NCBI GenBank assembly: GCA_949358305.1
Contig: OX442315.1
Coordinates: 8,458,427 to 8,522,426, forward strand
Direction: 5' to 3'
Length of the DNA stretch: 64,000 nucleotides
From: Strigamia acuminata
Taxonomy: Eukaryota > Arthropoda > Chilopoda > Geophilomorpha > Linotaeniidae
A program made the translations under genes and the position numbers. Under the pieces are notes generated by a model. It searched no databases. It saw only the letters and a list, made by a program, of their open reading frames with translations, and was not told the DNA's origin. Numbering within the stretch: position 1 is the first letter of the stretch; each line of letters starts with the position of its first letter. Positions 1 to 64,000 of the stretch are shown here, one piece after another.

Positions 1-148
1 AAGAATTTAACAAAAATTGTCAAAAATTGGACAAAAAAAATCAAGAAAATGTAAAAAAAAAAAAGTAAAAAAACACAAAAATTTACAATGATTCGATACA
101 AATGGTCAAAAAAATAACCAAAACAAACAAATAATTAACAAAAGTTTA

Positions 149-341
149 CAAATAATTGACCAAAATTGAAAAATAATTGATCAAAATTAAAAAATAATTG
201 ACCAAAATTGAAAAATAATTGACCAAAATTGAAAAATAATTGACCAAAATTGAAAAATAATTGACCAAAATTGAAAAATAATTGACCAAAATTGAAAAAT
301 AATTCACCAAAATTGAAAAATAATTGACCAAAATTGATAAA
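149..341. repeat. 21-bp tandem repeat (about 9 units)
   Basis: About nine head-to-tail copies of an AT-rich 21-bp unit (core AATAATTGACCAAAATTG) with only scattered substitutions. Because 21 is divisible by 3, the array creates long spurious open frames with a 7-residue period on both strands. I see no gene here. Confidence 0.95.
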
Positions 342-538
342 ATGTGGCAGAAATTTAAAAAAAAGTATCAAAAAGTATCAAAGTATCAATATAAAAAATA
401 TCAATCAAAGATATTTAGATTTACGTTGATGGTTGAGGGCTTGAGGCGCATCCGGCCATACCTGTGAACTTCACCGCGACTGTTTAACAGAAATATCTAA
501 AAATCAAAGCAAAAAAAAAATCCTGTTTGATTTTTCCC

Positions 539-772
539 CTAAATTTTATTTTCTGATAAATCAAATCGGTTTGTGCTCTGTGATGTCTCAATTTTCCTCT
601 TTTTCCGCTTTTTACTTCCATCTTCGACCAACTGCACCTCGTTCTCCTCTTTAACCGACGTGTTTTGATTGGATTTACTGGCGTATAATTTACGCAAACT
701 CTTGTTAATCATATTATTGTTCTCCACTTCAACGTAATTCTCGTTATCGGATGAAAAATCGGGCGAAGGCAC
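539..772 (-). CDS. Possible terminal exon of an unrecognised nuclear-type protein
   Basis: This is an open frame of about 77 codons on the reverse strand, ending in a stop. It is rich in Ser, Asn, Glu and Lys, with an acidic N-terminal half and a basic KKRKKRK cluster that would serve as a nuclear localisation signal. Just upstream on the reverse strand, around 788, is a credible splice acceptor (a T-rich run ending in TTTTAATAG), so the real exon may begin there rather than at the ATG at 772. Base composition is more balanced than the surrounding AT-rich DNA. I do not recognise the protein. No other exon can be placed, because the next sequence on that side is a MITE. It could be a chance open frame. 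Confidence 0.3.
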   Translation of the reverse strand: MPSPDFSSDNENYVEVENNNMINKSLRKLYASKSNQNTSVKEENEVQLVEDGSKKRKKRKIETSQSTNRFDLSENKI

Positions 773-918
773 ATCTCCACCCCTCTATTAAAATAAAAAC
801 AAATCAAACACCATTTTTAAAACTCAATTTCTTCTCTAATTTCACCAATTTGGTCGCCTGCTTTCGTTAACGATAACTTCAAAAACTAAAACAAAATTTA
901 AAAAAAAAAAAAAATTAA

Positions 919-1183
919 TTACCGTATTTTACCAAATAAGAGTCGCCCTCGAATTATAGCCGCCCACAAATAGTAGCCGCGGCCGAGATAGGCGACTTGG
1001 TATAAGAGCCGCCCTCGAATAGTAGCCGCGGCTATATACGTTCACTGAACGTAATAGTACGATATTGGCCACTATTTAAAATAAGAGCCGCCCCAGAATT
1101 GGAGCCGCCCCCGAATGAAAGCCGCAGCTCAAAGTGGCAGTTTTCAATAAGAGCCGCGGCTCTTATTTGGTAAAATACGGTAA
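919..1183. mobile_element. MITE with about 20-bp terminal inverted repeats
   Basis: This 265-bp element begins TTACCGTATTTTACCAAATA and ends in the reverse complement of that sequence. Its interior is a set of repeated GCCGCGGCT/AATAGTAGCCGC motifs, unlike the flanking AT-rich DNA. The target-site duplication is unclear because the flanks are low-complexity. It has no coding capacity and the superfamily is not assigned. Confidence 0.8.
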
Positions 1184-1274
1184 ATAAATTTAAATAATAT
1201 AAAATATCCACTCAAATCACCTTTTTCTGAAGTAAATCAGTTTGGGCAATTGGAGGTAACACAATGGGAATAAA

Positions 1275-1356
1275 GTCGAGCCTCGTTATAACGAAGCGCA
1301 AGGAACCCGAGAAATCGCTTCGTTATAACGAAAGATCATTATATTAAATTTTTTAA
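1275..1356 (+). mobile_element. Tigger/pogo-like MITE, left half
   Basis: This is the left half of a short element (about 185 bp when whole) whose ends read roughly (CA)GTCGAGCCTCGTTATAAC and ...GTTCGACTG. It is cut at a TTAA by the next nested element, and the right half resumes at 19702. An uninterrupted relative at 25042-25225 gives the expected order. The ends and the TA target preference are those of pogo/Tigger-type MITEs. Confidence 0.75.
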
Positions 1357-1448
1357 CCCTCAGAAGGACAATCTTCAAAGACGAGGCTTTGGTGCCCACA
1401 ATGTACCTATTTGGGGACAAAATAATTAAATTCGAAAGGCCGGTAGCT
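1357..1448 (+). mobile_element. piggyBac-like nonautonomous element, left end
   Basis: This starts CCCTCAGAAGG directly after TTAA (1353-1356). The matching right end (CCTTCTGAGGA followed by TTAA at 19702-19705) lies beyond the Gypsy insertion. CC-starting inverted ends with TTAA duplication are the hallmark of piggyBac-type elements. Without the Gypsy the element is about 540 bp and noncoding. Confidence 0.7.
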
Positions 1449-2469
1449 TGTTGTGACCCGACTGGACCGGGGTCAACGAAGAGTTTCTCTCGTGACCTCG
1501 TTTCGGGTGTAAGGGGAGCCGCAAGCGCGTCTCCCTTCCCTCAGTGCATTGACATCTAGTCAATGGACAGGCGTCTGCCCTGAGGGAGTGGGGATGGCTC
1601 GTCCACCCCACCATTGGGTGATTCTGGTCACCTGTCAACCCCGCTTTGTGCAAAGGAATGTGCCTTGCACTGAGCGGGCAGAACCAACACAACCATCAAA
1701 CAAGAAACACACGAGAAATCTACCGTCCTACCGATCAGGCCTAAGTCAAGCACTAGGAGTGACCAGGGACAAAGGATATATTCTTCGTGAGTACATTTGA
1801 TTCGTGTTAACCTCCGCAGAGTAACCTGCGTGATAAGATTACCGCGCTGTTTTAGCACACCCGCTAGAAACAGCAAACACCACTCCAGTTTAGCGAGTTG
1901 TGCAGACAAACGGTCGCACAAGCCTAAACTGCAGTAAAACCACGACGAGCGTTCCCGCCGCTGTGTGATCGCCGGGAGCCAGAAGAGTCCGCCGCTGTGT
2001 GATCGCCGGACACCTACAAAAAACCCTAAACCTAGACAACAGACCAGAAGTAAGACCTTTTAGGCATTCACTCGCGCCCGACCAGCGTGAGCCCGAAGGA
2101 CCAGCCAGAGACGAGCCGAGGACGCCATATTGCCACGCCGGCCCAAGACGACATCACGTTGCTACAACGAGGACGCCATCTTGGACGCGAACGAAACAAC
2201 AGACGACCTCGCCGGTTCCAGCCAGCTTTCATCATACCTTTACCTTTCCATTTCCCTTCACCCATTCCGATTTACCTTTTACCTACCTTTCATATATATA
2301 TATAAGATATATCTGTATATTGTCCCACAGAATAAATCTATATTATATTTTACCTTTTATATCTGTGTAATCATTTCTTTGGGTAAACCGCTTGAGACAA
2401 AGCGGTAGTGAGTTAGTCGAATTAAGTAATCAACCCACGAGTTAGCGACGGTTAGAGTTGAGCGCGACA
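1449..2469 (+). repeat. Element A 5' LTR
   Basis: The LTR begins TGTTGTGACCC and ends GCGCGACA. It is matched along its length by 18230-19250 with no difference noticed by eye. It carries a TATA-rich stretch at about 2291-2305 and AATAAA at 2331-2336, suggesting transcription start and poly(A) addition in the last 200 bp. A GCCATCTT (YY1/Pho-like) site lies at 2175-2182. Open frames inside it are not genes. Confidence 0.97.
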
Positions 2470-2471
2470 CG

Positions 2472-2489
2472 TGGGGGCCTGTCCGGGAT
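2472..2489 (+). promoter_or_regulatory. Element A primer binding site (tRNA-Pro type)
   Basis: TGGGGGCCTGTCCGGGAT starts 2 nt after the 5' LTR. From memory it differs at two positions from the tRNA-Pro primer site used by gammaretroviruses. This is the expected start of minus-strand DNA synthesis. Confidence 0.85.
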
Positions 2490-2541
2490 CAAGTTGAATA
2501 ACTGATTCTAACCTGTGATTACATCATACCCAAAGCAAGAA

Positions 2542-5500
2542 ATGGCAGATAATACCCGAGTAACAGATTCCGACTCCGACGCAAACAAGAGAGCCGGCAG
2601 TCGTAAAGGCGCCGACTATCACTTGCGATCTGGAGGTCCCTTACCCAAAGCCTCAGCGCACGAAGCGAGGCAAAAACGGCGTAAGCCTAAACCCGATCGT
2701 AGAAGCGCATCCGAGGCATCGCACCCGTCTCGCACCGAGACGAGGCAGCGATTGGACGAGACAGAGCGGGGTGAAGAGCAATCTCACTCCAAACTGCCGC
2801 GTTCTAACCGTGACGGCGAGACGAGCGGAAACGAGGTTTTATCCCGTAACCAATCGCCTCGTCTAACGCACGACACCGAGGTGGGCAGTCCGAAAGCAGC
2901 GTCTCCGATACAAAAGACGGCCTCAAATACGACCGCTAATTCGGCACTAAACACGCCAGTTACGCACAGTCGACCAGCCTCGGTAGTGTCTGAAGGGCAC
3001 AAGTCCAACTCGTCCTCTGTCAAGCGTGTTTCGAGCCAGCCTTACAGCGTCTCGGGCACCTTGATTGATGCGATGCAATTGGCACAAGCGGAGGGAGTGA
3101 GATACACCCTTCCGACGGGGAAGATTACAGTGTACGAAACGTTACAAATCGTACGTGCAGCTTTAAAAGCGCACAGTGTATCCCCACAAATCACCATTGT
3201 TGAAGGTGCACACGCTCAACAATTGGTTGATTCCGCTCAATTTGAAGCGGATGCAGAGAATGAGGCTCGACAAGCCATTCGCGAGAGACGGAGGAAGCTG
3301 GCGGAAAGAGAAGCGCAAGCTCTCGAGTACGGCAGAACCCAGCCCAATCCGACTACTCCCGAGGAGGTAGAAATAGTTGACCGAGCCCTGAGAGCACATC
3401 GATATGCTTTCCACTCGCAACAAGAAGCAGAGCGAGCATTTATGGCCAGATTGCGACGAGATGACCCGAAATCCGTCCGCAAACCAGAGGTCAGTTCATC
3501 CGAGCTGTCCGACGAGAGCCTAGAGGGAGACCCAAAGCGCACGCCGAAGGCCAAACCCAAACCCCAGCCGGAGAGAGCAGCACCAGCTACTCCGCGCAAG
3601 AGAGATGCGTCGGCCAGAGAACAACAAACTCGGCCCCGCATGCAAGCTCTCGATTCAGCCACAAATAATGCGATAACGCGGTTAATCAACGCTAATAATG
3701 CTAGGCGAAATGAAGAGCAAGCTCTCACAAGCCAACAGCAAGATAATCCGCAAGGGACTGAGTGGCAACAACCAGTGCCCATCCTTAAAGACGACGAGTC
3801 GTCAAGGAGACAATCGCATGATCGCACCTCTTCGCGAGAAGAAGGCAAACGCGATGAAAGACCGAAATATTATCACTACGGAAATAGTGATTCGTCGTCA
3901 GATGGACTGGAGTCAAATGCACCCAGTCATCACGATTCGGAGAGAGGTTCCGGAGAAAGACGAAGGGAAAGAGAGCGCGATGAACGCAGGGAAAGGGAAC
4001 GTGACGACCGTCGTAGGGGCCGGAAAGAGTCAAACTCTTCACGGCGCAACCCGCCACGCCACTCACCGTCTCCTGACCCCAGCTCCGACCCCTCATCCAA
4101 CGACGACAGACGAAAGGAAAAATCAAGTAATCGCCGGAAGAGATCCAACTCTCCGCGCGATAGAGAGAAACGACGTCGATCGGAAAATAGCGACCACCGA
4201 CGGGAGGAGTTTCAGGACCTTCCCCGACAAAGCGCGTTTACCGATTCGACGGGTCGGCAGTATACGATGGGAGAGCTTGGAAGAGCCCTACTCGGCTCGT
4301 TGAAGGCCGAGGGAATCGATCTGAGCAAACGAAACGATCGTAATCGTAGCACTGGCGACCGCGTAAAGAAAAAATACGCTGTCTCCCGACGTGACACCAT
4401 GAGTGTTACCGGGAATATTAGGTGGCAATTTTATATTCAGAACCGTTTCGACGGGTCATGGAAAGCGGGAGATCGCTTCCTTGACGAAGTAATTCGAATT
4501 AAGACTGCCACTAAAGCCACCGTAGGAGACATGCTCACCCACGGTATTGTCGAGCTAATGACAGGCTCGGCACGTGAGTGGTACCAAGGATTGAAAGGCG
4601 TCAATTGGGACGACTTTTTAATGAGATTCGACCTACGCTACGGCGAGACACCCGAAGAGGTGAGCCGAAAGATGCGAGGTCTTCGCCAGATGCCTGGTGA
4701 AACCATAATGGATTACGACATTCGCGCCAGATTGTTGTTCGAAAAGGCCCCGATGGAATTTCATGCCACGGGATTCAACCTTTTCTTTCTCGGCGGTTTG
4801 TCGGAGTACTCGCAACGGGTGCTACTTGAAGAAAGGGCACCGACAGGAGGCAGCTACGAGGAGATGAGCGCCTTCCTGTTCGAGAACACGATAGATATCG
4901 AGAAGAGATATTATTCCGCTTTACCAGAAGCGGAGAAAGCAGCAACCGCTAAACGTCTCAAGTTGAGTGCGGAAAGATATGGGGCGACAGATAAAATTAT
5001 GCGCCCTACTGAATATCTTAGCGGTATAATGGAGCTGGCAGAAGCTAGCGTTGGTTTACAAATAAAAAATAAACTGACATCCACGCTGCCTTCCAACCCT
5101 TTGGCCGCCCCTAAAAAGGCACCGACAGCGTCAGCCATGCAAGCGACACTGGAGGAGGTCAAGGAGGGGGAGGAAGCCGGACAAGATGCCGGAAAATCAG
5201 ACGAAAAAGAAGAAAAAGACGATTATTCGACGGACGAAGAAATACGAAGCTATCGCGATACCTTATCAACGGGTTGCGATGAGGAAGGACCGCTAGTACA
5301 TCTCATCCATCGAGATAGAGCGGTAGAAGAATTTCGCGCCAGGTTAAAACCAAATGCCGGCCGAATTCCGAAGTATTTTCGAAAGAATTACACGCCACCG
5401 TCGAAGGCAGACCCTGAAAAGAAAAAATCGACTGAAGCCCCAAGAGACAAATCAAATATTCGTTGTTTCAAGTGTAACCAACCGGGTCACTATTCCAATG

Positions 5501-5625
5501 AGTGCCCAAGAACAGCGAAAGAAGACGCTAAATTTGACGCAATAATGAAGCAGATGGCAGAGATTAAACTCGCCATGGCAAAAAACGAGTCAAAAAACGA
5601 GTCAGCGCAGGCGGCGAAGAAATAA
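2542..5625 (+). CDS. gag: Element A Gag polyprotein
   Basis: This is a 1027-residue Gag. The first ATG in the open frame is at 2542; the frame is open a few codons upstream but has no earlier ATG. The N-terminal half is charged and low in complexity, with Arg/Glu-rich repeats around residues 470-495 and Ser/Arg-rich stretches. The retrotransposon capsid-type domain lies at about residues 620-785. One CCHC zinc knuckle (C975, C978, H983, C988) near the C terminus would bind the RNA genome. The protein is about twice the usual Gypsy Gag length because of its N-terminal extension. It ends in a stop at 5623-5625 inside a frameshift signal, so pol is made as a Gag-Pol fusion. The related Gag of element B (53077-56367) has the same layout. 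Confidence 0.93.
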   Translation: MADNTRVTDSDSDANKRAGSRKGADYHLRSGGPLPKASAHEARQKRRKPKPDRRSASEASHPSRTETRQRLDETERGEEQSHSKLPRSNRDGETSGNEVLSRNQSPRLTHDTEVGSPKAASPIQKTASNTTANSALNTPVTHSRPASVVSEGHKSNSSSVKRVSSQPYSVSGTLIDAMQLAQAEGVRYTLPTGKITVYETLQIVRAALKAHSVSPQITIVEGAHAQQLVDSAQFEADAENEARQAIRERRRKLAEREAQALEYGRTQPNPTTPEEVEIVDRALRAHRYAFHSQQEAERAFMARLRRDDPKSVRKPEVSSSELSDESLEGDPKRTPKAKPKPQPERAAPATPRKRDASAREQQTRPRMQALDSATNNAITRLINANNARRNEEQALTSQQQDNPQGTEWQQPVPILKDDESSRRQSHDRTSSREEGKRDERPKYYHYGNSDSSSDGLESNAPSHHDSERGSGERRRERERDERRERERDDRRRGRKESNSSRRNPPRHSPSPDPSSDPSSNDDRRKEKSSNRRKRSNSPRDREKRRRSENSDHRREEFQDLPRQSAFTDSTGRQYTMGELGRALLGSLKAEGIDLSKRNDRNRSTGDRVKKKYAVSRRDTMSVTGNIRWQFYIQNRFDGSWKAGDRFLDEVIRIKTATKATVGDMLTHGIVELMTGSAREWYQGLKGVNWDDFLMRFDLRYGETPEEVSRKMRGLRQMPGETIMDYDIRARLLFEKAPMEFHATGFNLFFLGGLSEYSQRVLLEERAPTGGSYEEMSAFLFENTIDIEKRYYSALPEAEKAATAKRLKLSAERYGATDKIMRPTEYLSGIMELAEASVGLQIKNKLTSTLPSNPLAAPKKAPTASAMQATLEEVKEGEEAGQDAGKSDEKEEKDDYSTDEEIRSYRDTLSTGCDEEGPLVHLIHRDRAVEEFRARLKPNAGRIPKYFRKNYTPPSKADPEKKKSTEAPRDKSNIRCFKCNQPGHYSNECPRTAKEDAKFDAIMKQMAEIKLAMAKNESKNESAQAAKK

Positions 5626-5643
5626 CTTCTCGACCGTCTGCGC
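5580..5643 (+). promoter_or_regulatory. Element A -1 ribosomal frameshift signal
   Basis: Two in-frame slippery heptamers A AAA AAC lie at 5580-5586 and 5592-5598, created by a 12-nt tandem duplication. Six nucleotides after the second, a 10-bp stem forms between GCGCAGGCGG (5605-5614) and CCGTCTGCGC (5634-5643), with one G-U pair, enclosing the gag stop. The -1 frame is closed upstream by TAA at 5565-5567 and then stays open into pol. Frame, heptamer, spacer and stem all fit a classical -1 programmed frameshift. Confidence 0.88.
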
Positions 5644-5648
5644 CATTC

Positions 5649-7930
5649 ATGAAGAAGAAGGGGTTTAACAAAGGGTTCGATAAGCCGCCACCAGTCAAAG
5701 AAATGGGTAGTGACATAGCTAACGCCCAAATTCAAGACAGGGCCAACAACGCTTTGCAGGTAATTACCGCAAACGCTGAGGCTGAGGCGGAAGAACCGAA
5801 CCTACTGCTTGAAGAATTACCTCAAGTAGTCGAAGACACAGAAGAATTTCGTGTTTTCATGTGCAACGTGGCGGTCGAATACACCAACCGCCTATGCATG
5901 TTGCCCATGACAATAGAACGTGAAAAAATTATGGGACTGCTAGACTCGGGAGCAGATCGCTCGTTCGTTTCCGAAGACATAGTAGCATCATTGGGTCTCA
6001 CCGATAAGATAAAAGGCGTTAATAAAAATATACGTCTAAAAACCGCCAACGGAATGGCGCGTCCAAAAGGAGTTATATTATTGACCATGGAGTGGCTCGG
6101 AGGGGTAGAACAGCACCCTTTCCTGGTCCTGCCCACATGCGACAGAATTTTTCTGTTGGGCTTAGACCTCATGGCGTCAATGGAAATACAACCAAATCCA
6201 ATAACGAAATCTTGGAATTATATCAGAAATGATAAGGAAAGACCCGCAATTGTCGTGCCACCAGCTCTTGTAAAAGAAGCGGCCGACAAGACACAGTGGG
6301 AGAAAGGCCTAAAGAAATTCGTTCAAGACTACGATTTTAAAGCATTCGTAACAGAATTGCAACGGGACAATGTAGTGGAAACGCTTGTCGCCGACGCCGC
6401 TTTAGAATTAAACGAAGCGGCAGCCCTACGAAGGGTCCTACTTAAATATGAGGGGATCCTGTCGAAAAAACCGGGCCGAACGAATAGGGCTATTCACGAA
6501 ATTAAATTGACGGATAATAAACCTATACGAGTTGCGTATAAGGGAATGAACCCGCAAAAACGTGAAATAGTGCAAAAAATGTGCCAAGAAATGCTAGACA
6601 GTGGCATTGTCTCCGAGGCCCAGGGAGAATACGCGACGCGAGTTGTGCTCGTGATGCGCCCGGGCTCGGACCCACGCCTATGCATTGATTACCGCCCATT
6701 AAACGCGGTGACAGAAATAGATCCCATACAGATGCCGTCTATCGAATCCATTTTGAGAGAGCTTAGCCCCTTTTCTTGGGTTACGACGATGGATCTGTCG
6801 AAGGGATACTGGCAAGTTGAGATGAGGCCAGAGGATAAGTTAAAAACAGCATTTTACTCGCCAATTGGACGGTTGATGTTCAACGTCATGCCATTTGGTT
6901 TAGTGAATGCTCCCAGTACCTTTCAGAGACTAATCGAAAGCGTATTGGGTGATATCCTGCATCAGTTTGTATGGGCATACCTAGATGACATAGTTATTGC
7001 CTCTAAAACATTCGAAGAGCACATTGAGCACATCGACCAAGTGCTCACCCGGCTGGCAAAAGCTGGGTTACACGTGCATCCGGGCAAGAGCAAGTTCTGT
7101 CGAAAGGAGCTTGCCTTCCTGGGTTATCGCATTGGAGTCAATGGTTTAGCTATTGGCCCCGAAAAAATCGATGCGATTAATCGTTTCCCACCACCCGAGG
7201 ACGTTAAAGGTGTCCAACGGTTTATGGGAATGATAAACTTCTTCGGCAGGTTGCTACCGGGTCTAGCTGAAGTGGCAGCCCCAGTTACCGACCTCCTGAA
7301 GAATGAAAACGAATTTGTATGGTCAAATGAGTGCAACATCGCATTTAATGCGATAAAGAGGATGCTGACGGAAGTCGGCGTAATGCCTCTACCCGACCTA
7401 AACCGGCCGTTCATATTACATACGGACGCCAGCAGAGTTGGGTTGGGAGCCGCGTTGCTTCAAACACACGTGCGCGACGGAGTCAAACAAGACCTGCCGT
7501 GCATGTTTATAAGTCGCAAACTCCAAGGCGCTGAAAAAAATTACAACGCCACAGAGTTGGAGTGTTTGGCAGTTGTGTGGGCCATAAGGAAATTCAGAGA
7601 TTATCTCGAATATACCAAATTTGTGGTCCACACAGATCATCAAGCGTTACAATGGCTGATGAAATTAAAGGAGCCAGCCGGTCGACTAGCCAGATGGCAG
7701 TTAGAACTGATGGCATGCGACTTGACCATTCAATACAAGCCCGGCAAATATAACGTCGTGGCTGACGCTCTGTCACGGGCACCAGTGTCAGATCCAATCG
7801 ACGCTGACGATGATGGCGAGGATGACTCCCGCATCATTTATTGCCCTACGAGTTGTCACCGTTGGGATTTAAGGAAGATGAATGAAATTCCTACCGCGTC
7901 TCCGGCAGATGTAAAATTCTGTGGATTCTG
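5649..7930 (+). CDS. pol: Element A Pol, first part: protease, reverse transcriptase, RNase H
   Basis: The first ATG of the pol frame is at 5649, but translation probably enters by -1 frameshift near 5598. The order is aspartic protease (LDSGADRS at about residues 98-105), Ty3/Gypsy reverse transcriptase with the catalytic YLDD at residues 444-447, and RNase H (HTDAS near residue 590, ELE, TDH, and ADALSRAP near 707). All catalytic motifs seen are intact. The frame is cut at 7930 by a Copia insertion, after which 44 codons of Copia LTR read through to a stop at 8063; those codons are not part of the protein. The frame resumes exactly at 15040 with no other lesion. Confidence 0.93.
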
Positions 7931-8476
7931 TGTTGGTCTACGGACCGTGTTTGTAGTCGATGTAAGACAGATTCGGCTTGTATTATCATTTTACCGGTGT
8001 ATTTCTCAATTATTGCTTATTTACCGATCTTTTAAGTTGTTTATCATATTTTTGGTCATTTAGTCATTGTTTATGTATTTTAGCATGAGGCACCATGCAT
8101 TTGTTAGTTTTGGAAGTTACTTTGACTATTTTCCTAATTTGCAATGTTGTATTGCGACACAAGGTGTCGCTACTCACTCTCTCTCGAATCCAAGATGGCG
8201 CTGCACACGGAGTTGCTTGCCCATCCTTTTTCCCAACCTGATTTGGACCACTATGTAAGATATTTTGTTTATATTAAATCATTTTATTATTTGTATATGC
8301 TATTTGCATCATTCCACGGCATATAAGTGCTTGTGCACGGCCGTATCTTGCTCGAAACGTTTTCGGCGCGAGTATTCTGCGCGCGAGAATTTGCGAGCAC
8401 TCTGCGAGTCGGGTTCCGACTCTGTTTTCGATTTTTCGCTCGTAATTCCGAGCTAATTTCCTCCTCCTCTGCTACA
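7931..8476 (+). repeat. Copia 5' LTR
   Basis: A 546-bp LTR repeated at 14489-15034. It contains AAGATGGC (YY1/Pho-like) at 8192-8199 and TATAAG near 8321. The open frame running from here into the leader (8327-9427) looks like chance. Confidence 0.97.
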
Positions 8477-8478
8477 AT

Positions 8479-8490
8479 TGGTAGCAGAGG
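8479..8490 (+). promoter_or_regulatory. Copia primer binding site
   Basis: TGGTAGCAGAGG lies 2 nt after the LTR. It resembles the TGGTATCAGAGC site of Copia elements, which pairs with initiator tRNA-Met. Confidence 0.75.
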
Positions 8491-9375
8491 ATGGTTGCTA
8501 TCCTCTGTTAGCACGCTTTCCACTAATTTTTGCCAAGAAATTCGCGATTTTCGCGATTCGCGGCAAATTTTTGCCTATTTTCAGATTCCGACGTCGATTT
8601 CCGCCGATTTTCGTCCTTTTCGTTTTCGTAACGTCTTCGAGACGTTCATTCGACGTTCTACCGACGTTCTCCTGTCTAACTTTGCCGAAAATTACGCGGG
8701 TTACGCGAATTTTCCGGCAAATCTTTATATTTTCAGATTTAACGCTGATTTCGCCGAGATTCCGACTCGTCACCGCCGACGAGGCGTGTTATCATCTAGA
8801 AACGGGCAAAACCCGCTGTATTCACCCCGGTGTGTCTACAGTATCGTCGATTTATTTATCTTTCGACGATTTTTGGATTTTTCCTCGATTTATTCGGGTC
8901 GAATGCGCTTTTCAGCCGCTTTTTCGAGAAAAGCGAGCAAACCCGTGTTTTCTACACGACGGTGTGGTGACCAGCCCACACAGAATCTCCATTTCGCCTT
9001 CTTTATTTTTCAGGGTCGTATTATTATTATTGTTAGATTTAAGGGGGATTTTGGTGTGGGACATTTAGTATCCTCGGCGCCCTTCGCTCGAATCCGGGCA
9101 AGCGTCGTTGTATTCCCCGATAGTGCTTGTCGTGGTACAAGTGAGGTTTCCCGCGGTTCCAGGCAACCGGTCGGACCCTCTCAGACTGGCTATCGGGGGT
9201 TTTTTGATTTCTTCAGAAGGAATCGCCCCATTTACGGTTTCCGCTTTGAACCACGAGGGAGGTGTGTGTGTGTTGTGAAGTGCATCGTGTTCGTCAGTGC
9301 TCCGAATTTAGTGCGCCAATACCACTCTCGTCGCTTCTGTGATTTTTCGCGTTCTGTCTCGCCTTGGCTGCTATC
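8491..9375 (+). other. Copia 5' leader, noncoding
   Basis: About 885 bp between the primer site and the polyprotein ATG. It is T- and CG-rich with TTTTCG/ATTTTCG repeats. Open frames crossing it have skewed composition and no recognisable domain. A packaging signal would be expected here but cannot be pointed to. Confidence 0.6.
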
Positions 9376-12300
9376 ATGCAAAAAGTCAGTGATCCGACCA
9401 GCGGCAGAGTTCCCGTACTCGCTGTAGGGAATTACGACTCGTGGCAGAGGAGCATGCGAATGCTCCTCAAAGCAGAAGGATTGTGGCACCACGTGACGGA
9501 AACCGAGGAAGTTGAATACCTAAAAACCGCATCGGAAAAGGAGAAAGTCAAATATCAGCGCAAGAAAGACAAGGCTCTCGGCCTCATTTACTGTTTTGTC
9601 TCCGAGGCAAAGAAGTCGGCCCTTGATAATTGCGATACACCTAAACAATCTTGGGATAAGTTGGCGCAGATCTACGCTCCCAGCTCCCGCGCGCGCCAAG
9701 CCGCGATGCGCTGGGATTTCCTCGCTCTCCGACTTGGCCCGAACGAGGAAATGGCTGATTTCATCGCCCGCGTCGATTACCACGCCAGCCAACTTAAGTC
9801 GGTGGGTGAACCAGTCTCAGATGTTCACCATTCGTATCAGTACTTACACCGCCTTCCGCCCGAGTATTCGCAAGCATCGTTTGCCATATACCATTGGCCA
9901 GATGACCAGTTCATACCGGATAAAGTGTCCGAACAGCTTCTCTCCGAGTATATGCGCCTCAAATCAATCCATACGAACAATTCTCAGTCAGCATCGGCGC
10001 ATACTTCCAACACTGGTCAATCTCGACGGAATCAATCCCGACCTCCGCGTGATATTTCGACGGTTCGATGTTTTAATTGTCAAGAACTCGGACATTACGC
10101 CAACAAGTGCCCTCATCAGAAAGGCGATGGTCAGAACCGCCAGGCACCCGCTGCGCAAGTCCAACGCTCCTCTCGCAGTAAGAGCCGTCGCAGTAACAAG
10201 AACGCGTCGAAGCCGGAGGATCCCAAGCCACGGGGCAGTTCCAGGCCACGACGAGATGCAAATTTCTTCGTCAATTGTCCCCAGATCATCGAGCGTCCTA
10301 TTGCACATTTTATGCAGTCAAATGAGTGGATCATTGACTGCGGGGCCACCGACCACATTTCTCATATTCGATCGTGGTTTTCGGACTTTGAACAAATTAC
10401 GCCATTCGACATCGAACTCGGACAGGGCAAGTCCAAAGTAACCGGACGTGGTAACGTGCGACTTCAGACCTCGATTGACAACTGTGACTGTTTTGTGACT
10501 CTACACAATGTCTTATTTGCACCGAACTTTGAGGCGAATCTTGTCTCCGTGAGCAAAATCGACAGAAACAAATTCCACATTGATATATATGACGGGGAGG
10601 TTAATGTCTATCAATCCGACATTCGCTCATCAGTTCTCCGGGCGAAGGAAAAGGCTGGATTATATTACGTGGATGGACTTTGTGTGACCCCCGCTATTGC
10701 GACAACGGTTTCGCCGACTCTTCAGCCTGCACCAACAACTCCAGTCAAGATGCTGGTCACTTCTGAGGTTGATTTCGAGCCAATTCCGAAACCGAAAAAG
10801 AAGTCAAAGACAAAAACTGAGCACATGACGGATTTTCGTATCGAGTTGCCATCTTTGGACGTCGTGAACGAAATTCCGACCCCAACTCCTACTAATCCGT
10901 TATCGAACCTAAGTCCTACCCAAGCTCAACTCCCTCCTTCCGTCCCATCCCATTCCGACGTCATTCAGTCAATCCCGACGTCATCCATCCCTAAAACGAG
11001 TTCTCCACCTAAAAAGGAGACGGTTGCTGCTGCGGCATCAAGAAAAGACGCAACTGGACTGTGGCATAGTCGTCTTGGCCACCTCCACACCAAGTCAATG
11101 CGTCTTCTGGCAACCAATGATCAGGTCTACGGGATGGAACCGGCTGAAGTGTCCAAGGAGTTGGCATGCAACGACTGTCGACTTGCAAAGTCAATCCGTA
11201 AATCACACAAGCCGGATTTAAACCCAATTTCAACCAAAGCACTAGACCTTCTCCACATGGATGTCTGGGGACCATCAGAAACCACATCCATTGGGGGAGC
11301 TCGTTTCGTATTCACGATAATTGACGACGCCACGCGATATTGTTGGATAACACCGATGGCACAAAAATCTCAAGTCTTCGGCATATTCAAGGATTTCGTC
11401 ACCCGTATCGAATGCGTTGCAAGTACTCGTGTGAAGGCTATCCGTTCTGACCGTGGTGGAGAGTTCATGTCGAATGAATTCCTCGACTACCTTCGAGAGA
11501 AGGGCATCGAAGGTCAGCGTACCAACCCTAATTCACCCGCTATGAATGGAACGGCCGAACGAATCAACCGGACAATGGCCGAAAACGTGAGAGCTGTGTT
11601 AAACGAGACCAAACTCCCGGATGCGTTGTGGGCCGAATTGGCTGTGACATTCGCCTACATTAAAAACCGCTCTCCACATTCTCGTTTAAACAATCAGGTT
11701 CCTTATATCCTGTGGCGACAGCGAGCCCTTTCATTGCGGCATCTACGACGAATAGGATCAAAATGTTGGGTGCATTTTACCGCACCGGGACGCAAGAAGC
11801 TCCAAATGCGTGCCTGGGAGGGCTATGTTGTCGGATACGCAGTCGGAACGAGAGGATATCGCATTTGGAACCCATTGGATGATAAAATTACCGAATCATG
11901 TCATGTCAGGATCGACGAAAGGATATCGTATCGCCGGTCTATTCGAAATGGCAACGGGAATCACCAATCTACGTTTGAATTCCCGGTTGAAAACGTTCAA
12001 AACTTCCCACAATCGACTGTATCGTTTGATGAAAACATCCAGTATCTTGACTGGCCAAAGGGATCGGACTCAGAGGATGAACACTCGTCGTCAGACGATG
12101 AGCCTGAGATGCCTCCGCTGGAAGAAAGTTCGAGCTCAGCCGCATCCGCTCAATTTATGACACCTGAGCGACAACTTCTTGAGGCGTGTGCTTTGAGATT
12201 GCCAAGCTCCGATAGTAATCTGGGTGATGACACGGATCGTGACGTTGATGATATAGACGAAGTTTCCCTTGTGCCTATGTCTACCTATACTTCTCCTCAT

Positions 12301-14286
12301 GTGTCACCTCAAACTTCACCGCAAACCTCGCCCCCGTTATCCCAACCGGGCTCTCCGAGCAGATTTGTGACTACGCGAAGAACAATGGGTACTTCTGTTC
12401 TTCAACACACAATTCCAGTTTTTGGTGCAGGACCCATGTCTCCAGCTCCACTTCATGGTATCGAGGTATTACCAACCACTGCCAGACAGACAGCTTTTAT
12501 GTGGAGATATATCGGAGGAGATTCGCCGTGTGCTGGTTGGAAACGTGAAGAGCATCTCAGAAAGGATCAGAGACCCGGGAAAATTGACACCGACGTTTAT
12601 TATTTCCCGGAACCGGATGTGCGACTGCGTTCCCGTAAAGACGTCGAAAAATATTGTCAGTTTAATCACATCGAGTACGATCCGGAGCTCTTCTTCTTTG
12701 GCAACATTGAATACACTTTGCCAACGATTCCTGGCCGACATGTGGCTCATCTCTGCCGAACCGAACCCGCATCTTTCGCCGAAATTCCGAAATTCGACGA
12801 TGCTCCGAAATGGAGAGAAGCAATCGCAGAGGAACTCGGAACTTTTGAAGAGCGAGAGGTTTATGTTGAAGTACCGAGGCCGCCAGACACGACGATCCTC
12901 GGGTGCAAGTGGATCTTCAAGTTGAAATCTGACGCCGCTGGCAAGATTACTCGTTACCGCGCCCGCCTTGTTGCTCAAGGCTTCCGACAAACTCTCGGCG
13001 TCGACTACGATGAGGTTTTCAGCCCCGTAGTGAACTTTGTGCTCATTCGGATGTTCTTTTGTTTGCTCGTCGTTCTCCGAGGTTGGAAAGACGCGCACCT
13101 CGACGTGAAGTGCGCTTACCTTTACGGTGAGCTCGAGCATAAGGTGTACATGCGCATCCCGGCTGGGGCGACCTGTACAAATCCGAACAACGTCTGGCTA
13201 CTCATAAAATCCCTTTACGGTCTGCACCAGTCGGGAAGACAGTGGTTTGAAAAGCTCGACGAAACGCTTCGATCTCTCGGATTCCGCAAACTTCCTGGCT
13301 GCAATTGCGTGTACATGTTTGGATCTTCGGCGCTAATGTTAGTCTACGTGGACGATATCGTTCTATTCTACGCAACTGACTCCGTTCTCGACCGTCTCAT
13401 CACTCTGATTAGCACCAAGTTTCAGATTGTTAATCTGGGACCCATCACGAAACTACTCGGGGTTGAGTTCATTCGTGACGCTGGCAAAACATTCATCAGC
13501 CAGCGAACGTACATCGCAAAAATCATAAAGAAGTTCGGCACCGTTATTAATAACCTCGTCAAGGTTCCAGTCACTCCGGGGACCATGCTCACAAAAGGAC
13601 CGACAGAAAACCTAATCGATTTCCCATATCGATCCCTTATTGGATCTCTGTTATTTTTGGCCTCTCGAACTCGCCCCGACATCCTGTACTCGGTGATATT
13701 CCTTTCACAATTCAACACCTGTTATACGCAAGCTCACATCAAGGCTTTGTTTCAAGTGCTGCAGTACGTGTCTAACACAGCGGACTACTGCATTGAACTA
13801 TCGGGATGTTCGACTGGACTTTTGTGGGCATACACCGACGCGTCGTGGGCATCGGACACCGCTACTTCACTCAGCTTCGGAGGATACATTTGTTATATCG
13901 GGAACACGCCAATTGGGTGGTCTTGCCGCAAGCAAACCACAGTCGCCTGTTCGACTATGGAGGCCGAATTTCTTGCCCTAGTCGACACGGTCAAGGAGCT
14001 TTATTGGCTGCATCATGTATACTCCGAATGTTCGATACTCGACCGCGTTCCACGACCCGTCATCTACTCCGACGCACTTGCCGCTATCCAATTCACCGCG
14101 AATGACGTCGAGAACAGTAAGACGAAGCACATTCGCGTTAAGTTCCATTGGCTGCGGGAGTGGTATTCGGCGGGACGTTTCGAGCTCAGAAAAGTGCCCG
14201 GCGATCTTAACGTCGCCGATATATTTACAAAATGGCTCGGCTCGGAACGACTTCGATCACTCATCTCGCGAATCTTCCGACTCTAA
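9376..14286 (+). CDS. Copia Gag-Pol polyprotein
   Basis: This is a 1636-residue single polyprotein. The ATG at 9376 is the first in frame and gives a normal Copia Gag start (YDSWQRSMRMLLKAEG). The order is Gag, CCHC knuckle (C232-F-N-C ... H ... C), protease (WIIDCGATDH near residue 320), GAG-pre-integrase (WHSRLGHLH near 565), integrase (HMDVWGP, SDRGGEF and the downstream Glu), Ser/Pro-rich linker, Copia reverse transcriptase (YVDDIV near 1324) and RNase H (YTDASW near 1486, TMEAEF). PR-IN-RT-RH order is diagnostic of Copia. There are no frameshifts or stops. One oddity is that the protease motif reads D-C-G where D-S-G or D-T-G is usual. Gag and Pol share one frame, unlike element A. Confidence 0.96.
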   Translation: MQKVSDPTSGRVPVLAVGNYDSWQRSMRMLLKAEGLWHHVTETEEVEYLKTASEKEKVKYQRKKDKALGLIYCFVSEAKKSALDNCDTPKQSWDKLAQIYAPSSRARQAAMRWDFLALRLGPNEEMADFIARVDYHASQLKSVGEPVSDVHHSYQYLHRLPPEYSQASFAIYHWPDDQFIPDKVSEQLLSEYMRLKSIHTNNSQSASAHTSNTGQSRRNQSRPPRDISTVRCFNCQELGHYANKCPHQKGDGQNRQAPAAQVQRSSRSKSRRSNKNASKPEDPKPRGSSRPRRDANFFVNCPQIIERPIAHFMQSNEWIIDCGATDHISHIRSWFSDFEQITPFDIELGQGKSKVTGRGNVRLQTSIDNCDCFVTLHNVLFAPNFEANLVSVSKIDRNKFHIDIYDGEVNVYQSDIRSSVLRAKEKAGLYYVDGLCVTPAIATTVSPTLQPAPTTPVKMLVTSEVDFEPIPKPKKKSKTKTEHMTDFRIELPSLDVVNEIPTPTPTNPLSNLSPTQAQLPPSVPSHSDVIQSIPTSSIPKTSSPPKKETVAAAASRKDATGLWHSRLGHLHTKSMRLLATNDQVYGMEPAEVSKELACNDCRLAKSIRKSHKPDLNPISTKALDLLHMDVWGPSETTSIGGARFVFTIIDDATRYCWITPMAQKSQVFGIFKDFVTRIECVASTRVKAIRSDRGGEFMSNEFLDYLREKGIEGQRTNPNSPAMNGTAERINRTMAENVRAVLNETKLPDALWAELAVTFAYIKNRSPHSRLNNQVPYILWRQRALSLRHLRRIGSKCWVHFTAPGRKKLQMRAWEGYVVGYAVGTRGYRIWNPLDDKITESCHVRIDERISYRRSIRNGNGNHQSTFEFPVENVQNFPQSTVSFDENIQYLDWPKGSDSEDEHSSSDDEPEMPPLEESSSSAASAQFMTPERQLLEACALRLPSSDSNLGDDTDRDVDDIDEVSLVPMSTYTSPHVSPQTSPQTSPPLSQPGSPSRFVTTRRTMGTSVLQHTIPVFGAGPMSPAPLHGIEVLPTTARQTAFMWRYIGGDSPCAGWKREEHLRKDQRPGKIDTDVYYFPEPDVRLRSRKDVEKYCQFNHIEYDPELFFFGNIEYTLPTIPGRHVAHLCRTEPASFAEIPKFDDAPKWREAIAEELGTFEEREVYVEVPRPPDTTILGCKWIFKLKSDAAGKITRYRARLVAQGFRQTLGVDYDEVFSPVVNFVLIRMFFCLLVVLRGWKDAHLDVKCAYLYGELEHKVYMRIPAGATCTNPNNVWLLIKSLYGLHQSGRQWFEKLDETLRSLGFRKLPGCNCVYMFGSSALMLVYVDDIVLFYATDSVLDRLITLISTKFQIVNLGPITKLLGVEFIRDAGKTFISQRTYIAKIIKKFGTVINNLVKVPVTPGTMLTKGPTENLIDFPYRSLIGSLLFLASRTRPDILYSVIFLSQFNTCYTQAHIKALFQVLQYVSNTADYCIELSGCSTGLLWAYTDASWASDTATSLSFGGYICYIGNTPIGWSCRKQTTVACSTMEAEFLALVDTVKELYWLHHVYSECSILDRVPRPVIYSDALAAIQFTANDVENSKTKHIRVKFHWLREWYSAGRFELRKVPGDLNVADIFTKWLGSERLRSLISRIFRL

Positions 14287-14476
14287 AATTATCGACATTC
14301 CTAATTTATTTGCCCGACATCGAGGATCATCGAGCTCCAGTGGGAATATTCGGGCTTCCGTAGAGTTCTTCAATGACAGTACCCGGCTCGGTGATTCGAA
14401 CTTTATTGTTTATATTTTCTCGTAACACACTGTAATTCCAGTACCCGTTCTGTATTTCCCCGAACCTATTTACATC

Positions 14477-14486
14477 GAAGGGGGGA
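14477..14486 (+). promoter_or_regulatory. Copia polypurine tract
   Basis: GAAGGGGGGA lies 2 nt before the 3' LTR and is the expected plus-strand primer. Confidence 0.85.
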
Positions 14487-14488
14487 TT

Positions 14489-15034
14489 TGTTGGTCTACG
14501 GACCGTGTTTGTAGTCGATGTAAGACAGATTCGGCTTGTATTATCATTTTACCGGTGTATTTCTCAATTATTGCTTATTTACCGATCTTTTAAGTTGTTT
14601 ATCATATTTTTGGTCATTTAGTCATTGTTTATGTATTTTAGCATGAGGCACCATGCATTTGTTAGTTTTGGAAGTTACTTTGACTATTTTCCTAATTTGC
14701 AATGTTGTATTGCGACACAAGGTGTCGCTACTCACTCTCTCTCGAATCCAAGATGGCGCTGCACACGGAGTTGCTTGCCCATCCTTTTTCCCAACCTGAT
14801 TTGGACCACTATGTAAGATATTTTGTTTATATTAAATCATTTTATTATTTGTATATGCTATTTGCATCATTCCACGGCATATAAGTGCTTGTGCACGGCC
14901 GTATCTTGCTCGAAACGTTTTCGGCGCGAGTATTCTGCGCGCGAGAATTTGCGAGCACTCTGCGAGTCGGGTTCCGACTCTGTTTTCGATTTTTCGCTCG
15001 TAATTCCGAGCTAATTTCCTCCTCCTCTGCTACA
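14489..15034 (+). repeat. Copia 3' LTR
   Basis: A second copy of 7931-8476, followed by the target duplication TTCTG. Confidence 0.97.
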
Positions 15035-15039
15035 TTCTG

Positions 15040-18000
15040 GACGCGGTTATACCAACCAGCTGCTGACAATTACCCAAATGCAAAGAAGGAATTTAAGCTA
15101 GAGCGGAGAATAAATGACCCGCTTCTAAGCGCCTTCCACGCTCATGTCGGCAAGCAGATGCAAAGCAATCCCCCGACAAGGGAGGAAATAATTGTGCAAC
15201 AAAAATTAGACAAAAAATGTCAGGACAGAGCTAGATTCGTACTGACAGGAAAATATCCGCCCAATCTGACCAGAAGGCAGAAGCGTCGTTATGCGCACGA
15301 ATCCATAGATTACCTATTGGATGACGGCCTTTTAGTGAAACATCACCCAAATCACCAAGATGACTTGAGTGAATCAGACACCGCAGTAAAGGTAGTAATA
15401 CCTGCTTCCTTAATCGGTCGCGTGCTGTGGTTGTTACACGGGCACCCGCTTGCGAGCCATGCGGGAGTAAGCAGAACACTCTATCGTGCTACACAGCTTT
15501 TTCACTGGACAGGGATGAAAAAAGATATTGCTCTTTTTGTCCACCAATGTCAGCGATGTCAAGCGTGCAAGCCGAGGAGAAAATCACCATTCGAAACTAT
15601 TTTCTTAGGGCCTTACGCGCCTTTTGATTGTTTAAGCGTCGATGTGATGGGCCCAAAACCCGTTACGGGAAATAAAAATGCGTACATTATCGTAATAATG
15701 GACGTGGCGACTCGTTGGCCCGAGTTGTACGCCGTCGCTAGACCTTCAGCAGAGAAAATCGTTGAATGTATCTACGACGTGGCGTTACGTTACGGATTTC
15801 CACGTAAAATAATATCCGATAACGGACCCCAATTTATCTCGAAAATTTGGGGTAAGTTTTGTGAGAAATTCAGGATTGTGGCGTCACATACTTCGACCTA
15901 CAATCCTAGAACAAATCCCGTTGAGCGACTCAACAGGGACATTAAATATGCACTAAGCATATTCACTGACATCCACAATAGGTGGGATGAATACTTGAGG
16001 GAGATCGCGTTCAGCATACGAACAACAGTCTCGAGGACGAGAGATTTTTCTCCGGCCTACCTCAACTTCGCCCGAGAGCTACGAGTGCCTTGGGACCCAC
16101 GAGTGGCAGAGTCAGTAAATGTGGTGGACCCAGAGAAACCACATGAGTATGTGTATAAATTGGAGCAAACAATTTCAAACACATACAAACATATGATGGC
16201 GCACATTTTTAACATGCGCGACCGCATTTTACAAGATAAAAGCGGTGGGAAATTCGTGAATTTCGAGATCAATGATTTGGTGTGGAAAGATGCACACACC
16301 CTCTCAAATGCAGCGAGAGGGATCACCGCCAGCTTGGCCGACAAGAGAGATGGTCCGTATGTAATCATCGGCAAGCATGGCGGTAACGCGTATAAATTAC
16401 GCAAGCTCGAGGACAACACCGAGCAAAAGTCGATCCAGGTACGAGAGTTAACTCCGTACATTCCGGAATTCCCGCAAGAAATGTGGGCCAAGGGCCAAGT
16501 CAAGTCTAAAACTGACGGCCAAATCGTCGATATGTTCGCTGGCGAGTCGGAACAAGCACCGCCAAGTGACAACGAGGAGTATTTCGACGCCCCTTCACCT
16601 CCGGTAAACGAGATAGTTGAATCCGTTCCGGATCCAATTTTGGTCGGGGGGGAAACAGGAGAAACTCCTGAAACAAACACAAAAAACACGGATAAAAAAG
16701 AAAACAATAATGAGGAGGTACAGACACAAAAAACAACAAAAAATATCGTACCTGCCTCGATCCGTAACCTGCGACCGCCGTCGTTGTTGAATTCGAGCGA
16801 TCCGCCGAATTTACACACCGACCGCTCAGTCCCTCTCCCCGTTGGACAGAGCATTATGCAGGAATGTCGAGCCAATTTGACCGACATTTACAGGCCGAGC
16901 CGACCCCGACCCGGTTCCTCGGCCCTGTTCTTCGAGAGGCGAGACGAAGAAGCGCGACTCGCGAGAGAAGCCGCCAACCCGACTATCTCCGAGCTCTCAG
17001 CGTTTCGCTTCGTGATGGAAGACCCAAGAGTCTCCGCACCCGCCTTGCGAGGTGTGGATCAGGCCCAGCGATATTTCATCGAATGGGCAACGGCGATGAT
17101 GAGTAAGCTCTCGCGTGCCTTCACTGCGGATTCAGAGCGATCGAATCCAGTGAATCGTCGCAGCCTACAGCTATCATTGACCAAGGTCATGATGCAGCTG
17201 CTAACCCCAGCACTCTTCGGAGAAGGGCGTCAGGCGATGGCCGCATGGTCTGTCGTGGACAGAGAGGGTGTACAGGTTCCCCGTGCACTCCTCGCAGAGT
17301 GGAGCTCCATTCTGCCCGACCCTGTGTTGACTCGGTACGAGCTAACCAGGGATGTGGTAAACCCCGAATTTGAGGGGTACAAGTTGCGAAGCACGGCGTT
17401 TCGTTACACCTCCGCCACCTGGACGGCGGCGCCTACCCAACAACTACGCGCCATGACCATCCAGACGGAAGAATCGGCAGAGGATGTGGAGATGATGATC
17501 TCGCCGACGAGCGGAGTTCCGATTCCGCCACCGATGCCTGCGGAGATATCCCCGCAAGGACCCGCCCTGTTCGAAGTGGCGGGTAGACCAAAGCGCTTGC
17601 TGTGCCGAACACCACCCGTCAAGTCCGTCGAGCGAACGAAGCCGACCCCGCCCGTGACTCCACCGGCCCAAGCGGCGACAACGACACAAGCCGTGATTCC
17701 CGCGGCCACCCAGAAGCCGCAGCCGGCACCGCCTCCACCAGATTATTACGGGCGAATCATCGAAGAATTTCCCCATCTTTCGATGACGACGGCGACCAGG
17801 AGGTTTATCCTCGCGCAGCGGGACAAAGGCAAATCGGTCTTCATCTGGCTTCACAACCAGATCCGGAAGACTAAAGACCTCATCTTCCACCAGAGGTTGC
17901 TGAGAGCCCACCGTGCGCCAGTGACGCCAGCGGAAGCCAATGCCATCCGGCATACGAACACCGGCTTCTCCGCATACATCCCGAGCGTTTGGTTACACGA

Positions 18001-18193
18001 GAGGACGCGTGCCCCGCATGAGCCAGTTGACGGCCATGCATTATGCTTCATTACGGAGCATGAGGACCCCCGAGATCGGTCCTCGGCGCTAGTAGGCGAT
18101 CTACCCGCGCCACCCGGCACTCAACCGCCCGTCCCTGGAGTGAGTTACGCCCAGGTGACGGACTCAGTGTCGGGTCCCTCAGGAAAGAAGTGA
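15040..18193 (+). CDS. pol: Element A Pol, second part: integrase plus unrecognised C-terminal extension
   Basis: This continues the pol frame from 7930 once the Copia and one TTCTG copy are set aside. It has the integrase zinc-binding HHCC (about 15437-15572), catalytic core with Asp (DVMGP, about 15640), Asp (SDNGPQF, about 15820) and Glu (NPVERLNRD, about 15920), and a C-terminal domain ending near YIPEFPQEMW. About 550 further residues follow: an acidic linker, a helical block (17161-17350: KVMMQLLTPALF then EWSSILPDPVLTR), a Pro/Ala-rich stretch and a last block near 17740-18060. That extension is not a known Gypsy domain to me. The block recurs in element B at 63738-63930 without gaps, so it is conserved coding sequence, not read-through. 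The ORF ends 36 nt before the 3' LTR. Confidence 0.9.
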
Positions 18194-18218
18194 TCGCTCA
18201 GCCCCACGGTCTGAGCTC

Positions 18219-18229
18219 GGAGGGGGAAG
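18219..18229 (+). promoter_or_regulatory. Element A polypurine tract
   Basis: GGAGGGGGAAG directly abuts the 3' LTR. Confidence 0.88.
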
Positions 18230-19250
18230 TGTTGTGACCCGACTGGACCGGGGTCAACGAAGAGTTTCTCTCGTGACCTCGTTTCGGGTGTAAGGGGAGC
18301 CGCAAGCGCGTCTCCCTTCCCTCAGTGCATTGACATCTAGTCAATGGACAGGCGTCTGCCCTGAGGGAGTGGGGATGGCTCGTCCACCCCACCATTGGGT
18401 GATTCTGGTCACCTGTCAACCCCGCTTTGTGCAAAGGAATGTGCCTTGCACTGAGCGGGCAGAACCAACACAACCATCAAACAAGAAACACACGAGAAAT
18501 CTACCGTCCTACCGATCAGGCCTAAGTCAAGCACTAGGAGTGACCAGGGACAAAGGATATATTCTTCGTGAGTACATTTGATTCGTGTTAACCTCCGCAG
18601 AGTAACCTGCGTGATAAGATTACCGCGCTGTTTTAGCACACCCGCTAGAAACAGCAAACACCACTCCAGTTTAGCGAGTTGTGCAGACAAACGGTCGCAC
18701 AAGCCTAAACTGCAGTAAAACCACGACGAGCGTTCCCGCCGCTGTGTGATCGCCGGGAGCCAGAAGAGTCCGCCGCTGTGTGATCGCCGGACACCTACAA
18801 AAAACCCTAAACCTAGACAACAGACCAGAAGTAAGACCTTTTAGGCATTCACTCGCGCCCGACCAGCGTGAGCCCGAAGGACCAGCCAGAGACGAGCCGA
18901 GGACGCCATATTGCCACGCCGGCCCAAGACGACATCACGTTGCTACAACGAGGACGCCATCTTGGACGCGAACGAAACAACAGACGACCTCGCCGGTTCC
19001 AGCCAGCTTTCATCATACCTTTACCTTTCCATTTCCCTTCACCCATTCCGATTTACCTTTTACCTACCTTTCATATATATATATAAGATATATCTGTATA
19101 TTGTCCCACAGAATAAATCTATATTATATTTTACCTTTTATATCTGTGTAATCATTTCTTTGGGTAAACCGCTTGAGACAAAGCGGTAGTGAGTTAGTCG
19201 AATTAAGTAATCAACCCACGAGTTAGCGACGGTTAGAGTTGAGCGCGACA
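18230..19250 (+). repeat. Element A 3' LTR
   Basis: A 1021-bp copy of 1449-2469, followed by the AGCT target duplication. Confidence 0.97.
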
Positions 19251-19254
19251 AGCT

Positions 19255-19701
19255 TAAGCGCTGTTAGGGTAGTGTGACAAATTGTTTCACTTTGCGCTAC
19301 TGTTGTTGAGCCAAGAAAGTAAATTTTAAGCCAAGAAAATTAATTTTAAGTGAAAAAGATTAATTTATCCTAAAAAATTTAATTTTAGATGTATATTTTA
19401 GCCAGAAATGGAACTGTGTAATCACTTGTGTTGGACTACTAGCGTCATGCGGTGTCTGCTGATAAAAATTGGAAGCACTAAGTAGAAGCGTTTTTATAAG
19501 ATTGGGAGAAGCCAACTTAAATTTCAGCTAGAATTTCTAAGGGGCAGAATTTTCAAAGGTGAATAAATAACTTACAGAACACTCCAAATTTTTTTTGAAA
19601 CAAACATTATTGTTGTGTGAACAAAGTCAGAAATTTCTAGATAATTAAAGCAAACCAAAAAAAAGTTTTCCTATTCAACAAAAGGGTTGCCCTTCTGAGG
19701 A
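19255..19701 (+). mobile_element. piggyBac-like nonautonomous element, right part
   Basis: The continuation of 1357-1448 after element A. It is AT-rich and noncoding, and ends CCTTCTGAGGA immediately before TTAA. Confidence 0.7.
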
Positions 19702-19801
19702 TTAAAATGGTGTTCTATGGTCAACCAACCAAGCCATTTTTAACTATTTGTTATAATCAGAATTTCGTTATATTCCGATTTGTTATAACGATGTTCGACT
19801 G
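19702..19801 (+). mobile_element. Tigger/pogo-like MITE, right half
   Basis: The right half of the element begun at 1275, ending ...GATGTTCGACTG. The join at TTAA is that of the uninterrupted relatives (for example 25042-25225, which reads through with TTTTTAACATGG). Confidence 0.75.
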
Positions 19802-20030
19802 TAATGCAAATAAAAAATAATAATAATAATAATTTGAATGACAATTTTGTGTGAACTGAAATTAGAAAAAAAAAATTACACAATTATTTGGTTTAGTTCT
19901 GCAAATCAACGCTGTGGTTAGTTTTATGGATAGCTATTGCCACCCGGTGACAATTTCTTGTATTTTCCAAACCCATTTAACAATTGGTCTAGATTTTGCG
20001 CAAATAGAATCTTGCAGCAAACAATGCAAG

Positions 20031-20054
20031 ATGGCACAGACGACGAAGAACTAA
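20031..20054 (+). promoter_or_regulatory. uORF MAQTTKN upstream of tetraspan copy 1
   Basis: A 7-codon ORF in the 5' region of the tetraspan gene. The same uORF sits upstream of copies 2, 3 and 4 (25475-25498, 34105-34128, and 40352-40375 on the reverse strand), ending in either TAA or TGA. Its ATG lies in a CAAGATGGC context. Confidence 0.55.
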
Positions 20055-21198
20055 AAACTTTCTCAAATTAATTCAGCTAATAACAACTGATATTAACTGA
20101 ATTAATTTCATCATGTGTCGACTGCGCTCTTTTTGTAGCTGCGCCCTACGTTTCGCAGCTCTAGTAGTTGCAATTTTTTACATAGTGAGTACCTACACTG
20201 AAACACTTTATTCAACCCCCTAAAATCGCCGTTATTTCCATGTTCAAAGGTGGGTACAATAGACACAGCCAACCATATGTCAGGTAATGTTTTCACAAAG
20301 TGGCAAAACCTCAAATTTTTTCAAAAATATTTTTGCAAAAACATTGTGTTTGGACCCCCAAATTCACACCACGTGTGAATTTTGGGCACTCAAACAAATA
20401 CAGAGATTTGGGTTCTTGCATGTACGGGCTTTCCTGCAAAGCAAGGTTCCGGCATTGTTACACTGGAAAAAAAGAAAATTTCCAAACATTTCCAACTTGG
20501 AAATTAATTTGGAAAATTCAAATTTCCTATTATGAGAAAATTAGTTGGAAATGTGTTGCAAATATTTATACATTTCCACACTTTTGGAAATTAGTAGTAA
20601 ATCCTAAAAGTGAAATCTAATATATCCAATAAATTGTAAATTTGTTGTTTAAAATATTACATTTACTATCAGTTTTCTTTCAGATGGAAATGTTGTTTGG
20701 ATATTTCCAAAACATTGTAAATAAATAGGGTAGATGGATTTTACAAGTTTGTAAATTCGATTTACAAACAATTGAAAATCAGCTTTTTCTCAACATATTT
20801 ACAACCTAGTAATGACCATTTACATGACTTTTTTTACAATAACTTTACTAACATTTTCAATTGTGTAATTTCACAATATATTCTCAATAAATTTAAAAAC
20901 ATTCAAACATTCCCGCCAAGTTCTGTGAATCGTCCTCTCGTAACGCCCATCGTACGTTTTCGAATCGTCCTCTCGTAACGTACACGATCCATCGTATGTC
21001 ACGAATCGGCCAATCGTAACGTGTCAATCGTACGTTACGAATAACGTCTATAGGACGCAACAGTGCATACGTATTCTTGCATACAACATAACAATAACTA
21101 TAGACTATAACACTAGACTATTTGAAAATTCAAAACCATTTTGGAAAACATAACTATATAATAAAAGTTATGCATTTAATAGCATGAGCTGTACAAGC

Positions 21199-21633
21199 CT
21201 ACCGTCTTCCCTCGAATATAACGTCATGACGTTGAGTTCGAATACAACGACACCTGACGTTGTATTCGAATACAACGTCATGACGTTGTATTCAATTTTT
21301 TTCTTGAAACTTCTGAAAAATCAGAAAGTATCATGTAATTTGGCAAAATAAATTTGATTGAAAATTTGAATTACAAAATTTGTATCCAATTCGTTTTAAT
21401 ACGTATCAAATTCGTTTTTCCGGCATCGCGCCTGTAAAAAACGCACCCCGCAACACTTCCCGGCATCGCACCCGTCAATGCACTCGAACATAACGTCATG
21501 ACGTTGTATTCGAAGTGACGTTGTATTCGAACTGACGTTATATTCGAGAAAAGGCATAAACTTTCGAAAACGGCAATTTTCGAAAAAAACTTGAATACAA
21601 CGTCATGACATTATATTCGAGGGAAGACGGTAG
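21199..21633. mobile_element. TIR element (MITE) inside the CACTA-like element
   Basis: A 435-bp element starting CTACCGTCTTCCCTCGAATA and ending with its reverse complement. Inside are several palindromic AACGTCATGACGTT motifs facing both ways. It has no coding capacity, and the superfamily is not assigned. Confidence 0.75.
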
Positions 21634-21696
21634 TGGATAAAGCTGTGGTCTTTGGAACAAAGGGTCCCAGGTTCAATTCCAGCAGAGGTCATGGTA
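21634..21696 (+). other. tRNA-like segment, possible SINE head
   Basis: This contains AGGTTCAATTCC, close to a pol III B box, preceded at tRNA-like spacing by an A-box-like stretch. No full cloverleaf closes, because the acceptor and D-arm side is cut by the neighbouring TIR element. It is most likely a tRNA or tRNA-derived SINE remnant. Confidence 0.3.
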
Positions 21697-22630
21697 AGAA
21701 AAAAGAAAACTATAAGATTAAAATAAATTAAAATAAAACTATCAATAAAACATGCAAATTGTGATCTAATCATTGAAAACTAATTGTTGAATGGTGTTTG
21801 AAAAAAAAAATCAAACAACTAAAAAAAAAAAAAAATTTGAGTTTGTGTATTTAAATTTTTCAAAATGGAGGGTAGTAAATTGTTTTATTGGAAATACATT
21901 GGAAATACATTGTGAAATTTTAAAATTACACAATTGAAAATGTTTGTAAAGTGATTGTAAAAAAAGTCCCGGAAATGGTCACTTTCCAGATTGTAAATCT
22001 GTTTGCACAGCTTGTTGAGAAGCAGGCAACAAATGACTGTTCTCAAGTTCTTGCGTGGTATTGCACGCTGTTACAGTAAACAATTACTAAACTAAATCAC
22101 ATTAAAAACCAGTTGAAAACCATTTTTAAAAAAAGTAAACAAATAAAAAAAAGTATTAAATAAAATTACCAATATAGCGTCCGTCAACCTTAGCGACGGG
22201 TTCAGTATAGCGATTAACGGCGTCGCTATACTGTACCCGTTGCTAAAATGACGTCGCTAAAAGCACCGTCGCTAACACCCCGTCGCTAAAGTGACCAGAC
22301 GTCTGGAAAAGACTTATTTTCAATTGTTTGTAAATCTAATTTACAAACTTGTAAAATCCATCTACCAATATATTTACAATTCTTTACAAGTGAGTAAATC
22401 TGATTTTTTTTCCAGTGTTACCTCTGCTATTTTGTTTCTTTCCCTACCAATTTTTTATTTAATATTTAATATTTATTTCAGGTTTTTTTTTATCCACTCA
22501 CCCAGTTACAAATGAAAAAGCACATTATTACATAATTCTCATTCTGCAAATAGTGTCTGGTGTTGGCCACTTCGTTTTAGAACGGGTATTATTAAAACAA
22601 AACAAATGGCACAAAAATGTTATACTTGTA

Positions 22631-22814
22631 CAGTCAAAACTCTTCCTAACGAATCGTAAGAGACCCAAAAAATCGATTCGTTCTAACGGGAATTCGTTAT
22701 ATCGAAATCTTTTATCATGGTGTTTTATGGCCAGCCAATCAAACCGGCCCTTATTAGGCATTCGTTATATCGATAATTTGTTATTTCGCGATTCGTTGTA
22801 AAGAGTTTCGACTG
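22631..22814. mobile_element. Tigger/pogo-like MITE in intron 3 of tetraspan copy 1
   Basis: Ends CAGTCAAAACTCTTC and GAGTTTCGACTG. The same element sits at the same intron position in copies 2 and 3 but is absent from copy 4. Confidence 0.8.
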
Positions 22815-23418
22815 CATTTCACAATCAAATCTCACTGCACTCTTAATATAAATTGCTTACTTTAGAGTAATCACAGTAACGCTATTTGTTTCAGGGACTA
22901 AATTGTTGTTTGATCTGAAGAGTTGCACACGACATAAGTGTTTTTTGTGTACTGTTGGTAGTTCTGATTGACCTTGGTGCTTATATCCAATAGAGAGGTG
23001 ATAGTAATAGTAAGTAAAATACAAATAACCCCCACATTCCACGGTCCCGAACCGAACGCTCTCTCCCATAACAGGTTTTTTTTGTTTAAAGGAACTGCTA
23101 CATGAAAATTGGTTTTTGATTGAAATTTTTATTTGCAGCCCAAATAAAAAAAGAAGATTATGTTGAAGGTGTAAAAATAAACAGTCGAATTCCAACATAA
23201 CGAAAAGTGTCTTTATTCGTTAGCACTTGTTAACTGAACTCGTACTTGAAAAATATTAGAGGTCATACACTGAAAAATACGAGTTACTGCAAAAAGCGAC
23301 CTCTGTGGTCAAAACAATTAAACATATTACATAATACAAACATGCATCATTCGAATTTATCTACATACTTCCCCAAATTTTTATGATGCATATTTTTTTA
23401 CAAATCATAAATAATTAA

Positions 23419-24098
23419 TCAACCTTCGTGTTGCGTGTCCGCGATGATTTGAAGACATTGTAAGCATGCTGCTATTTTGGGTGCTGAGAGCCGTTTAGTC
23501 AAGAAGTCAGCCAGCATATCTTCACCAGTCACTTGTTTAACTTGGCAATCACTGTTCTTCAATTCTTCACGGATGAAATGAAATTTGCGATTAAGGAGCT
23601 TTGTCCTCATTTTTTGCGTTGCTCCTTTGATTAGTGTTATTGCAGCTGAGTTGTCATTAAAAATTGTTTCTTTCCCCATTTTTTGAGATGGATCCAATTC
23701 TGCTAACAACTCTTTCGTCCACATCATGTCACTAAGCGCTTCGGTAATGACTCCTAGCTCACTTTCGGTTGACAACATTGCTACATACCGCTGTTTTGTA
23801 CTCCTCTAATTTAATGGACTGTAACGTCCATCATCATGTATCCACTGTAAGATTTTGCGTCATCTGTCGCATTCCATGATGCATCCGCATAACTGTGGAG
23901 ATTTCTTTTTTCTCTGCGAAAAGTGAGACCATACTCTTGGGTTTCCTTTATATAATGCAGTAGTCTCTTCACAGCCGTGATGTGCATCTCTCTTGGGTCA
24001 CTGCAAAATTGTGCCAACCAGCTGATAGGGTGACTGATGTCTGGCCGTGATCCTGTCGCGAGATACATGATCGAACCGATCATTTCTTGAAACTTCAC
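23419..24098 (-). pseudogene. Ty1/Copia remnant: RT C-terminus and RNase H
   Basis: Two reverse-strand frames encode the end of a Copia Pol: a first part with SIMYLATGSRPDISHPISWL and YADASWNATDDAKSYSGY, then TESELGVITEALSDMMWTKEL to an RNase H end with FLTKRLSAPK. They are separated by a frame break near 23800. A purine-rich run followed by TGTAGATAAATTCG near 23370, at the 3' side, looks like the polypurine tract and LTR start. Gag, protease and integrase are missing. It is not closely related to the intact Copia at 7931. A second damaged copy lies at 37407-37771. Confidence 0.8.
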
Positions 24099-24610
24099 TT
24101 TAAGCTTATCTACTTTAATTTACTATAATTGTCATCAAATGTGGTAACGTTTTCATTGTGTGTTTGTTTGACCCTTTTCTTGCTATTGTTACCTTTTCTC
24201 AGTATTTCCTATCTTTCCCCATATAACCGTATTTTCGAATAGAACAAACCAGTACATAATTTTACCTCTTAACAAGAAGGTGTGTTTTTTTCACAACTGC
24301 AAATTCACTGTATTCACCACGAAAAGGAGACACTTTTCGACTGACGAACAAATTGGAACCAGGACGCCAAATCGACCATTTATTTGAACATTGACAGATT
24401 TGAACACACGTTTTTGGTGGGATTTTTACACCAGGCAGCCTCAAAGAGCGGTTGAATGAGCTATACAGGTGAGTATGACAGAATGGTTATGTTTGACCGG
24501 CCACGTCATATATGGGGCTCCTTCCCTGTGCCAACACGCGGGTAGACGAGAGTCTCCAACCCCTAGACATCCTGACCCTTTGGCATTAATTAAATAAATG
24601 ATTATTCCAG
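24099..24610. other. Noncoding stretch, likely decayed repeat sequence
   Basis: AT-rich sequence, part of which (24440-24600, the region with CCAACACGCGGGTAGACG) recurs at 32660-32865 and near 49555. It ends in the splice acceptor TTATTCCAG of tetraspan exon 5. I see no gene. Confidence 0.5.
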
Positions 24611-25041
24611 ATTTACTTTTGGCTTACTGTGTACAATTATTTAATTCAATTGACAACAATAACCGTGCCCAATCAGTTTCCATCACCAAGCCCTTCCGGT
24701 AAACCACAACCAATTCCGCCACCAAAAACTCTCCCACAAAGTAGTGGCTCATCAAGCACTGGCCCAACCCATCAAAAACTGGGTCCTCAAAGTCATCAAG
24801 CACTCGGCCAACAGGCACTGCTACTAAGAGCAGAGTGGCACAATCATATGGTTGAGTTTTACACTATACCTCCAGCATATCGGCCGTTTTCAGGTCTCAG
24901 TTTTACAAAAAGCGCCGTATACTTGTGAACAATAAAACTCACCCACACATCCCTCTACACCCAGGTACTTTTCTACTATGCTGTTTTACTACAATATTAC
25001 TCAATTTAAATTCAACAATCTCATTTTGCTGAATAGAATAA

Positions 25042-25225
25042 AGTCAAGCCTCATTATAACGAATCGCAAAAAACCCGAGAAATCGCTTCGTTATAACGAA
25101 AGATCATTATATCAAATATTTTTAACATGGTGTTCTATGGCCAAACAACCAACCATACCATTTCTAACTATTCGTTGTAATGAGAATTTCGTTATATCGC
25201 GATTCGTTATAACAAGGTTCGACTG
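25042..25225. mobile_element. Tigger/pogo-like MITE, uninterrupted
   Basis: The intact relative of the split copy at 1275/19801, lying between tetraspan copies 1 and 2. It ends GGTTCGACTG. Confidence 0.8.
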
Positions 25226-25474
25226 TAATGCAAATAAAAAAAATTAAAAAAAAATAATTTTAATGACAATTTTATGTAAACATACTAAAATTAAACTGAA
25301 ATTAGAAAAAAATTAAAAATTACACAATTATTTGCTTTAGTTCTGCAATTCGACGCTGCTGTTAGCTTTATGGACAGCTATTGCCATCCGGTGACAGTTT
25401 TTCGTCTTTTCCAAACCCATTTAACAATTGATCTAGATTTTGCGCAAACAGAATCTTGCAACAAACAATGCAAG

Positions 25475-25498
25475 ATGGCACAGACGACGAAGAATTGA
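25475..25498 (+). promoter_or_regulatory. uORF MAQTTKN upstream of tetraspan copy 2
   Basis: The same 7-codon uORF as at 20031, here ending in TGA, 59 nt upstream of the exon 1 ATG. Confidence 0.55.
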
Positions 25499-25556
25499 AA
25501 ACACACTCAAATTAATTCAGCTAATAACAACTGATATTAACTGAATTAATTTCATC

Positions 25557-28500
25557 ATGTGTCGACTGCGTTCTTTTTGTAGCCTGGCCCTACATTTAGG
25601 AGCTCTACTAGTTGCAATTATTTACATAGTGAGTATCTGCACTAAAACACTTTATTCAACCCCCTAAAATCGCCATTATTTTCATGTTCAAAGGTGGGTA
25701 CAATAGACACAGTCAACCATACGTCAGGTAATGTTTTCACAAAGTGGGAAAAGCTCAAATTTTTGCAAAAACATTTTAGCAAAAACATTGTGTTTGGACC
25801 CCCAAATTCACACCACGTGTGAATTTTGGGCACTCAAACAAATATGGATATTAGGGTCCTAGCAGGTACGGGCTTTCCTGCAAAGCAAGGTTCCGTCATT
25901 GTTACGTCTGCTATTTTGTTTCTTTTGCTACCAATTTTTTTTTTAATATTTAATATTTATTTCAGGTCTTTTTTTATCCACTCACCCATCAGTTACCGTG
26001 ACAGAAGTAAAAGCACATCATTACATAATTCTCATTCTACAACTAGCGTCTAATGTTGGTATGATCTACGTTTTATCACGGGTATTATTAAAACAAACGG
26101 CACGAAAATGTTATACAGTCGAAACTCTTCATAACAAATCGCCAGAAACCCAAAAAATCGATTCGTTATAACGAGAATTCGTTATATCGAAATTTTTTAA
26201 CTTGGTGTTCTATGCGCGGCCAATCAAACCGGCCATTATTAGGTATTCGTTGTATCGATAATTTTGTAAACTTATTAAAGCTGACTCCAAATAAACAAAA
26301 TGGCGGACCCGCTGGTCCGCGACGCACACACTGGCTTGTTAAAATTCAAAGTGATCTTTATTACAAATTATTACATTTAAATATGAGACTGGTCAGCCCT
26401 GATTGGCTGACCACAAGGAACAGCCCCCAATTGGCTGTCTACCCCCAAAACGTCTATCGGACATATTCGCGTTTGTCCGCCCGCCCCCTGGCGACCGTTG
26501 TCGCCTGTCGAAATCCCAAACTCCACACTCGGTCATCCGACTAAATGTCGGCGTCCCCGCCGACACCTGTTAACTCGTCTTCGGCTCCCGATGCTGCGTC
26601 GTCCTCGAATGTCCATTTCTTCATCTGGTCGATTGGTGCGGTTGTTTTGTATTGAGGCGGGTTTTCAAGACTCGTAACCTCGTACACCGTGCTCGAAATT
26701 CGCCGACTTACTCGCAATGGTCCTCGGTATAGATTACTGAGTTTCCCTGCTTTGCCTTGTATTGCGATCGCTTTCCTTCGTACGACGACCACATCTCCGA
26801 CCTCGTATGTCCGGCTTGGTCCTCGATGTCTATCGAACGCCTTTTTCTGCTTGATCTGGTTTTCCGTCATTGTTTCGTATGCTTCGTTTCTTATGTCTTC
26901 GATTTCTGTCCCGTCTCCATCGTTTTCCTCGACTACTATCGCTGCTAATCTTGGCTCGATGATCGTTCTCGGCTGGAATCCATACAACACCTCCAACGGT
27001 GTTTTCTTGGTCGACTGGTTGATTCTCGAGTTGATCGCGATTTCAACCTTGTCAATCCCTTTGCTCCAATCGCTCCCGTCGTCCTTCGTCGTTTGGCTCG
27101 CCAACATTGGAACTATCGTTCGGTTCATCCTTTCCACTTGCCCGTTCGCTCTCGGATTTTCCGTCGAAGTCAGCACGTGTCGAATCTCGAGTTCCGTGCA
27201 CATCTCTGTGAACAATGCGTTGGTGAACGCGGTTCCTCGATCTGTAATAATCCGCGTCGGGATCCACATTCGCGCACACAGCTTTCGAATCTCTTTGCAC
27301 GTAGTCGTTGCGTTCGTTGACTTCACCGGCATCAGAAAAACTAACTTCGAAAAATTGCATACCGCCACCAGAATGTGTCGATACCCAATGCCGCTCTTTG
27401 GAAAAAGACCCACATGGTCCAGGTGAACAGTGTGGAACGGCACCCTTTGCCTCTCGATGATATTCAACTCGCCTGCTCGCTTTCCTCCTGGTTCCTTCCT
27501 CATCAAACACTCGATACATGTTCCTACGGATGCTTTCACGTAACTTCGCATTCTGGGGAACCAAAATCTCTTCCGAATCGCCTCAATCGTTGCGTCGACT
27601 CCTGGGTGCGCGTGTCCATCGTGTACTTCGCTCGTAATTTGTCTCCGCATCATTTTGGGTAAATACAACACATCTCTTCGCCGTCCGTTTACCGTCAATT
27701 CGAAATAAACGTGTCCCTTCTTGATCTTATATCCTCGAACCTTGTGCTGCATTCGTTCGTCCAACAAACTTTTATCTTCCACCAACAACGCGTACTTCAA
27801 CTCTTTACACTCGGGATCGCTTTCCTGCGCAGCCACGAGCCAGTCGCCTTCTGTAAATTTAATTTGGTTAACTTTGAACCGTCGTTCCATCTCTGTTTCC
27901 TCGCTGCTTGCTGGTTCCGCGTTCCTGCTCAGGGCGTCGACGTGGCCCATGAGTAATCCTGGTCGATGTATTGCTTTGAAATTATATTCCGAAAGCGCCA
28001 ACACCCATCTCCCGATTCGTGGCGTCAACTCCCGTTTCTTCAACCCGTACCGTACCGCCTCGCAATCTGTCACCACCGTAAACTCTGAGCCGTACAAATA
28101 CATCCGAAATTTCAATACTGCCCAAACTACCGCCATCAACTCGAGCTCCGTTGAATGATATCGCTTCTCGCATTCGGTCGTCGTTCTACTCGCGTAGATA
28201 ATCGGGTGCAGATCGTTTCCTTCGCCTCGCTGCATCAACACTGCTCCGATCCCGTCTTGTGATGCGTTCGTATGCACCTCGCACGGTCGTGTGTTATCGT
28301 AGATCTTCAACACGGGCTCCGCAATCAATTCTCCAATTAACCCCTGAAACGCCGCTTCACACTCAGTCGTCCACACAAACGTTTCGTTCTTGCGAGTTAA
28401 TTTCGTCAGCGCTCTCGTTTTTGTCGCGTATCCTGCGATAAATCGTCGGAAATACCCACATAATCCCAAAAAGCTCCTTACGCCTCGTATGTCTTTTGGC

Positions 28501-31500
28501 CTCGCAAAATTCTTGATCGCGCTTGTTTTCTCGAATCCTGGTCGTAGGCCGTCTTTCGTCAGTCGTAGCCCGAGAAACTGTACTTCTTCGCAGAGGAAGT
28601 GGCACTTGCTCAACTTCAATGTGAGCTTCGATCTTCTCACCTCGATTAAGATCTTTCGCATCTTCTCGATTAACTCCGCGTTCGTTTTCGCACCCGATAG
28701 AAGATCGTCCATATATCTGCGCAGTACTTCGTATGGCAAATGTCCGAACGCCAACTCCATCACTCGATTGAAAACAAACGGCGCGTTTATCAACCCAAAC
28801 GGCATCCGTACAAACTGGTATTTGCCGTTCATTGTCGAAAATGCTGTCTTCTCTTGCGCTCCGGCCGTCAATTCGATCTGGTAGTAACCCGACGCCAAAT
28901 CGAACACTAGGAAGACTCGCCATTCGTGCGTCCCGTCGAGTAACTCATCCATCCTGGGGCACGGAAAGTGTTCCTTCACCGTTATTTCGTTGAGCGACCT
29001 GAAATCAATACAAATTCTCCATTCGCCAGTTTTCTTGCGCACCATCACGATCGGACTGTTGAATGGACTCTTTGATCGCGTCACGAATCCTGCTCCTTCC
29101 AACTCGGCGACCATTTTGTCGATTTCTTTCTGTTGCGCCGCCGAATACTGGTATCGCCGCAAATTCGTTGGTCTTGTCGTTGTAACTTCGATTTCCATCT
29201 TGAGATCTGGGAAACATCCGACCTCCTCCAAACTCGTAGCGAAGCAGTCTCGAAATTCGTCGTTGATCATCGTCAGTACAATCTCCGTCTCTTCTGGCGT
29301 CACCGATTTGCCCAAATTAATTTCGTCGGCCGTTATTCGCATCCTCGGACTCGCCTCGGTCGTCGCGACTTTCTTGACTTGTACTTGGTGCAACGACGGT
29401 TCTTCTTCGGTGATTTCAACGTGTCCAAGCTTTCGACCTCGTGTGACTCGTACTTCTTCCGGTCCATCGTTGATTATTGGCATTATTGCCCGCTCGTTCT
29501 TTACTTCAATCAAGCCTTCCGGTACTTCTAATCGATCCGTCACCGCGCGTTCGTTTTCTACGTAAAACAACCCGTCTGATTGATTCTTCGCTCGTACCGT
29601 CACCAAACTTATCGAGTGGGCTGGCACCACTTTGTTCTCGTCGATCACGAGCGCTCGCGGCTTTGCTGCAGTGATTTTCGGCTCGATTCTGGTAATCCCT
29701 GCTTCGTCTTGCATCCCTTCCCTCGGTCTGAACGTTACGTATCCTCCATCGGACTGCATCGTGATCGTTGGGTGTTTCAAGAATGGCTTCCCTATCCAGA
29801 CTTCCGTCGGCATCCTGGCGTCGTCGACCACGTAGAACTCGACATCCGCCAATTTCACGTTTGCGCTTTCTACATCACATCTCGTTCGCCCGCGGTAGCG
29901 ACTTGCGTCCTGATTAAATCCTTCGATCACGTATTCGTAGTCCGGCTCCTCGATTTTCGTACGTTTCGCAAACGTCTTACTAATTAGACACACGGCGCTT
30001 TGCGTATCGATTCCCGCGCTGCATTTCTTTCCATCGACCCACATCATGGTCTCGAATTCTGGCTGCATCTCCTCGGCTTCGATCTTGTAAATCTTCTTCG
30101 TCTTAACGTCCAACTTGTCCTTCGATGGCTGCTTCCGCTCTTTCTTTGGCTCTGGGCACGTGTTCGCCATGTGCCCAAATCCGCTACAATTAAAACATTT
30201 TGTCCCGTTTGGACACGCGTTCGATAAATGCCCCGACTCGTGACATTTAAAACACTTCAACTCGTTTGGACAGTCCTCCTTTCGGTGCCCCTTCTCGCCG
30301 CATTTGTAGCACTTGATCAACGCGTTCCCGGTTGGCTTCGCTGTAGACGGCTTTGCTTTTGTTTCGACGATCGCGACTTTGTTCCGCGCTTCCACGCTTC
30401 GCATCGTCCGGACGATTTCGGTGATATGTTGGTACTGGAGAAAATACATTGGCGCCGTGGCGGTCTTGAGTTTTAACCCGTCCAGCAAATACTCTTGTGC
30501 GTCCCCGATCGTCATTCCCAACTTTTCGCACGTGGCCCATTTCCGTCGTAAATAGGTTTCGGCCGTCTCGTCGTTCTTCTGCGGTGCCCGAATCAACCTT
30601 TCTTTCTCGTCGTATGTTAGTCGTTGATCCGGAAAATTCTTCTTCAACTCGGCCTCCCACGCGTCAAATTTCCGTATCGTCGTTCCGGAATTTTCGTGCC
30701 ATACCTTCGCCGGACCATCCAACGCCGCCGCCGCCGTCGTTACTTTGGTTGCGTTCGTCCACTTGTATTCTTTCGCGTATTCGTGAACGTCCGCCAACCA
30801 CTGCGTCGTTGTCCGCAACTCGTTCTGGTCTCCCGAAAATCGTGGTAGTTTCGGCGCGTTTTTCACTTCCTTCGGCTCTTTCGGCGCCTCTGGTTTCGTC
30901 TGCATCGCTAGCATCGTCGCCATCATTTGCTTCATCATCTCTTGTACTTGATCTGCACTAAATCCGCCGTTCATCATCGCTTGTACCGGTGGGTTTTCTT
31001 CTATCTCCGGATCGTTGTCTTCTACTTTCTCTTCGTCTTTCTCGTCGTTTTTGTCGTCTTCTTTGTCGTCTTCCTCTACCTCATCCTGATTCACGTCTTC
31101 ATCTACGAGTCCTAACTCTGCGAGCACGGCTTGTCGCAACGTGATTATCATTTCTCGCTTTAATCTCGGCGGCACGATATTCCGTTCTATCAATAGTGGC
31201 TGGACATCTTTGGCTCTCAGTTTGTCCCACTCGGCCTCCGTCGGAAATGCCCCGCGTCTGATTTTCGCTACGATTGCTTTTGCTACGGCCATCTTCGATC
31301 GTACTTCGGCTAACCTTCGTAACACGTGTTTGTCCTGGCGAACCGACTCTCGTTTCCCGACCTGTCCACGTGCTATTTGTTACCCCGAATTCCGAATCTC
31401 GCTTCCGTCGCCAAACTCAATCGCCTTCTACTTTTCGTCTACTTTCGTCTACTTTATCGTCGCATCGAATTCGTCTGTCCCACTTCTGATGTAAACTTAT

Positions 31501-33135
31501 TAAAGCTGACTCCAAATAAACAAAATGGCGGACCCGCTGGTCCGCGACGCACACACTGGCTTGTTAAAATTCAAAGTGATCTTTATTACAAATTATTACA
31601 TTTAAATATGAGACTGGTCAGCCCTGATTGGCTGACCACAAGGAACAGCCCCCAATTGGCTGTCTACCCCCAAAACGTCTATCGGACATATTCGCGTTTG
31701 TCCGCCCGCCCCCTGGCGACCGTTGTCGCCTGTCGAAATCCCAAACTCCACAATTTGTTATATCGCGATTCGTGGTAAAGAGTTTGGACTGTATTTCACA
31801 ATCAAATCTCACTGCACTCTTAATATAAATTGCTTACTTTATAGTATTCACAGTAACGTTATTTGTTTTAGAGACCAAATTGTTGTTTGAACTGGAGAGT
31901 TGTACACGACATAAGTCTTTTTTGTGGAATGTTAGTAGTTCTGATTGACCTTGGTGCTTATTACAAATCTCATAGAGAGGCGATAGTAATAGTAAGTAAA
32001 GTACAAATAACCCCCACATTCCACGGTCCCGGACCGTACGCTCTCTCCCATAACAGGTTTTTTTAAGGTAGTGGCTACGTTAATGTCCGTCATTAACGTA
32101 TTACTTTAATGGCGCGTTGTAATTGGTTGAAATGTGACCGCTTGGGCACCCAAGGCTGACCAGTGTCACTACCACACATCGCCCAATGGCCCTAAAGTCA
32201 TCGCTCCTTGTGGAGTGGTGTGACCCAGTGTATTCCTACGCATCTGTTCATTCCGCGCTGTTTCATTCCGCACCAGTTCAATTGTGCATGCTCGATTTCC
32301 GCGCGCAGGCAATTTTAGAATTGCCTTAGCGCAGAGTGGTATTTTTTGTTTGTTTAAAGGAACTGCTACATGAAAATTTGTTTTTAATTGAATTTTTTTT
32401 TATTTGCAGCAACCCAAATAAAAAAAGATGATTATGTTGAAGGTGTAAAAATAAACAGTCGATTTCCAACATAACGAAAAGTGTCTTTATTCGTTAGCAC
32501 TTGTTAACTGAACTCGTACTTGAAAAATATTTGAGGTCATACACTGAAAAATATGTCAGCTTGACGTTAATACAAAAAGCGACTTCTGTGGCCACAACAA
32601 TTAAACATATTACATGTTAAACTTGAAGTAAAATAAAAGTTATTTCAAATTTACCAAAGAGCGGTTTAATGAGCCATACAGGTGAGTATGACAGAAAGGT
32701 TATGTTTGACCGACCCCGTCATGTATGGGGCTCTTTCTCTGTGTATGATGGTTGGTTGCCGGTGTGGTGTGCCTTCGCGGCACTGCCAACACGCAGGTAG
32801 ACGGGAGTCTCCAACCCCGAGACAACCTGGTCCTTTGGCATTAATTAAATAAATGATTATTCCAGATTTACTTTTGGCTTACTGTGTACAATTATTTTAT
32901 TCAATTGACAACAATAAGCGTGCCCAATCAGTTTCGATCACCAAGCTCTTCCGGTAAACCACAACCAATTCCGCCACCAAAAACTCTCCTACAAAGTAGT
33001 GGCTCATCAAGCACTGGGCAACCAAATACTGGCTCATCAAGCACTGACCCATCAAAAACTGGGTCCTCAAAGTCATCAAGCACTCGGCCAACAAGCACTG
33101 CAACTAAGAGCAGAGTGGAACAATCATACGGTTGA
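25557..33135 (+). CDS. Small four-TM (tetraspan) protein gene, copy 2, open despite a Gypsy in intron 3
   Basis: Exons are 25557-25628, 25694-25727, 25966-26081, 31872-31991 and 32866-33135. They total 612 nt, giving an uninterrupted 203-residue frame with phases 0, 1, 0, 0. TM1 lies in exon 1 (SLALHLGALLVAIIYI), TM2 in exon 3 (YIILILQLASNVGMIYVL), TM3 in exon 4 (ISLFCGMLVVLIDLGAY). TM4 spans the exon 4/5 junction, and a Ser/Thr/Pro-rich tail with SSSTG-type repeats follows. Donors are GTGAGT, GTAATG, GTATTA (weak) and GTAAGT; acceptors are ATTTCAG- or ATTCCAG-like except intron 1. Intron 3 is 5.8 kb because it holds a MITE and the whole of Gypsy element C on the opposite strand. The frame could still be expressed if that intron is spliced. 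The exon model rests on four-way comparison, not on transcripts. Confidence 0.65.
26116..26264. mobile_element. Tigger/pogo-like MITE in intron 3 of copy 2, left part
   Basis: Begins CAGTCGAAACTCTTC. It is interrupted by Gypsy C after ATTT (26261-26264), and the remainder (31753-31791) ends GAGTTTGGACTG. Uninterrupted relatives at 22631 and 34620 give the empty site. Confidence 0.8.
26265..26527 (-). repeat. Element C 3' LTR
   Basis: A 263-bp LTR reading TGTGGAGTTTGGG...GTTTACA on the reverse strand, with AATAAA on that strand near 26357-26362. It contains four short perfect inverted repeats (26303-26320, 26391-26412, 26420-26438, 26490-26505). Confidence 0.95.
26541..31292 (-). CDS. Element C Gag-Pol polyprotein
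   Basis: This is a 1583-residue single frame. I take the ATG at 31292; the open frame extends 11 codons further without another ATG. The order is an acidic N-terminal region, Gag core, three CCHC knuckles (about residues 327-385: CYKCGEKGH, CFKCHESGH, CFNCSGFGH), protease near 427, reverse transcriptase with YMDDLL near 859, RNase H near 1007, integrase HHCC, then Asp (LDHVG), Asp (TDRGTAF) and Glu (NGQVERMNR). Two sites differ from the usual Gypsy consensus: the protease reads D-T-Q where D-T-G or D-S-G is expected, and RNase H reads H-T-N-A-S where T-D-A-S is expected. There are no stops or frameshifts. Gag and Pol are fused, unlike elements A and B. The ORF ends 13 nt before the LTR. Confidence 0.93.
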   Translation of the reverse strand: MAVAKAIVAKIRRGAFPTEAEWDKLRAKDVQPLLIERNIVPPRLKREMIITLRQAVLAELGLVDEDVNQDEVEEDDKEDDKNDEKDEEKVEDNDPEIEENPPVQAMMNGGFSADQVQEMMKQMMATMLAMQTKPEAPKEPKEVKNAPKLPRFSGDQNELRTTTQWLADVHEYAKEYKWTNATKVTTAAAALDGPAKVWHENSGTTIRKFDAWEAELKKNFPDQRLTYDEKERLIRAPQKNDETAETYLRRKWATCEKLGMTIGDAQEYLLDGLKLKTATAPMYFLQYQHITEIVRTMRSVEARNKVAIVETKAKPSTAKPTGNALIKCYKCGEKGHRKEDCPNELKCFKCHESGHLSNACPNGTKCFNCSGFGHMANTCPEPKKERKQPSKDKLDVKTKKIYKIEAEEMQPEFETMMWVDGKKCSAGIDTQSAVCLISKTFAKRTKIEEPDYEYVIEGFNQDASRYRGRTRCDVESANVKLADVEFYVVDDARMPTEVWIGKPFLKHPTITMQSDGGYVTFRPREGMQDEAGITRIEPKITAAKPRALVIDENKVVPAHSISLVTVRAKNQSDGLFYVENERAVTDRLEVPEGLIEVKNERAIMPIINDGPEEVRVTRGRKLGHVEITEEEPSLHQVQVKKVATTEASPRMRITADEINLGKSVTPEETEIVLTMINDEFRDCFATSLEEVGCFPDLKMEIEVTTTRPTNLRRYQYSAAQQKEIDKMVAELEGAGFVTRSKSPFNSPIVMVRKKTGEWRICIDFRSLNEITVKEHFPCPRMDELLDGTHEWRVFLVFDLASGYYQIELTAGAQEKTAFSTMNGKYQFVRMPFGLINAPFVFNRVMELAFGHLPYEVLRRYMDDLLSGAKTNAELIEKMRKILIEVRRSKLTLKLSKCHFLCEEVQFLGLRLTKDGLRPGFEKTSAIKNFARPKDIRGVRSFLGLCGYFRRFIAGYATKTRALTKLTRKNETFVWTTECEAAFQGLIGELIAEPVLKIYDNTRPCEVHTNASQDGIGAVLMQRGEGNDLHPIIYASRTTTECEKRYHSTELELMAVVWAVLKFRMYLYGSEFTVVTDCEAVRYGLKKRELTPRIGRWVLALSEYNFKAIHRPGLLMGHVDALSRNAEPASSEETEMERRFKVNQIKFTEGDWLVAAQESDPECKELKYALLVEDKSLLDERMQHKVRGYKIKKGHVYFELTVNGRRRDVLYLPKMMRRQITSEVHDGHAHPGVDATIEAIRKRFWFPRMRSYVKASVGTCIECLMRKEPGGKRAGELNIIERQRVPFHTVHLDHVGLFPKSGIGYRHILVAVCNFSKLVFLMPVKSTNATTTCKEIRKLCARMWIPTRIITDRGTAFTNALFTEMCTELEIRHVLTSTENPRANGQVERMNRTIVPMLASQTTKDDGSDWSKGIDKVEIAINSRINQSTKKTPLEVLYGFQPRTIIEPRLAAIVVEENDGDGTEIEDIRNEAYETMTENQIKQKKAFDRHRGPSRTYEVGDVVVVRRKAIAIQGKAGKLSNLYRGPLRVSRRISSTVYEVTSLENPPQYKTTAPIDQMKKWTFEDDAASGAEDELTGVGGDADI
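31490..31752 (-). repeat. Element C 5' LTR
   Basis: A second copy of 26265-26527 with no difference noticed. On its right it is followed by ATTT and the rest of the interrupted MITE. Confidence 0.95.
31992..32865. other. Intron 4 of tetraspan copy 2: dispersed repeat sequence
   Basis: This holds a segment (about 32066-32230, with CATTAACGTATTACTTTAAT) that recurs at 35317-35450 and, inverted, near 39220-39320. At 32397-32410 is an acceptor-like TTTTTATTTGCAG followed by CAACCCAAATAA, also present in copies 1 and 3. If used as an exon it would end the protein at Q-P-K. No other coding signal is seen. Confidence 0.45.
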
Positions 33136-33198
33136 GTTTTTTTACACTATACCTCCAGCATCTCGACCGTTTTTAGGTCTCAGTTTTACGAAAAAGCG

Positions 33199-33367
33199 CC
33201 TCATTATAACGAATCGCAAAAAACCCAAGAAATCGCTTCGTTATAACAAAAGATCATAATTTTTTAACATGGTGTTCTATGGCCAACCAACCAACCAAGC
33301 TATTTCTAACTATTCGTTGTAATGAGAATTTCGTTATATCGCGATTCGTTATAACAAGGTTCGACTG
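33199..33367. mobile_element. Tigger/pogo-like MITE, left end truncated
   Basis: Same family as 25042-25225, ending GGTTCGACTG. The first few bases and one internal segment are missing. Confidence 0.75.
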
Positions 33368-33475
33368 TAATGCAAGTAAAAAAAATTTTAAAAAATAATT
33401 TGAATGACAATTTTATGTAAACATACTAAAATTGAACTAAAATTAGAAAAAAATTCAAAATTACACAATTATTTG

Positions 33476-33957
33476 TGAAAACTAATGTTTTATTAAAATA
33501 TTTGATTTTGATTGATTGTTGAATTTTATATTAAATTGGTGTTGGGAATATTTGGATTTTGTTATAATCTGTTTTTAATTGTCTTCTGCGAAATTTTGAA
33601 GGAAAAACCCGAGTCTTTGTTGTCTTTTAAGTTACACCAGATGTGGTGACGTTTTTGTATAGTTTTGGGTCTGTGACCTTTTCAACTTTTGTTCTCATTT
33701 TCTGAGAACTAATTACTATGTGTATTTTTGTTCTTGTTTCCAAGAACTAATTATTTTTGTGCATTTAACATCGTTTTCCAACGAGAATAAACAGTACAAC
33801 ATTTTCACTTTACCCAAGCAGGACTGCTCTTGTTGAGCAGTTAGAATTTATTTTGTATTCACACACTGAAAAAGAACTTAGAGATTTCCGAAACCTGAAC
33901 CAACTGAATTTGCATCAAAAAGAGAACTTTCAACATTTACAAAACTGGGATTTTCAC
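33476..33957. mobile_element. 482-bp insertion with 8-bp target duplication
   Basis: Flanked by ATTATTTG on both sides (33468-33475, 33958-33965). Tetraspan copies 1 and 2 show the empty site. The ends are weakly inverted (GTGAAAA / TTTTCAC if the G of the duplication is counted). An 8-bp duplication suggests a hAT-type nonautonomous element. It has no coding sequence. Confidence 0.6.
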
Positions 33958-34104
33958 ATTATTTGCTTTAGTTCTGCAATTCGACGCAGATGTTAGCTTT
34001 ATGAACAGCTATTGCCATCCGGCGACAGTTTCTCGTCTTTCCCAAACGCATTAAATAATTGATCTAGATTTTGCGCAAACAGAATTTTGCAACAAACATT
34101 GCAA

Positions 34105-34128
34105 GATGGCACAGTTGACGGAGAACTA
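34105..34128 (+). promoter_or_regulatory. uORF MAQLTEN upstream of tetraspan copy 3
   Basis: The 7-codon uORF with two residue changes relative to copies 1, 2 and 4. Length and position are kept. Confidence 0.5.
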
Positions 34129-34154
34129 AAAACTGCCTCAAATTAATTCAGCTG

Positions 34155-34993
34155 ATGTGTCAACTGCGCTCTTTTTGTAACTGCGCCCTACGTTTCGCAG
34201 CTCTAGTAGTTGCAATTATTTACATAGTGAGTACTTGCACTAAAACACTTTATTCAACCCCCTAAAATCGCCATTATTTTCATGTTCAAAGGTGGGTACA
34301 ATCGACATGGTCCACCATACGTCAGGTAATGTTTTCACGAAGTGGGAAAAGCTCAAATTTTGCAGGTACGGGCTTTCCTGCAAAGCAAGGTTCCGTCATT
34401 TTGTTTCTTTTGCTACCAATTTTTTTTTAATATTTAATATTTATTTCATTCTATTATTTTATTATTTTATTTTATTTTTTTATCCAATTACCCAGTTTCC
34501 GCAGCAGAACTACGAGAAAGCTTAAAAGCACATCATGTCATAATTATCATTTTACAACTAGCGTCTAATGTTGGTACGATCTACGTTTTATTACGGGTAT
34601 TATTAAAACAAATGTTTTACAGTCGAAACTCTTCATAACGAATCGCAAAGGACCCAAAAAATGGATTCGTTATATCGAAATTTTTTAACATGGTGTTCTA
34701 TGGCCAGCCAATCAAACCGGCTATTTGTAGGTATTTGTTGTATCGATAAGTTGTTATATCGCGATTCGTGATAGAGAGTTTCGACTATATTTCACAATCA
34801 AACCTCACTGCACTCTTAATATAAATTGCTTACCTTATAGTAATCACAGTAACGCTCTTAGTTTCAGAGACCAAAAAGTGGTTGTTTGATCTGGATAAGT
34901 ATACAAACCATAAGTAATATTTATCTACTGATAGTAATTCTGATTAATCGTGTTGCTGATTACAATTCCAATAAAGATGCGATAATCTTAATA
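34155..34993 (+). pseudogene. Small four-TM (tetraspan) protein gene, copy 3, lacks terminal exon
   Basis: Exon 1 is 34155-34226, exon 2 is 34292-34325 and exon 4 is 34868-34993 (42 codons, open). The usual exon 3 acceptor is lost: CAG reads CAT and a T-rich expansion follows. The next AG, at 34494-34495, would start exon 3 at 34496 (to 34596). It keeps the frame because the exon 2 G replaces the lost G of the GTT codon. That gives 111 open codons over four exons. No exon 5 (IYFWLTVY-type) is found before the strand switch to copy 4, so the gene is truncated at its 3' end unless the alternative acceptor near 36044 (CAACCCAAATAA) is used. Introns are short except for a MITE in intron 3. Confidence 0.55.
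34620..34787. mobile_element. Tigger/pogo-like MITE in intron 3 of tetraspan copy 3
   Basis: Begins CAGTCGAAACTCTTC and ends GAGTTTCGACTA. It has the same insertion point as in copies 1 and 2. Confidence 0.8.
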
Positions 34994-35042
34994 GTAAGTA
35001 AACTACAAATAACCCCCACATTCTACAGTCCCGGACCGTACG

Positions 35043-35283
35043 CAGGGCCGTTTCGACCTATGAGGCAAAGAGGCGGCCGCCTCAGGCGGCACACTGACAG
35101 GGGCGGCAATTCTGGCCAAAAAAAAAAAAAAAAAAAAAAAAATTATTTTTTTTTTTATTTTCAAAAAATATTTTCGGACTTATTCAGAAGTAGGTTTTTT
35201 TTTTTTTTTTTTTTTTGGGGGGGGGGGCGGGGCGGCATTTTTAATGCTCGCCTCACCACAGATATTTACTAGGAACGGCCCTG
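35043..35283. mobile_element. hAT-type MITE
   Basis: A 241-bp element with ends CAGGGCCGTT and AACGGCCCTG, flanked by an exact 8-bp duplication ACCGTACG (35035-35042, 35284-35291). The interior holds long A, T and G homopolymers between two GGCGGC-rich arms. Ends and duplication length are typical of hAT. Confidence 0.9.
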
Positions 35284-35291
35284 ACCGTACG

Positions 35292-36301
35292 CTCTCTCCC
35301 ATAACAGGTCTTTTTAAGGTAGCGGCTACGTTAATGTCCGATATTAACGTATTACTTTAATGGCGCGTTGTGACTGGTTGAGATGTGGCCACACACCGCC
35401 AAATGGCCCTAAGGTCATCTCTCCTTGTGGAGTGGTGTGACCAAGTGTAGAGAAGGAGGGAGCTGAGTAGTGTGGGGAGTAGAGAGAAGCGTGGCCGAAC
35501 GAGAAGCATATAAGGTTCTGTCATCAGAGATTAAAATAGCGGTTCTGGTCTGGCTTTAGCACTATTAGAACACATTATGACGTCACAAAGTGCTCCTAAT
35601 AAAGATTTTGCACTATTTTTAACAGATTTATCTATTATTTTATTAGTTTCACAGAATTTTTTTTCAACAAAAACAAAGACCTAACAATACGCAAAACAAT
35701 ACCGTAATCACAATAATTAACCAATCACAGAAAACTCCCTGAGGACGGATCCTTATATACTTCTCGTTCGATCTTAGAGAGAAGAGCGCTGGGGCTCAAC
35801 CGAGACAGGGGTTACGATAACTGGCGCGGAATGAATAGGTGCGGAATAAAATTCTGCGCTTATTCATATGCATCTGTTCATTCCGTGCTCTTTAATTCCG
35901 CCCCATTTCATTTCGCACCAGTTCAATTGTGCATGCTTGATTTAGATTTTAGAATTGCCTGAGCGAAGAGTGGTATTTTTTTTTTTTGTTTTAAGGAACT
36001 GCTACATGAAAATTGGTTTTTACTTGAATTTTCTTTATTTGCAGCAACCCAAATAAAAAAAGATGATTATGTTGAAAGTGTAAAAATAAACAGTCGATTT
36101 TCAACATAACGAAAAGTGTCTTTATTCGTTAGCACTTGTTAACTGAACTCGTACTTGAAAAATATTAGAGGTCATACACTGAAAAATCCGTCAGCTTGAC
36201 GTTTTACTACAAAAAGCAACCTCTGTAGTCAAAACAATTAACCATATTACATAATACAAACATGCATCATTCAAATTTGTCTACATAATTCCCCAATTTT
36301 T
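35292..36301. other. Noncoding repeats with a long inverted pair
   Basis: 35317-35450 repeats the segment at 32066-32230. At 35450-35820 there is an insertion, absent from copy 2, with inverted arms 35496-35515 and 35751-35770 (CGAACGAGAAGCATATAAGG, one mismatch). A palindromic TGACGTCA lies near 35579. At 36030-36044 is an acceptor-like TTTATTTGCAG before CAACCCAAATAA. Around 36250-36295 is a Copia LTR fragment matching the one near 23370. There is no gene. Confidence 0.5.
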
Positions 36302-37240
36302 TTACTTATTTATTTATTTATTTATTTCTTTGTTCGCACTCCAATGGGTAACGAAGAGGTTACAAGTAAAAACAGACATTATTGCACAATTAACAAATGA
36401 CGATGGAGGGGACGATGGAAATGACGGCAGTGAGATAAACATCTAGCGAATGTACAGTCAAAGACGGAAGAAGAAAGCTCGAGCGAGAAATCATTCCAGG
36501 ACGAAAAACATCGATGTGGGAACGATTTCGCCAAATAAGTAGAGATACGCATGACACGTTCGAATTTATTGTTATATCAAGAAACAATTAATTATTGAAG
36601 CATTTTGTAGAAATATCAATTAAGTTAATTAGCAACGATGTGTGGTTTAAGATAATACGATATAACGAGCTGATGTAACAATAGGTGCATGACGATCGAT
36701 CGAAATTATAAAATAATAAAATGTAGCAATAACTTCTACAACGAACGAACAAAAACCTTGCAAAATTAATGTCGAAGAGACATTTGTATGAATGAGATCA
36801 ATTGTAAATAAACACGACGATAAATTGTGCAGTAAAGGCGGTTTTTAATTCACCGAGAATCTAACATTTATGACGACGAGTGGTGCGAACCCCCGCATCA
36901 GGATGGTATAGGTCAGCGATGAAATGCGCAGGGTGGTCAGGGTTACGAAGAGCATCGCCCAACGACGAAAGATCGAATAGAAGCAACAGATTCAACAAGG
37001 ACAAGATCTTGTGTTTGTTGCAATACGGAGTAATGTGGGCACTTGGGGGAATCTTAAACGCGATCCGTAGGACCAGATTATATGCCGTAACAAGGGGGAT
37101 CTTAAATCGGTGAGAGGACGAATTCCAAATCGGGGAAGCATACGTGATTTTAGAGTAAATCTTGGCTCGAATGTAATTAGACATTTCGGGACGAGATAAC
37201 ACTCGACGGAGTTTATTAACAATGAAGCCAGAGCGGGATA
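36302..37240 (-). pseudogene. Non-LTR retrotransposon (LINE) 3' end
   Basis: The reverse strand encodes the C-terminal part of a Jockey/CR1-like ORF2: KLRRVLSRPEMSNYIRAKIY, ITYASPIWNSSSHRFK, then LSLLNLLLLFDLSSLGDALR and a basic end (36861-37202 and a little upstream). A 3' UTR of about 540 bp follows and finishes in an (AAAT)n-type tail at 36302-36329. The element is 5'-truncated, as is usual for LINEs. It lies inside the second Copia remnant. Confidence 0.75.
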
Positions 37241-37406
37241 GAAATTAAAAAGGTGAGAGATGTATGGGGGCGAAAGTTAGACACTAGCGGTGTGAGCGAT
37301 CGCTCCCCCTAGCGGTCAGTCTTGACCGGGACTGGCTCTACCTGTTATTCTTGGCCAGGATTGGCACTTTCTGTAATGTTTGACGAATAAATCAGTCTTG
37401 TCAGCT

Positions 37407-37771
37407 TTGTCCTCATTTTTTGCGTTACTCCTTTGGTTAGTGTTATTGCAGCTGAGTTGTCATTAAAAATTGTTTCTTTCTCCATTTTTCGAGATGGATC
37501 CAATTCTGCTAACAACTCTTTCGTCCACATCATATTACTAAGCGCTTTCGATTGACGACATTGCTACATACCGCTGTTTTGTACTCCTCTATTTTAATGG
37601 AGCTGTGCCGTCCATTATCATGTATTCACGGTAGGATTTTGCATCATCTGTCACATTCCATGATGCATCCGCGTAACTGTGGAGATTTCCTTTTTCTCTG
37701 CGAAAAGTGAGACCATACTCATGGGTGGAAGAAAAATCTGTTTCCCTCAAATATTTCCTGAGCAATTGCAT
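37407..37771 (-). pseudogene. Ty1/Copia remnant, second copy
   Basis: Reverse-strand frames matching the remnant at 23419-24098: EYGLTFRREKGNLHSYADAS, then MMWTKELLAELDPSRKMEKE and NDNSAAITLTKG. The frame is broken between them, and the last part of RNase H is replaced at 37406 by inserted LINE and other sequence. Confidence 0.75.
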
Positions 37772-38529
37772 CTAGGCCAACTTTGATAAAGCGATCGTAT
37801 AGGAAGGTGGGTGAGAAAAATTAAATGATGTCATCAAATTTGACCTTGAAGACCATTTCCAAGGTCATTAACTTGCTAACTTCTAAACCAATCAGGTTAG
37901 AGCAAAATTTTCGATTACGAAAGTTGTAGAGAACCATCTAATTAGTCTAGAACTGTTCTTAAAAAATTATCTCTTACTGAAAAGTTTTGAGATAAAAAGG
38001 TTTGAAATGTTAGTCTACTCAGCGTAGAGAGCAGCCACAGCAAAAATAGGGCAGTCGACACATAATGAAATTAATTTATTTAATATCAGTTGTTGTTATT
38101 GGTTGAATTAATTTCAGAGACTTTTTAATTTTTCATCGGCTGTGCCATCTTGCAATGTTTGTTGCGAGATTCTATTTGCGCAAATGCTAGGTTAATTGTT
38201 CAGACGGTTTGGAAAAGGCAAGAAACTGTCACCAGATGTCGATAGCTATACGTACAGCTAACAGCAGCTTGGAGTTGTGGAATTGAAGCAAATTATATTG
38301 TACTTTTGATTTTTTTCCTGATTTCAGTTAATTTGTTAAAAAGTGTGGTATTGTAGTAAAACAGCGTTGCAGAAAAGCACATGGGTGTAGAGGGACGTGT
38401 GGGTGAGTTTTATTGTACACAAGAATATTGGTGGGTGAGTTGATCTAAGGGTAAAAGTTTGACAGTTTTACACTCAGCGTTTACATAACATCGAAACAAT
38501 GGTACTGTACTTTTGGATTTTTTTCAATT
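37772..38529. other. Noncoding, junction between forward and inverted tetraspan units
   Basis: Around 38040-38290 a diverged, inverted piece of the tetraspan 5' region is recognisable (CATCTTGCAATGTTTGTTGC, then the TATCAGTTGTTGTT motif). This implies rearrangement where the forward and reverse units meet. I see no open coding sequence. Confidence 0.4.
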
Positions 38530-38628
38530 TCAGTTCAATATTGATCTTGAACTTCTCGGTCTGTTCCGATTTTCTTTCTCTTTGCGTTCAACATAATACT
38601 TGTACACTGTAATAAGCCACCAGTTAAT
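38530..38628 (-). CDS. Alternative terminal exon 5b of tetraspan copy 4
   Basis: After an acceptor TTATTCCAG on the reverse strand, the frame INWWLITVYKYYVERKEKEN continues to 32 codons plus a stop. The start parallels exon 5 (IYWWLTVYSYF), but the tail is short and basic rather than Ser/Pro-rich. Phase 0 fits exon 4. Splicing to it would give a 149-residue protein. It may be a mutually exclusive terminal exon or a decayed duplicate. Confidence 0.5.
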   Translation of the reverse strand: MNWWLITVYKYYVERKEKENRNRPRSSRSILN

Positions 38629-38772
38629 CTGGAATAATGATTTTATTATTTAATTAATACCGAAATGTCAATGTGGTTTTAAAAATTTAAAAAAAAAAAT
38701 TATTTTGTATTTCTTTTACGTTATTTTCAAAAATTTCTTCCATTCCTTTACGACTAATTGTGTGTGTAATAC

Positions 38773-40293
38773 TCAACCATGTGATTGTTTCATTCTGTTC
38801 TTAGTCGTAGTGGTTGTTGGCTGGACGCTTGGTGGTTGAATGCTCGGTGACTTTGAGGACCCACTTTTTGATGGGTCAGTGCTTGATGAGCCAGTATTTG
38901 GTCGCCCAGTGCTTGATGAGTCAGCCCTTTGTAGGCCAGGTTTTGGTGACGGAATATGTTTTGGCGTAGGGGGTGAAGATCGAAACGGACTAGGTGTACT
39001 TATTGTTGTCAATTGAATAAAATAACTGTACACAGTAAGCCACCAGTAAATCTGGAATAATAATTTATTTAATTAATACCAAAGTGTCAGGCCTCTACTA
39101 GTATTTAGTTTTAAAATCTGTAATCATTACCGTGAGGAGTGTAGATATAACGTATGTGATAACATGATACATACCACTGTTTAATCCCTGTAAAATAGTA
39201 AAATTGAATCATTGAGAGTCCATGTTATTAGGGCCATTGGGCTGTGTGTGGTAGTGACGCTGGTCACCCTTGGGTGGCCAAGTGGTCACATCTCAACCAA
39301 TCACAACGCGCCATAAGGGTAAAATGTGTCGTTTTGGTATAAGGCATTACGGATTTATGGACAATTTCAGGTCAATTAGCATAATTAATTAAATAAATGT
39401 CCAATGACTTAAAATTTTACCTGAGTTAAAGTTCAGTATGATATAGACAAAATCACAAATTTTCAGCAAAAAAATAAATAGGAAAAAAAATTTTCCTATT
39501 CAAGAAAGAGCTTGTCCATAAATCCGTATATAGCCTTATGCCTTATTTGTAATTTACTTACTATTACTTCGGCTATCGCATCTTTATTGGATTTGAAATT
39601 TGTACCAAGGTTAAGCAGAATTACTACCAGTCCACAAATAGCACTTAAGGTTTGTGCAACTAACCAGATCAAACAACCACAATTTGATCTCTGAAACAAA
39701 TAGCGTTACTGTGATTACTGTGATTACTATAAAGTAGCAATTTATATTAAGAGTACAGTAAGATATAATTGTAAGATAGACAACATTTTTGTTGCTCGTT
39801 TTTCTAATACCCGTAATACAGCGTAGACCAAACCAATAACAGACACTATCTGTAGAATGAGAATTATGACATGAAGCGCTTTTATTTCTGCCGGGGGAAC
39901 TGGGTCAGTGGATGAAAAAAGACCTGAAATGAATATTAAATATTAAAAAAAAAATGGTAGCAAAAAAAAGAAAATAGCAGAGGTAACAGTGACGGAACCT
40001 TGCTTTGCAGGAAAGCTCATACCTGCATGGACCCAAATGGTTATATTTGTTTGGCCCAAACTCAACGTTATTTGGTGGGGCCCAAAAAATGTTTTCGGAA
40101 AGATTTGTGATAACTTACCTGAAACAAGGATGGCTGTGTTTATTGCACCTATCTTTGCACATGAAAATAATCACGATTTTAGGGTGTTGAATAAAGTGTT
40201 TTTAGGTTAGATACTCACTGTGGAAATAATTGCAACTACTAGAGCTCCGAAGCGTAGGGAGCAGCAGCAGCAAAAAGAGCTCAGTCGACACAT
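38773..40293 (-). CDS. Small four-TM (tetraspan) protein gene, copy 4, intact
   Basis: Reverse-strand exons are 40293-40219, 40152-40119, 39923-39811, 39690-39562 and 39051-38773. They total 630 nt, or 209 residues plus a stop. Donors are GTGAGT, GTAAGT, GTATTA (weak) and GTAAGT; introns are 66, 195, 120 and 510 bp. Exon 1 gives MCRLSSFCCCCSLRFGALVV (TM1). Exon 3 carries TM2 (VIILILQIVSVIGLVYAV) and exon 4 TM3 (ICGLVVILLNLG). The exon 4/5 junction forms TM4 (IYWWLTVYSYF). Exon 5 adds a Ser/Thr/Pro tail with repeated SSSTG/SSSTDPS units. The Cys-rich start followed by LRFGAL, four hydrophobic segments and a YxWL.VY motif recall small arthropod tetraspan proteins (DUF4728-like), but that is from memory. 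The role is unknown; plasma or endosomal membrane is likely. No MITE lies in intron 3. Confidence 0.72.
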
Positions 40294-40351
40294 AATGAAA
40301 TTAATTCAGTTAATATCAGTTGTTATTAGCTGAATTAATTTGAGTTTGTTT

Positions 40352-40375
40352 TCAGTTCTTCGTCGTCTGTGCCAT
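40352..40375 (-). promoter_or_regulatory. uORF MAQTTKN upstream of tetraspan copy 4
   Basis: Identical in peptide to copies 1 and 2 and ends in TGA, 58 nt upstream of the exon 1 ATG on the reverse strand. Confidence 0.55.
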
Positions 40376-40623
40376 CTTGCATTGTTTGTTGCAAGATTCC
40401 ATTTGCGCAAAATCTGGATCAATTGTTCAATGGGTTTGGAAAGGACGAGAAACTGTCACCGGATGGCAATAGCTGTCCATAAAGCTAACAGCAGCGTCGA
40501 ATTGCAGAACTGAAGCAAATAATTGTGTAATTTTGAATTTTTTCTTTTTTCAGTTCAATTTTAGTATGTTTACATAAAATTGTCATTCAAATTATTTTTT
40601 TTTAATTATTTTTATTTGTATTA

Positions 40624-40725
40624 CAGTCGATCCTTGTTATAACGAATCGCGATATAACGAAATTCTCATTAGAACGAATAGTTAAAAATGGCTTGGTTGG
40701 TTGGTTGGCCATAGAACACCACGCC
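40624..40725. mobile_element. Tigger/pogo-like MITE, truncated
   Basis: Begins CAGTCGATCCTTGTTATAAC and stops at the central GAACACCA, about half length. It lies upstream of tetraspan copy 4, as in the other units. Confidence 0.65.
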
Positions 40726-40836
40726 GTATCCACCAGGTAGTGCAAAAGTTACTGATAAGTTATGACAAATTGACATTTAAATGATGTCACTAAATCACTT
40801 TCACATCATAATTTTAGATGAATGTGTGACATCATT

Positions 40837-41748
40837 AAGGTTGGTTCACACTTGTGTTCACACTAGGAAGTAACGTAACGCAATGTTGCTGCGCATTGCA
40901 TTATTGGATTGTTTTAGCAGTAAAGTAAGCAAAAAGCTACTTCAAATTTGTTTTGAAGTAGGAAGTAACGCAATGCAGCAAGCTTACTTCCAGCCAATCA
41001 GGAACAATCTTAATCTCGTGAGAAGGTTAAACTAAACGAGACTGAACGAGACTAAATTCGCCGCCATTATTAGCAACGTTTTTCTTCGTTATTTGCGACG
41101 GTTTTGCAATGTTTTCGCGAAATATTCGCGATGTATCTTTATTCGTTATTCACGACGTGTTCGCGACGTTTTCGCGAGGTATTTTCATTCATTATTCGCC
41201 ACGTTTTCGCGACGTTTTCGCGAAATGTTCCCCAAACATCGTCCGTATTCGATTGCACATGTTCGCCCGTATTCAATCGCTCAAATGCAGCCGAACATCG
41301 GCTGCATTCGATCGCGGAAATGTAGCGGAACATCGGCCGTATTCAATCGCTCAAATGCAGCCGAACATCGGCTGCATTCGATCGCGGAAATGTAGCGGAA
41401 CATCGGCCGTATTCAATCGCTCAAATGCAGCCGAACATCGGCTGCGTTCGATCGCGGAAATGTGGCGGAACATCGGCCGCATTTGTGCAATTGAATGCGG
41501 CCAAACATCGCTTTGACGAGGCGCGCAGTGAGATAGAAAAAAAACACAAACACCCACACAAGAAATAAAAATTTAAAAACACTTTAAGTTTTTATATGTA
41601 AAAGTTTTTTTAAAAAGTGCAATCGCAAAATTGTATAATCCTTACTTCTACTTCAAACAAGTGTGAACATACATGCATTACCTTACTTCTACTTCTCCAT
41701 TGTTTACTTTACTTTACCTTACTTTACTTCCAAGTGTGAACCAACCTT
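40837..41748. mobile_element. TIR element with internal minisatellite
   Basis: Ends AAGGTTGGTTCACACTTG and CAAGTGTGAACCAACCTT are perfect 18-bp inverted repeats around 912 bp. The interior has TTACTTC/GAAGTAA-type inverted motifs, a TTTTCGCGA-rich stretch, and three 70-bp tandem units at 41267-41480. The open frames over the units are repeat artefacts. The superfamily is not assigned. Confidence 0.8.
41267..41480. repeat. 70-bp tandem repeat, 3 copies
   Basis: Three near-identical units at 41267, 41337 and 41407. Each contains the palindrome AGCCGAACATCGGCT, so each unit can also fold on itself. Confidence 0.92.
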
Positions 41749-41847
41749 TAAAATTGGAATTGATCACAACTTAACAATGCGTTTTTGCACTGTACTGTGT
41801 AACAAATAGTTGATTGCATAGGAAACAATCATTGACAGCATATGGAG

Positions 41848-42029
41848 TGTTCGTGCTCCATCCGTTTTAGTATAGTCACCTGTTAATTTGTGACGCTGCC
41901 CTTTTACACAGCGCCACCTGTGTATTTCTTGTCCATTAAAGCACTTATGCAAACTAGCTCAAACCTAAAGCATCATGTCTCAATTCATCTAAAAATATCT
42001 TCACCATCCAAGTAAAAGGAAACACAATA
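41848..42029 (+). repeat. Element E 5' LTR
   Basis: Shares its sequence with 44836-45017, with a few substitutions. Confidence 0.8.
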
Positions 42030-42217
42030 TTGGAGTTGGCGACGAGATGAAATACAAATTCCCACGTTCTTTTTTAGAGAACTTTTTGTGACCTTTTCGT
42101 GCGAAAATAGCGATTTTTTTGGAATTTTGCTGACCACGCTGACCACGCGGACCCAAAAGTGGGCCTAGTCGATTCCGTGAGTTTTTCGTGCTTCCTTCAA
42201 CTTTGTTGCTTTCCAAG

Positions 42218-43324
42218 ATGCCAAACGTCGGCACACCGGACAAGTACGATCCCAATGACGACTGGGAAACGTACGTTTCTCAGATGAAATGCGTCTTCGC
42301 AGTGAACAAAGTGGCGGCCGACGAGGATAAAGTCAATTTCTTGCTTGCTTGCGTATGAATGGCGACTTTCAAAAGAATAACGGACCTGGCCAGACCAAAG
42401 GATCCGACCACGATGAAATTCGCAGAAGTGGTCGCCTTGATGCAAAAGCACCAGAAGCCAAAACCGCTCGCACAAGGTGAAGTAATGCGCTTCCGTTCCC
42501 GCACTCGCGCATCAAACGAGTCAGTGGGGGATTTTGCCGTTGAGTTGCACGGTACTGTGAATTCGGGGATAAACTGGACGATGAGTTGTGGAACCAATTT
42601 ATTTGGGGCCTGAACATGAGAAATGTTCAGGAAACGCTCGTTTTGAAAAAGGACTTGACGTTTGCTACAGCCCTCGAAGCGGCAGCCGCAGCGGAGCTGG
42701 CCAGTTCCGACCTTGCAAGCTTTGCAAAGCCCACCACAGCAGTGCACCAAGTCAGCAACAACACCAACACCAAAGCAAAATTCAACACGAAGCAGCAGAA
42801 AGGTGGAAAACGCTTCCCGAGAGGCTCCACCGCCCCGCACAACAAGCAGACGCCTGCAAAACACGGTTGGGACCCCAACAGCTGCCCATCGTGCGGTGGC
42901 ACGGATCACCGACGTTCCGACTGCAAGTGGCGGCACGCCAAGTGTCACAACTGCGGCCTCGACGGTGTGCAGAAAAACGACGACAACTTCGATGCCAAAT
43001 CACGTGATCGAACAGACGTCCAAACAGCTCACCTTTTACGCGATTGAGCCATCCGCCAGCGCGTCCACACCGACGGTCAACGCTGTCAACATTTGCCACA
43101 CCAAGCCGCTAGTTTTGGAACTTTTGATTGCAAACACCAAACTTGGAATGCAAATCGACACCGACGCTGGCGCAACATTTATTTCACGAAAATTGTATAA
43201 TCGATATTTTACACAATTCCCGTTACAACCGCTGGACATTCAGATGTCATCCTACGACGGGCACGTCTTGCCCATGGACGGCGCGTGCAAGGTTCCAGTG
43301 TATTATGACAACAAGCCACGGTGA
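42218..43324 (+). pseudogene. Element E Gag and protease, frameshifted
   Basis: The ATG at 42218 starts MPNVGTPDKYDPNDDWETYV, typical of Mag/K02A2.6-like Gypsy Gag. A TGA at 42356-42358 interrupts the frame, which continues at 42359 (MATFKRITDLARPKDPTTMK) and then shifts near 42560-42590 to NQFIWGLNMRNVQETLVLKK. Zinc knuckles follow (CPSCGGTDHRRSDC, then CHNC). A further shift leads to a protease-like piece with IDTDAGATF, where one residue interrupts the usual D-T-G-A. The stop is at 43322-43324. At least three lesions make this a clear pseudogene. Confidence 0.85.
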
Positions 43325-43666
43325 CAAGTGGGTGCCAGTAATCATTTTGGCGAAGACTTCGTCCACCACTGACATGGTGGAAGTTGCCACTACAGTGATT
43401 TGGTCCCGCCATGTGGATCAAATTCGCAAGCGACTGGTCATCGGAAAGCCACTTCCAATGGGGGAGGGGAACTCCGACAAACCTCCTTTCATTTTTTTCA
43501 GCGTCGCTTGCTCCAGCCTCACTGCCGACTCCCGGACCTGCAATCGTGCAGCCAACTACACCACCTCGAGTGCCATGTCCTCTTCCGCGCCTTCCGACTC
43601 CGCCTCCGCTTCCACAGCATCCCGCGCGCAGTCCCAGGCCACAGCGAGTTAGAAACCAGACCAAGT

Positions 43667-44653
43667 TGTCGCGCTCTGCTCTGTTGCTAACTCGTGGGAT
43701 GATTAACTTATTACTACTTAAACGTACCGCTTTCCTCGAACGGTTACCCAAAGAAATCACGATAAGCAATTATAATTGTAAAATATAATAAAGATTTATT
43801 ATATGGGAATTTACAGGTAAATAGGAATATGGAATAGGATAAAAGGTAAGAAATATAAGAGCTGGCTGGAACAGGTCGAGGTCGTCCTTTGTGCGCTTCT
43901 GGATACAAGATGGCGTCTCCGTTGTGTGCCGGCGTGGCAATGGCGTCCTCGTCTCGTTTCTGGTCGGTCTCTCGGGCTCACGCTGGTCGGGCGCAAGTGA
44001 ATGCCTAATAGGACTTACTTCGGTCTGTTGTCTAGGTTTTTAGTGATTATTTAGTTGTCCGGCGATTTCACAGCGGCGGACGCTTGGTGTTTCCCGGCGA
44101 TACACACAGCGGCGGACGCTTGGTGTTTCCCGGCGATACACACAGCGGCGAGAACGCTCGTCGTGGTTTACTGCAGTTTAGGCTTGTGCGACCGTTTGTC
44201 TGCACAACTCGCTAAACTGTAGTGGTTTTTACTGTTTCTAGCTGGTGTGCTAAAACAGTGCGGTAATTTTATCTCGCAGTTTACTCTGCGGAGATTAACA
44301 CGAATCAAACGTACTCACGGTAAATGTATCCTTTGTCCCTGGTCACTCCTAGTTTGTACTTAGGCTTGATTTTGTAGGACTGTAGATTTTACATGTGTTT
44401 CTTGTTTGATGGTTGTTGGTTCTGCCTGCTCTGCGCCGAGACACATTCCTGTGCACAAAGTGGGGTTGACAGGTGACTAAAGCCACCCAATGGTGGGGAA
44501 GACGAATCTTCCCCACTCCCTCAGGGCAGACACCTGTCCATTGACTAGATGTCAATGCACTGAGGGAAGGGAGGTGCGCTTGTGACTCCCCTTCTACCCG
44601 TAAGTGGGCCACGAGAGAAACTCTTCATGACCTACCCAAGTCGGGTCACCACT
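43667..44653 (-). repeat. Solo LTR of the element A family
   Basis: The reverse complement of a diverged element A LTR, 987 bp. It starts TGTCGCGCTC on the plus strand and ends at CGGGTCACCACT, where the expected terminal CA has changed. The 4-bp duplication AAGT (43663-43666, 44654-44657) shows it inserted into element E and then recombined to a solo LTR. It keeps the CAAGATGGC motif near 43908. Confidence 0.88.
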
Positions 44654-44835
44654 AAGTTCTAGGCCTTCTCTGACTCGTAAAAGAAATGTATTTGATTGAT
44701 TGATTTCTGTTTATGTTACATTATTCATTTGATTGTTTTTAATTCCATTATTAATTACTTTACATCCGTGTTTTTTAATTGAATTGTTTGTTTCATATTG
44801 TCCTCCCCCGTCTCACAATTGAGGGGATAAGGAAG

Positions 44836-45017
44836 TGTTTGTGCTCCATCCGTTTTAGTATAGTCACCTGTTAATTTGTGACGCTGCCCTTTTACACAGC
44901 GCCACCTGTGTATTTCTTGACCATTAAAGCACTTATGCAAACTGGCTCAAACCTAAAGCATCATGTCTCAATTCATCTAAAAACATCTTCACCATCCAAG
45001 TAAAAGGAAACACAATA
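44836..45017 (+). repeat. Element E 3' LTR
   Basis: A second copy of 41848-42029. Confidence 0.8.
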
Positions 45018-45211
45018 GCATAAGCTTAGTGTTACTTTTCGAATTTGCGAAATTTTTTTATAAAAACAGCACACATTCATAAGCAGTCAGCAGCTTCAAT
45101 TTCTAAACTTGTTTAAATTCTACAGAGATTATCAAACCATAGTAATTATAACATAATTATAAAAGATTTAAACTAATCTTTTTACTTTTTTTAACAGAGC
45201 ACCGCAACAAA

Positions 45212-45259
45212 ATGCGAGACAAGACGTTTTCTCCGTGTCAAATAAAGAAGGGCCAATAA
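45212..45259 (+). promoter_or_regulatory. uORF in the leader of coiled-coil/TM gene copy a
   Basis: A 15-codon uORF (MRDKTFSPCQIKKGQ) just after a splice acceptor TTTTTTTAACAG and 20 nt before the main ATG. Copy c at 50548 has the same uORF. Confidence 0.4.
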
Positions 45260-45279
45260 AAAATTGGGTTTGACGTAAC

Positions 45280-45578
45280 ATGGCGATTCCCGGCTGGGCA
45301 CGCAGTAATCATTCACGAACAAACAATGCAAACCTGCAAAACCGGAATCAACAACTGGAAGAAAAAGTAGACCGATTGAAAACTGAAAAGGATGCGCTTG
45401 AATATGAACTTTTTGACGTGCATGACAGCCTAAATACCTTACTTGACGAGAAGCACGATTTAGAGACGAGATAGACATTCAAAATTGACCGGTTTCGCGA
45501 TTGCGTGCATCTTTTTTTTTGTTTGCTTCATGATCACGTTATGTTTTCGATTTTGGATAGGGAAAAAATAATTTCGAT
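45280..45578 (+). pseudogene. Coiled-coil/tail-anchored protein gene, copy a, frameshifted
   Basis: The ATG at 45280 opens 64 codons: MAIPGWARSNHSRTNNANLQ, then a heptad-rich coiled coil (QQLEEKVDRLKTEKDALEYE to DEKHDLETR) and a TAG at 45472. Just past it, in another frame, comes RHSKLTGFAIACIFFFVC, MITLCFRFWIGKK and a stop. Compared with copy b (HDLEMRHSKL), copy a has a 4-nt insertion that separates the coiled coil from its C-terminal membrane anchor. The ancestral product would be about 95 residues, cytosolic coiled coil plus tail anchor. I do not recognise the family. A 5' UTR intron acceptor precedes it at about 45196. Confidence 0.5.
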
Positions 45579-46654
45579 TCGAACTTTTTAAGTTTTTATT
45601 TTTCACGATGTTATAACAAAATTGTTAATAAAGTTGTCTAATTGTAGAGATTTTTTTAAATTGATCACAAAAATGTGAAATATTTTTTTAAGCAAGCTGA
45701 AACCATGAAACGATATAATAAACTATTCACAGCCATCATTATTGTTTTAAACAATAATAGCAATATATTTTGGACTGATTTAAGGACGCCAGTGAAGTTG
45801 AAGAATACTGTATTTCTTTTATGATTTTCTATTTATTTTTTATTTTTACCTTTAATTCCCATTTATTATTATACTTTTTCGCAATTTTCCATTTGTTTTC
45901 ATATTTCATCACGATTTTTTTACTTATTTAGTTATCAATGGCAAGCCCCCCCCCCCCCGCAACCTTTTCCACAACCCCTCAACCACTGGCGATCTCAGCT
46001 GCATGGCGAAGTAAACTGAACCACACAATCTCCACATGCAAATTCAAGCGAAGAAACCGGGTCCACAAAGTCAGAGTTAATCTAGTCGATAGTCGCCGAT
46101 GAGAGATGACAAGAAAGTTGGGATCCCGATCCTGACAACAGGCAGGGCGGGGTCGGTTTATTCATGCTAGCTGTGTTGAGTTTGATATATTTGTTTAGAG
46201 AGATGTTGGCCAAATTGTTTGGCTCATTATATAATTCGTCTTGACCGGGCGTATTAGAATAGAAGAAATACGGTAAATTACTTGTGTTTATCCAGTTACC
46301 GTAATCGTAATCCTAATTGCGATTCACTTATTCAAAAGCTGCTTACGGTACCGTATGTGCTACTCTGGTTCGCTTCACCCAAAATGAGTTAACGTAAGAC
46401 AGGGAAGCGAACATGGCAGAAGAAATGTAGATGCAGAAGAGATACTCTAAGTCATAAGTCAAAGAAGTGATTTCAATTTCAATTTCACTTATTTTATCCT
46501 TATTAAAATTCACAGAGATATGATGTAAAAATCTTATCTTGTTCTGAGAAATTAATTCAGTTGGAATGTCAGCCCATGTGGCGGTATAAAGCATGAAAGA
46601 GACTAAGAACTATACACCCCATTTTTTGCCTTAAAATATTCTTCATACTACTAT

Positions 46655-46850
46655 TCAAGAAATAGACGACAGGCACGAAAGATATCAGGACGTTCTAAAA
46701 GAAAAAGATGAACTTGAGTTCAGACATCACAAAGCTATTGCAGCCGTAATTATTTTCTTTCTCCTTGGTACAATTGCAATGTACTTCGGATTTTTTTTAG
46801 AGGATACACGGAATACGAAGAGCATTACCACACCCGAATTTTTGCCTTAA
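46655..46850 (+). pseudogene. Coiled-coil/TM gene, partial copy a'
   Basis: An open stretch without a start codon: DDRHERYQDVLKEKDELEFR, then the membrane segment AVIIFFLLGTIAMYFGFFLE and a short tail to a TAA. It is clearly the C-terminal half of the same family (compare ELEFRHHK with DLEMRHSK in copy b). The N-terminal half is missing. Confidence 0.5.
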
Positions 46851-46955
46851 AATATTTTTTATACTACTCAAGAAATAGAAAAATAGAAATTTGTATACAG
46901 AAATAAAAGGATCAAACACAAAAAATTGATGCAATGTCAGTACACCTGCAAAAGC

Positions 46956-47110
46956 CATCTGCAAATGCATTTCTTCATCTGCAAATTATATTTCTCCTCT
47001 GCAAATGCATTTTTCCATCTGCAAATGCATTTTTCCATCTGCAAATGCATTTTTCCATCTGCAAATGCATTTTTCCATCTGCAAATGCATTTTTTCTATC
47101 TGTAAATTCA
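46956..47110. repeat. 20-bp tandem repeat
   Basis: Seven to eight units of roughly CATCTGCAAATGCATTTTTC; the outermost units are diverged. Confidence 0.9.
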
Positions 47111-48052
47111 TTTTTTTTGCTTGAAAATGTCATTTTTGAAGTTTATGACCATCCTCTGAGCCACCGATCACTTTTAAAATAAAAACCAGGTTTTAGAAAT
47201 CAGTCATCCTAAACTAAACACGAAATTTCAAACCAAACTTTGAAAAACCACCAAAAAGCAGGTCCCTAATCGGAGTCATGGTGTTTTTTAACTTCATAAA
47301 ACACTGCCATTGGCTAAAATTATTACAAACAATATGAAGAAGTTGAAATTAAGAAATAATTTAACTTTATTGCAGTTGCCAAAGATGCTAGCTATTCTAT
47401 GGCTACCCAACTACACAAGCACAGTCAGGAGAAATTGTGGAAATATTCAAGAGAAAGAGATAAAAGGATTCCAATAAGAGGCAATAAAAAGTTGGATATT
47501 AACCAAACTGAACACACAAGAAACGAAAACAACTTTCCACCATGTTGTTGATTTCCAACAGCAAAAAAATTCTCTTTCATCTGTTAATCTTATGAGGATT
47601 TTTGCAACTCGGGAGAAAGTCATTTTGAAAAAAGTGAAAGCTTCTCAAAGGTTTACAAATATTTTAGTTTAACACTAGAACAGCTAGACTGGTCAAAATG
47701 ACCCAATCGGTTTCCAATAGTGATTTTTGATGCTTTACATCATAATCAGCAACGTGGCATTTTTCTTAAAGAAGAATAAAAAAGAGAGAATTAACCTCGA
47801 ACGACTGCATGTTTTGGGTCAAATTGATTTGTCTTAAATTCAGAAACACCTTGGGGGTCCCCAACTCAGATGAAAAGACAAAGAACCACTCCATGGGTCA
47901 TCCAGAAAAATTTCCCAGTCAGAGAAGTCCAACCATTTGAGATTGATTACAATTAATAGAGCAAGAACCTTGACCATCCTTCCTCGAGCCACTGATGATT
48001 ACTTTGAAAATAAAAACCAGGCTTCAGAAATCATATCCCAACCTGAAAAAAC

Positions 48053-48160
48053 CAAACCAAACCAAACCAAACCAAACCAACCACCAAAAAAACCACCAAA
48101 AAAACCACCAAAAAAACCACCAAAAAAACCACCAAAAATCCACCAAAAATCCACCAAAAG
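48053..48160. repeat. ACCAA / ACCACCAAAAA microsatellite
   Basis: A run of AACCA units passes into five units of about 14 bp built on ACCACCAAAAA. Confidence 0.9.
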
Positions 48161-49147
48161 GTGCATCAAATAATATTCTTGCCAAATAAATACTCAATCG
48201 CCACACAACTGAAAAAATACAGAAGATACAATTCGAACTAGGCCTATAGTAGGCCTAAAATGACCCCAAACTATATCAAACGAACATATGAAATACGAAT
48301 TTAAACTTGCTGAGAAATTTGCAGAAATGTAAATCCCATGCTTATGAAACCAACCAACCTTTTTGAAATCAAACCCGAGTTAAATTCCGTGAAAAAAGCG
48401 AACGAACACAGCATGTCGAACAGCAAAATCTTGCTGTACATCTCGCCTCGTGCTGATCAAGACGAAATTACGTGACAGATTATTGTTTAGCGTCTGCCCA
48501 TGCGCAGAAAAGAAAACAATCCGACGTCTACGGGGATTTGTTGGGGCCATCTGTCTTTTTCCTGCAGCACTGTCTACAATTAGGATAAATTTTTATAATT
48601 TAAAATTTAAAATTATTTTCTTGGGATATTTACATCAATTTGAGGATTTAATTTTGATGATTTTGCTCACTTTTAATTTAGATGAGCTGGCATCAAATCT
48701 CTCCTCATTTGAATACATCCACAATTTTCAGATAAATTAGTTGAAGCACCGGTTTTGGTTTTTGAAAGTTCGCAACTAATTTTATAGAGGGCGCTACTTG
48801 TGAACAGTGAAAAAATTTATCACAACTTAACAATTAGTTTTTGCACTCCCTAGTACTGTATAACAAATAGTTGATTGCACAGGAAACAATGCTCACGGAA
48901 AAACATTTTTCGAATTCGCAAAAACATTTAAAAGAAGAACATACATTCAACCAGTTAACCAATTTAAATTTCCAAAACTTTTTCAAATTGAGAAGATTTT
49001 TCAAACTTGGTAATTAGTACGTAATTATAAAAGATCTGAATTAATCTTTTTATCTCTCTTAACAGTTACTCTCCGCCGCGTTAACATGCGCTCGTAAACG
49101 TTTTGTAGAAGGGCCAGCGCTGGTATGTAAAGTAAAAAGTTTGCACA

Positions 49148-49381
49148 ATGACACTTCCCGAGGCTGCCCGTACGACGAATTCAAGGTTAAACTACGCCGC
49201 TTTACATTACCTAAATGACCAATAGGCACGGGACATTAAAAAATTACAACAAGAAAATGAAACCCTAAGAAAAGAGAACCACGATTTAGAAATGCGACAT
49301 TCAAAACTTAGCTCCTATGTGTTGGCTGCCATCGTAATTTTGGCTTTCTCCGTGATTACGATGTACTTTGAAGTTATTTAA
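49148..49381 (+). pseudogene. Coiled-coil/TM gene, copy b, one in-frame TAG
   Basis: The ATG at 49148 gives MTLPEAARTTNSRLNYAALH, a TAG after YLNDQ, then in the same frame ARDIKKLQQENETLRKENHD, LEMRHSKLSSYVLAAIVILA, FSVITMYFEVI and a stop. Without the TAG the product is 77 residues, coiled coil plus C-terminal membrane anchor. Upstream (48820-49070) repeats the leader of copy a, including a 5' UTR splice acceptor CTCTCTTAACAG. It is the best preserved member apart from the stop. Confidence 0.5.
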
Positions 49382-50205
49382 AAGACATGTAAAGAGGACG
49401 ATGATTACTACAAGGATTAAATAATAAGGAAATTTTAATTTCAATTTTTAAAGCATAAAGTTTTCAAGTTTTAAGTGATCTGACTGTTTAGTCAGATTTA
49501 AAATAAAAATTGAAAAATTATAAATTCGTAAATTTTTTCCTTAGGTGTGGTGTGCCTTCGTGGCACTGCCAACACGCAAGTAGACGGGAGTCTCCAACCC
49601 ATAGACAATAATTTAATAATGTTTTTATTTGACATTTGCTTTTATTAATTCTTATTATAATACTTTAGTGTCTTTATTTGCTAATTTTTGTATTTCTTGA
49701 TTTGATATTTCACATTTGCATTTATTATGTTTTTTATTTGTTTATTCCCTTTAATGTCATTCATTTACTTGCTATTTTTGTATTTGATTTCATAACAATT
49801 TAGTTTGGGTGCACATTCCCTTTAATGTGCCATTTTTATTGTTATTTTGTTTTTTCCTTTAATGTGTAAAATTATCGTTATTTTTATAAAACTTGATTTA
49901 ATAAGGTTTTCATTTGACATTTGCTTTTATTAATTCTTATTATAATACTTTAGTGTCTTTGTTTGCTATTTTTTGTATTTCTTCATTTGATATTTCACAT
50001 TTGCATTTATTATGTTTTTTATTTGTTTATTTACAATCTTAGTGTCATTAACCTTTTTAATTATTCGGGTTAGATTTTCTTGTCACTCATTGAAATTTTA
50101 CAAAAGATGATGGCATGATCATGAATCACATACGAACAAAGTTGGAGTAGAATAAATGAGAAAGAATCAGTTTACACCATTCATAATAATTTTAGTTATC
50201 ATGTA
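49382..50205. other. AT-rich noncoding stretch with an internal direct duplication
   Basis: About 49620-49745 and 49905-50035 are near-identical (TTTGACATTTGCTTTTATTA and onward), separated by about 160 bp. The segment at 49550-49605 recurs near 32770 and 24530. No gene is seen. Confidence 0.6.
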
Positions 50206-50211
50206 TTGTCA

Positions 50212-50418
50212 ATGATAAATATAATTTTAACTTCATTAGTTATTCTTTTTATAGTTAGTAAAATTGTATGCAATAATTGGAATGTGAAATATCAGGCCTT
50301 GAGGCAGAGGAATAGAAATAAAAGGAGTAAGAAAAGTAAAAGGCAAAATATAGAAGTTAGTTTAGATTTACTTTTCGAATTTGCGAAATTTTTTTATAAA
50401 AACAGCACACATTCATAA
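50212..50418 (+). CDS. Hypothetical small membrane protein, doubtful
   Basis: An ATG-started frame of 68 residues: one hydrophobic segment (INIILTSLVILFIVSKIV) followed by a basic stretch (RQRNRNKRSKKSKR). Its last third runs into the segmental duplication. It has no homologue I recognise and could be a chance frame in AT-rich DNA. Confidence 0.18.
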   Translation: MINIILTSLVILFIVSKIVCNNWNVKYQALRQRNRNKRSKKSKRQNIEVSLDLLFEFAKFFYKNSTHS

Positions 50419-51507
50419 GCAGTCAGCAGCTTCAATTTCTAAACTTGTTTAAATTCTACAGAGATTATCAAACCATAGTAATTATAACATAATTATAAAA
50501 GATTTAAACTAATCTTTTTACTTTTTTTAACAGAACACCGCAACAAAATGCGAGACAAGACGTTTTCTCCGTGTCAAATAAAGAAGGGCCAATAAAAAAT
50601 TGGGTTTGACGTAACATGGCGATTCCCGGCCGGGCACGCAGCAATCATTCACGAACAAACAATGCAAACCTACAAAACCGAAATCAACAACTGGAAGATA
50701 TAGATATTACAAATCTATTGCAGCCGTCATTATGTTATTTCTAATGTCTGCACTTGCAATCTACTTCAGATTTTTTAGGTGCCAAGTTTTGGTGTGTAAT
50801 GTGTTGGCATTGTTAACTTACAATACATATTAAATCATTATTTTGCCAAATTCATTTAATTAATGAATGAGTGAGTTGTCTTTCTTACATCACTGTATCA
50901 AAACTATTAAAGTTAGCAGCATTATTATTATTATTTTTTTTACTTTTTTTTTACATCAATAATGTATAGATTTTTTTAAATTGATCACAAAAATGTGAAA
51001 TATTTTTTTTAAGCAAGCTGAAACCATGATAGATGAATTAAAAATAACAACTAAATGATAGAAAGTGAGGGATTTTTTTCCTACAAATTTCATTTTTGAC
51101 CACATTCACCTGCCGGGGCCACCTTTAATAACCACTTATTATTATACTTTTCGCGATTTTCCATTTGTTTTCATATTTCTTCACGATTTTTTTACTTATT
51201 TAGTTATCAATCGCAAGCCTCCTTCCGCAACTTTTTCCACAACCCCTCAATCAGTGGCGACCTCAGCTGCATGGCGAAGTAAACTGGACCACACAATTAC
51301 GTGTGTTTATCCATTAAAAAAATAAAATATATATTTTATATTTGTCAGTTACCGTCATCGTAATCCTAATTGCGATTCAGTTATTCAAAAGCTGCTTACG
51401 GTAACGTAAGTGCCACTCTGGTTTGCTTCACCCAAATTGAGTTAAAGTAAGACAGGGAAGCGAACATGGCAGAAGAAATGTAGATGCAGAAGAGATACTG
51501 TAAGTCA
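50368..51507. repeat. Segmental duplication, right copy
   Basis: A shortened copy of 45032-46454. Element B begins 3 nt after its end. Confidence 0.85.
50617..50790 (+). pseudogene. Coiled-coil/TM gene, copy c, internally deleted
   Basis: The N-terminus matches copy a almost exactly (MAIPGRARSNHSRTNNANLQ, then NRNQQLE). A deletion then removes most of the coiled coil and changes frame into YYKSIAAVIMLFLMSALAIY, the membrane anchor type of copy a'. It looks like a fusion of the start of copy a and the end of copy a'. As written, the frame from the ATG stops soon after the junction. Confidence 0.5.
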
Positions 51508-51510
51508 CTT

Positions 51511-52942
51511 TGCGGTGGCCCGGATGCCACCGAGAGGTTTTATTTTATTTGATCGCTTTGAAAATAAGTCAATTTCAAGCGAAAGGAAATAAATAATTCC
51601 GAATTTTATTTATTTAGTGCATTTAGCAAAAGTTTGCTTTATTTTATTATTATTTTGCATTTTTTTCTCGAAATAAGTTAATTCGAGTTTGAGATCACCA
51701 TTTTTGTATGTAAATCGAATAAAATATATGCATTTGAATTATAAACCAGTTGAATTTATTTTGAGTCTTGAAAGTTGCCAAAATTGGCAGTTTTATTATT
51801 ATTTTGTGCCACAAAGTGACAGCAGCATAATTGGAGTAATTAGTAGCTATTTTTAGAACTCTGCCTGTCTGCAGAAGACAGCTGAGTGGGAGGTTGCCAG
51901 GGCAACCCACCCACAAGCTAAGCAATACAGGAAGTGTTTCCTGCTAATAAGGAAATTTAGCAGAAACACTTCAGTCTTATTTTGAAAACCTTGTTGAAAC
52001 CACCACGTGAAATTGCATCCAGAAAACCTGAAAACTCTGCTGTGATTTTGTGGCTAATTTGCCAAGATTTTTAAGACTCATCATTTTCTTGTAACAGTGA
52101 ACCCACTGTTACGAGATATTTTCTTGTGATAACCACATTGTTATCACGAGAGCCCGCTTCTTGCAACAATCAATTTGTTGTTGTGAGACATTTGTTTCTT
52201 GTCGCTTAATTAGCGACGAGATATTTATTTGACCGTTTAGTCAGCCCGCCGTCAAGATTGTCGTGTGTGCCGGCGTGCCGCACGAGATCCGAGTCGAGGG
52301 TGTTGGCAAATTGGCCAGTCTGTAACGCAACCGAGACGTTTTCGCCACCGTCACGGTCGTCTGTCGCGCCGTCGTGCCGAGCAGAGACCCGAGTCGTGTG
52401 GGTAATCGTTTATCGAGGTGATTTAGTCGTGGGAGTGCGGACGTTTGTGAGACGTCGCGTTTGAAGAAAACGTCGGGAAAACGTTCCGTCGGCGTACGAG
52501 AACGTTCCACCAACGAGACGGAGTCGAGAAGGAGGAAATCCAGCACCCAGCCGTCGCAGGATTTGGAGAGGAACGAAACAGCGTCGAGGACGGAAAACCA
52601 GCGCCGTCGCCGCCATCTTCTTTATTTTATTCCTATTTTCCTAATTTCGATAAGTATTTTGTTTAGTATTTTGGTTATGTTAACGGTAAAAAGTAATGTT
52701 AAGAAAGCTGTGTAATTTCGTATATTATTTGTAATTTTGTGATTTATTCAAGTCTAGGAATAAATCTCTATTGGGAGTTTTAAAAGAGAAAAACATTTGT
52801 ATTCTTTGAAATTAGTTTGTTAGTTAAATTCACTTAGGCCAATTAGACTAAATATAAATTTTAGTGATAGTGAGTTTTGTAAGTCCTATAAACGGCAATC
52901 CATAGTGAGTCAGTTTTAGTAATAAGATTCCGGTTCACTACA
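51511..52942 (+). repeat. Element B 5' LTR
   Basis: Starts TGCGGTGGCC and ends GGTTCACTACA, two nt before the primer site, with TG..CA ends. The left boundary is placed where similarity to the duplicated flank stops; the right boundary is by analogy with element A. AATAAA lies at 52759-52764 and GCCATCTT (YY1/Pho-like) at 52612-52619. The first 710 bp is a series of short perfect hairpins. The second LTR is not in the window, so the exact length is unconfirmed. Confidence 0.8.
52091..52217 (+). repeat. Four framed hairpins in tandem in the element B LTR
   Basis: Stems at 52091-52112 (GTAACAGTG/CACTGTTAC), 52126-52147 (GTGATAAC/GTTATCAC), 52164-52180 (CAACAA/TTGTTG) and 52201-52217 (GTCGCT/AGCGAC). 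Each is preceded by TTCTT and followed by a GAGA-like motif, at 35-38 nt spacing. The stems differ in sequence, but pairing is kept. Confidence 0.85.
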
Positions 52943-52944
52943 CT

Positions 52945-52961
52945 TGGGGGCCTGTCCATTT
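52945..52961 (+). promoter_or_regulatory. Element B primer binding site
   Basis: TGGGGGCCTGTCC, identical to the first 13 nt of the element A site, then diverging. It starts 2 nt after the LTR, as in A. Confidence 0.75.
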
Positions 52962-53076
52962 GAACCTTAAGTGGATTTGCATTTTTGTGTAAAATTCTAG
53001 GGACCTCCAGAATTTTTTTTTTTTGTGAAATCTTGTTAGTTATAAGTCTGTTTCTTTCTTCACTCTTTGATTGACC

Positions 53077-56000
53077 ATGCAACAAGACAGAGAAGCAGGA
53101 AGAGGGAAAGGTCCGGCACGTAGGACCAGGCAGAGGGACGGAGCGTCGGAAGGACATCACGACACCCGCTCGCGATCGTCGTCACGATCAGCCGACAGTG
53201 GTCGAACGCCGAACCCATACAGTCAAGATCTTTGGCCTAATTCGGACAATGTTGACCATACTCTCGTCTCCCGCCCACCCTCTCCCATGTCAATAGCAGA
53301 GAATGTTAGTTCTACTGCCAGTTTGAAGGCCGACTTATCGCATTTATCACGCGAAGAGTTGCTAATAGTAGCCAAGAAAAGGGGCCGATTGTTGAAAGCG
53401 CACCGTATTGCCGCGTCCAGGAGTAGGGACATTAGCGCTGTGACGTCTGGAACCAGTACTCCGACTCAGGAAAGGTTGGATAAGGTCCGCCAACGCATTC
53501 ACGACCTGATGCAAGCTGCAGCTACCAGTTTGACAGAAGCGCAGCAGAAATATTTAGAAGGCGGCCCAATTACGGATGAAGAAGCGGCAGAGCGACTAGC
53601 TGCAATACAAGCACGCGAAGATGACATTCGCATAGCAGGCTCGGAAGAATACCAACTCATGAAACAAATGAGGTTGGAGGAATGCCAATTCAAAAATTCC
53701 AAATTGGAATTGGAGCTTGTTACGAAGCAGAAAGAGAACCGGCTACAACAAGAAAAAGACCAAATGGAAGCTTTTAAAGTGCGCTTGGACACTCGGCAAC
53801 AAGCTTTGTTTGCACGAGAAAAGGCAATGGAGACCGCAGTTCAAGATGAAAATGTCCGTCTTCGTCAAGCAACTCTGCAAGCACAAGAAGATGCCGAGCG
53901 GATGCGCAAGGAGCTAGAAGATATGAAGTATCTCGCCCACATTAATTATCCGAGAGCTGCGGAACCGCAGAGAAGCTCGCGTCCAGCAGATACTGGACAG
54001 AAAAGGAATGATTCTTTTGGGACTTCGTCCAAAAGAGGGAGGGAAGGTGCTGAAGAAGATTCAGCAAGTAAAAAATTGCTATCGTCACCAACTAGGAATT
54101 TATTTGAAGTCATTGACCAGTGGAGTGCTCAACATTGTCCCAACAATCAAGGACAGACCACTCAACACAGAACCAAGACAACTGAAGTTAATTTGCAACC
54201 GGAAACCGTCACAATTCCAGCGACGAAAGGACAAAATGAACGTTCACGCGACGTGTACGCAGGAGATTGGCCAGGAAAATATGACCAACACCAAATTGGT
54301 GCGTCAAATTTCGAACAATCGAAAAATCCGAAATCCAACAGAACCTTTCGCCCTTGGGAAGACGATTCGAGCAAATTGAAAAATACAGCCGATGGAAAAC
54401 AAGATCAAGGCGCTTCAGCAAATCCTTTCGCGTCAAGTCAAGATGTGGATGAGCGACACCTTCCACAACGAAATGAGGGAAGGCGCCAGACTGAGCAATA
54501 CCTCACACAAGGCGACCAAGTAGTCCCAACACAAGAATTTCCAGAAAGGAATCGCCATTATGAAACCCCAGATAGGCGTCGGGATGACGTTTCACATCAA
54601 CAACGTGACCACTATTTGTCATCTCGTAATAACCCGAATGAAAGAGATCAACGTTATCAATATAACGATCGGCGATATTATACTAATGACTCGCGCCGAG
54701 AAGACGATTCACATTACAGGGATCGATCACGGCAGAGAGGTAATTCGCAACAACGCGATGAGTCACGTCAAAGAGGTGGTTCTCATCAAGACGATGAGCG
54801 GTCTCGTCAAAATGAATGGCAAAGAAGCCGCAATAGTCCACCACCAGGAGGCACACAAAACGAAAGAGACGAACGAAAATACGCAAATTCGGAACATTTC
54901 CGACAGAATGAAGGAAATGACTCACGAAATTTCGGACAACGTCAACAAAGATCCGAATATCGTTCAGATGAGCATAGAACACCTGCTGGTGAAGCTAATG
55001 CATCTCAAATGACTCCTGCACAATGGCGAGAATTCATTAATAGTCAAATTGACGAACGTTTAGCAAGAATTCCATCCAAAGCTCAAGAGATGGAGGAGGT
55101 TTTGCAAAAAAGAATCAGAAAATATTGTGCTGGAAATTGGTCACACACATTCACTGACCCAAGTCAAATAAAATGGGATAGAATAACACCAGACCCGTTT
55201 GATGGAACTTGGCAAGCCGGAACTCAATTTTTTGATGACGTAATGCAAATTGCAAGAAGTCACGGCATTGACCCGAGAACCACATTAGACAAGATTATTC
55301 CCAAAATTCTGACTGGTGGTGCAGCAAAATGGTTCTATGGTCGCTCATTTGCATCCTGGAACGAATTTGTGCGCGCTTTTATGAAGGAATACGGAGAGTC
55401 GAATGCGACTTTATACCATAATTGGGATAACTTGAAACAAATGCTAGGTGAAGATCTCCGCTCGTATTTGCGAAGGACGGAGGAATTACTTGATCAATTA
55501 CCATACAATGTTGATGACTTTTCAGCTGATCGCCAATTCCGTCGAGGTTTAACGGAATTCTCAGAGAGAGTGTTGTCAATGGTCAAAGCACCTTTGGCGA
55601 ATTCTTTTGAGAAATTGGCTGAATTTATGAGAACAAATCAGATGTACATTGACGATCGATACATCAAAGATTTGCCACCGGAGGAGCAAAGGGGACAAGA
55701 GGAGTTGCTGCGACGTCAAGCAAACTTTGCTAGAGGAGGTACGAAAGTGATGCAACCTCGATCACTATTCACCATGCCTCGCAAGGAAGTCACATTTCAG
55801 CGCGGCAAAGATAATGAACCAACTCCTCACCCTCCTCCAAAAATTCCAACTAGACCCACAGCTAGATGGGTACAGGAAGTTGATGATCAAAGAGATATGG
55901 CAAATAACCAAATAATCTCTATGGAATTGACTGACGAACATATTGAGACTCTGGTTGAGGCAACAAACGCATTTTACGCTAAGAATAATGCGACAACGGC

Positions 56001-56367
56001 CAAATACAAGCCGCCAATGCAACCAAAGTCAACAGTCTCTAGTGACACCAAAGAAGGTCAAAGTCATACGCCAAAGACTTTTTCACTGGAATTTCCAGCT
56101 AAAACTCCATCACAGGAAGCTGGAAAAACTGAAAGCAATAGTCAAGCAACGACTGCATCAGTTAAAAGTGAAGGAAGTGTAGAAACAGCTACTACACCAA
56201 GGATGACGCCTGACAACGCACCTTGTCATAACTGCGGTGCATTAGGACATTGGGCAAGACAGTGCCAGCAACCAAAAAAGCAGTCTGCACCAAAAATGGA
56301 CATTGAAAAGTTGGTGGACGCCCTCACTGAAGCCGTGCAAAAAAACTTGCGAGCGCGGGACCAGTAA
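53077..56367 (+). CDS. gag: Element B Gag polyprotein
   Basis: 1096 residues from the ATG at 53077, the first in frame. The N-terminal third contains a long coiled coil (about residues 100-300: KQKENRLQQEKDQMEAFKVR region). A Gln/Asn/Arg-rich, low-complexity stretch follows, then the capsid-type domain (about 690-880, WDRITPDPFDGTWQAGTQFF) and one CCHC knuckle near the end (C1050, C1053, H1058, C1063). The layout parallels element A Gag but the N-terminal sequences differ. The stop at 56365-56367 sits in the loop of the frameshift hairpin. No lesions are seen. Confidence 0.93.
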   Translation: MQQDREAGRGKGPARRTRQRDGASEGHHDTRSRSSSRSADSGRTPNPYSQDLWPNSDNVDHTLVSRPPSPMSIAENVSSTASLKADLSHLSREELLIVAKKRGRLLKAHRIAASRSRDISAVTSGTSTPTQERLDKVRQRIHDLMQAAATSLTEAQQKYLEGGPITDEEAAERLAAIQAREDDIRIAGSEEYQLMKQMRLEECQFKNSKLELELVTKQKENRLQQEKDQMEAFKVRLDTRQQALFAREKAMETAVQDENVRLRQATLQAQEDAERMRKELEDMKYLAHINYPRAAEPQRSSRPADTGQKRNDSFGTSSKRGREGAEEDSASKKLLSSPTRNLFEVIDQWSAQHCPNNQGQTTQHRTKTTEVNLQPETVTIPATKGQNERSRDVYAGDWPGKYDQHQIGASNFEQSKNPKSNRTFRPWEDDSSKLKNTADGKQDQGASANPFASSQDVDERHLPQRNEGRRQTEQYLTQGDQVVPTQEFPERNRHYETPDRRRDDVSHQQRDHYLSSRNNPNERDQRYQYNDRRYYTNDSRREDDSHYRDRSRQRGNSQQRDESRQRGGSHQDDERSRQNEWQRSRNSPPPGGTQNERDERKYANSEHFRQNEGNDSRNFGQRQQRSEYRSDEHRTPAGEANASQMTPAQWREFINSQIDERLARIPSKAQEMEEVLQKRIRKYCAGNWSHTFTDPSQIKWDRITPDPFDGTWQAGTQFFDDVMQIARSHGIDPRTTLDKIIPKILTGGAAKWFYGRSFASWNEFVRAFMKEYGESNATLYHNWDNLKQMLGEDLRSYLRRTEELLDQLPYNVDDFSADRQFRRGLTEFSERVLSMVKAPLANSFEKLAEFMRTNQMYIDDRYIKDLPPEEQRGQEELLRRQANFARGGTKVMQPRSLFTMPRKEVTFQRGKDNEPTPHPPPKIPTRPTARWVQEVDDQRDMANNQIISMELTDEHIETLVEATNAFYAKNNATTAKYKPPMQPKSTVSSDTKEGQSHTPKTFSLEFPAKTPSQEAGKTESNSQATTASVKSEGSVETATTPRMTPDNAPCHNCGALGHWARQCQQPKKQSAPKMDIEKLVDALTEAVQKNLRARDQ

Positions 56368-56382
56368 ATCAGGATCCCGCGC
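56340..56382 (+). promoter_or_regulatory. Element B -1 ribosomal frameshift signal
   Basis: Slippery heptamer A AAA AAC at 56340-56346 in the gag frame, 6-nt spacer, then stem GCGCGGGA (56353-56360) with TCCCGCGC (56375-56382), extendable by two G-C pairs past a bulged A. The pol frame is closed upstream by TGA at 56328-56330 and open from there on. The spacer is the same length as in element A. Confidence 0.88.
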
Positions 56383-56402
56383 CACCAAAGAAATCGGAAG
56401 AA

Positions 56403-59126
56403 TTGCAGGAAAGTGAAGGCACGACTGCAGAGGTAAAAGAAGTGTCACCCTCTATCGATCCAGAGACGGGGAAAAGAAAAGGAGAAATGATTTGTGAAAT
56501 CATAGGCGGAGAAATAGTGTCAATTAGATTTCCGCCACCAGAGTTAGAATCTCCTAAAGTCGAAAAGAAAGAAGTACTTGATAATGCTCTTGTTGCAAAG
56601 GAAAAGATTCCTTGTGTATTAACGCCTCCAGAAGCCATAGGGACAATGCGAGTTGCTCAAGATGAAGTAACTTGCAAACCTGAAAACGGCAAAATTGTCA
56701 AATTACAATTTCCATTATCAGAATTAACAACAATTCCTGAGAGTGAGGAAATTAAAGAAGTTGACAACACATATTTTGTGAATGAAATCACACAAGCACT
56801 GAAGGAGGTGGGACTTGACGAGGAGAACGAAGCGACAATTTTTTGGGCCAATGTGAAAAATTCATATGAGAATGACCCTTCAGAGGCAGCGTGGATGGTG
56901 AACACACCAGTTGAACCAATTGTGTGGGATCCATTATTATATGAACTTCCAAAGCTAGCACCTGAAGAAGGCCCCAGAATAAGAGTTTTCAATGTTTTAA
57001 TCCCCGACGACGAACAACTTGGAGGAATGACAACAATGGACATTCTCACTGAAAGTGGAAGCATAGCAGCAACATTAGATTCGGGTGCCAACAGAAGTTG
57101 TGTGTCACTGCCGCTAGTGAAAGCAATGGGCTTGGAAGATAAAATTACCAAAGTCGGGCCTAACATGGCCATAAACACGGCGGACAAAAAAGTTCAACCA
57201 ATCGGTTCAATTCGAATATTATTCCGATGGACACACGGCATGGTGTTGCACTACTTTTTGGTGTTGCCGCATGAGATGCACTTCATGCTCATGGGGAATG
57301 ATGTCATGAAAAGAATGAGAATCCAGCCGAATCCCCTCAGCGGAAAGTGGAATTTTATAACCACTTTGGAAGTACCAACTCCATACGTTCCGCAGTCCGT
57401 GCTGGATAAATGGGAAAAAACGTTAGAGCAACCAGAATCAACATTCCGGACATTTGCAAAAGAAACATGTTACAATGCTTTCAATGCAAGATTGAGAATG
57501 GACAATGGCGTAGACAACTTGGTGGAAGGAGCTAAACTTCAGCTAACTGAGGCTCTTCAGTTAGAGGCAGTGCTTAGAAAGCATGAGAAAATTCTCACCA
57601 AAACGCCAGGGAGAACACATGTTTTGCAGCATACAATCGAATCGGACACAAAAAAACCCATTAGAGTGCCATTTCGAAGCTGGAACCCGCAAAAGCGCGA
57701 AATTTTGCGCCAACTCTGTCAAGAGTTCAAGGACAAAGGTTTTGTGTCGGATGCGGAGGGAGATTATGCTGCGCGGATCGTATTAGTGTCAAAAACCGGA
57801 TCAGATCCTCGGTTATGCATCGACTATCGGCCGATAAATGAGCACACTTTGTATGATCCGCCCCAAATGCCCACGATCACGGAGATTCTGCGAGAACTAG
57901 GAGAGTTCAACTGGGTGACGACAATAGATCTGACCAAGGGTTACTGGCAGATTGAGTTGCGCCCAGAAGATAGACCAAAGACGGCGTTTTGGAGCCCGAT
58001 TGGGCGCCTAATGTTTAATGTCATGCCATTTGGGCTTGTCAACGCGCCCACGACATTCCAGCGCCTAATCGAGAAAGTGCTCGGCGATGCATATCGCAAA
58101 TACGCCTGGGCGTACTTGGATGACATCGTCATCGTGTCAAAAACATACGAAGAGCACATGCGCCATGTTGACGACGTCTTATCAAAATTGGAAAGAGCTG
58201 GCTTGCACGTGAATCCTGAAAAGTCAAAATTTTGTCGGAAAGAGCTGAAATTTTTGGGCTACAATTTGGGAGTCAACGGTGTAAGCGCAGATCCGAAAAA
58301 AGTGGACGCCATTGCTAAGTTTCCAGCGCCAACCAATCTCACCGAGTTGCAGCGCTTTCTTGGAATGGTGAATTTTTTCCACAGACTTTTAAAGGATTTG
58401 GCCACTGTGGCCGAGCCCCTGCGTCCGCTCTTGAAAAAGGGTATTGATTTCGTGTGGACAGAAGATCACCAACGAGCGTTTGATGAAGTCAAAAAGCTAC
58501 TCACTGACTCTGAAACGATGGCGTTGCCGGACTTAACCCGTCCATTTATTGTCTACACCGACGCAAGCAAAAAAGGGCTCGGAGCAGCGTTAATGCAAAA
58601 GAACATGGTCGACGGCCTGGAACTCGAGGTCCCCTGCGTATATGTCAGCCGCAGTCTCCAGGCTGCAGAACTGAATTACAGTGTCACAGACCTCGAATGT
58701 CTGGCGGTAATTTGGGCGTTGCGAAAATTCCGAGAATACCTGGAATTCACCCATTTTACTGTGCAGACGGACCATCAGGCCTTAAAATGGCTCATGGGAT
58801 TAGATGAGCCTACCGGACGCCTTGCCCGCTGGCAAATGGAGCTCATGGCGTACAACTTTAAAATCCAGTACATCAAGGGCCCAACCAACGTGCTTGCCGA
58901 TGCATTATCGCGTGCGCCAACAGATTTGACAAGTGGTGACGATGAATGCGGAGCAGACGGTGACACACACTACTGCCCGACGGAAATCCATTCTTGGGAA
59001 ATTAAGAATTGGAATCAGCTGCCGACGCCGAAAAAACCTGACGACCCAATGGTCACTTATTGGTGTAATTCATATGTTGCACCAACGGCGGAGACAAAAC
59101 AGGACCTACGAGAGGAGAAACAATAG
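56403..59126 (+). CDS. pol: Element B Pol, first part: protease, reverse transcriptase, RNase H
   Basis: Entered by frameshift; the frame is open from 56331, and the first internal ATG is 56487. It has an acidic linker, protease LDSGANRSC (about 57079), reverse transcriptase with YLDD at about 58113, and RNase H with YTDASKKGLGAAL, ELECLAV, TDHQAL and ADALSRAP. All catalytic motifs are present. The frame ends at a TAG (59124-59126). The next ORF continues in the same frame and matches the protein of element A, so this stop interrupts an originally continuous Pol. Readthrough of the TAG is possible but unproven. Confidence 0.92.
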   Translation: MQESEGTTAEVKEVSPSIDPETGKRKGEMICEIIGGEIVSIRFPPPELESPKVEKKEVLDNALVAKEKIPCVLTPPEAIGTMRVAQDEVTCKPENGKIVKLQFPLSELTTIPESEEIKEVDNTYFVNEITQALKEVGLDEENEATIFWANVKNSYENDPSEAAWMVNTPVEPIVWDPLLYELPKLAPEEGPRIRVFNVLIPDDEQLGGMTTMDILTESGSIAATLDSGANRSCVSLPLVKAMGLEDKITKVGPNMAINTADKKVQPIGSIRILFRWTHGMVLHYFLVLPHEMHFMLMGNDVMKRMRIQPNPLSGKWNFITTLEVPTPYVPQSVLDKWEKTLEQPESTFRTFAKETCYNAFNARLRMDNGVDNLVEGAKLQLTEALQLEAVLRKHEKILTKTPGRTHVLQHTIESDTKKPIRVPFRSWNPQKREILRQLCQEFKDKGFVSDAEGDYAARIVLVSKTGSDPRLCIDYRPINEHTLYDPPQMPTITEILRELGEFNWVTTIDLTKGYWQIELRPEDRPKTAFWSPIGRLMFNVMPFGLVNAPTTFQRLIEKVLGDAYRKYAWAYLDDIVIVSKTYEEHMRHVDDVLSKLERAGLHVNPEKSKFCRKELKFLGYNLGVNGVSADPKKVDAIAKFPAPTNLTELQRFLGMVNFFHRLLKDLATVAEPLRPLLKKGIDFVWTEDHQRAFDEVKKLLTDSETMALPDLTRPFIVYTDASKKGLGAALMQKNMVDGLELEVPCVYVSRSLQAAELNYSVTDLECLAVIWALRKFREYLEFTHFTVQTDHQALKWLMGLDEPTGRLARWQMELMAYNFKIQYIKGPTNVLADALSRAPTDLTSGDDECGADGDTHYCPTEIHSWEIKNWNQLPTPKKPDDPMVTYWCNSYVAPTAETKQDLREEKQ

Positions 59127-61232
59127 TGTTACATGCCAACATCACAAAATGCAATGGCAAACGCTTTCATCATCAAAGTGACAGAGCAGTTAAACTGCAC
59201 TCCACCCACTCGTGAGGAATTTATAGCTGAACAAAAGGCAGATAAACAGTGTCAAGTTATCCGATTCTATCTGGAAACACAGCAGTTCCCACCACACGTA
59301 ACCACTCGCCTTGAAAGAAGAAATTTCAAAGTATTGGCGACCAGACACATCCTCGAGGAAGATTTGCTCATGCGATATCAACCAACGATTTCTGATGAGC
59401 TGGGCGAGGATAGTAGTGCGTTGAAAGTCGTGGTACCAAAGTCGCTAAGATTTCGAGTACTTTGGTTGATGCACGGCCACCCATTGGCCAGTCATAGCGG
59501 TATTGCAAGAACACTTTATCGGATGCGCTGCGTCTATGTTTGGGACGGCATGAAAAGGGACACTGCAAAGTTCATCAAGCACTGTGTCAGATGCCAGGCG
59601 TGCAAGCCACGACCAAAAACTAAAGTTGAGCCGGCTGAAATTGGGCCTTATGCACCGTTTGAGTGCTTGAGTATTGATCTAACAGGCCCAAAGCCAAGGA
59701 CAATCGAAGGAAACAACTATATTCTGGTTATTTTGGATGTTGCGACTCACTGGCCAAAATTGTACCCATTGGAGGACCCCACCGCCCAAATCATCTCGGA
59801 TTGTGTGTACGACACGTCCATGGACTGGGGATTTCCTCTAAAAATAATATCCAACAATGGGCCGCAATTCAAAGCTCGAATCTATAAGGAGTTTTGCAAA
59901 CGTTTCAAAATTATCCCAAAATTCACTTCCCCGTATCATCCACAAGCCAATCCAGTCGAGAGGCTCAACAGGGACATAAAGTATGTCATTGCAATTTTCA
60001 CAGACCTGCACCGCCGCTGGGACGAATATTTAAGAGAAATAGCGTTCAGCATCAGGTCCACTGAGTCAAGGGGTCGAGGATACTCCCCTGCCTATCTCAA
60101 CTGCGGCAGAGAACTTCGTATTCCTTGGGATCCGAGAGTTCTCGATGGAATTCTTCGGATTGACCCAAAACGGCCCCATGAGTATGTCCAAAGATTACAA
60201 AGAGTGATAAGTGACACGTACCACCACATGATGGCGCATATCGTAGACTTAAGAGAGAGAGTGCGCAATCATCAAGATGATGCCAAATTTGAGAACTTCA
60301 AAATTAATGATCTTGTTTGGAGAGAAAACCACGCGCTCTCAAAAGCCTCAGCTGGTATCTCTGCGAGTATTGCGGACAAGCGTACTGGCCCCTATGTTAT
60401 TACCCAAATACATCAGGGTGGAGCTGCCAGATTGCGCCGGCTAAAAGACAATCGAATTTTTAACTCAATTCACAAATCCGAATTGTCACCCTACTTCCCT
60501 GAATTTAACCAAGAAATTTGGTTAAAAGGCCAAACTAAAAGTAACCCCAATGCTGAGGTGGTAAACACCTTACTTGATGACATTCCAGCAAGAGGGGAGA
60601 ATTCAGAAATAGTGGAAGAGGCAGAAAATGTGCCAAGTACGGAAGTCGCAGAAAATGTGCAAACGTCAACTAATGCACAAGAAACACAAAAACAGTCAGA
60701 ATTGCAAAATTCGCAAAATTTTGAAGTCAATTTTGATTTGGGTGGAGTCGTCGAAACGCAAGAAATTGCAAATGCACCAAGTGCAGACGACATGCAAAAT
60801 CAAGAACGTGCAGAAAACGTTCACGACAATGACAATGCGCAAGGCGCAGAAAGTGTGGAATCTGTGCACAGAAATGTGCAAGATGTCGCACGAGACGTAG
60901 AAAATGCACCAACTAGTGCACAAAGTGCCGAAAATTTGCCAAATGCAGAAAATGTGCAAGGTGCAAAAGCTGCAAATGAGTTTACAGAAAAATGTGTTGC
61001 AGAAAGTTCAGACGACACGGATGCAGACATTCCACTAATCACCCCAGAAAATGATGTTTTTGGAAATGAAAAGCAAGTTGCTTCATTTTCCAAAAAGAGG
61101 GGAAAGAGAGTGGAAAAGAAAGTTGAAATCAAAAAGAAATATCAACAATTAAATTCTCGTGAGAAGAAAAAGGCTTTAAAACAATACCCACTTCGCAACA
61201 GAGCGAAGATAAAGCCTCCGGATTATCTCTAA
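59127..61232 (+). CDS. pol: Element B Pol, second part: integrase
   Basis: In the same frame as the preceding part, after one TAG; the first ATG is at 59133. It has the PPTREEFIAEQK start shared with element A, integrase HHCC (HGHPLASHSG to CVRCQACK), first Asp (SIDLTGP) and Glu (NPVERLNRD). The second catalytic Asp reads Asn (SNNGPQF, against SDNGPQF in A), which should abolish integration activity. After the integrase C-terminal region come about 230 residues rich in Ala-Glu-Asn-Val repeats and a basic end. The protein then stops, unlike element A, where the extension continues in frame. Confidence 0.9.
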   Translation, partial: CYMPTSQNAMANAFIIKVTEQLNCTPPTREEFIAEQKADKQCQVIRFYLETQQFPPHVTTRLERRNFKVLATRHILEEDLLMRYQPTISDELGEDSSALKVVVPKSLRFRVLWLMHGHPLASHSGIARTLYRMRCVYVWDGMKRDTAKFIKHCVRCQACKPRPKTKVEPAEIGPYAPFECLSIDLTGPKPRTIEGNNYILVILDVATHWPKLYPLEDPTAQIISDCVYDTSMDWGFPLKIISNNGPQFKARIYKEFCKRFKIIPKFTSPYHPQANPVERLNRDIKYVIAIFTDLHRRWDEYLREIAFSIRSTESRGRGYSPAYLNCGRELRIPWDPRVLDGILRIDPKRPHEYVQRLQRVISDTYHHMMAHIVDLRERVRNHQDDAKFENFKINDLVWRENHALSKASAGISASIADKRTGPYVITQIHQGGAARLRRLKDNRIFNSIHKSELSPYFPEFNQEIWLKGQTKSNPNAEVVNTLLDDIPARGENSEIVEEAENVPSTEVAENVQTSTNAQETQKQSELQNSQNFEVNFDLGGVVETQEIANAPSADDMQNQERAENVHDNDNAQGAESVESVHRNVQDVARDVENAPTSAQSAENLPNAENVQGAKAANEFTEKCVAESSDDTDADIPLITPENDVFGNEKQVASFSKKRGKRVEKKVEIKKKYQQLNSREKKKALKQYPLRNRAKIKPPDYL

Positions 61233-62236
61233 AAATAGAACTAGGACGTCGCTCGGAAGTCCGGAAATGGACGACGTCATTGCTGCGTTGTGATTGGTCG
61301 CCGAAGGGATCAGCTGCAGTTCGAGACACTTAGACATAACAACAAGTGTGAACTAGTTTAACCTCTCGGAAAACAAACAAATTTCGATAAGTGATCACTG
61401 GCAGACAACAGCAACAGCGATCTGAGGTTTGGGAAAAGCGTTTACGACGACCAACAACAACGAAAAGCGGAGATTAATCAGGAAAGATGTCGCGAGAACG
61501 GCAAGCAGACGGTTCGGATGACGAACAACAGAAAGAAAAGGAAATTTTAGACAAGGTAGTCAAAAGTTGAAAAAATATTCAATTAGAAATACGACAAATA
61601 AGTCGAATGAAAACGTTTTCTTCACATAAATGTGTATGTCAATGTGATCAAAGATAGAAATGAGAAAGTTTATCAAAGAACTAAAAAAGCTCACTCTCAG
61701 AAATGAATGGTAAAAGGGAAAAAAGTGTCCGAATCTTTACTATTCATAAGTTAAAAGGCAAAACGATTCATAAAAAAGAATAATAAGGCATAAATTTGAT
61801 ACGTTTAATTGAAAAATATAACAAAAAATTAAATGCGGGTACGGGAATCGAAGTGAAAATTGCTATAAATAACATGAGAACGGACGCCATCTTGCGTTCA
61901 ATTACGGAACCAAAATGGCGAAGTTTGAAACAAAACTTAAACACATTGACACACACATGGAAGAAACGATAAGTGTGTGACAAAGATAAGGAATTAATGA
62001 TAAAAGAAAAGATTAGAAAGATCTTCGGATCACAAAGACAAAATTGTCTAAAATAAATTTGTCAAAAAAGATAAACTCCGCATGCCATGCAGAGGGGACG
62101 CCATCTAGCGGCCCGAAATCAAATTAGAAAACAATATTTTATCGAAAATGCTAAAATAAATGTCACACACATAAGGAATTGTTATTATATTGAAAAGATT
62201 TATTGAATAACATTCTTTTGATAGACTGAACAAGCC
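61233..62236 (+). other. Noncoding gap in element B with promoter-like and intron-like signals
   Basis: 61250-61330 has GACGACGTCA (CRE-like) and GTGATTGGTC (inverted CCAAT). An ATG at 61487 opens 23 codons (MSRERQADGSDDEQQKEKEI to LDK), then AAG|GTAGTC at 61555/61556. From 61556 to 62224 the sequence is AT-rich without long frames and ends TTCTTTTGATAG. Splicing 61555 to 62225 keeps the frame into the ORF at 62237. This is an inference from signals only. Confidence 0.4.
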
Positions 62237-62899
62237 ATGGCGTCCTGGGAGGCGATTCCGGAAGGTGCAATCATTAGACTAAACATCTTCCGTGGAAGGA
62301 TCCCGGACAAGATTCAAATAGTGTTCAAGCGACTAGGATATGACGCTTGGATAACTCGGAAGTGGCTCACCAACCAAATCAAAAAATATTGGGGGACCAC
62401 GAAGCGAATCTGCCATGGAGACACATTGGAAGCGCACGCCTTACGTCAACTCATACCCGAACTGGAAGACCCGCATGGACCCATTTTCAATGAGTTGCTG
62501 GCGGAATTATATCCAATGGTTTACGAAGAGGCTAAGGATTATGAAGTGTATTGCGACCCGGCAACAAATCGGCAAAAGTTTGCTAAGCGAGTTATGGCAA
62601 GGATCAAGGCGGAAGCTGGCCCAGTAGCAGCAGAATTTATAGTCAAACAACAAGCTTTTTTAGAAGAGCAGGAAAAGCTAGGAGGCCCGCCTGTGACGTC
62701 ACCACCCGAACATTTCGCAAAAACGCAGACTCAGATGCATCAATTACATCTAACTGGAGCCGTGGGAAATCGAGTTGCAAACACCAACCGAAATCGACCG
62801 CGCAGACGATATGCCCCAACTAAAGCGATGAAGGATTGGGAACGTCTCGAAGATCAGCGCTCAAGAAGAAGTCCGACATTCTCCCATCGAGTGGCATGA
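62237..62899 (+). CDS. Element B ORF3, N-terminal part, function unknown
   Basis: 220 residues from the ATG at 62237 (good context, GCCATGG). A folded-looking region (IPDKIQIVFKRLGYDAWITR and onward, Trp- and Leu-containing, mostly helical by composition) is followed by a basic end (NRNRPRRRYAPTKAMKDWE). No domain is recognised; there is no signal peptide or membrane segment, so it is not an obvious envelope protein. It ends in TGA at 62897, while another frame (open from 62832) takes over with coding-like composition. A single-nucleotide indel, a programmed shift or splicing could join them. A 23-codon upstream exon (61487-61555) may belong to it. Confidence 0.6.
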   Translation: MASWEAIPEGAIIRLNIFRGRIPDKIQIVFKRLGYDAWITRKWLTNQIKKYWGTTKRICHGDTLEAHALRQLIPELEDPHGPIFNELLAELYPMVYEEAKDYEVYCDPATNRQKFAKRVMARIKAEAGPVAAEFIVKQQAFLEEQEKLGGPPVTSPPEHFAKTQTQMHQLHLTGAVGNRVANTNRNRPRRRYAPTKAMKDWERLEDQRSRRSPTFSHRVA

Positions 62900-64000
62900 A
62901 GAAGCACGCGAAGTCACGCCACCAAAGAGAGCAAAAAAATGCAGGAGGTCGCACAAAAAGTCGAAAGCTCAACGTGAAATTACTCTGCCGATGTCAAAAA
63001 AGGACGCACTTTTAATCAAGATTAAGGGCACCTGCGACCCCGACGAGCCCATCATCCCGTTGGTTGAGTGGGACGACTCGTGGCAAGAGGATTTCGTGAT
63101 TGTCGATGAGGCAGAAGAATCAGAGTATTCGTCGGATGCAGGGAAGGAAGCAGTCGCTACAGGCGGAGAAGAATCGTCGGTGTTCCAGAGTCCAGCACCA
63201 CACAAGGATGTACCTGACACTCCATCACCAAGACCATCCTCACCCGAGGAAACGATGACCATTCAGGTACCAAGCTTGACTCAAGAGGCATCAGTAGAGC
63301 TGGAAGCCCCACCTCCACCTCCCCAATTGCAAGAACTGATGACGCTGAAAGTCAAACCACCTAAAGCGAAAAGGAAGCCAAAAATGTTACGTCCGAAAAA
63401 TTCGATTGAACGTGATCGTTTGAAGGAAAAGAAGACGCCAACTGTAGACCCGCACACGTTGCCAATGGAGGGACCCATTCCACTGATGGACCACTCGATT
63501 CCGGTCCCAGAACTCGCATTGTGCCCAGGGGAACAACCAATGAGACCCCAAGAAGATTACGACAAGGATTTCTACAGATTATGGCGCGGTTATTTGAAAT
63601 ACCCGTTGAACACCCAGAAACTGGTCCTCACAAATTTGGATGGATATCAGGCCGCCCAGCTCAATGAAGCGGTGAACGAGATGAAGCGTTTGGCCAGGGA
63701 ATTTGTGCAAGTACCACTGAGGGAGCAAACTGAACGCTGGCTGCAAAAATTCCAGAAGAAAACGGTGAAAGTGCAGCAACGCCTACTGTTTCCGGGGGTA
63801 TTCTACACCGATGAGGCGTCGTTCATAGGCGATACTGTGTTGTATACAACGCCATTAGGAATTCCACCTGAAATGCTTACCAACTGGAAGTCAATCCTCT
63901 ACGATGCGGTGTTGCTTCGGAGCAATTTGGTGTATGCAAATCTGGCAAATGGAGAAACATGCAATCAGAGCGCGATTCGCCTGAGACAGGAATGGACGAT
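62832..64000 (+). CDS. Element B ORF3, C-terminal part with the domain shared with element A Pol (partial)
   Basis: Open for 389 codons to the window edge; the first ATG is at 62991 (MSKKDALLIKIKGTCDPDEP). An acidic and Pro-rich region (63090-63360) and basic patches (KPPKAKRKPKM) precede a helical block at about 63550-63980. Ungapped against element A (17161-17350), KVQQRLLFPGVF pairs with KVMMQLLTPALF. The following 42 residues share 12 identities, including W-x-S-I-L-x-D-x-V-L-x-R. That is conserved protein sequence in a different genomic arrangement. Function is unknown. The overlap with the preceding ORF is 68 nt in the +1 frame. Confidence 0.7.

Follow-up and report, generated by a model that had tools for sequence, protein, structure and literature searches.

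A third gene with an intron behind pol in a Ty3/Gypsy retrotransposon lineage of the centipede Strigamia acuminata

Introduction

The window analysed here, a stretch of 64,000 nucleotides from Strigamia acuminata, contains two Ty3/Gypsy elements, Gypsy A and Gypsy B, whose coding capacity appears to continue beyond the integrase. A preliminary description of the locus had noticed a short block of residues common to both, carried as an in-frame extension of Pol in A and in a separate downstream frame in B, and had taken it for an extra domain that may belong to a new accessory protein. This raises the question of what the block is a part of, and what a gene in this position would do for the elements. 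All features given below lie on the forward strand.

Results

Both elements carry reverse transcriptase, RNase H and integrase in this order between LTRs, the order that defines Ty3/Gypsy elements (the 3′ LTR of B was read only partly, in locus L001), and their integrases are 52% identical. The LTRs of Gypsy A, at 1449..2469 and 18230..19250, are identical over 1021 bp, with the TSD AGCT, and the 5′ LTR is followed by the PBS TGGGGGCC, assigned as tRNA-Pro-like by its likeness to the Cer1 PBS. A nested Copia element sits between the RNase H and integrase of A and ends at 15034; the integrase part of the fused frame covers 15035..16776. In Gypsy B, the 5′ LTR (51474..52942, approximate ends) precedes the PBS TTGGGGGCCTGTCC, and the integrase frame (59127..61232) ends in PPDYL and a stop. 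The one telomeric contig end that was read is of the TTAGG type, which is the arthropod type of telomere repeat.

The common block is exactly as first described: 12 residues, 6 of them identical, run without a gap into 42 more, of which 12 are identical. It does lie in the post-integrase region, and its start is slightly to the right of the one originally given, the block being at 17183..17344 in A and 63768..63929 in B. When the B block was shuffled 20,000 times, no shuffle scored as high as the real sequence (z 12.6), and in a longer comparison, of A residues 561-1102 with the 389 residues of B, 3 of 3000 shuffles scored as high or higher (z 5.4). Because the earlier reader had picked the best stretch, we also ran an independent profile test. 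Specifically, a profile of eight other copies of the protein from the same genome, built without A, matched the post-integrase region of A at E 6.9e-19 (205 targets) and L038, a sister copy of A, at E 2e-35, and found no match in 200 shuffles, a reversed control, the A integrase or the Pol of the third Gypsy in the window, confirming that A and B are homologous here. The frame of A indeed extends past the integrase to 18193, and the frame of B at 62832-64000 is open. A second colinear region common to both, the C-domain (about 17741..18073 in A, approximate ends), was invisible to the earlier reader because its partner in B lies beyond position 64000. The 54-residue block is the middle of an M-domain (16808..17434 in A, approximate ends), and the common region is larger than had been seen.

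At the level of sequence, the lineage of Gypsy A and Gypsy B carries a third gene behind pol, which we call ORF3. Rather than the single extra domain first supposed, ORF3 encodes a complete protein of about 840-1130 aa, and its presence throughout the lineage agrees with the suggestion of an accessory protein. From the N- to the C-terminus it comprises an N-domain, an arginine/serine-rich basic linker, the M-domain and the C-domain; the three domains follow in the same order along an alignment of nine ORF3 proteins, and the linker is present in 9/9. The absence of a transmembrane segment, previously held to count against an envelope protein, applies to all nine, none of which has a membrane-type stretch (highest hydropathy 1.55 over 19 residues). 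Leucine-rich matches resembling an export signal occur in only four of the nine, and a C-x(2-4)-C pair in none.

The claim that the block is no known Gypsy domain held in every database searched. In a search against Pfam, which had been proposed, the nine proteins matched six families, each weakly and through a single member (best E 0.011), none of them credible; envelope, fusogen or suppressor-like families were not matched. PDB sequences gave a best E of 0.42, which is not credible either. In a large protein database nothing was significant for A region 560-1102, for the ORF3 of L002 or for the nine-member profile (about 8000 candidates scored each), and the profile gave nothing at E 0.1; note that the protein of window A itself was not listed for the A query, and coverage of the host is apparently poor. 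No relative was found in the viral contigs scanned. Structure prediction, which had also been proposed, gave no usable comparison, since the AlphaFold models of the window sequences (pLDDT 39.9 and 43.8) were useless. An origin of the N-domain from Gag was rejected, as it gave only weak alignments to the Gags of A and B, mostly in the Arg/Ser-rich linker and none convincing.

Substitution patterns show ORF3 to be under strong purifying selection. The dN/dS of the whole protein was 0.075-0.26 in six of seven unsaturated pairs, and that of the N- and M-domains 0.01-0.065 in 8 of 10 computable values. High outliers for the N-domain were 0.18 and 0.93, and the L038/L040 pair gave 0.55, a value resting on only 8 changes.

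Gypsy B shows how the gene is built. A coding exon 1 of 23 codons (61487..61555), also seen in L002, is followed by a phase-0 GT-AG intron of 669 nt (61556..62224), whose splicing is shown by relatives, and by exon 2 (62225..64000), which contains the N-domain (62237..62773, approximate ends) and the M-domain block and runs past the window. The frame at 62832-64000 belongs to exon 2, of which it forms the 3′ part within the window, and is not an independent ORF, the exon 2 frame being broken in this copy; among close B copies the 816-aa exon 2 frame is open in 12/14. Of the 11 loci read upstream of ORF3, 10 allowed a phase-0 GT-AG intron to be placed between two coding exons. The eleventh, L016, lacks the 642-nt intron present in L015, and in L074, from another family, the 420-nt intron of L051 is missing with exact ends. 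These two precise losses show that the intron is excised in vivo. In all seven loci where the integrase stop was read, exon 1 comes after it (B, L016, L047, L048, L051, L049 and L038), and the transcript could hold further exons. A search with a junction pattern, which bears only on B-type copies, gave zero matches.

The intron is also conserved between relatives. In three pairs its identity was 0.95, 0.89 and 0.64, compared with 0.77, 0.76 and 0.31 at four-fold degenerate sites, in a stricter alignment (the shuffle control belongs to the cheap-gap alignment only). The initial 555 bases of exon 2 gave similar identities in the same pairs (0.93, 0.90 and 0.61); therefore, conservation of the intron does not exceed that of the coding sequence as a whole. 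Intron identities from the cheap-gap alignment were discarded, shuffled controls being nearly as high. The intron of B aligned with that of L015 at a score of 504 (shuffles 183, sd 13) and with that of L038 at 90 (shuffles 98), so that the L038 intron is no more B-like than shuffled sequence.

The two modes of carriage described for A and B do not survive this comparison. Relative to L038, Gypsy A has a 2.8-kb internal deletion joining the integrase to the middle of ORF3 at 16766..16776, where 11 positions, including a shared AACCTGC, align with both sides. L038 and L040 are sisters of A, with protein identity rounding to 100% in the shared region, and in both of them ORF3 is separate from Pol and includes an N-domain. 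The fusion occurs in 17 of 20 fetched A loci, all of them deletion copies, and 15 of these 17 have open frames of 1838 aa with an identity in the query region that rounds to 100%. Judged from these loci, the Pol fusion in A is not ancestral; window A belongs to a group of 2.8-kb deletion copies, and the fusion is confined to them rather than being a stable C-terminal extension of Pol. The intron, the front of ORF3 and the hairpin region described below were lost together in the window A copies.

All families examined other than A's type have a conserved hairpin in the spacer that separates the integrase stop from exon 1. In B it directly follows the stop (61243..61280) and consists of an outer stem, a bulge with CTCGGAA and an inner stem. 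A genome pattern that fixes the bulge and the 3′ arm, whose constancy there is by construction, gave 91 matches and none in the reversed control. For 85/91, an ORF3 on the same strand follows at a distance of 1.0-6.2 kb, and the other six have no listed ORF3 downstream. The exact pattern is missing at 21 of 106 ORF3 places, and the two of these that were inspected, L020 and L071, both have a variant hairpin. Four of 13 pairs are changed on both sides, and the inner stem covaries (GTCC/GGAC, ATCC/GGAT, GGC/GCC). Paired cells and covariation score were as high in 0/500 shuffles. The count of double-change pairs was only modestly above shuffles (14/500 for A4, 29/500 for A5), and further pair types were not above them (464 and 450 of 500). 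The intron-less L016 keeps both the hairpin and an open ORF3; the A-type L038 has no such hairpin, its spacer holding three tandem hairpins of another sequence. We regard the hairpin as a candidate structured element of the intron-containing RNA, one that may act as RNA rather than as DNA. Hairpin-driven read-through of the integrase stop was rejected: behind the TAA there is a second stop, TAG, in the same frame in B, L016, L047, L048 and L051.

Discussion

An intron in a retroelement is expected to be lost whenever spliced RNA is reverse-transcribed. Because the ORF3 intron persists in 10/11 loci and is conserved between relatives, yet can be spliced (two exact losses), a dedicated way of keeping and moving unspliced RNA is suggested; the replicating RNA presumably must keep the intron, and a way of handling RNA that the splicing machinery recognises would therefore be needed. 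The reading we prefer, to which we give slightly less than an even chance, is that ORF3 works in the nucleus as a regulator of unspliced element RNA, by export or by protection from splicing, like CERV of Cer1 or Rev, with the hairpin as a candidate cis-site. ORF3 protein would be made from spliced mRNA, the basic linker would bring it into the nucleus, and it would there act on unspliced genomic RNA, exporting it or shielding it from splicing through the hairpin and/or intron elements. The window A copies may make intron-free RNA without need for such help, or may be supplied with ORF3 in trans. A fuller version is more tentative, and we hold it possible but doubtful: in a genome of arthropod type, an envelope-less Ty3/Gypsy lineage, independently of retroviruses, would have a Rev/RRE-like or CERV-like pair, the spliced RS-rich nuclear ORF3 and the hairpin, to keep and export intron-containing genomic RNA, and deletion of the intron, hairpin region and ORF3 front would free copies from that need.

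The closest parallel is CERV of the C. elegans element Cer1, which, in the part of PMC10309623 considered here, is encoded behind pol, made from spliced mRNA and needed for gRNA export. Both proteins belong to Ty3/Gypsy elements, are large and lie behind pol, with a spliced mRNA (suggested for ORF3 by the two intron-less copies); both have several structured domains with flexible linkers and no envelope resemblance; and the element RNA retains splice sites in both, the PBS of Cer1 and of Gypsy A starting alike with TGGGGGCC (PMC10309623). However, exons 1-3 of CERV are in the gag frame, whereas coding exon 1 of ORF3 lies behind pol and its N-domain has no convincing gag match, and the C4 cysteine loop in the CERV M domain has no counterpart among the nine ORF3 proteins (PMC10309623). 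CERV has a Rossmann-like G domain, against which ORF3 offers only predicted models of pLDDT about 40; the likeness is by the description of CERV in that source, not by sequence (PMC10309623). Rev of HIV, together with its response element, and the transport element of Mason-Pfizer monkey virus, as described there, would be similar in pairing, as suggested here, a structured RNA in intron-containing RNA with a basic protein of spliced mRNA (PMC10309623). ORF3 differs in having three conserved blocks in its roughly 840-1130 aa, and the hairpin differs in where it lies and how it is structured.

The main rival, which we consider rather unlikely, is that ORF3 has a transcript of its own and serves as a nuclear activator of the LTR or of its own promoter, the block behind pol being an internal promoter and the intron carrying downstream promoter motifs. 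Foamy virus Tas is an activator acting via an internal promoter; for the ORF3 spacer, promoter activity is suggested by its motifs. Conservation is strong directly after the integrase stop and gives way to a divergent A-rich stretch up to exon 1. GACGTC, in CRE-like pairs, is found in 8/8 spacers reaching that far, and GTGATTGG (61290..61297 in B), which we take to be an inverted CCAAT-box-like motif, was seen by eye in 7/9 spacers read; CRE-like GACGTC and ETS-like CCGGAAGT are likewise names that we assume. The window holds 7 copies of CGCCATCTNG, where 0.30 would be expected; five of them lie inside LTRs or next to an LTR remnant and two in the B intron (61885 and 62099). CGCCATCT is present in the introns of 8/10 loci, and by eye a conserved 3′ splice site is not seen ahead of exon 1. 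However, promoter sites do not require the inner-stem covariation, and GACGTCA is absent from the 5′ LTRs of A and B.

It is unlikely that ORF3 is a component of the virion or integration complex, for example a capsid or integrase partner, with the window A fusion as a working form. The many near-identical fused loci with open frames and the M-domain, helical in the weak AlphaFold model, would suit such a role, but the fusion is a deletion product, an intron and an RS-rich linker are unexpected in a virion part, and no Pfam or PDB similarity is credible. We rate as quite improbable that ORF3 protects unspliced RNA from nonsense-mediated decay or acts against host silencing (piRNA/siRNA): the linker evolves faster than the constrained domains next to it, which is compatible with conflict, but nothing specific favours this role and no suppressor-like family was matched in Pfam. 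An envelope or cell-transfer protein is highly improbable; ORF3 does sit in the env position, and env-F of insect errantiviruses is, in the part of the source considered, likewise a third gene expressed from spliced mRNA, but env-F is a membrane glycoprotein (PMC12992720) and ORF3 has neither a membrane-type stretch nor an envelope or fusogen match in Pfam. That A and B are alike by chance, or share an ordinary Pol tail (chromodomain, GPY/F extension), has a negligible probability, the raw pairwise score being modest (34 bits) but chance being refuted by the shuffles, the profile and the colinear domains.

Other accessory regions in Gypsy elements compare less closely. In the parts of the respective sources considered, sORF1 and sORF2 of MDG1 are accessory ORFs under selection, sORF1 being nuclear, but unlike ORF3 they lie upstream of gag and have about 110 and 70 aa (PMC11952523); Gypsy_Ds1 of the ostracod Darwinula stevensoni is, like window A, an arthropod Gypsy with a post-integrase extension, of 250 aa, unexplained and reported to resemble a spike coiled coil, the comparison being by description only (PMC7998251). 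The case of A advises caution, as an apparent Pol fusion in one copy can be a deletion derivative.

Returning to ORF3 as a regulator of unspliced RNA, the literature surveyed, as far as its accounts extend, names no protein of this kind outside retroviruses besides CERV of Cer1. If the reading is true, ORF3 would be a second case, not detectably related to CERV and accompanied by a candidate RNA element, and would bear on the frequency with which such systems arise and on their mode of action.

Homology of the post-integrase block

We compared the sequences that follow integrase in the two Ty3/Gypsy elements Gypsy A and Gypsy B. The 54-residue similarity seen in the preliminary description was recovered as described (A 17183-17344, B 63768-63929; 6/12 and then 12/42 identities), and none of 20,000 shuffles attained its score. 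BLASTP of the two window frames gave 34 bits (E 1e-5), and the alignment to A lengthened to ~340 residues (ORF3 468-805; E about 2e-9) when the continuation of B was taken from another copy, L002. Here, ORF3 denotes the third gene behind pol, and the block is the middle of its M-domain. When eight ORF3 proteins from outside A were made into a profile, it matched the A post-integrase region (E 6.9e-19) and the A-type copy L038 (E 2e-35), with zero matches in 200 shuffles, the reversed sequence, the A integrase and the Pol of a third Gypsy. That third element (26541-31379, minus strand), which ends in a weak Tf2-1-like SH3 match, gave no ORF3 match in tblastn with three ORF3 queries at E 0.01 and is a useful control lineage. 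Pfam, PDB sequences and a protein database that seems poor in this kind of host contained no credible relative of ORF3, in agreement with the earlier view of the block as an unrecognised domain.

Structure of the ORF3 gene and protein

In Gypsy B (from ~51474 to beyond the window end), the integrase frame ends at 61232 and is followed by ORF3 exon 1 (23 codons, 61487-61555), then by a GT-AG intron of 669 nt (61556-62224), with exon 2 starting at 62225. What had been described as a separate ORF of B belongs to exon 2, which is spread over two frames in the window copy and in L014; an open 816-aa exon 2 frame is present in 12 of the 14 close B copies (L002-L013). The exact 3' splice-site string was found in 13 of these 14, and the donor string also in 11 of those 13. 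The region upstream of ORF3 was read in 11 loci; a phase-0 intron, 167-1235 nt long, was placed in 10 (L002, L015, L020, L038, L047-L052; exon 2 of L052 ends prematurely), and L016 was without one. Note that individual donors are inferred, because exon 1 starts were chosen by eye and a script selected the first in-frame AG/GT at least 30 bases past the start codon. Relative to L015, the related copy L016 is missing precisely the 642-nt intron, and L074 (C9:10130650), found via a junction search, is missing precisely the 420 nt that form the intron in L051; the 3' splice site of this second family in its intron-bearing form matches 11 genome places. As judged from genomic copies, these two precise losses show that the ORF3 intron is truly spliced.

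Intron identity exceeded identity at four-fold degenerate sites in three pairs (400/419 v 324/421, 733/825 v 261/342 and 409/640 v 56/183), and recombination between copies could contribute to this likeness. The motif CGCCATCT lies within the introns of 8/10 loci, always on the sense strand, and is absent from L038 and L049; the likeness of the L038 intron to that of B was not above shuffles.

Nine exon 2 proteins (816-1113 aa; 839-1131 aa with exon 1) were aligned over an N-domain of ~190 residues, a variable basic RS-rich linker, the M-domain and a C-domain, and another version of the alignment adds two truncated rows. The most divergent protein, L038, is 21% identical to L002, and that of L020 continues for roughly 90 residues of unrelated sequence past the point where the shared C-domain stops. 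Each protein has 9-28 RS/SR dipeptides, KR-type basic clusters occur in 9/9, and a C-x(2-4)-C pair in none of the nine. Whole-protein dN/dS was 0.075-0.26 in six of seven unsaturated pairs (L048/L051 0.18, L050/L052 0.13, L019/L020 0.26, L015/L016 0.08, L002/L013 0.09, L002/L007 0.08), L038/L040 gave 0.55 from 8 changes only, and L002/L016 was saturated. Peak hydropathy over 19 residues was 1.55; ORF3 is not an envelope of the env-F type, and for the block an envelope protein had been argued against at the outset.

The Pol-ORF3 fusion of Gypsy A

The two LTRs of Gypsy A (1449-2469 and 18230-19250) are the same throughout their 1021 bp, the TSD is AGCT, and a Copia (7931-15034; TSD TTCTG) with identical 546-bp LTRs is nested between the RNase H and integrase of A; since both LTR pairs are identical, both insertions look recent. 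The A post-integrase region occurs at 89 places in the 237.5-Mb genome (window, C3:8458427-8522426), 20 of which were retrieved. The integrase/ORF3 junction of A was found in 17/20, the window copy included; L038 and L040 have the N-domain and a separate 929-aa frame in its place, and L039 has neither arrangement. An 1838-aa frame exists at 17 of the 89 places, 15 of them retrieved and fused and 2 not retrieved. Identity of L038 and L040 to A in the shared region rounds to 100% (L038, 99.8%), and relative to L038 window A lacks ~2.8 kb from the integrase end to mid-ORF3, with 11 positions at the junction (16766-16776) aligning to both sides. With this stretch went the spacer between pol and ORF3 together with exon 1, the intron and the N-domain. 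Because this stretch is present in the near-identical L038, the in-frame fusion, which had been taken as A's own way of carrying the domain, is on sequence comparison a deletion derivative that has since multiplied, and ORF3 is not a Pol domain.

Elsewhere in the window, minus-strand pieces at 43940-44626 are 87-93% complementary to Gypsy A LTR sequence, and tblastn with A proteins gave no match nearby. Palindromes of the CTTCGTTATAACGAA type occur in scattered MITE-like repeats (family D8; 1268, 22626, 25036, 26111, 33186 and 34615), which are 68-92% identical to a reference copy. (CCTAA)n stands at the start of contig C1, one of six contig ends looked at; it is the TTAGG telomere repeat that arthropods usually have.

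A hairpin behind the integrase stop

The block behind the integrase stop folds to 13 pairs (RNAalifold, eight loci), with both-sided changes in 4. Compared with 500 shuffles, cells paired (90.3% v 84.6%) and covariation score (0.250 v 0.152) were attained by none and double-change pairs (4 v 2.0) by 14, and further pair types (6 v 6.8; 464/500) showed no excess. A larger set of 18 distinct rows, aligned using the model and hence leaning toward it, gave 87.1% v 82.6% and 0.181 v 0.129 (0/500 each), 29/500 for double-change pairs and 450/500 for further pair types; on visual inspection this alignment shifts the inner stem by one base in L049, L067 and L071, a bias against the structure. The outer stem and bulge pattern had 91 exact genome matches, and the reversed pattern zero. 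Comparison of listed coordinates placed 85/91 matches 1.0-6.2 kb upstream of a same-strand ORF3 match, and 85 of 106 ORF3 places (116 rows minus the last 10, second pieces of places already counted) are so preceded. L071, of the 759-aa-frame type and outside the pattern, has a variant hairpin. The conserved hairpin is absent from L038; the integrase-ORF3 spacer of L038 and L053 contains three tandem hairpins, ACCCGTAGC...GCACGGG, where other families have a single one, and this stretch of L038 has a folding z of -2.9.

Possible function of ORF3

By analogy, we infer a mechanism as a whole in which the intron, though spliceable, would be kept in the replicating RNA in most rounds, the spliced mRNA would give the basic RS-rich protein, and the conserved structured element would sit in unspliced RNA. 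ORF3 and this element would then be the parts needed by an export or splicing-control system like that of HIV Rev or of CERV in C. elegans Cer1. The window A copies fit this idea, since joint loss of intron, spacer and N-domain would end the need for such a system. A documented parallel is CERV, which PMC10309623 describes as a post-pol, nuclear protein made from spliced mRNA and needed for gRNA export; the gag-derived exons and C4 loop of CERV were not seen in ORF3. The primer-binding site TGGGGGCCTGTCC of both elements (A 2472-2484, B 52945-52957) resembles TGGGGGCCG, reported for Cer1 in the same source.

Alternatively, ORF3 may be driven by its own promoter in the spacer and act as an activator. 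The spacer is promoter-like, with paired GACGTC, CCGGAAGT-like sites and GTGATTGG, and by eye no conserved splice acceptor lies upstream of exon 1. Furthermore, CGCCATCTNG, which resembles a YY1/Pho or CTCF site, was counted 7 times in the window where 0.30 were expected: in the Gypsy A LTRs (2174, 18955), the Copia LTRs (8191, 14749; minus strand), beside the A-like LTR remnant (43906) and twice in the B ORF3 intron (61885, 62099). Five of the seven are in LTRs or adjoin the remnant, and the LTR sites are not independent, as each LTR pair is counted twice. Export or splicing control and the promoter/activator role may both be true together.

Among the PubMed Central papers covered, no such gene was recognised; the nearest arthropod report (PMC7998251) is a 250-aa extension past integrase in an ostracod Gypsy, which may be unrelated to ORF3. 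The shared block, suspected from the outset to be a new accessory protein of this Gypsy lineage, is part of such a gene, and we file ORF3 as a new accessory gene in a known element class, one whose mode of action may resemble that of CERV or Rev.
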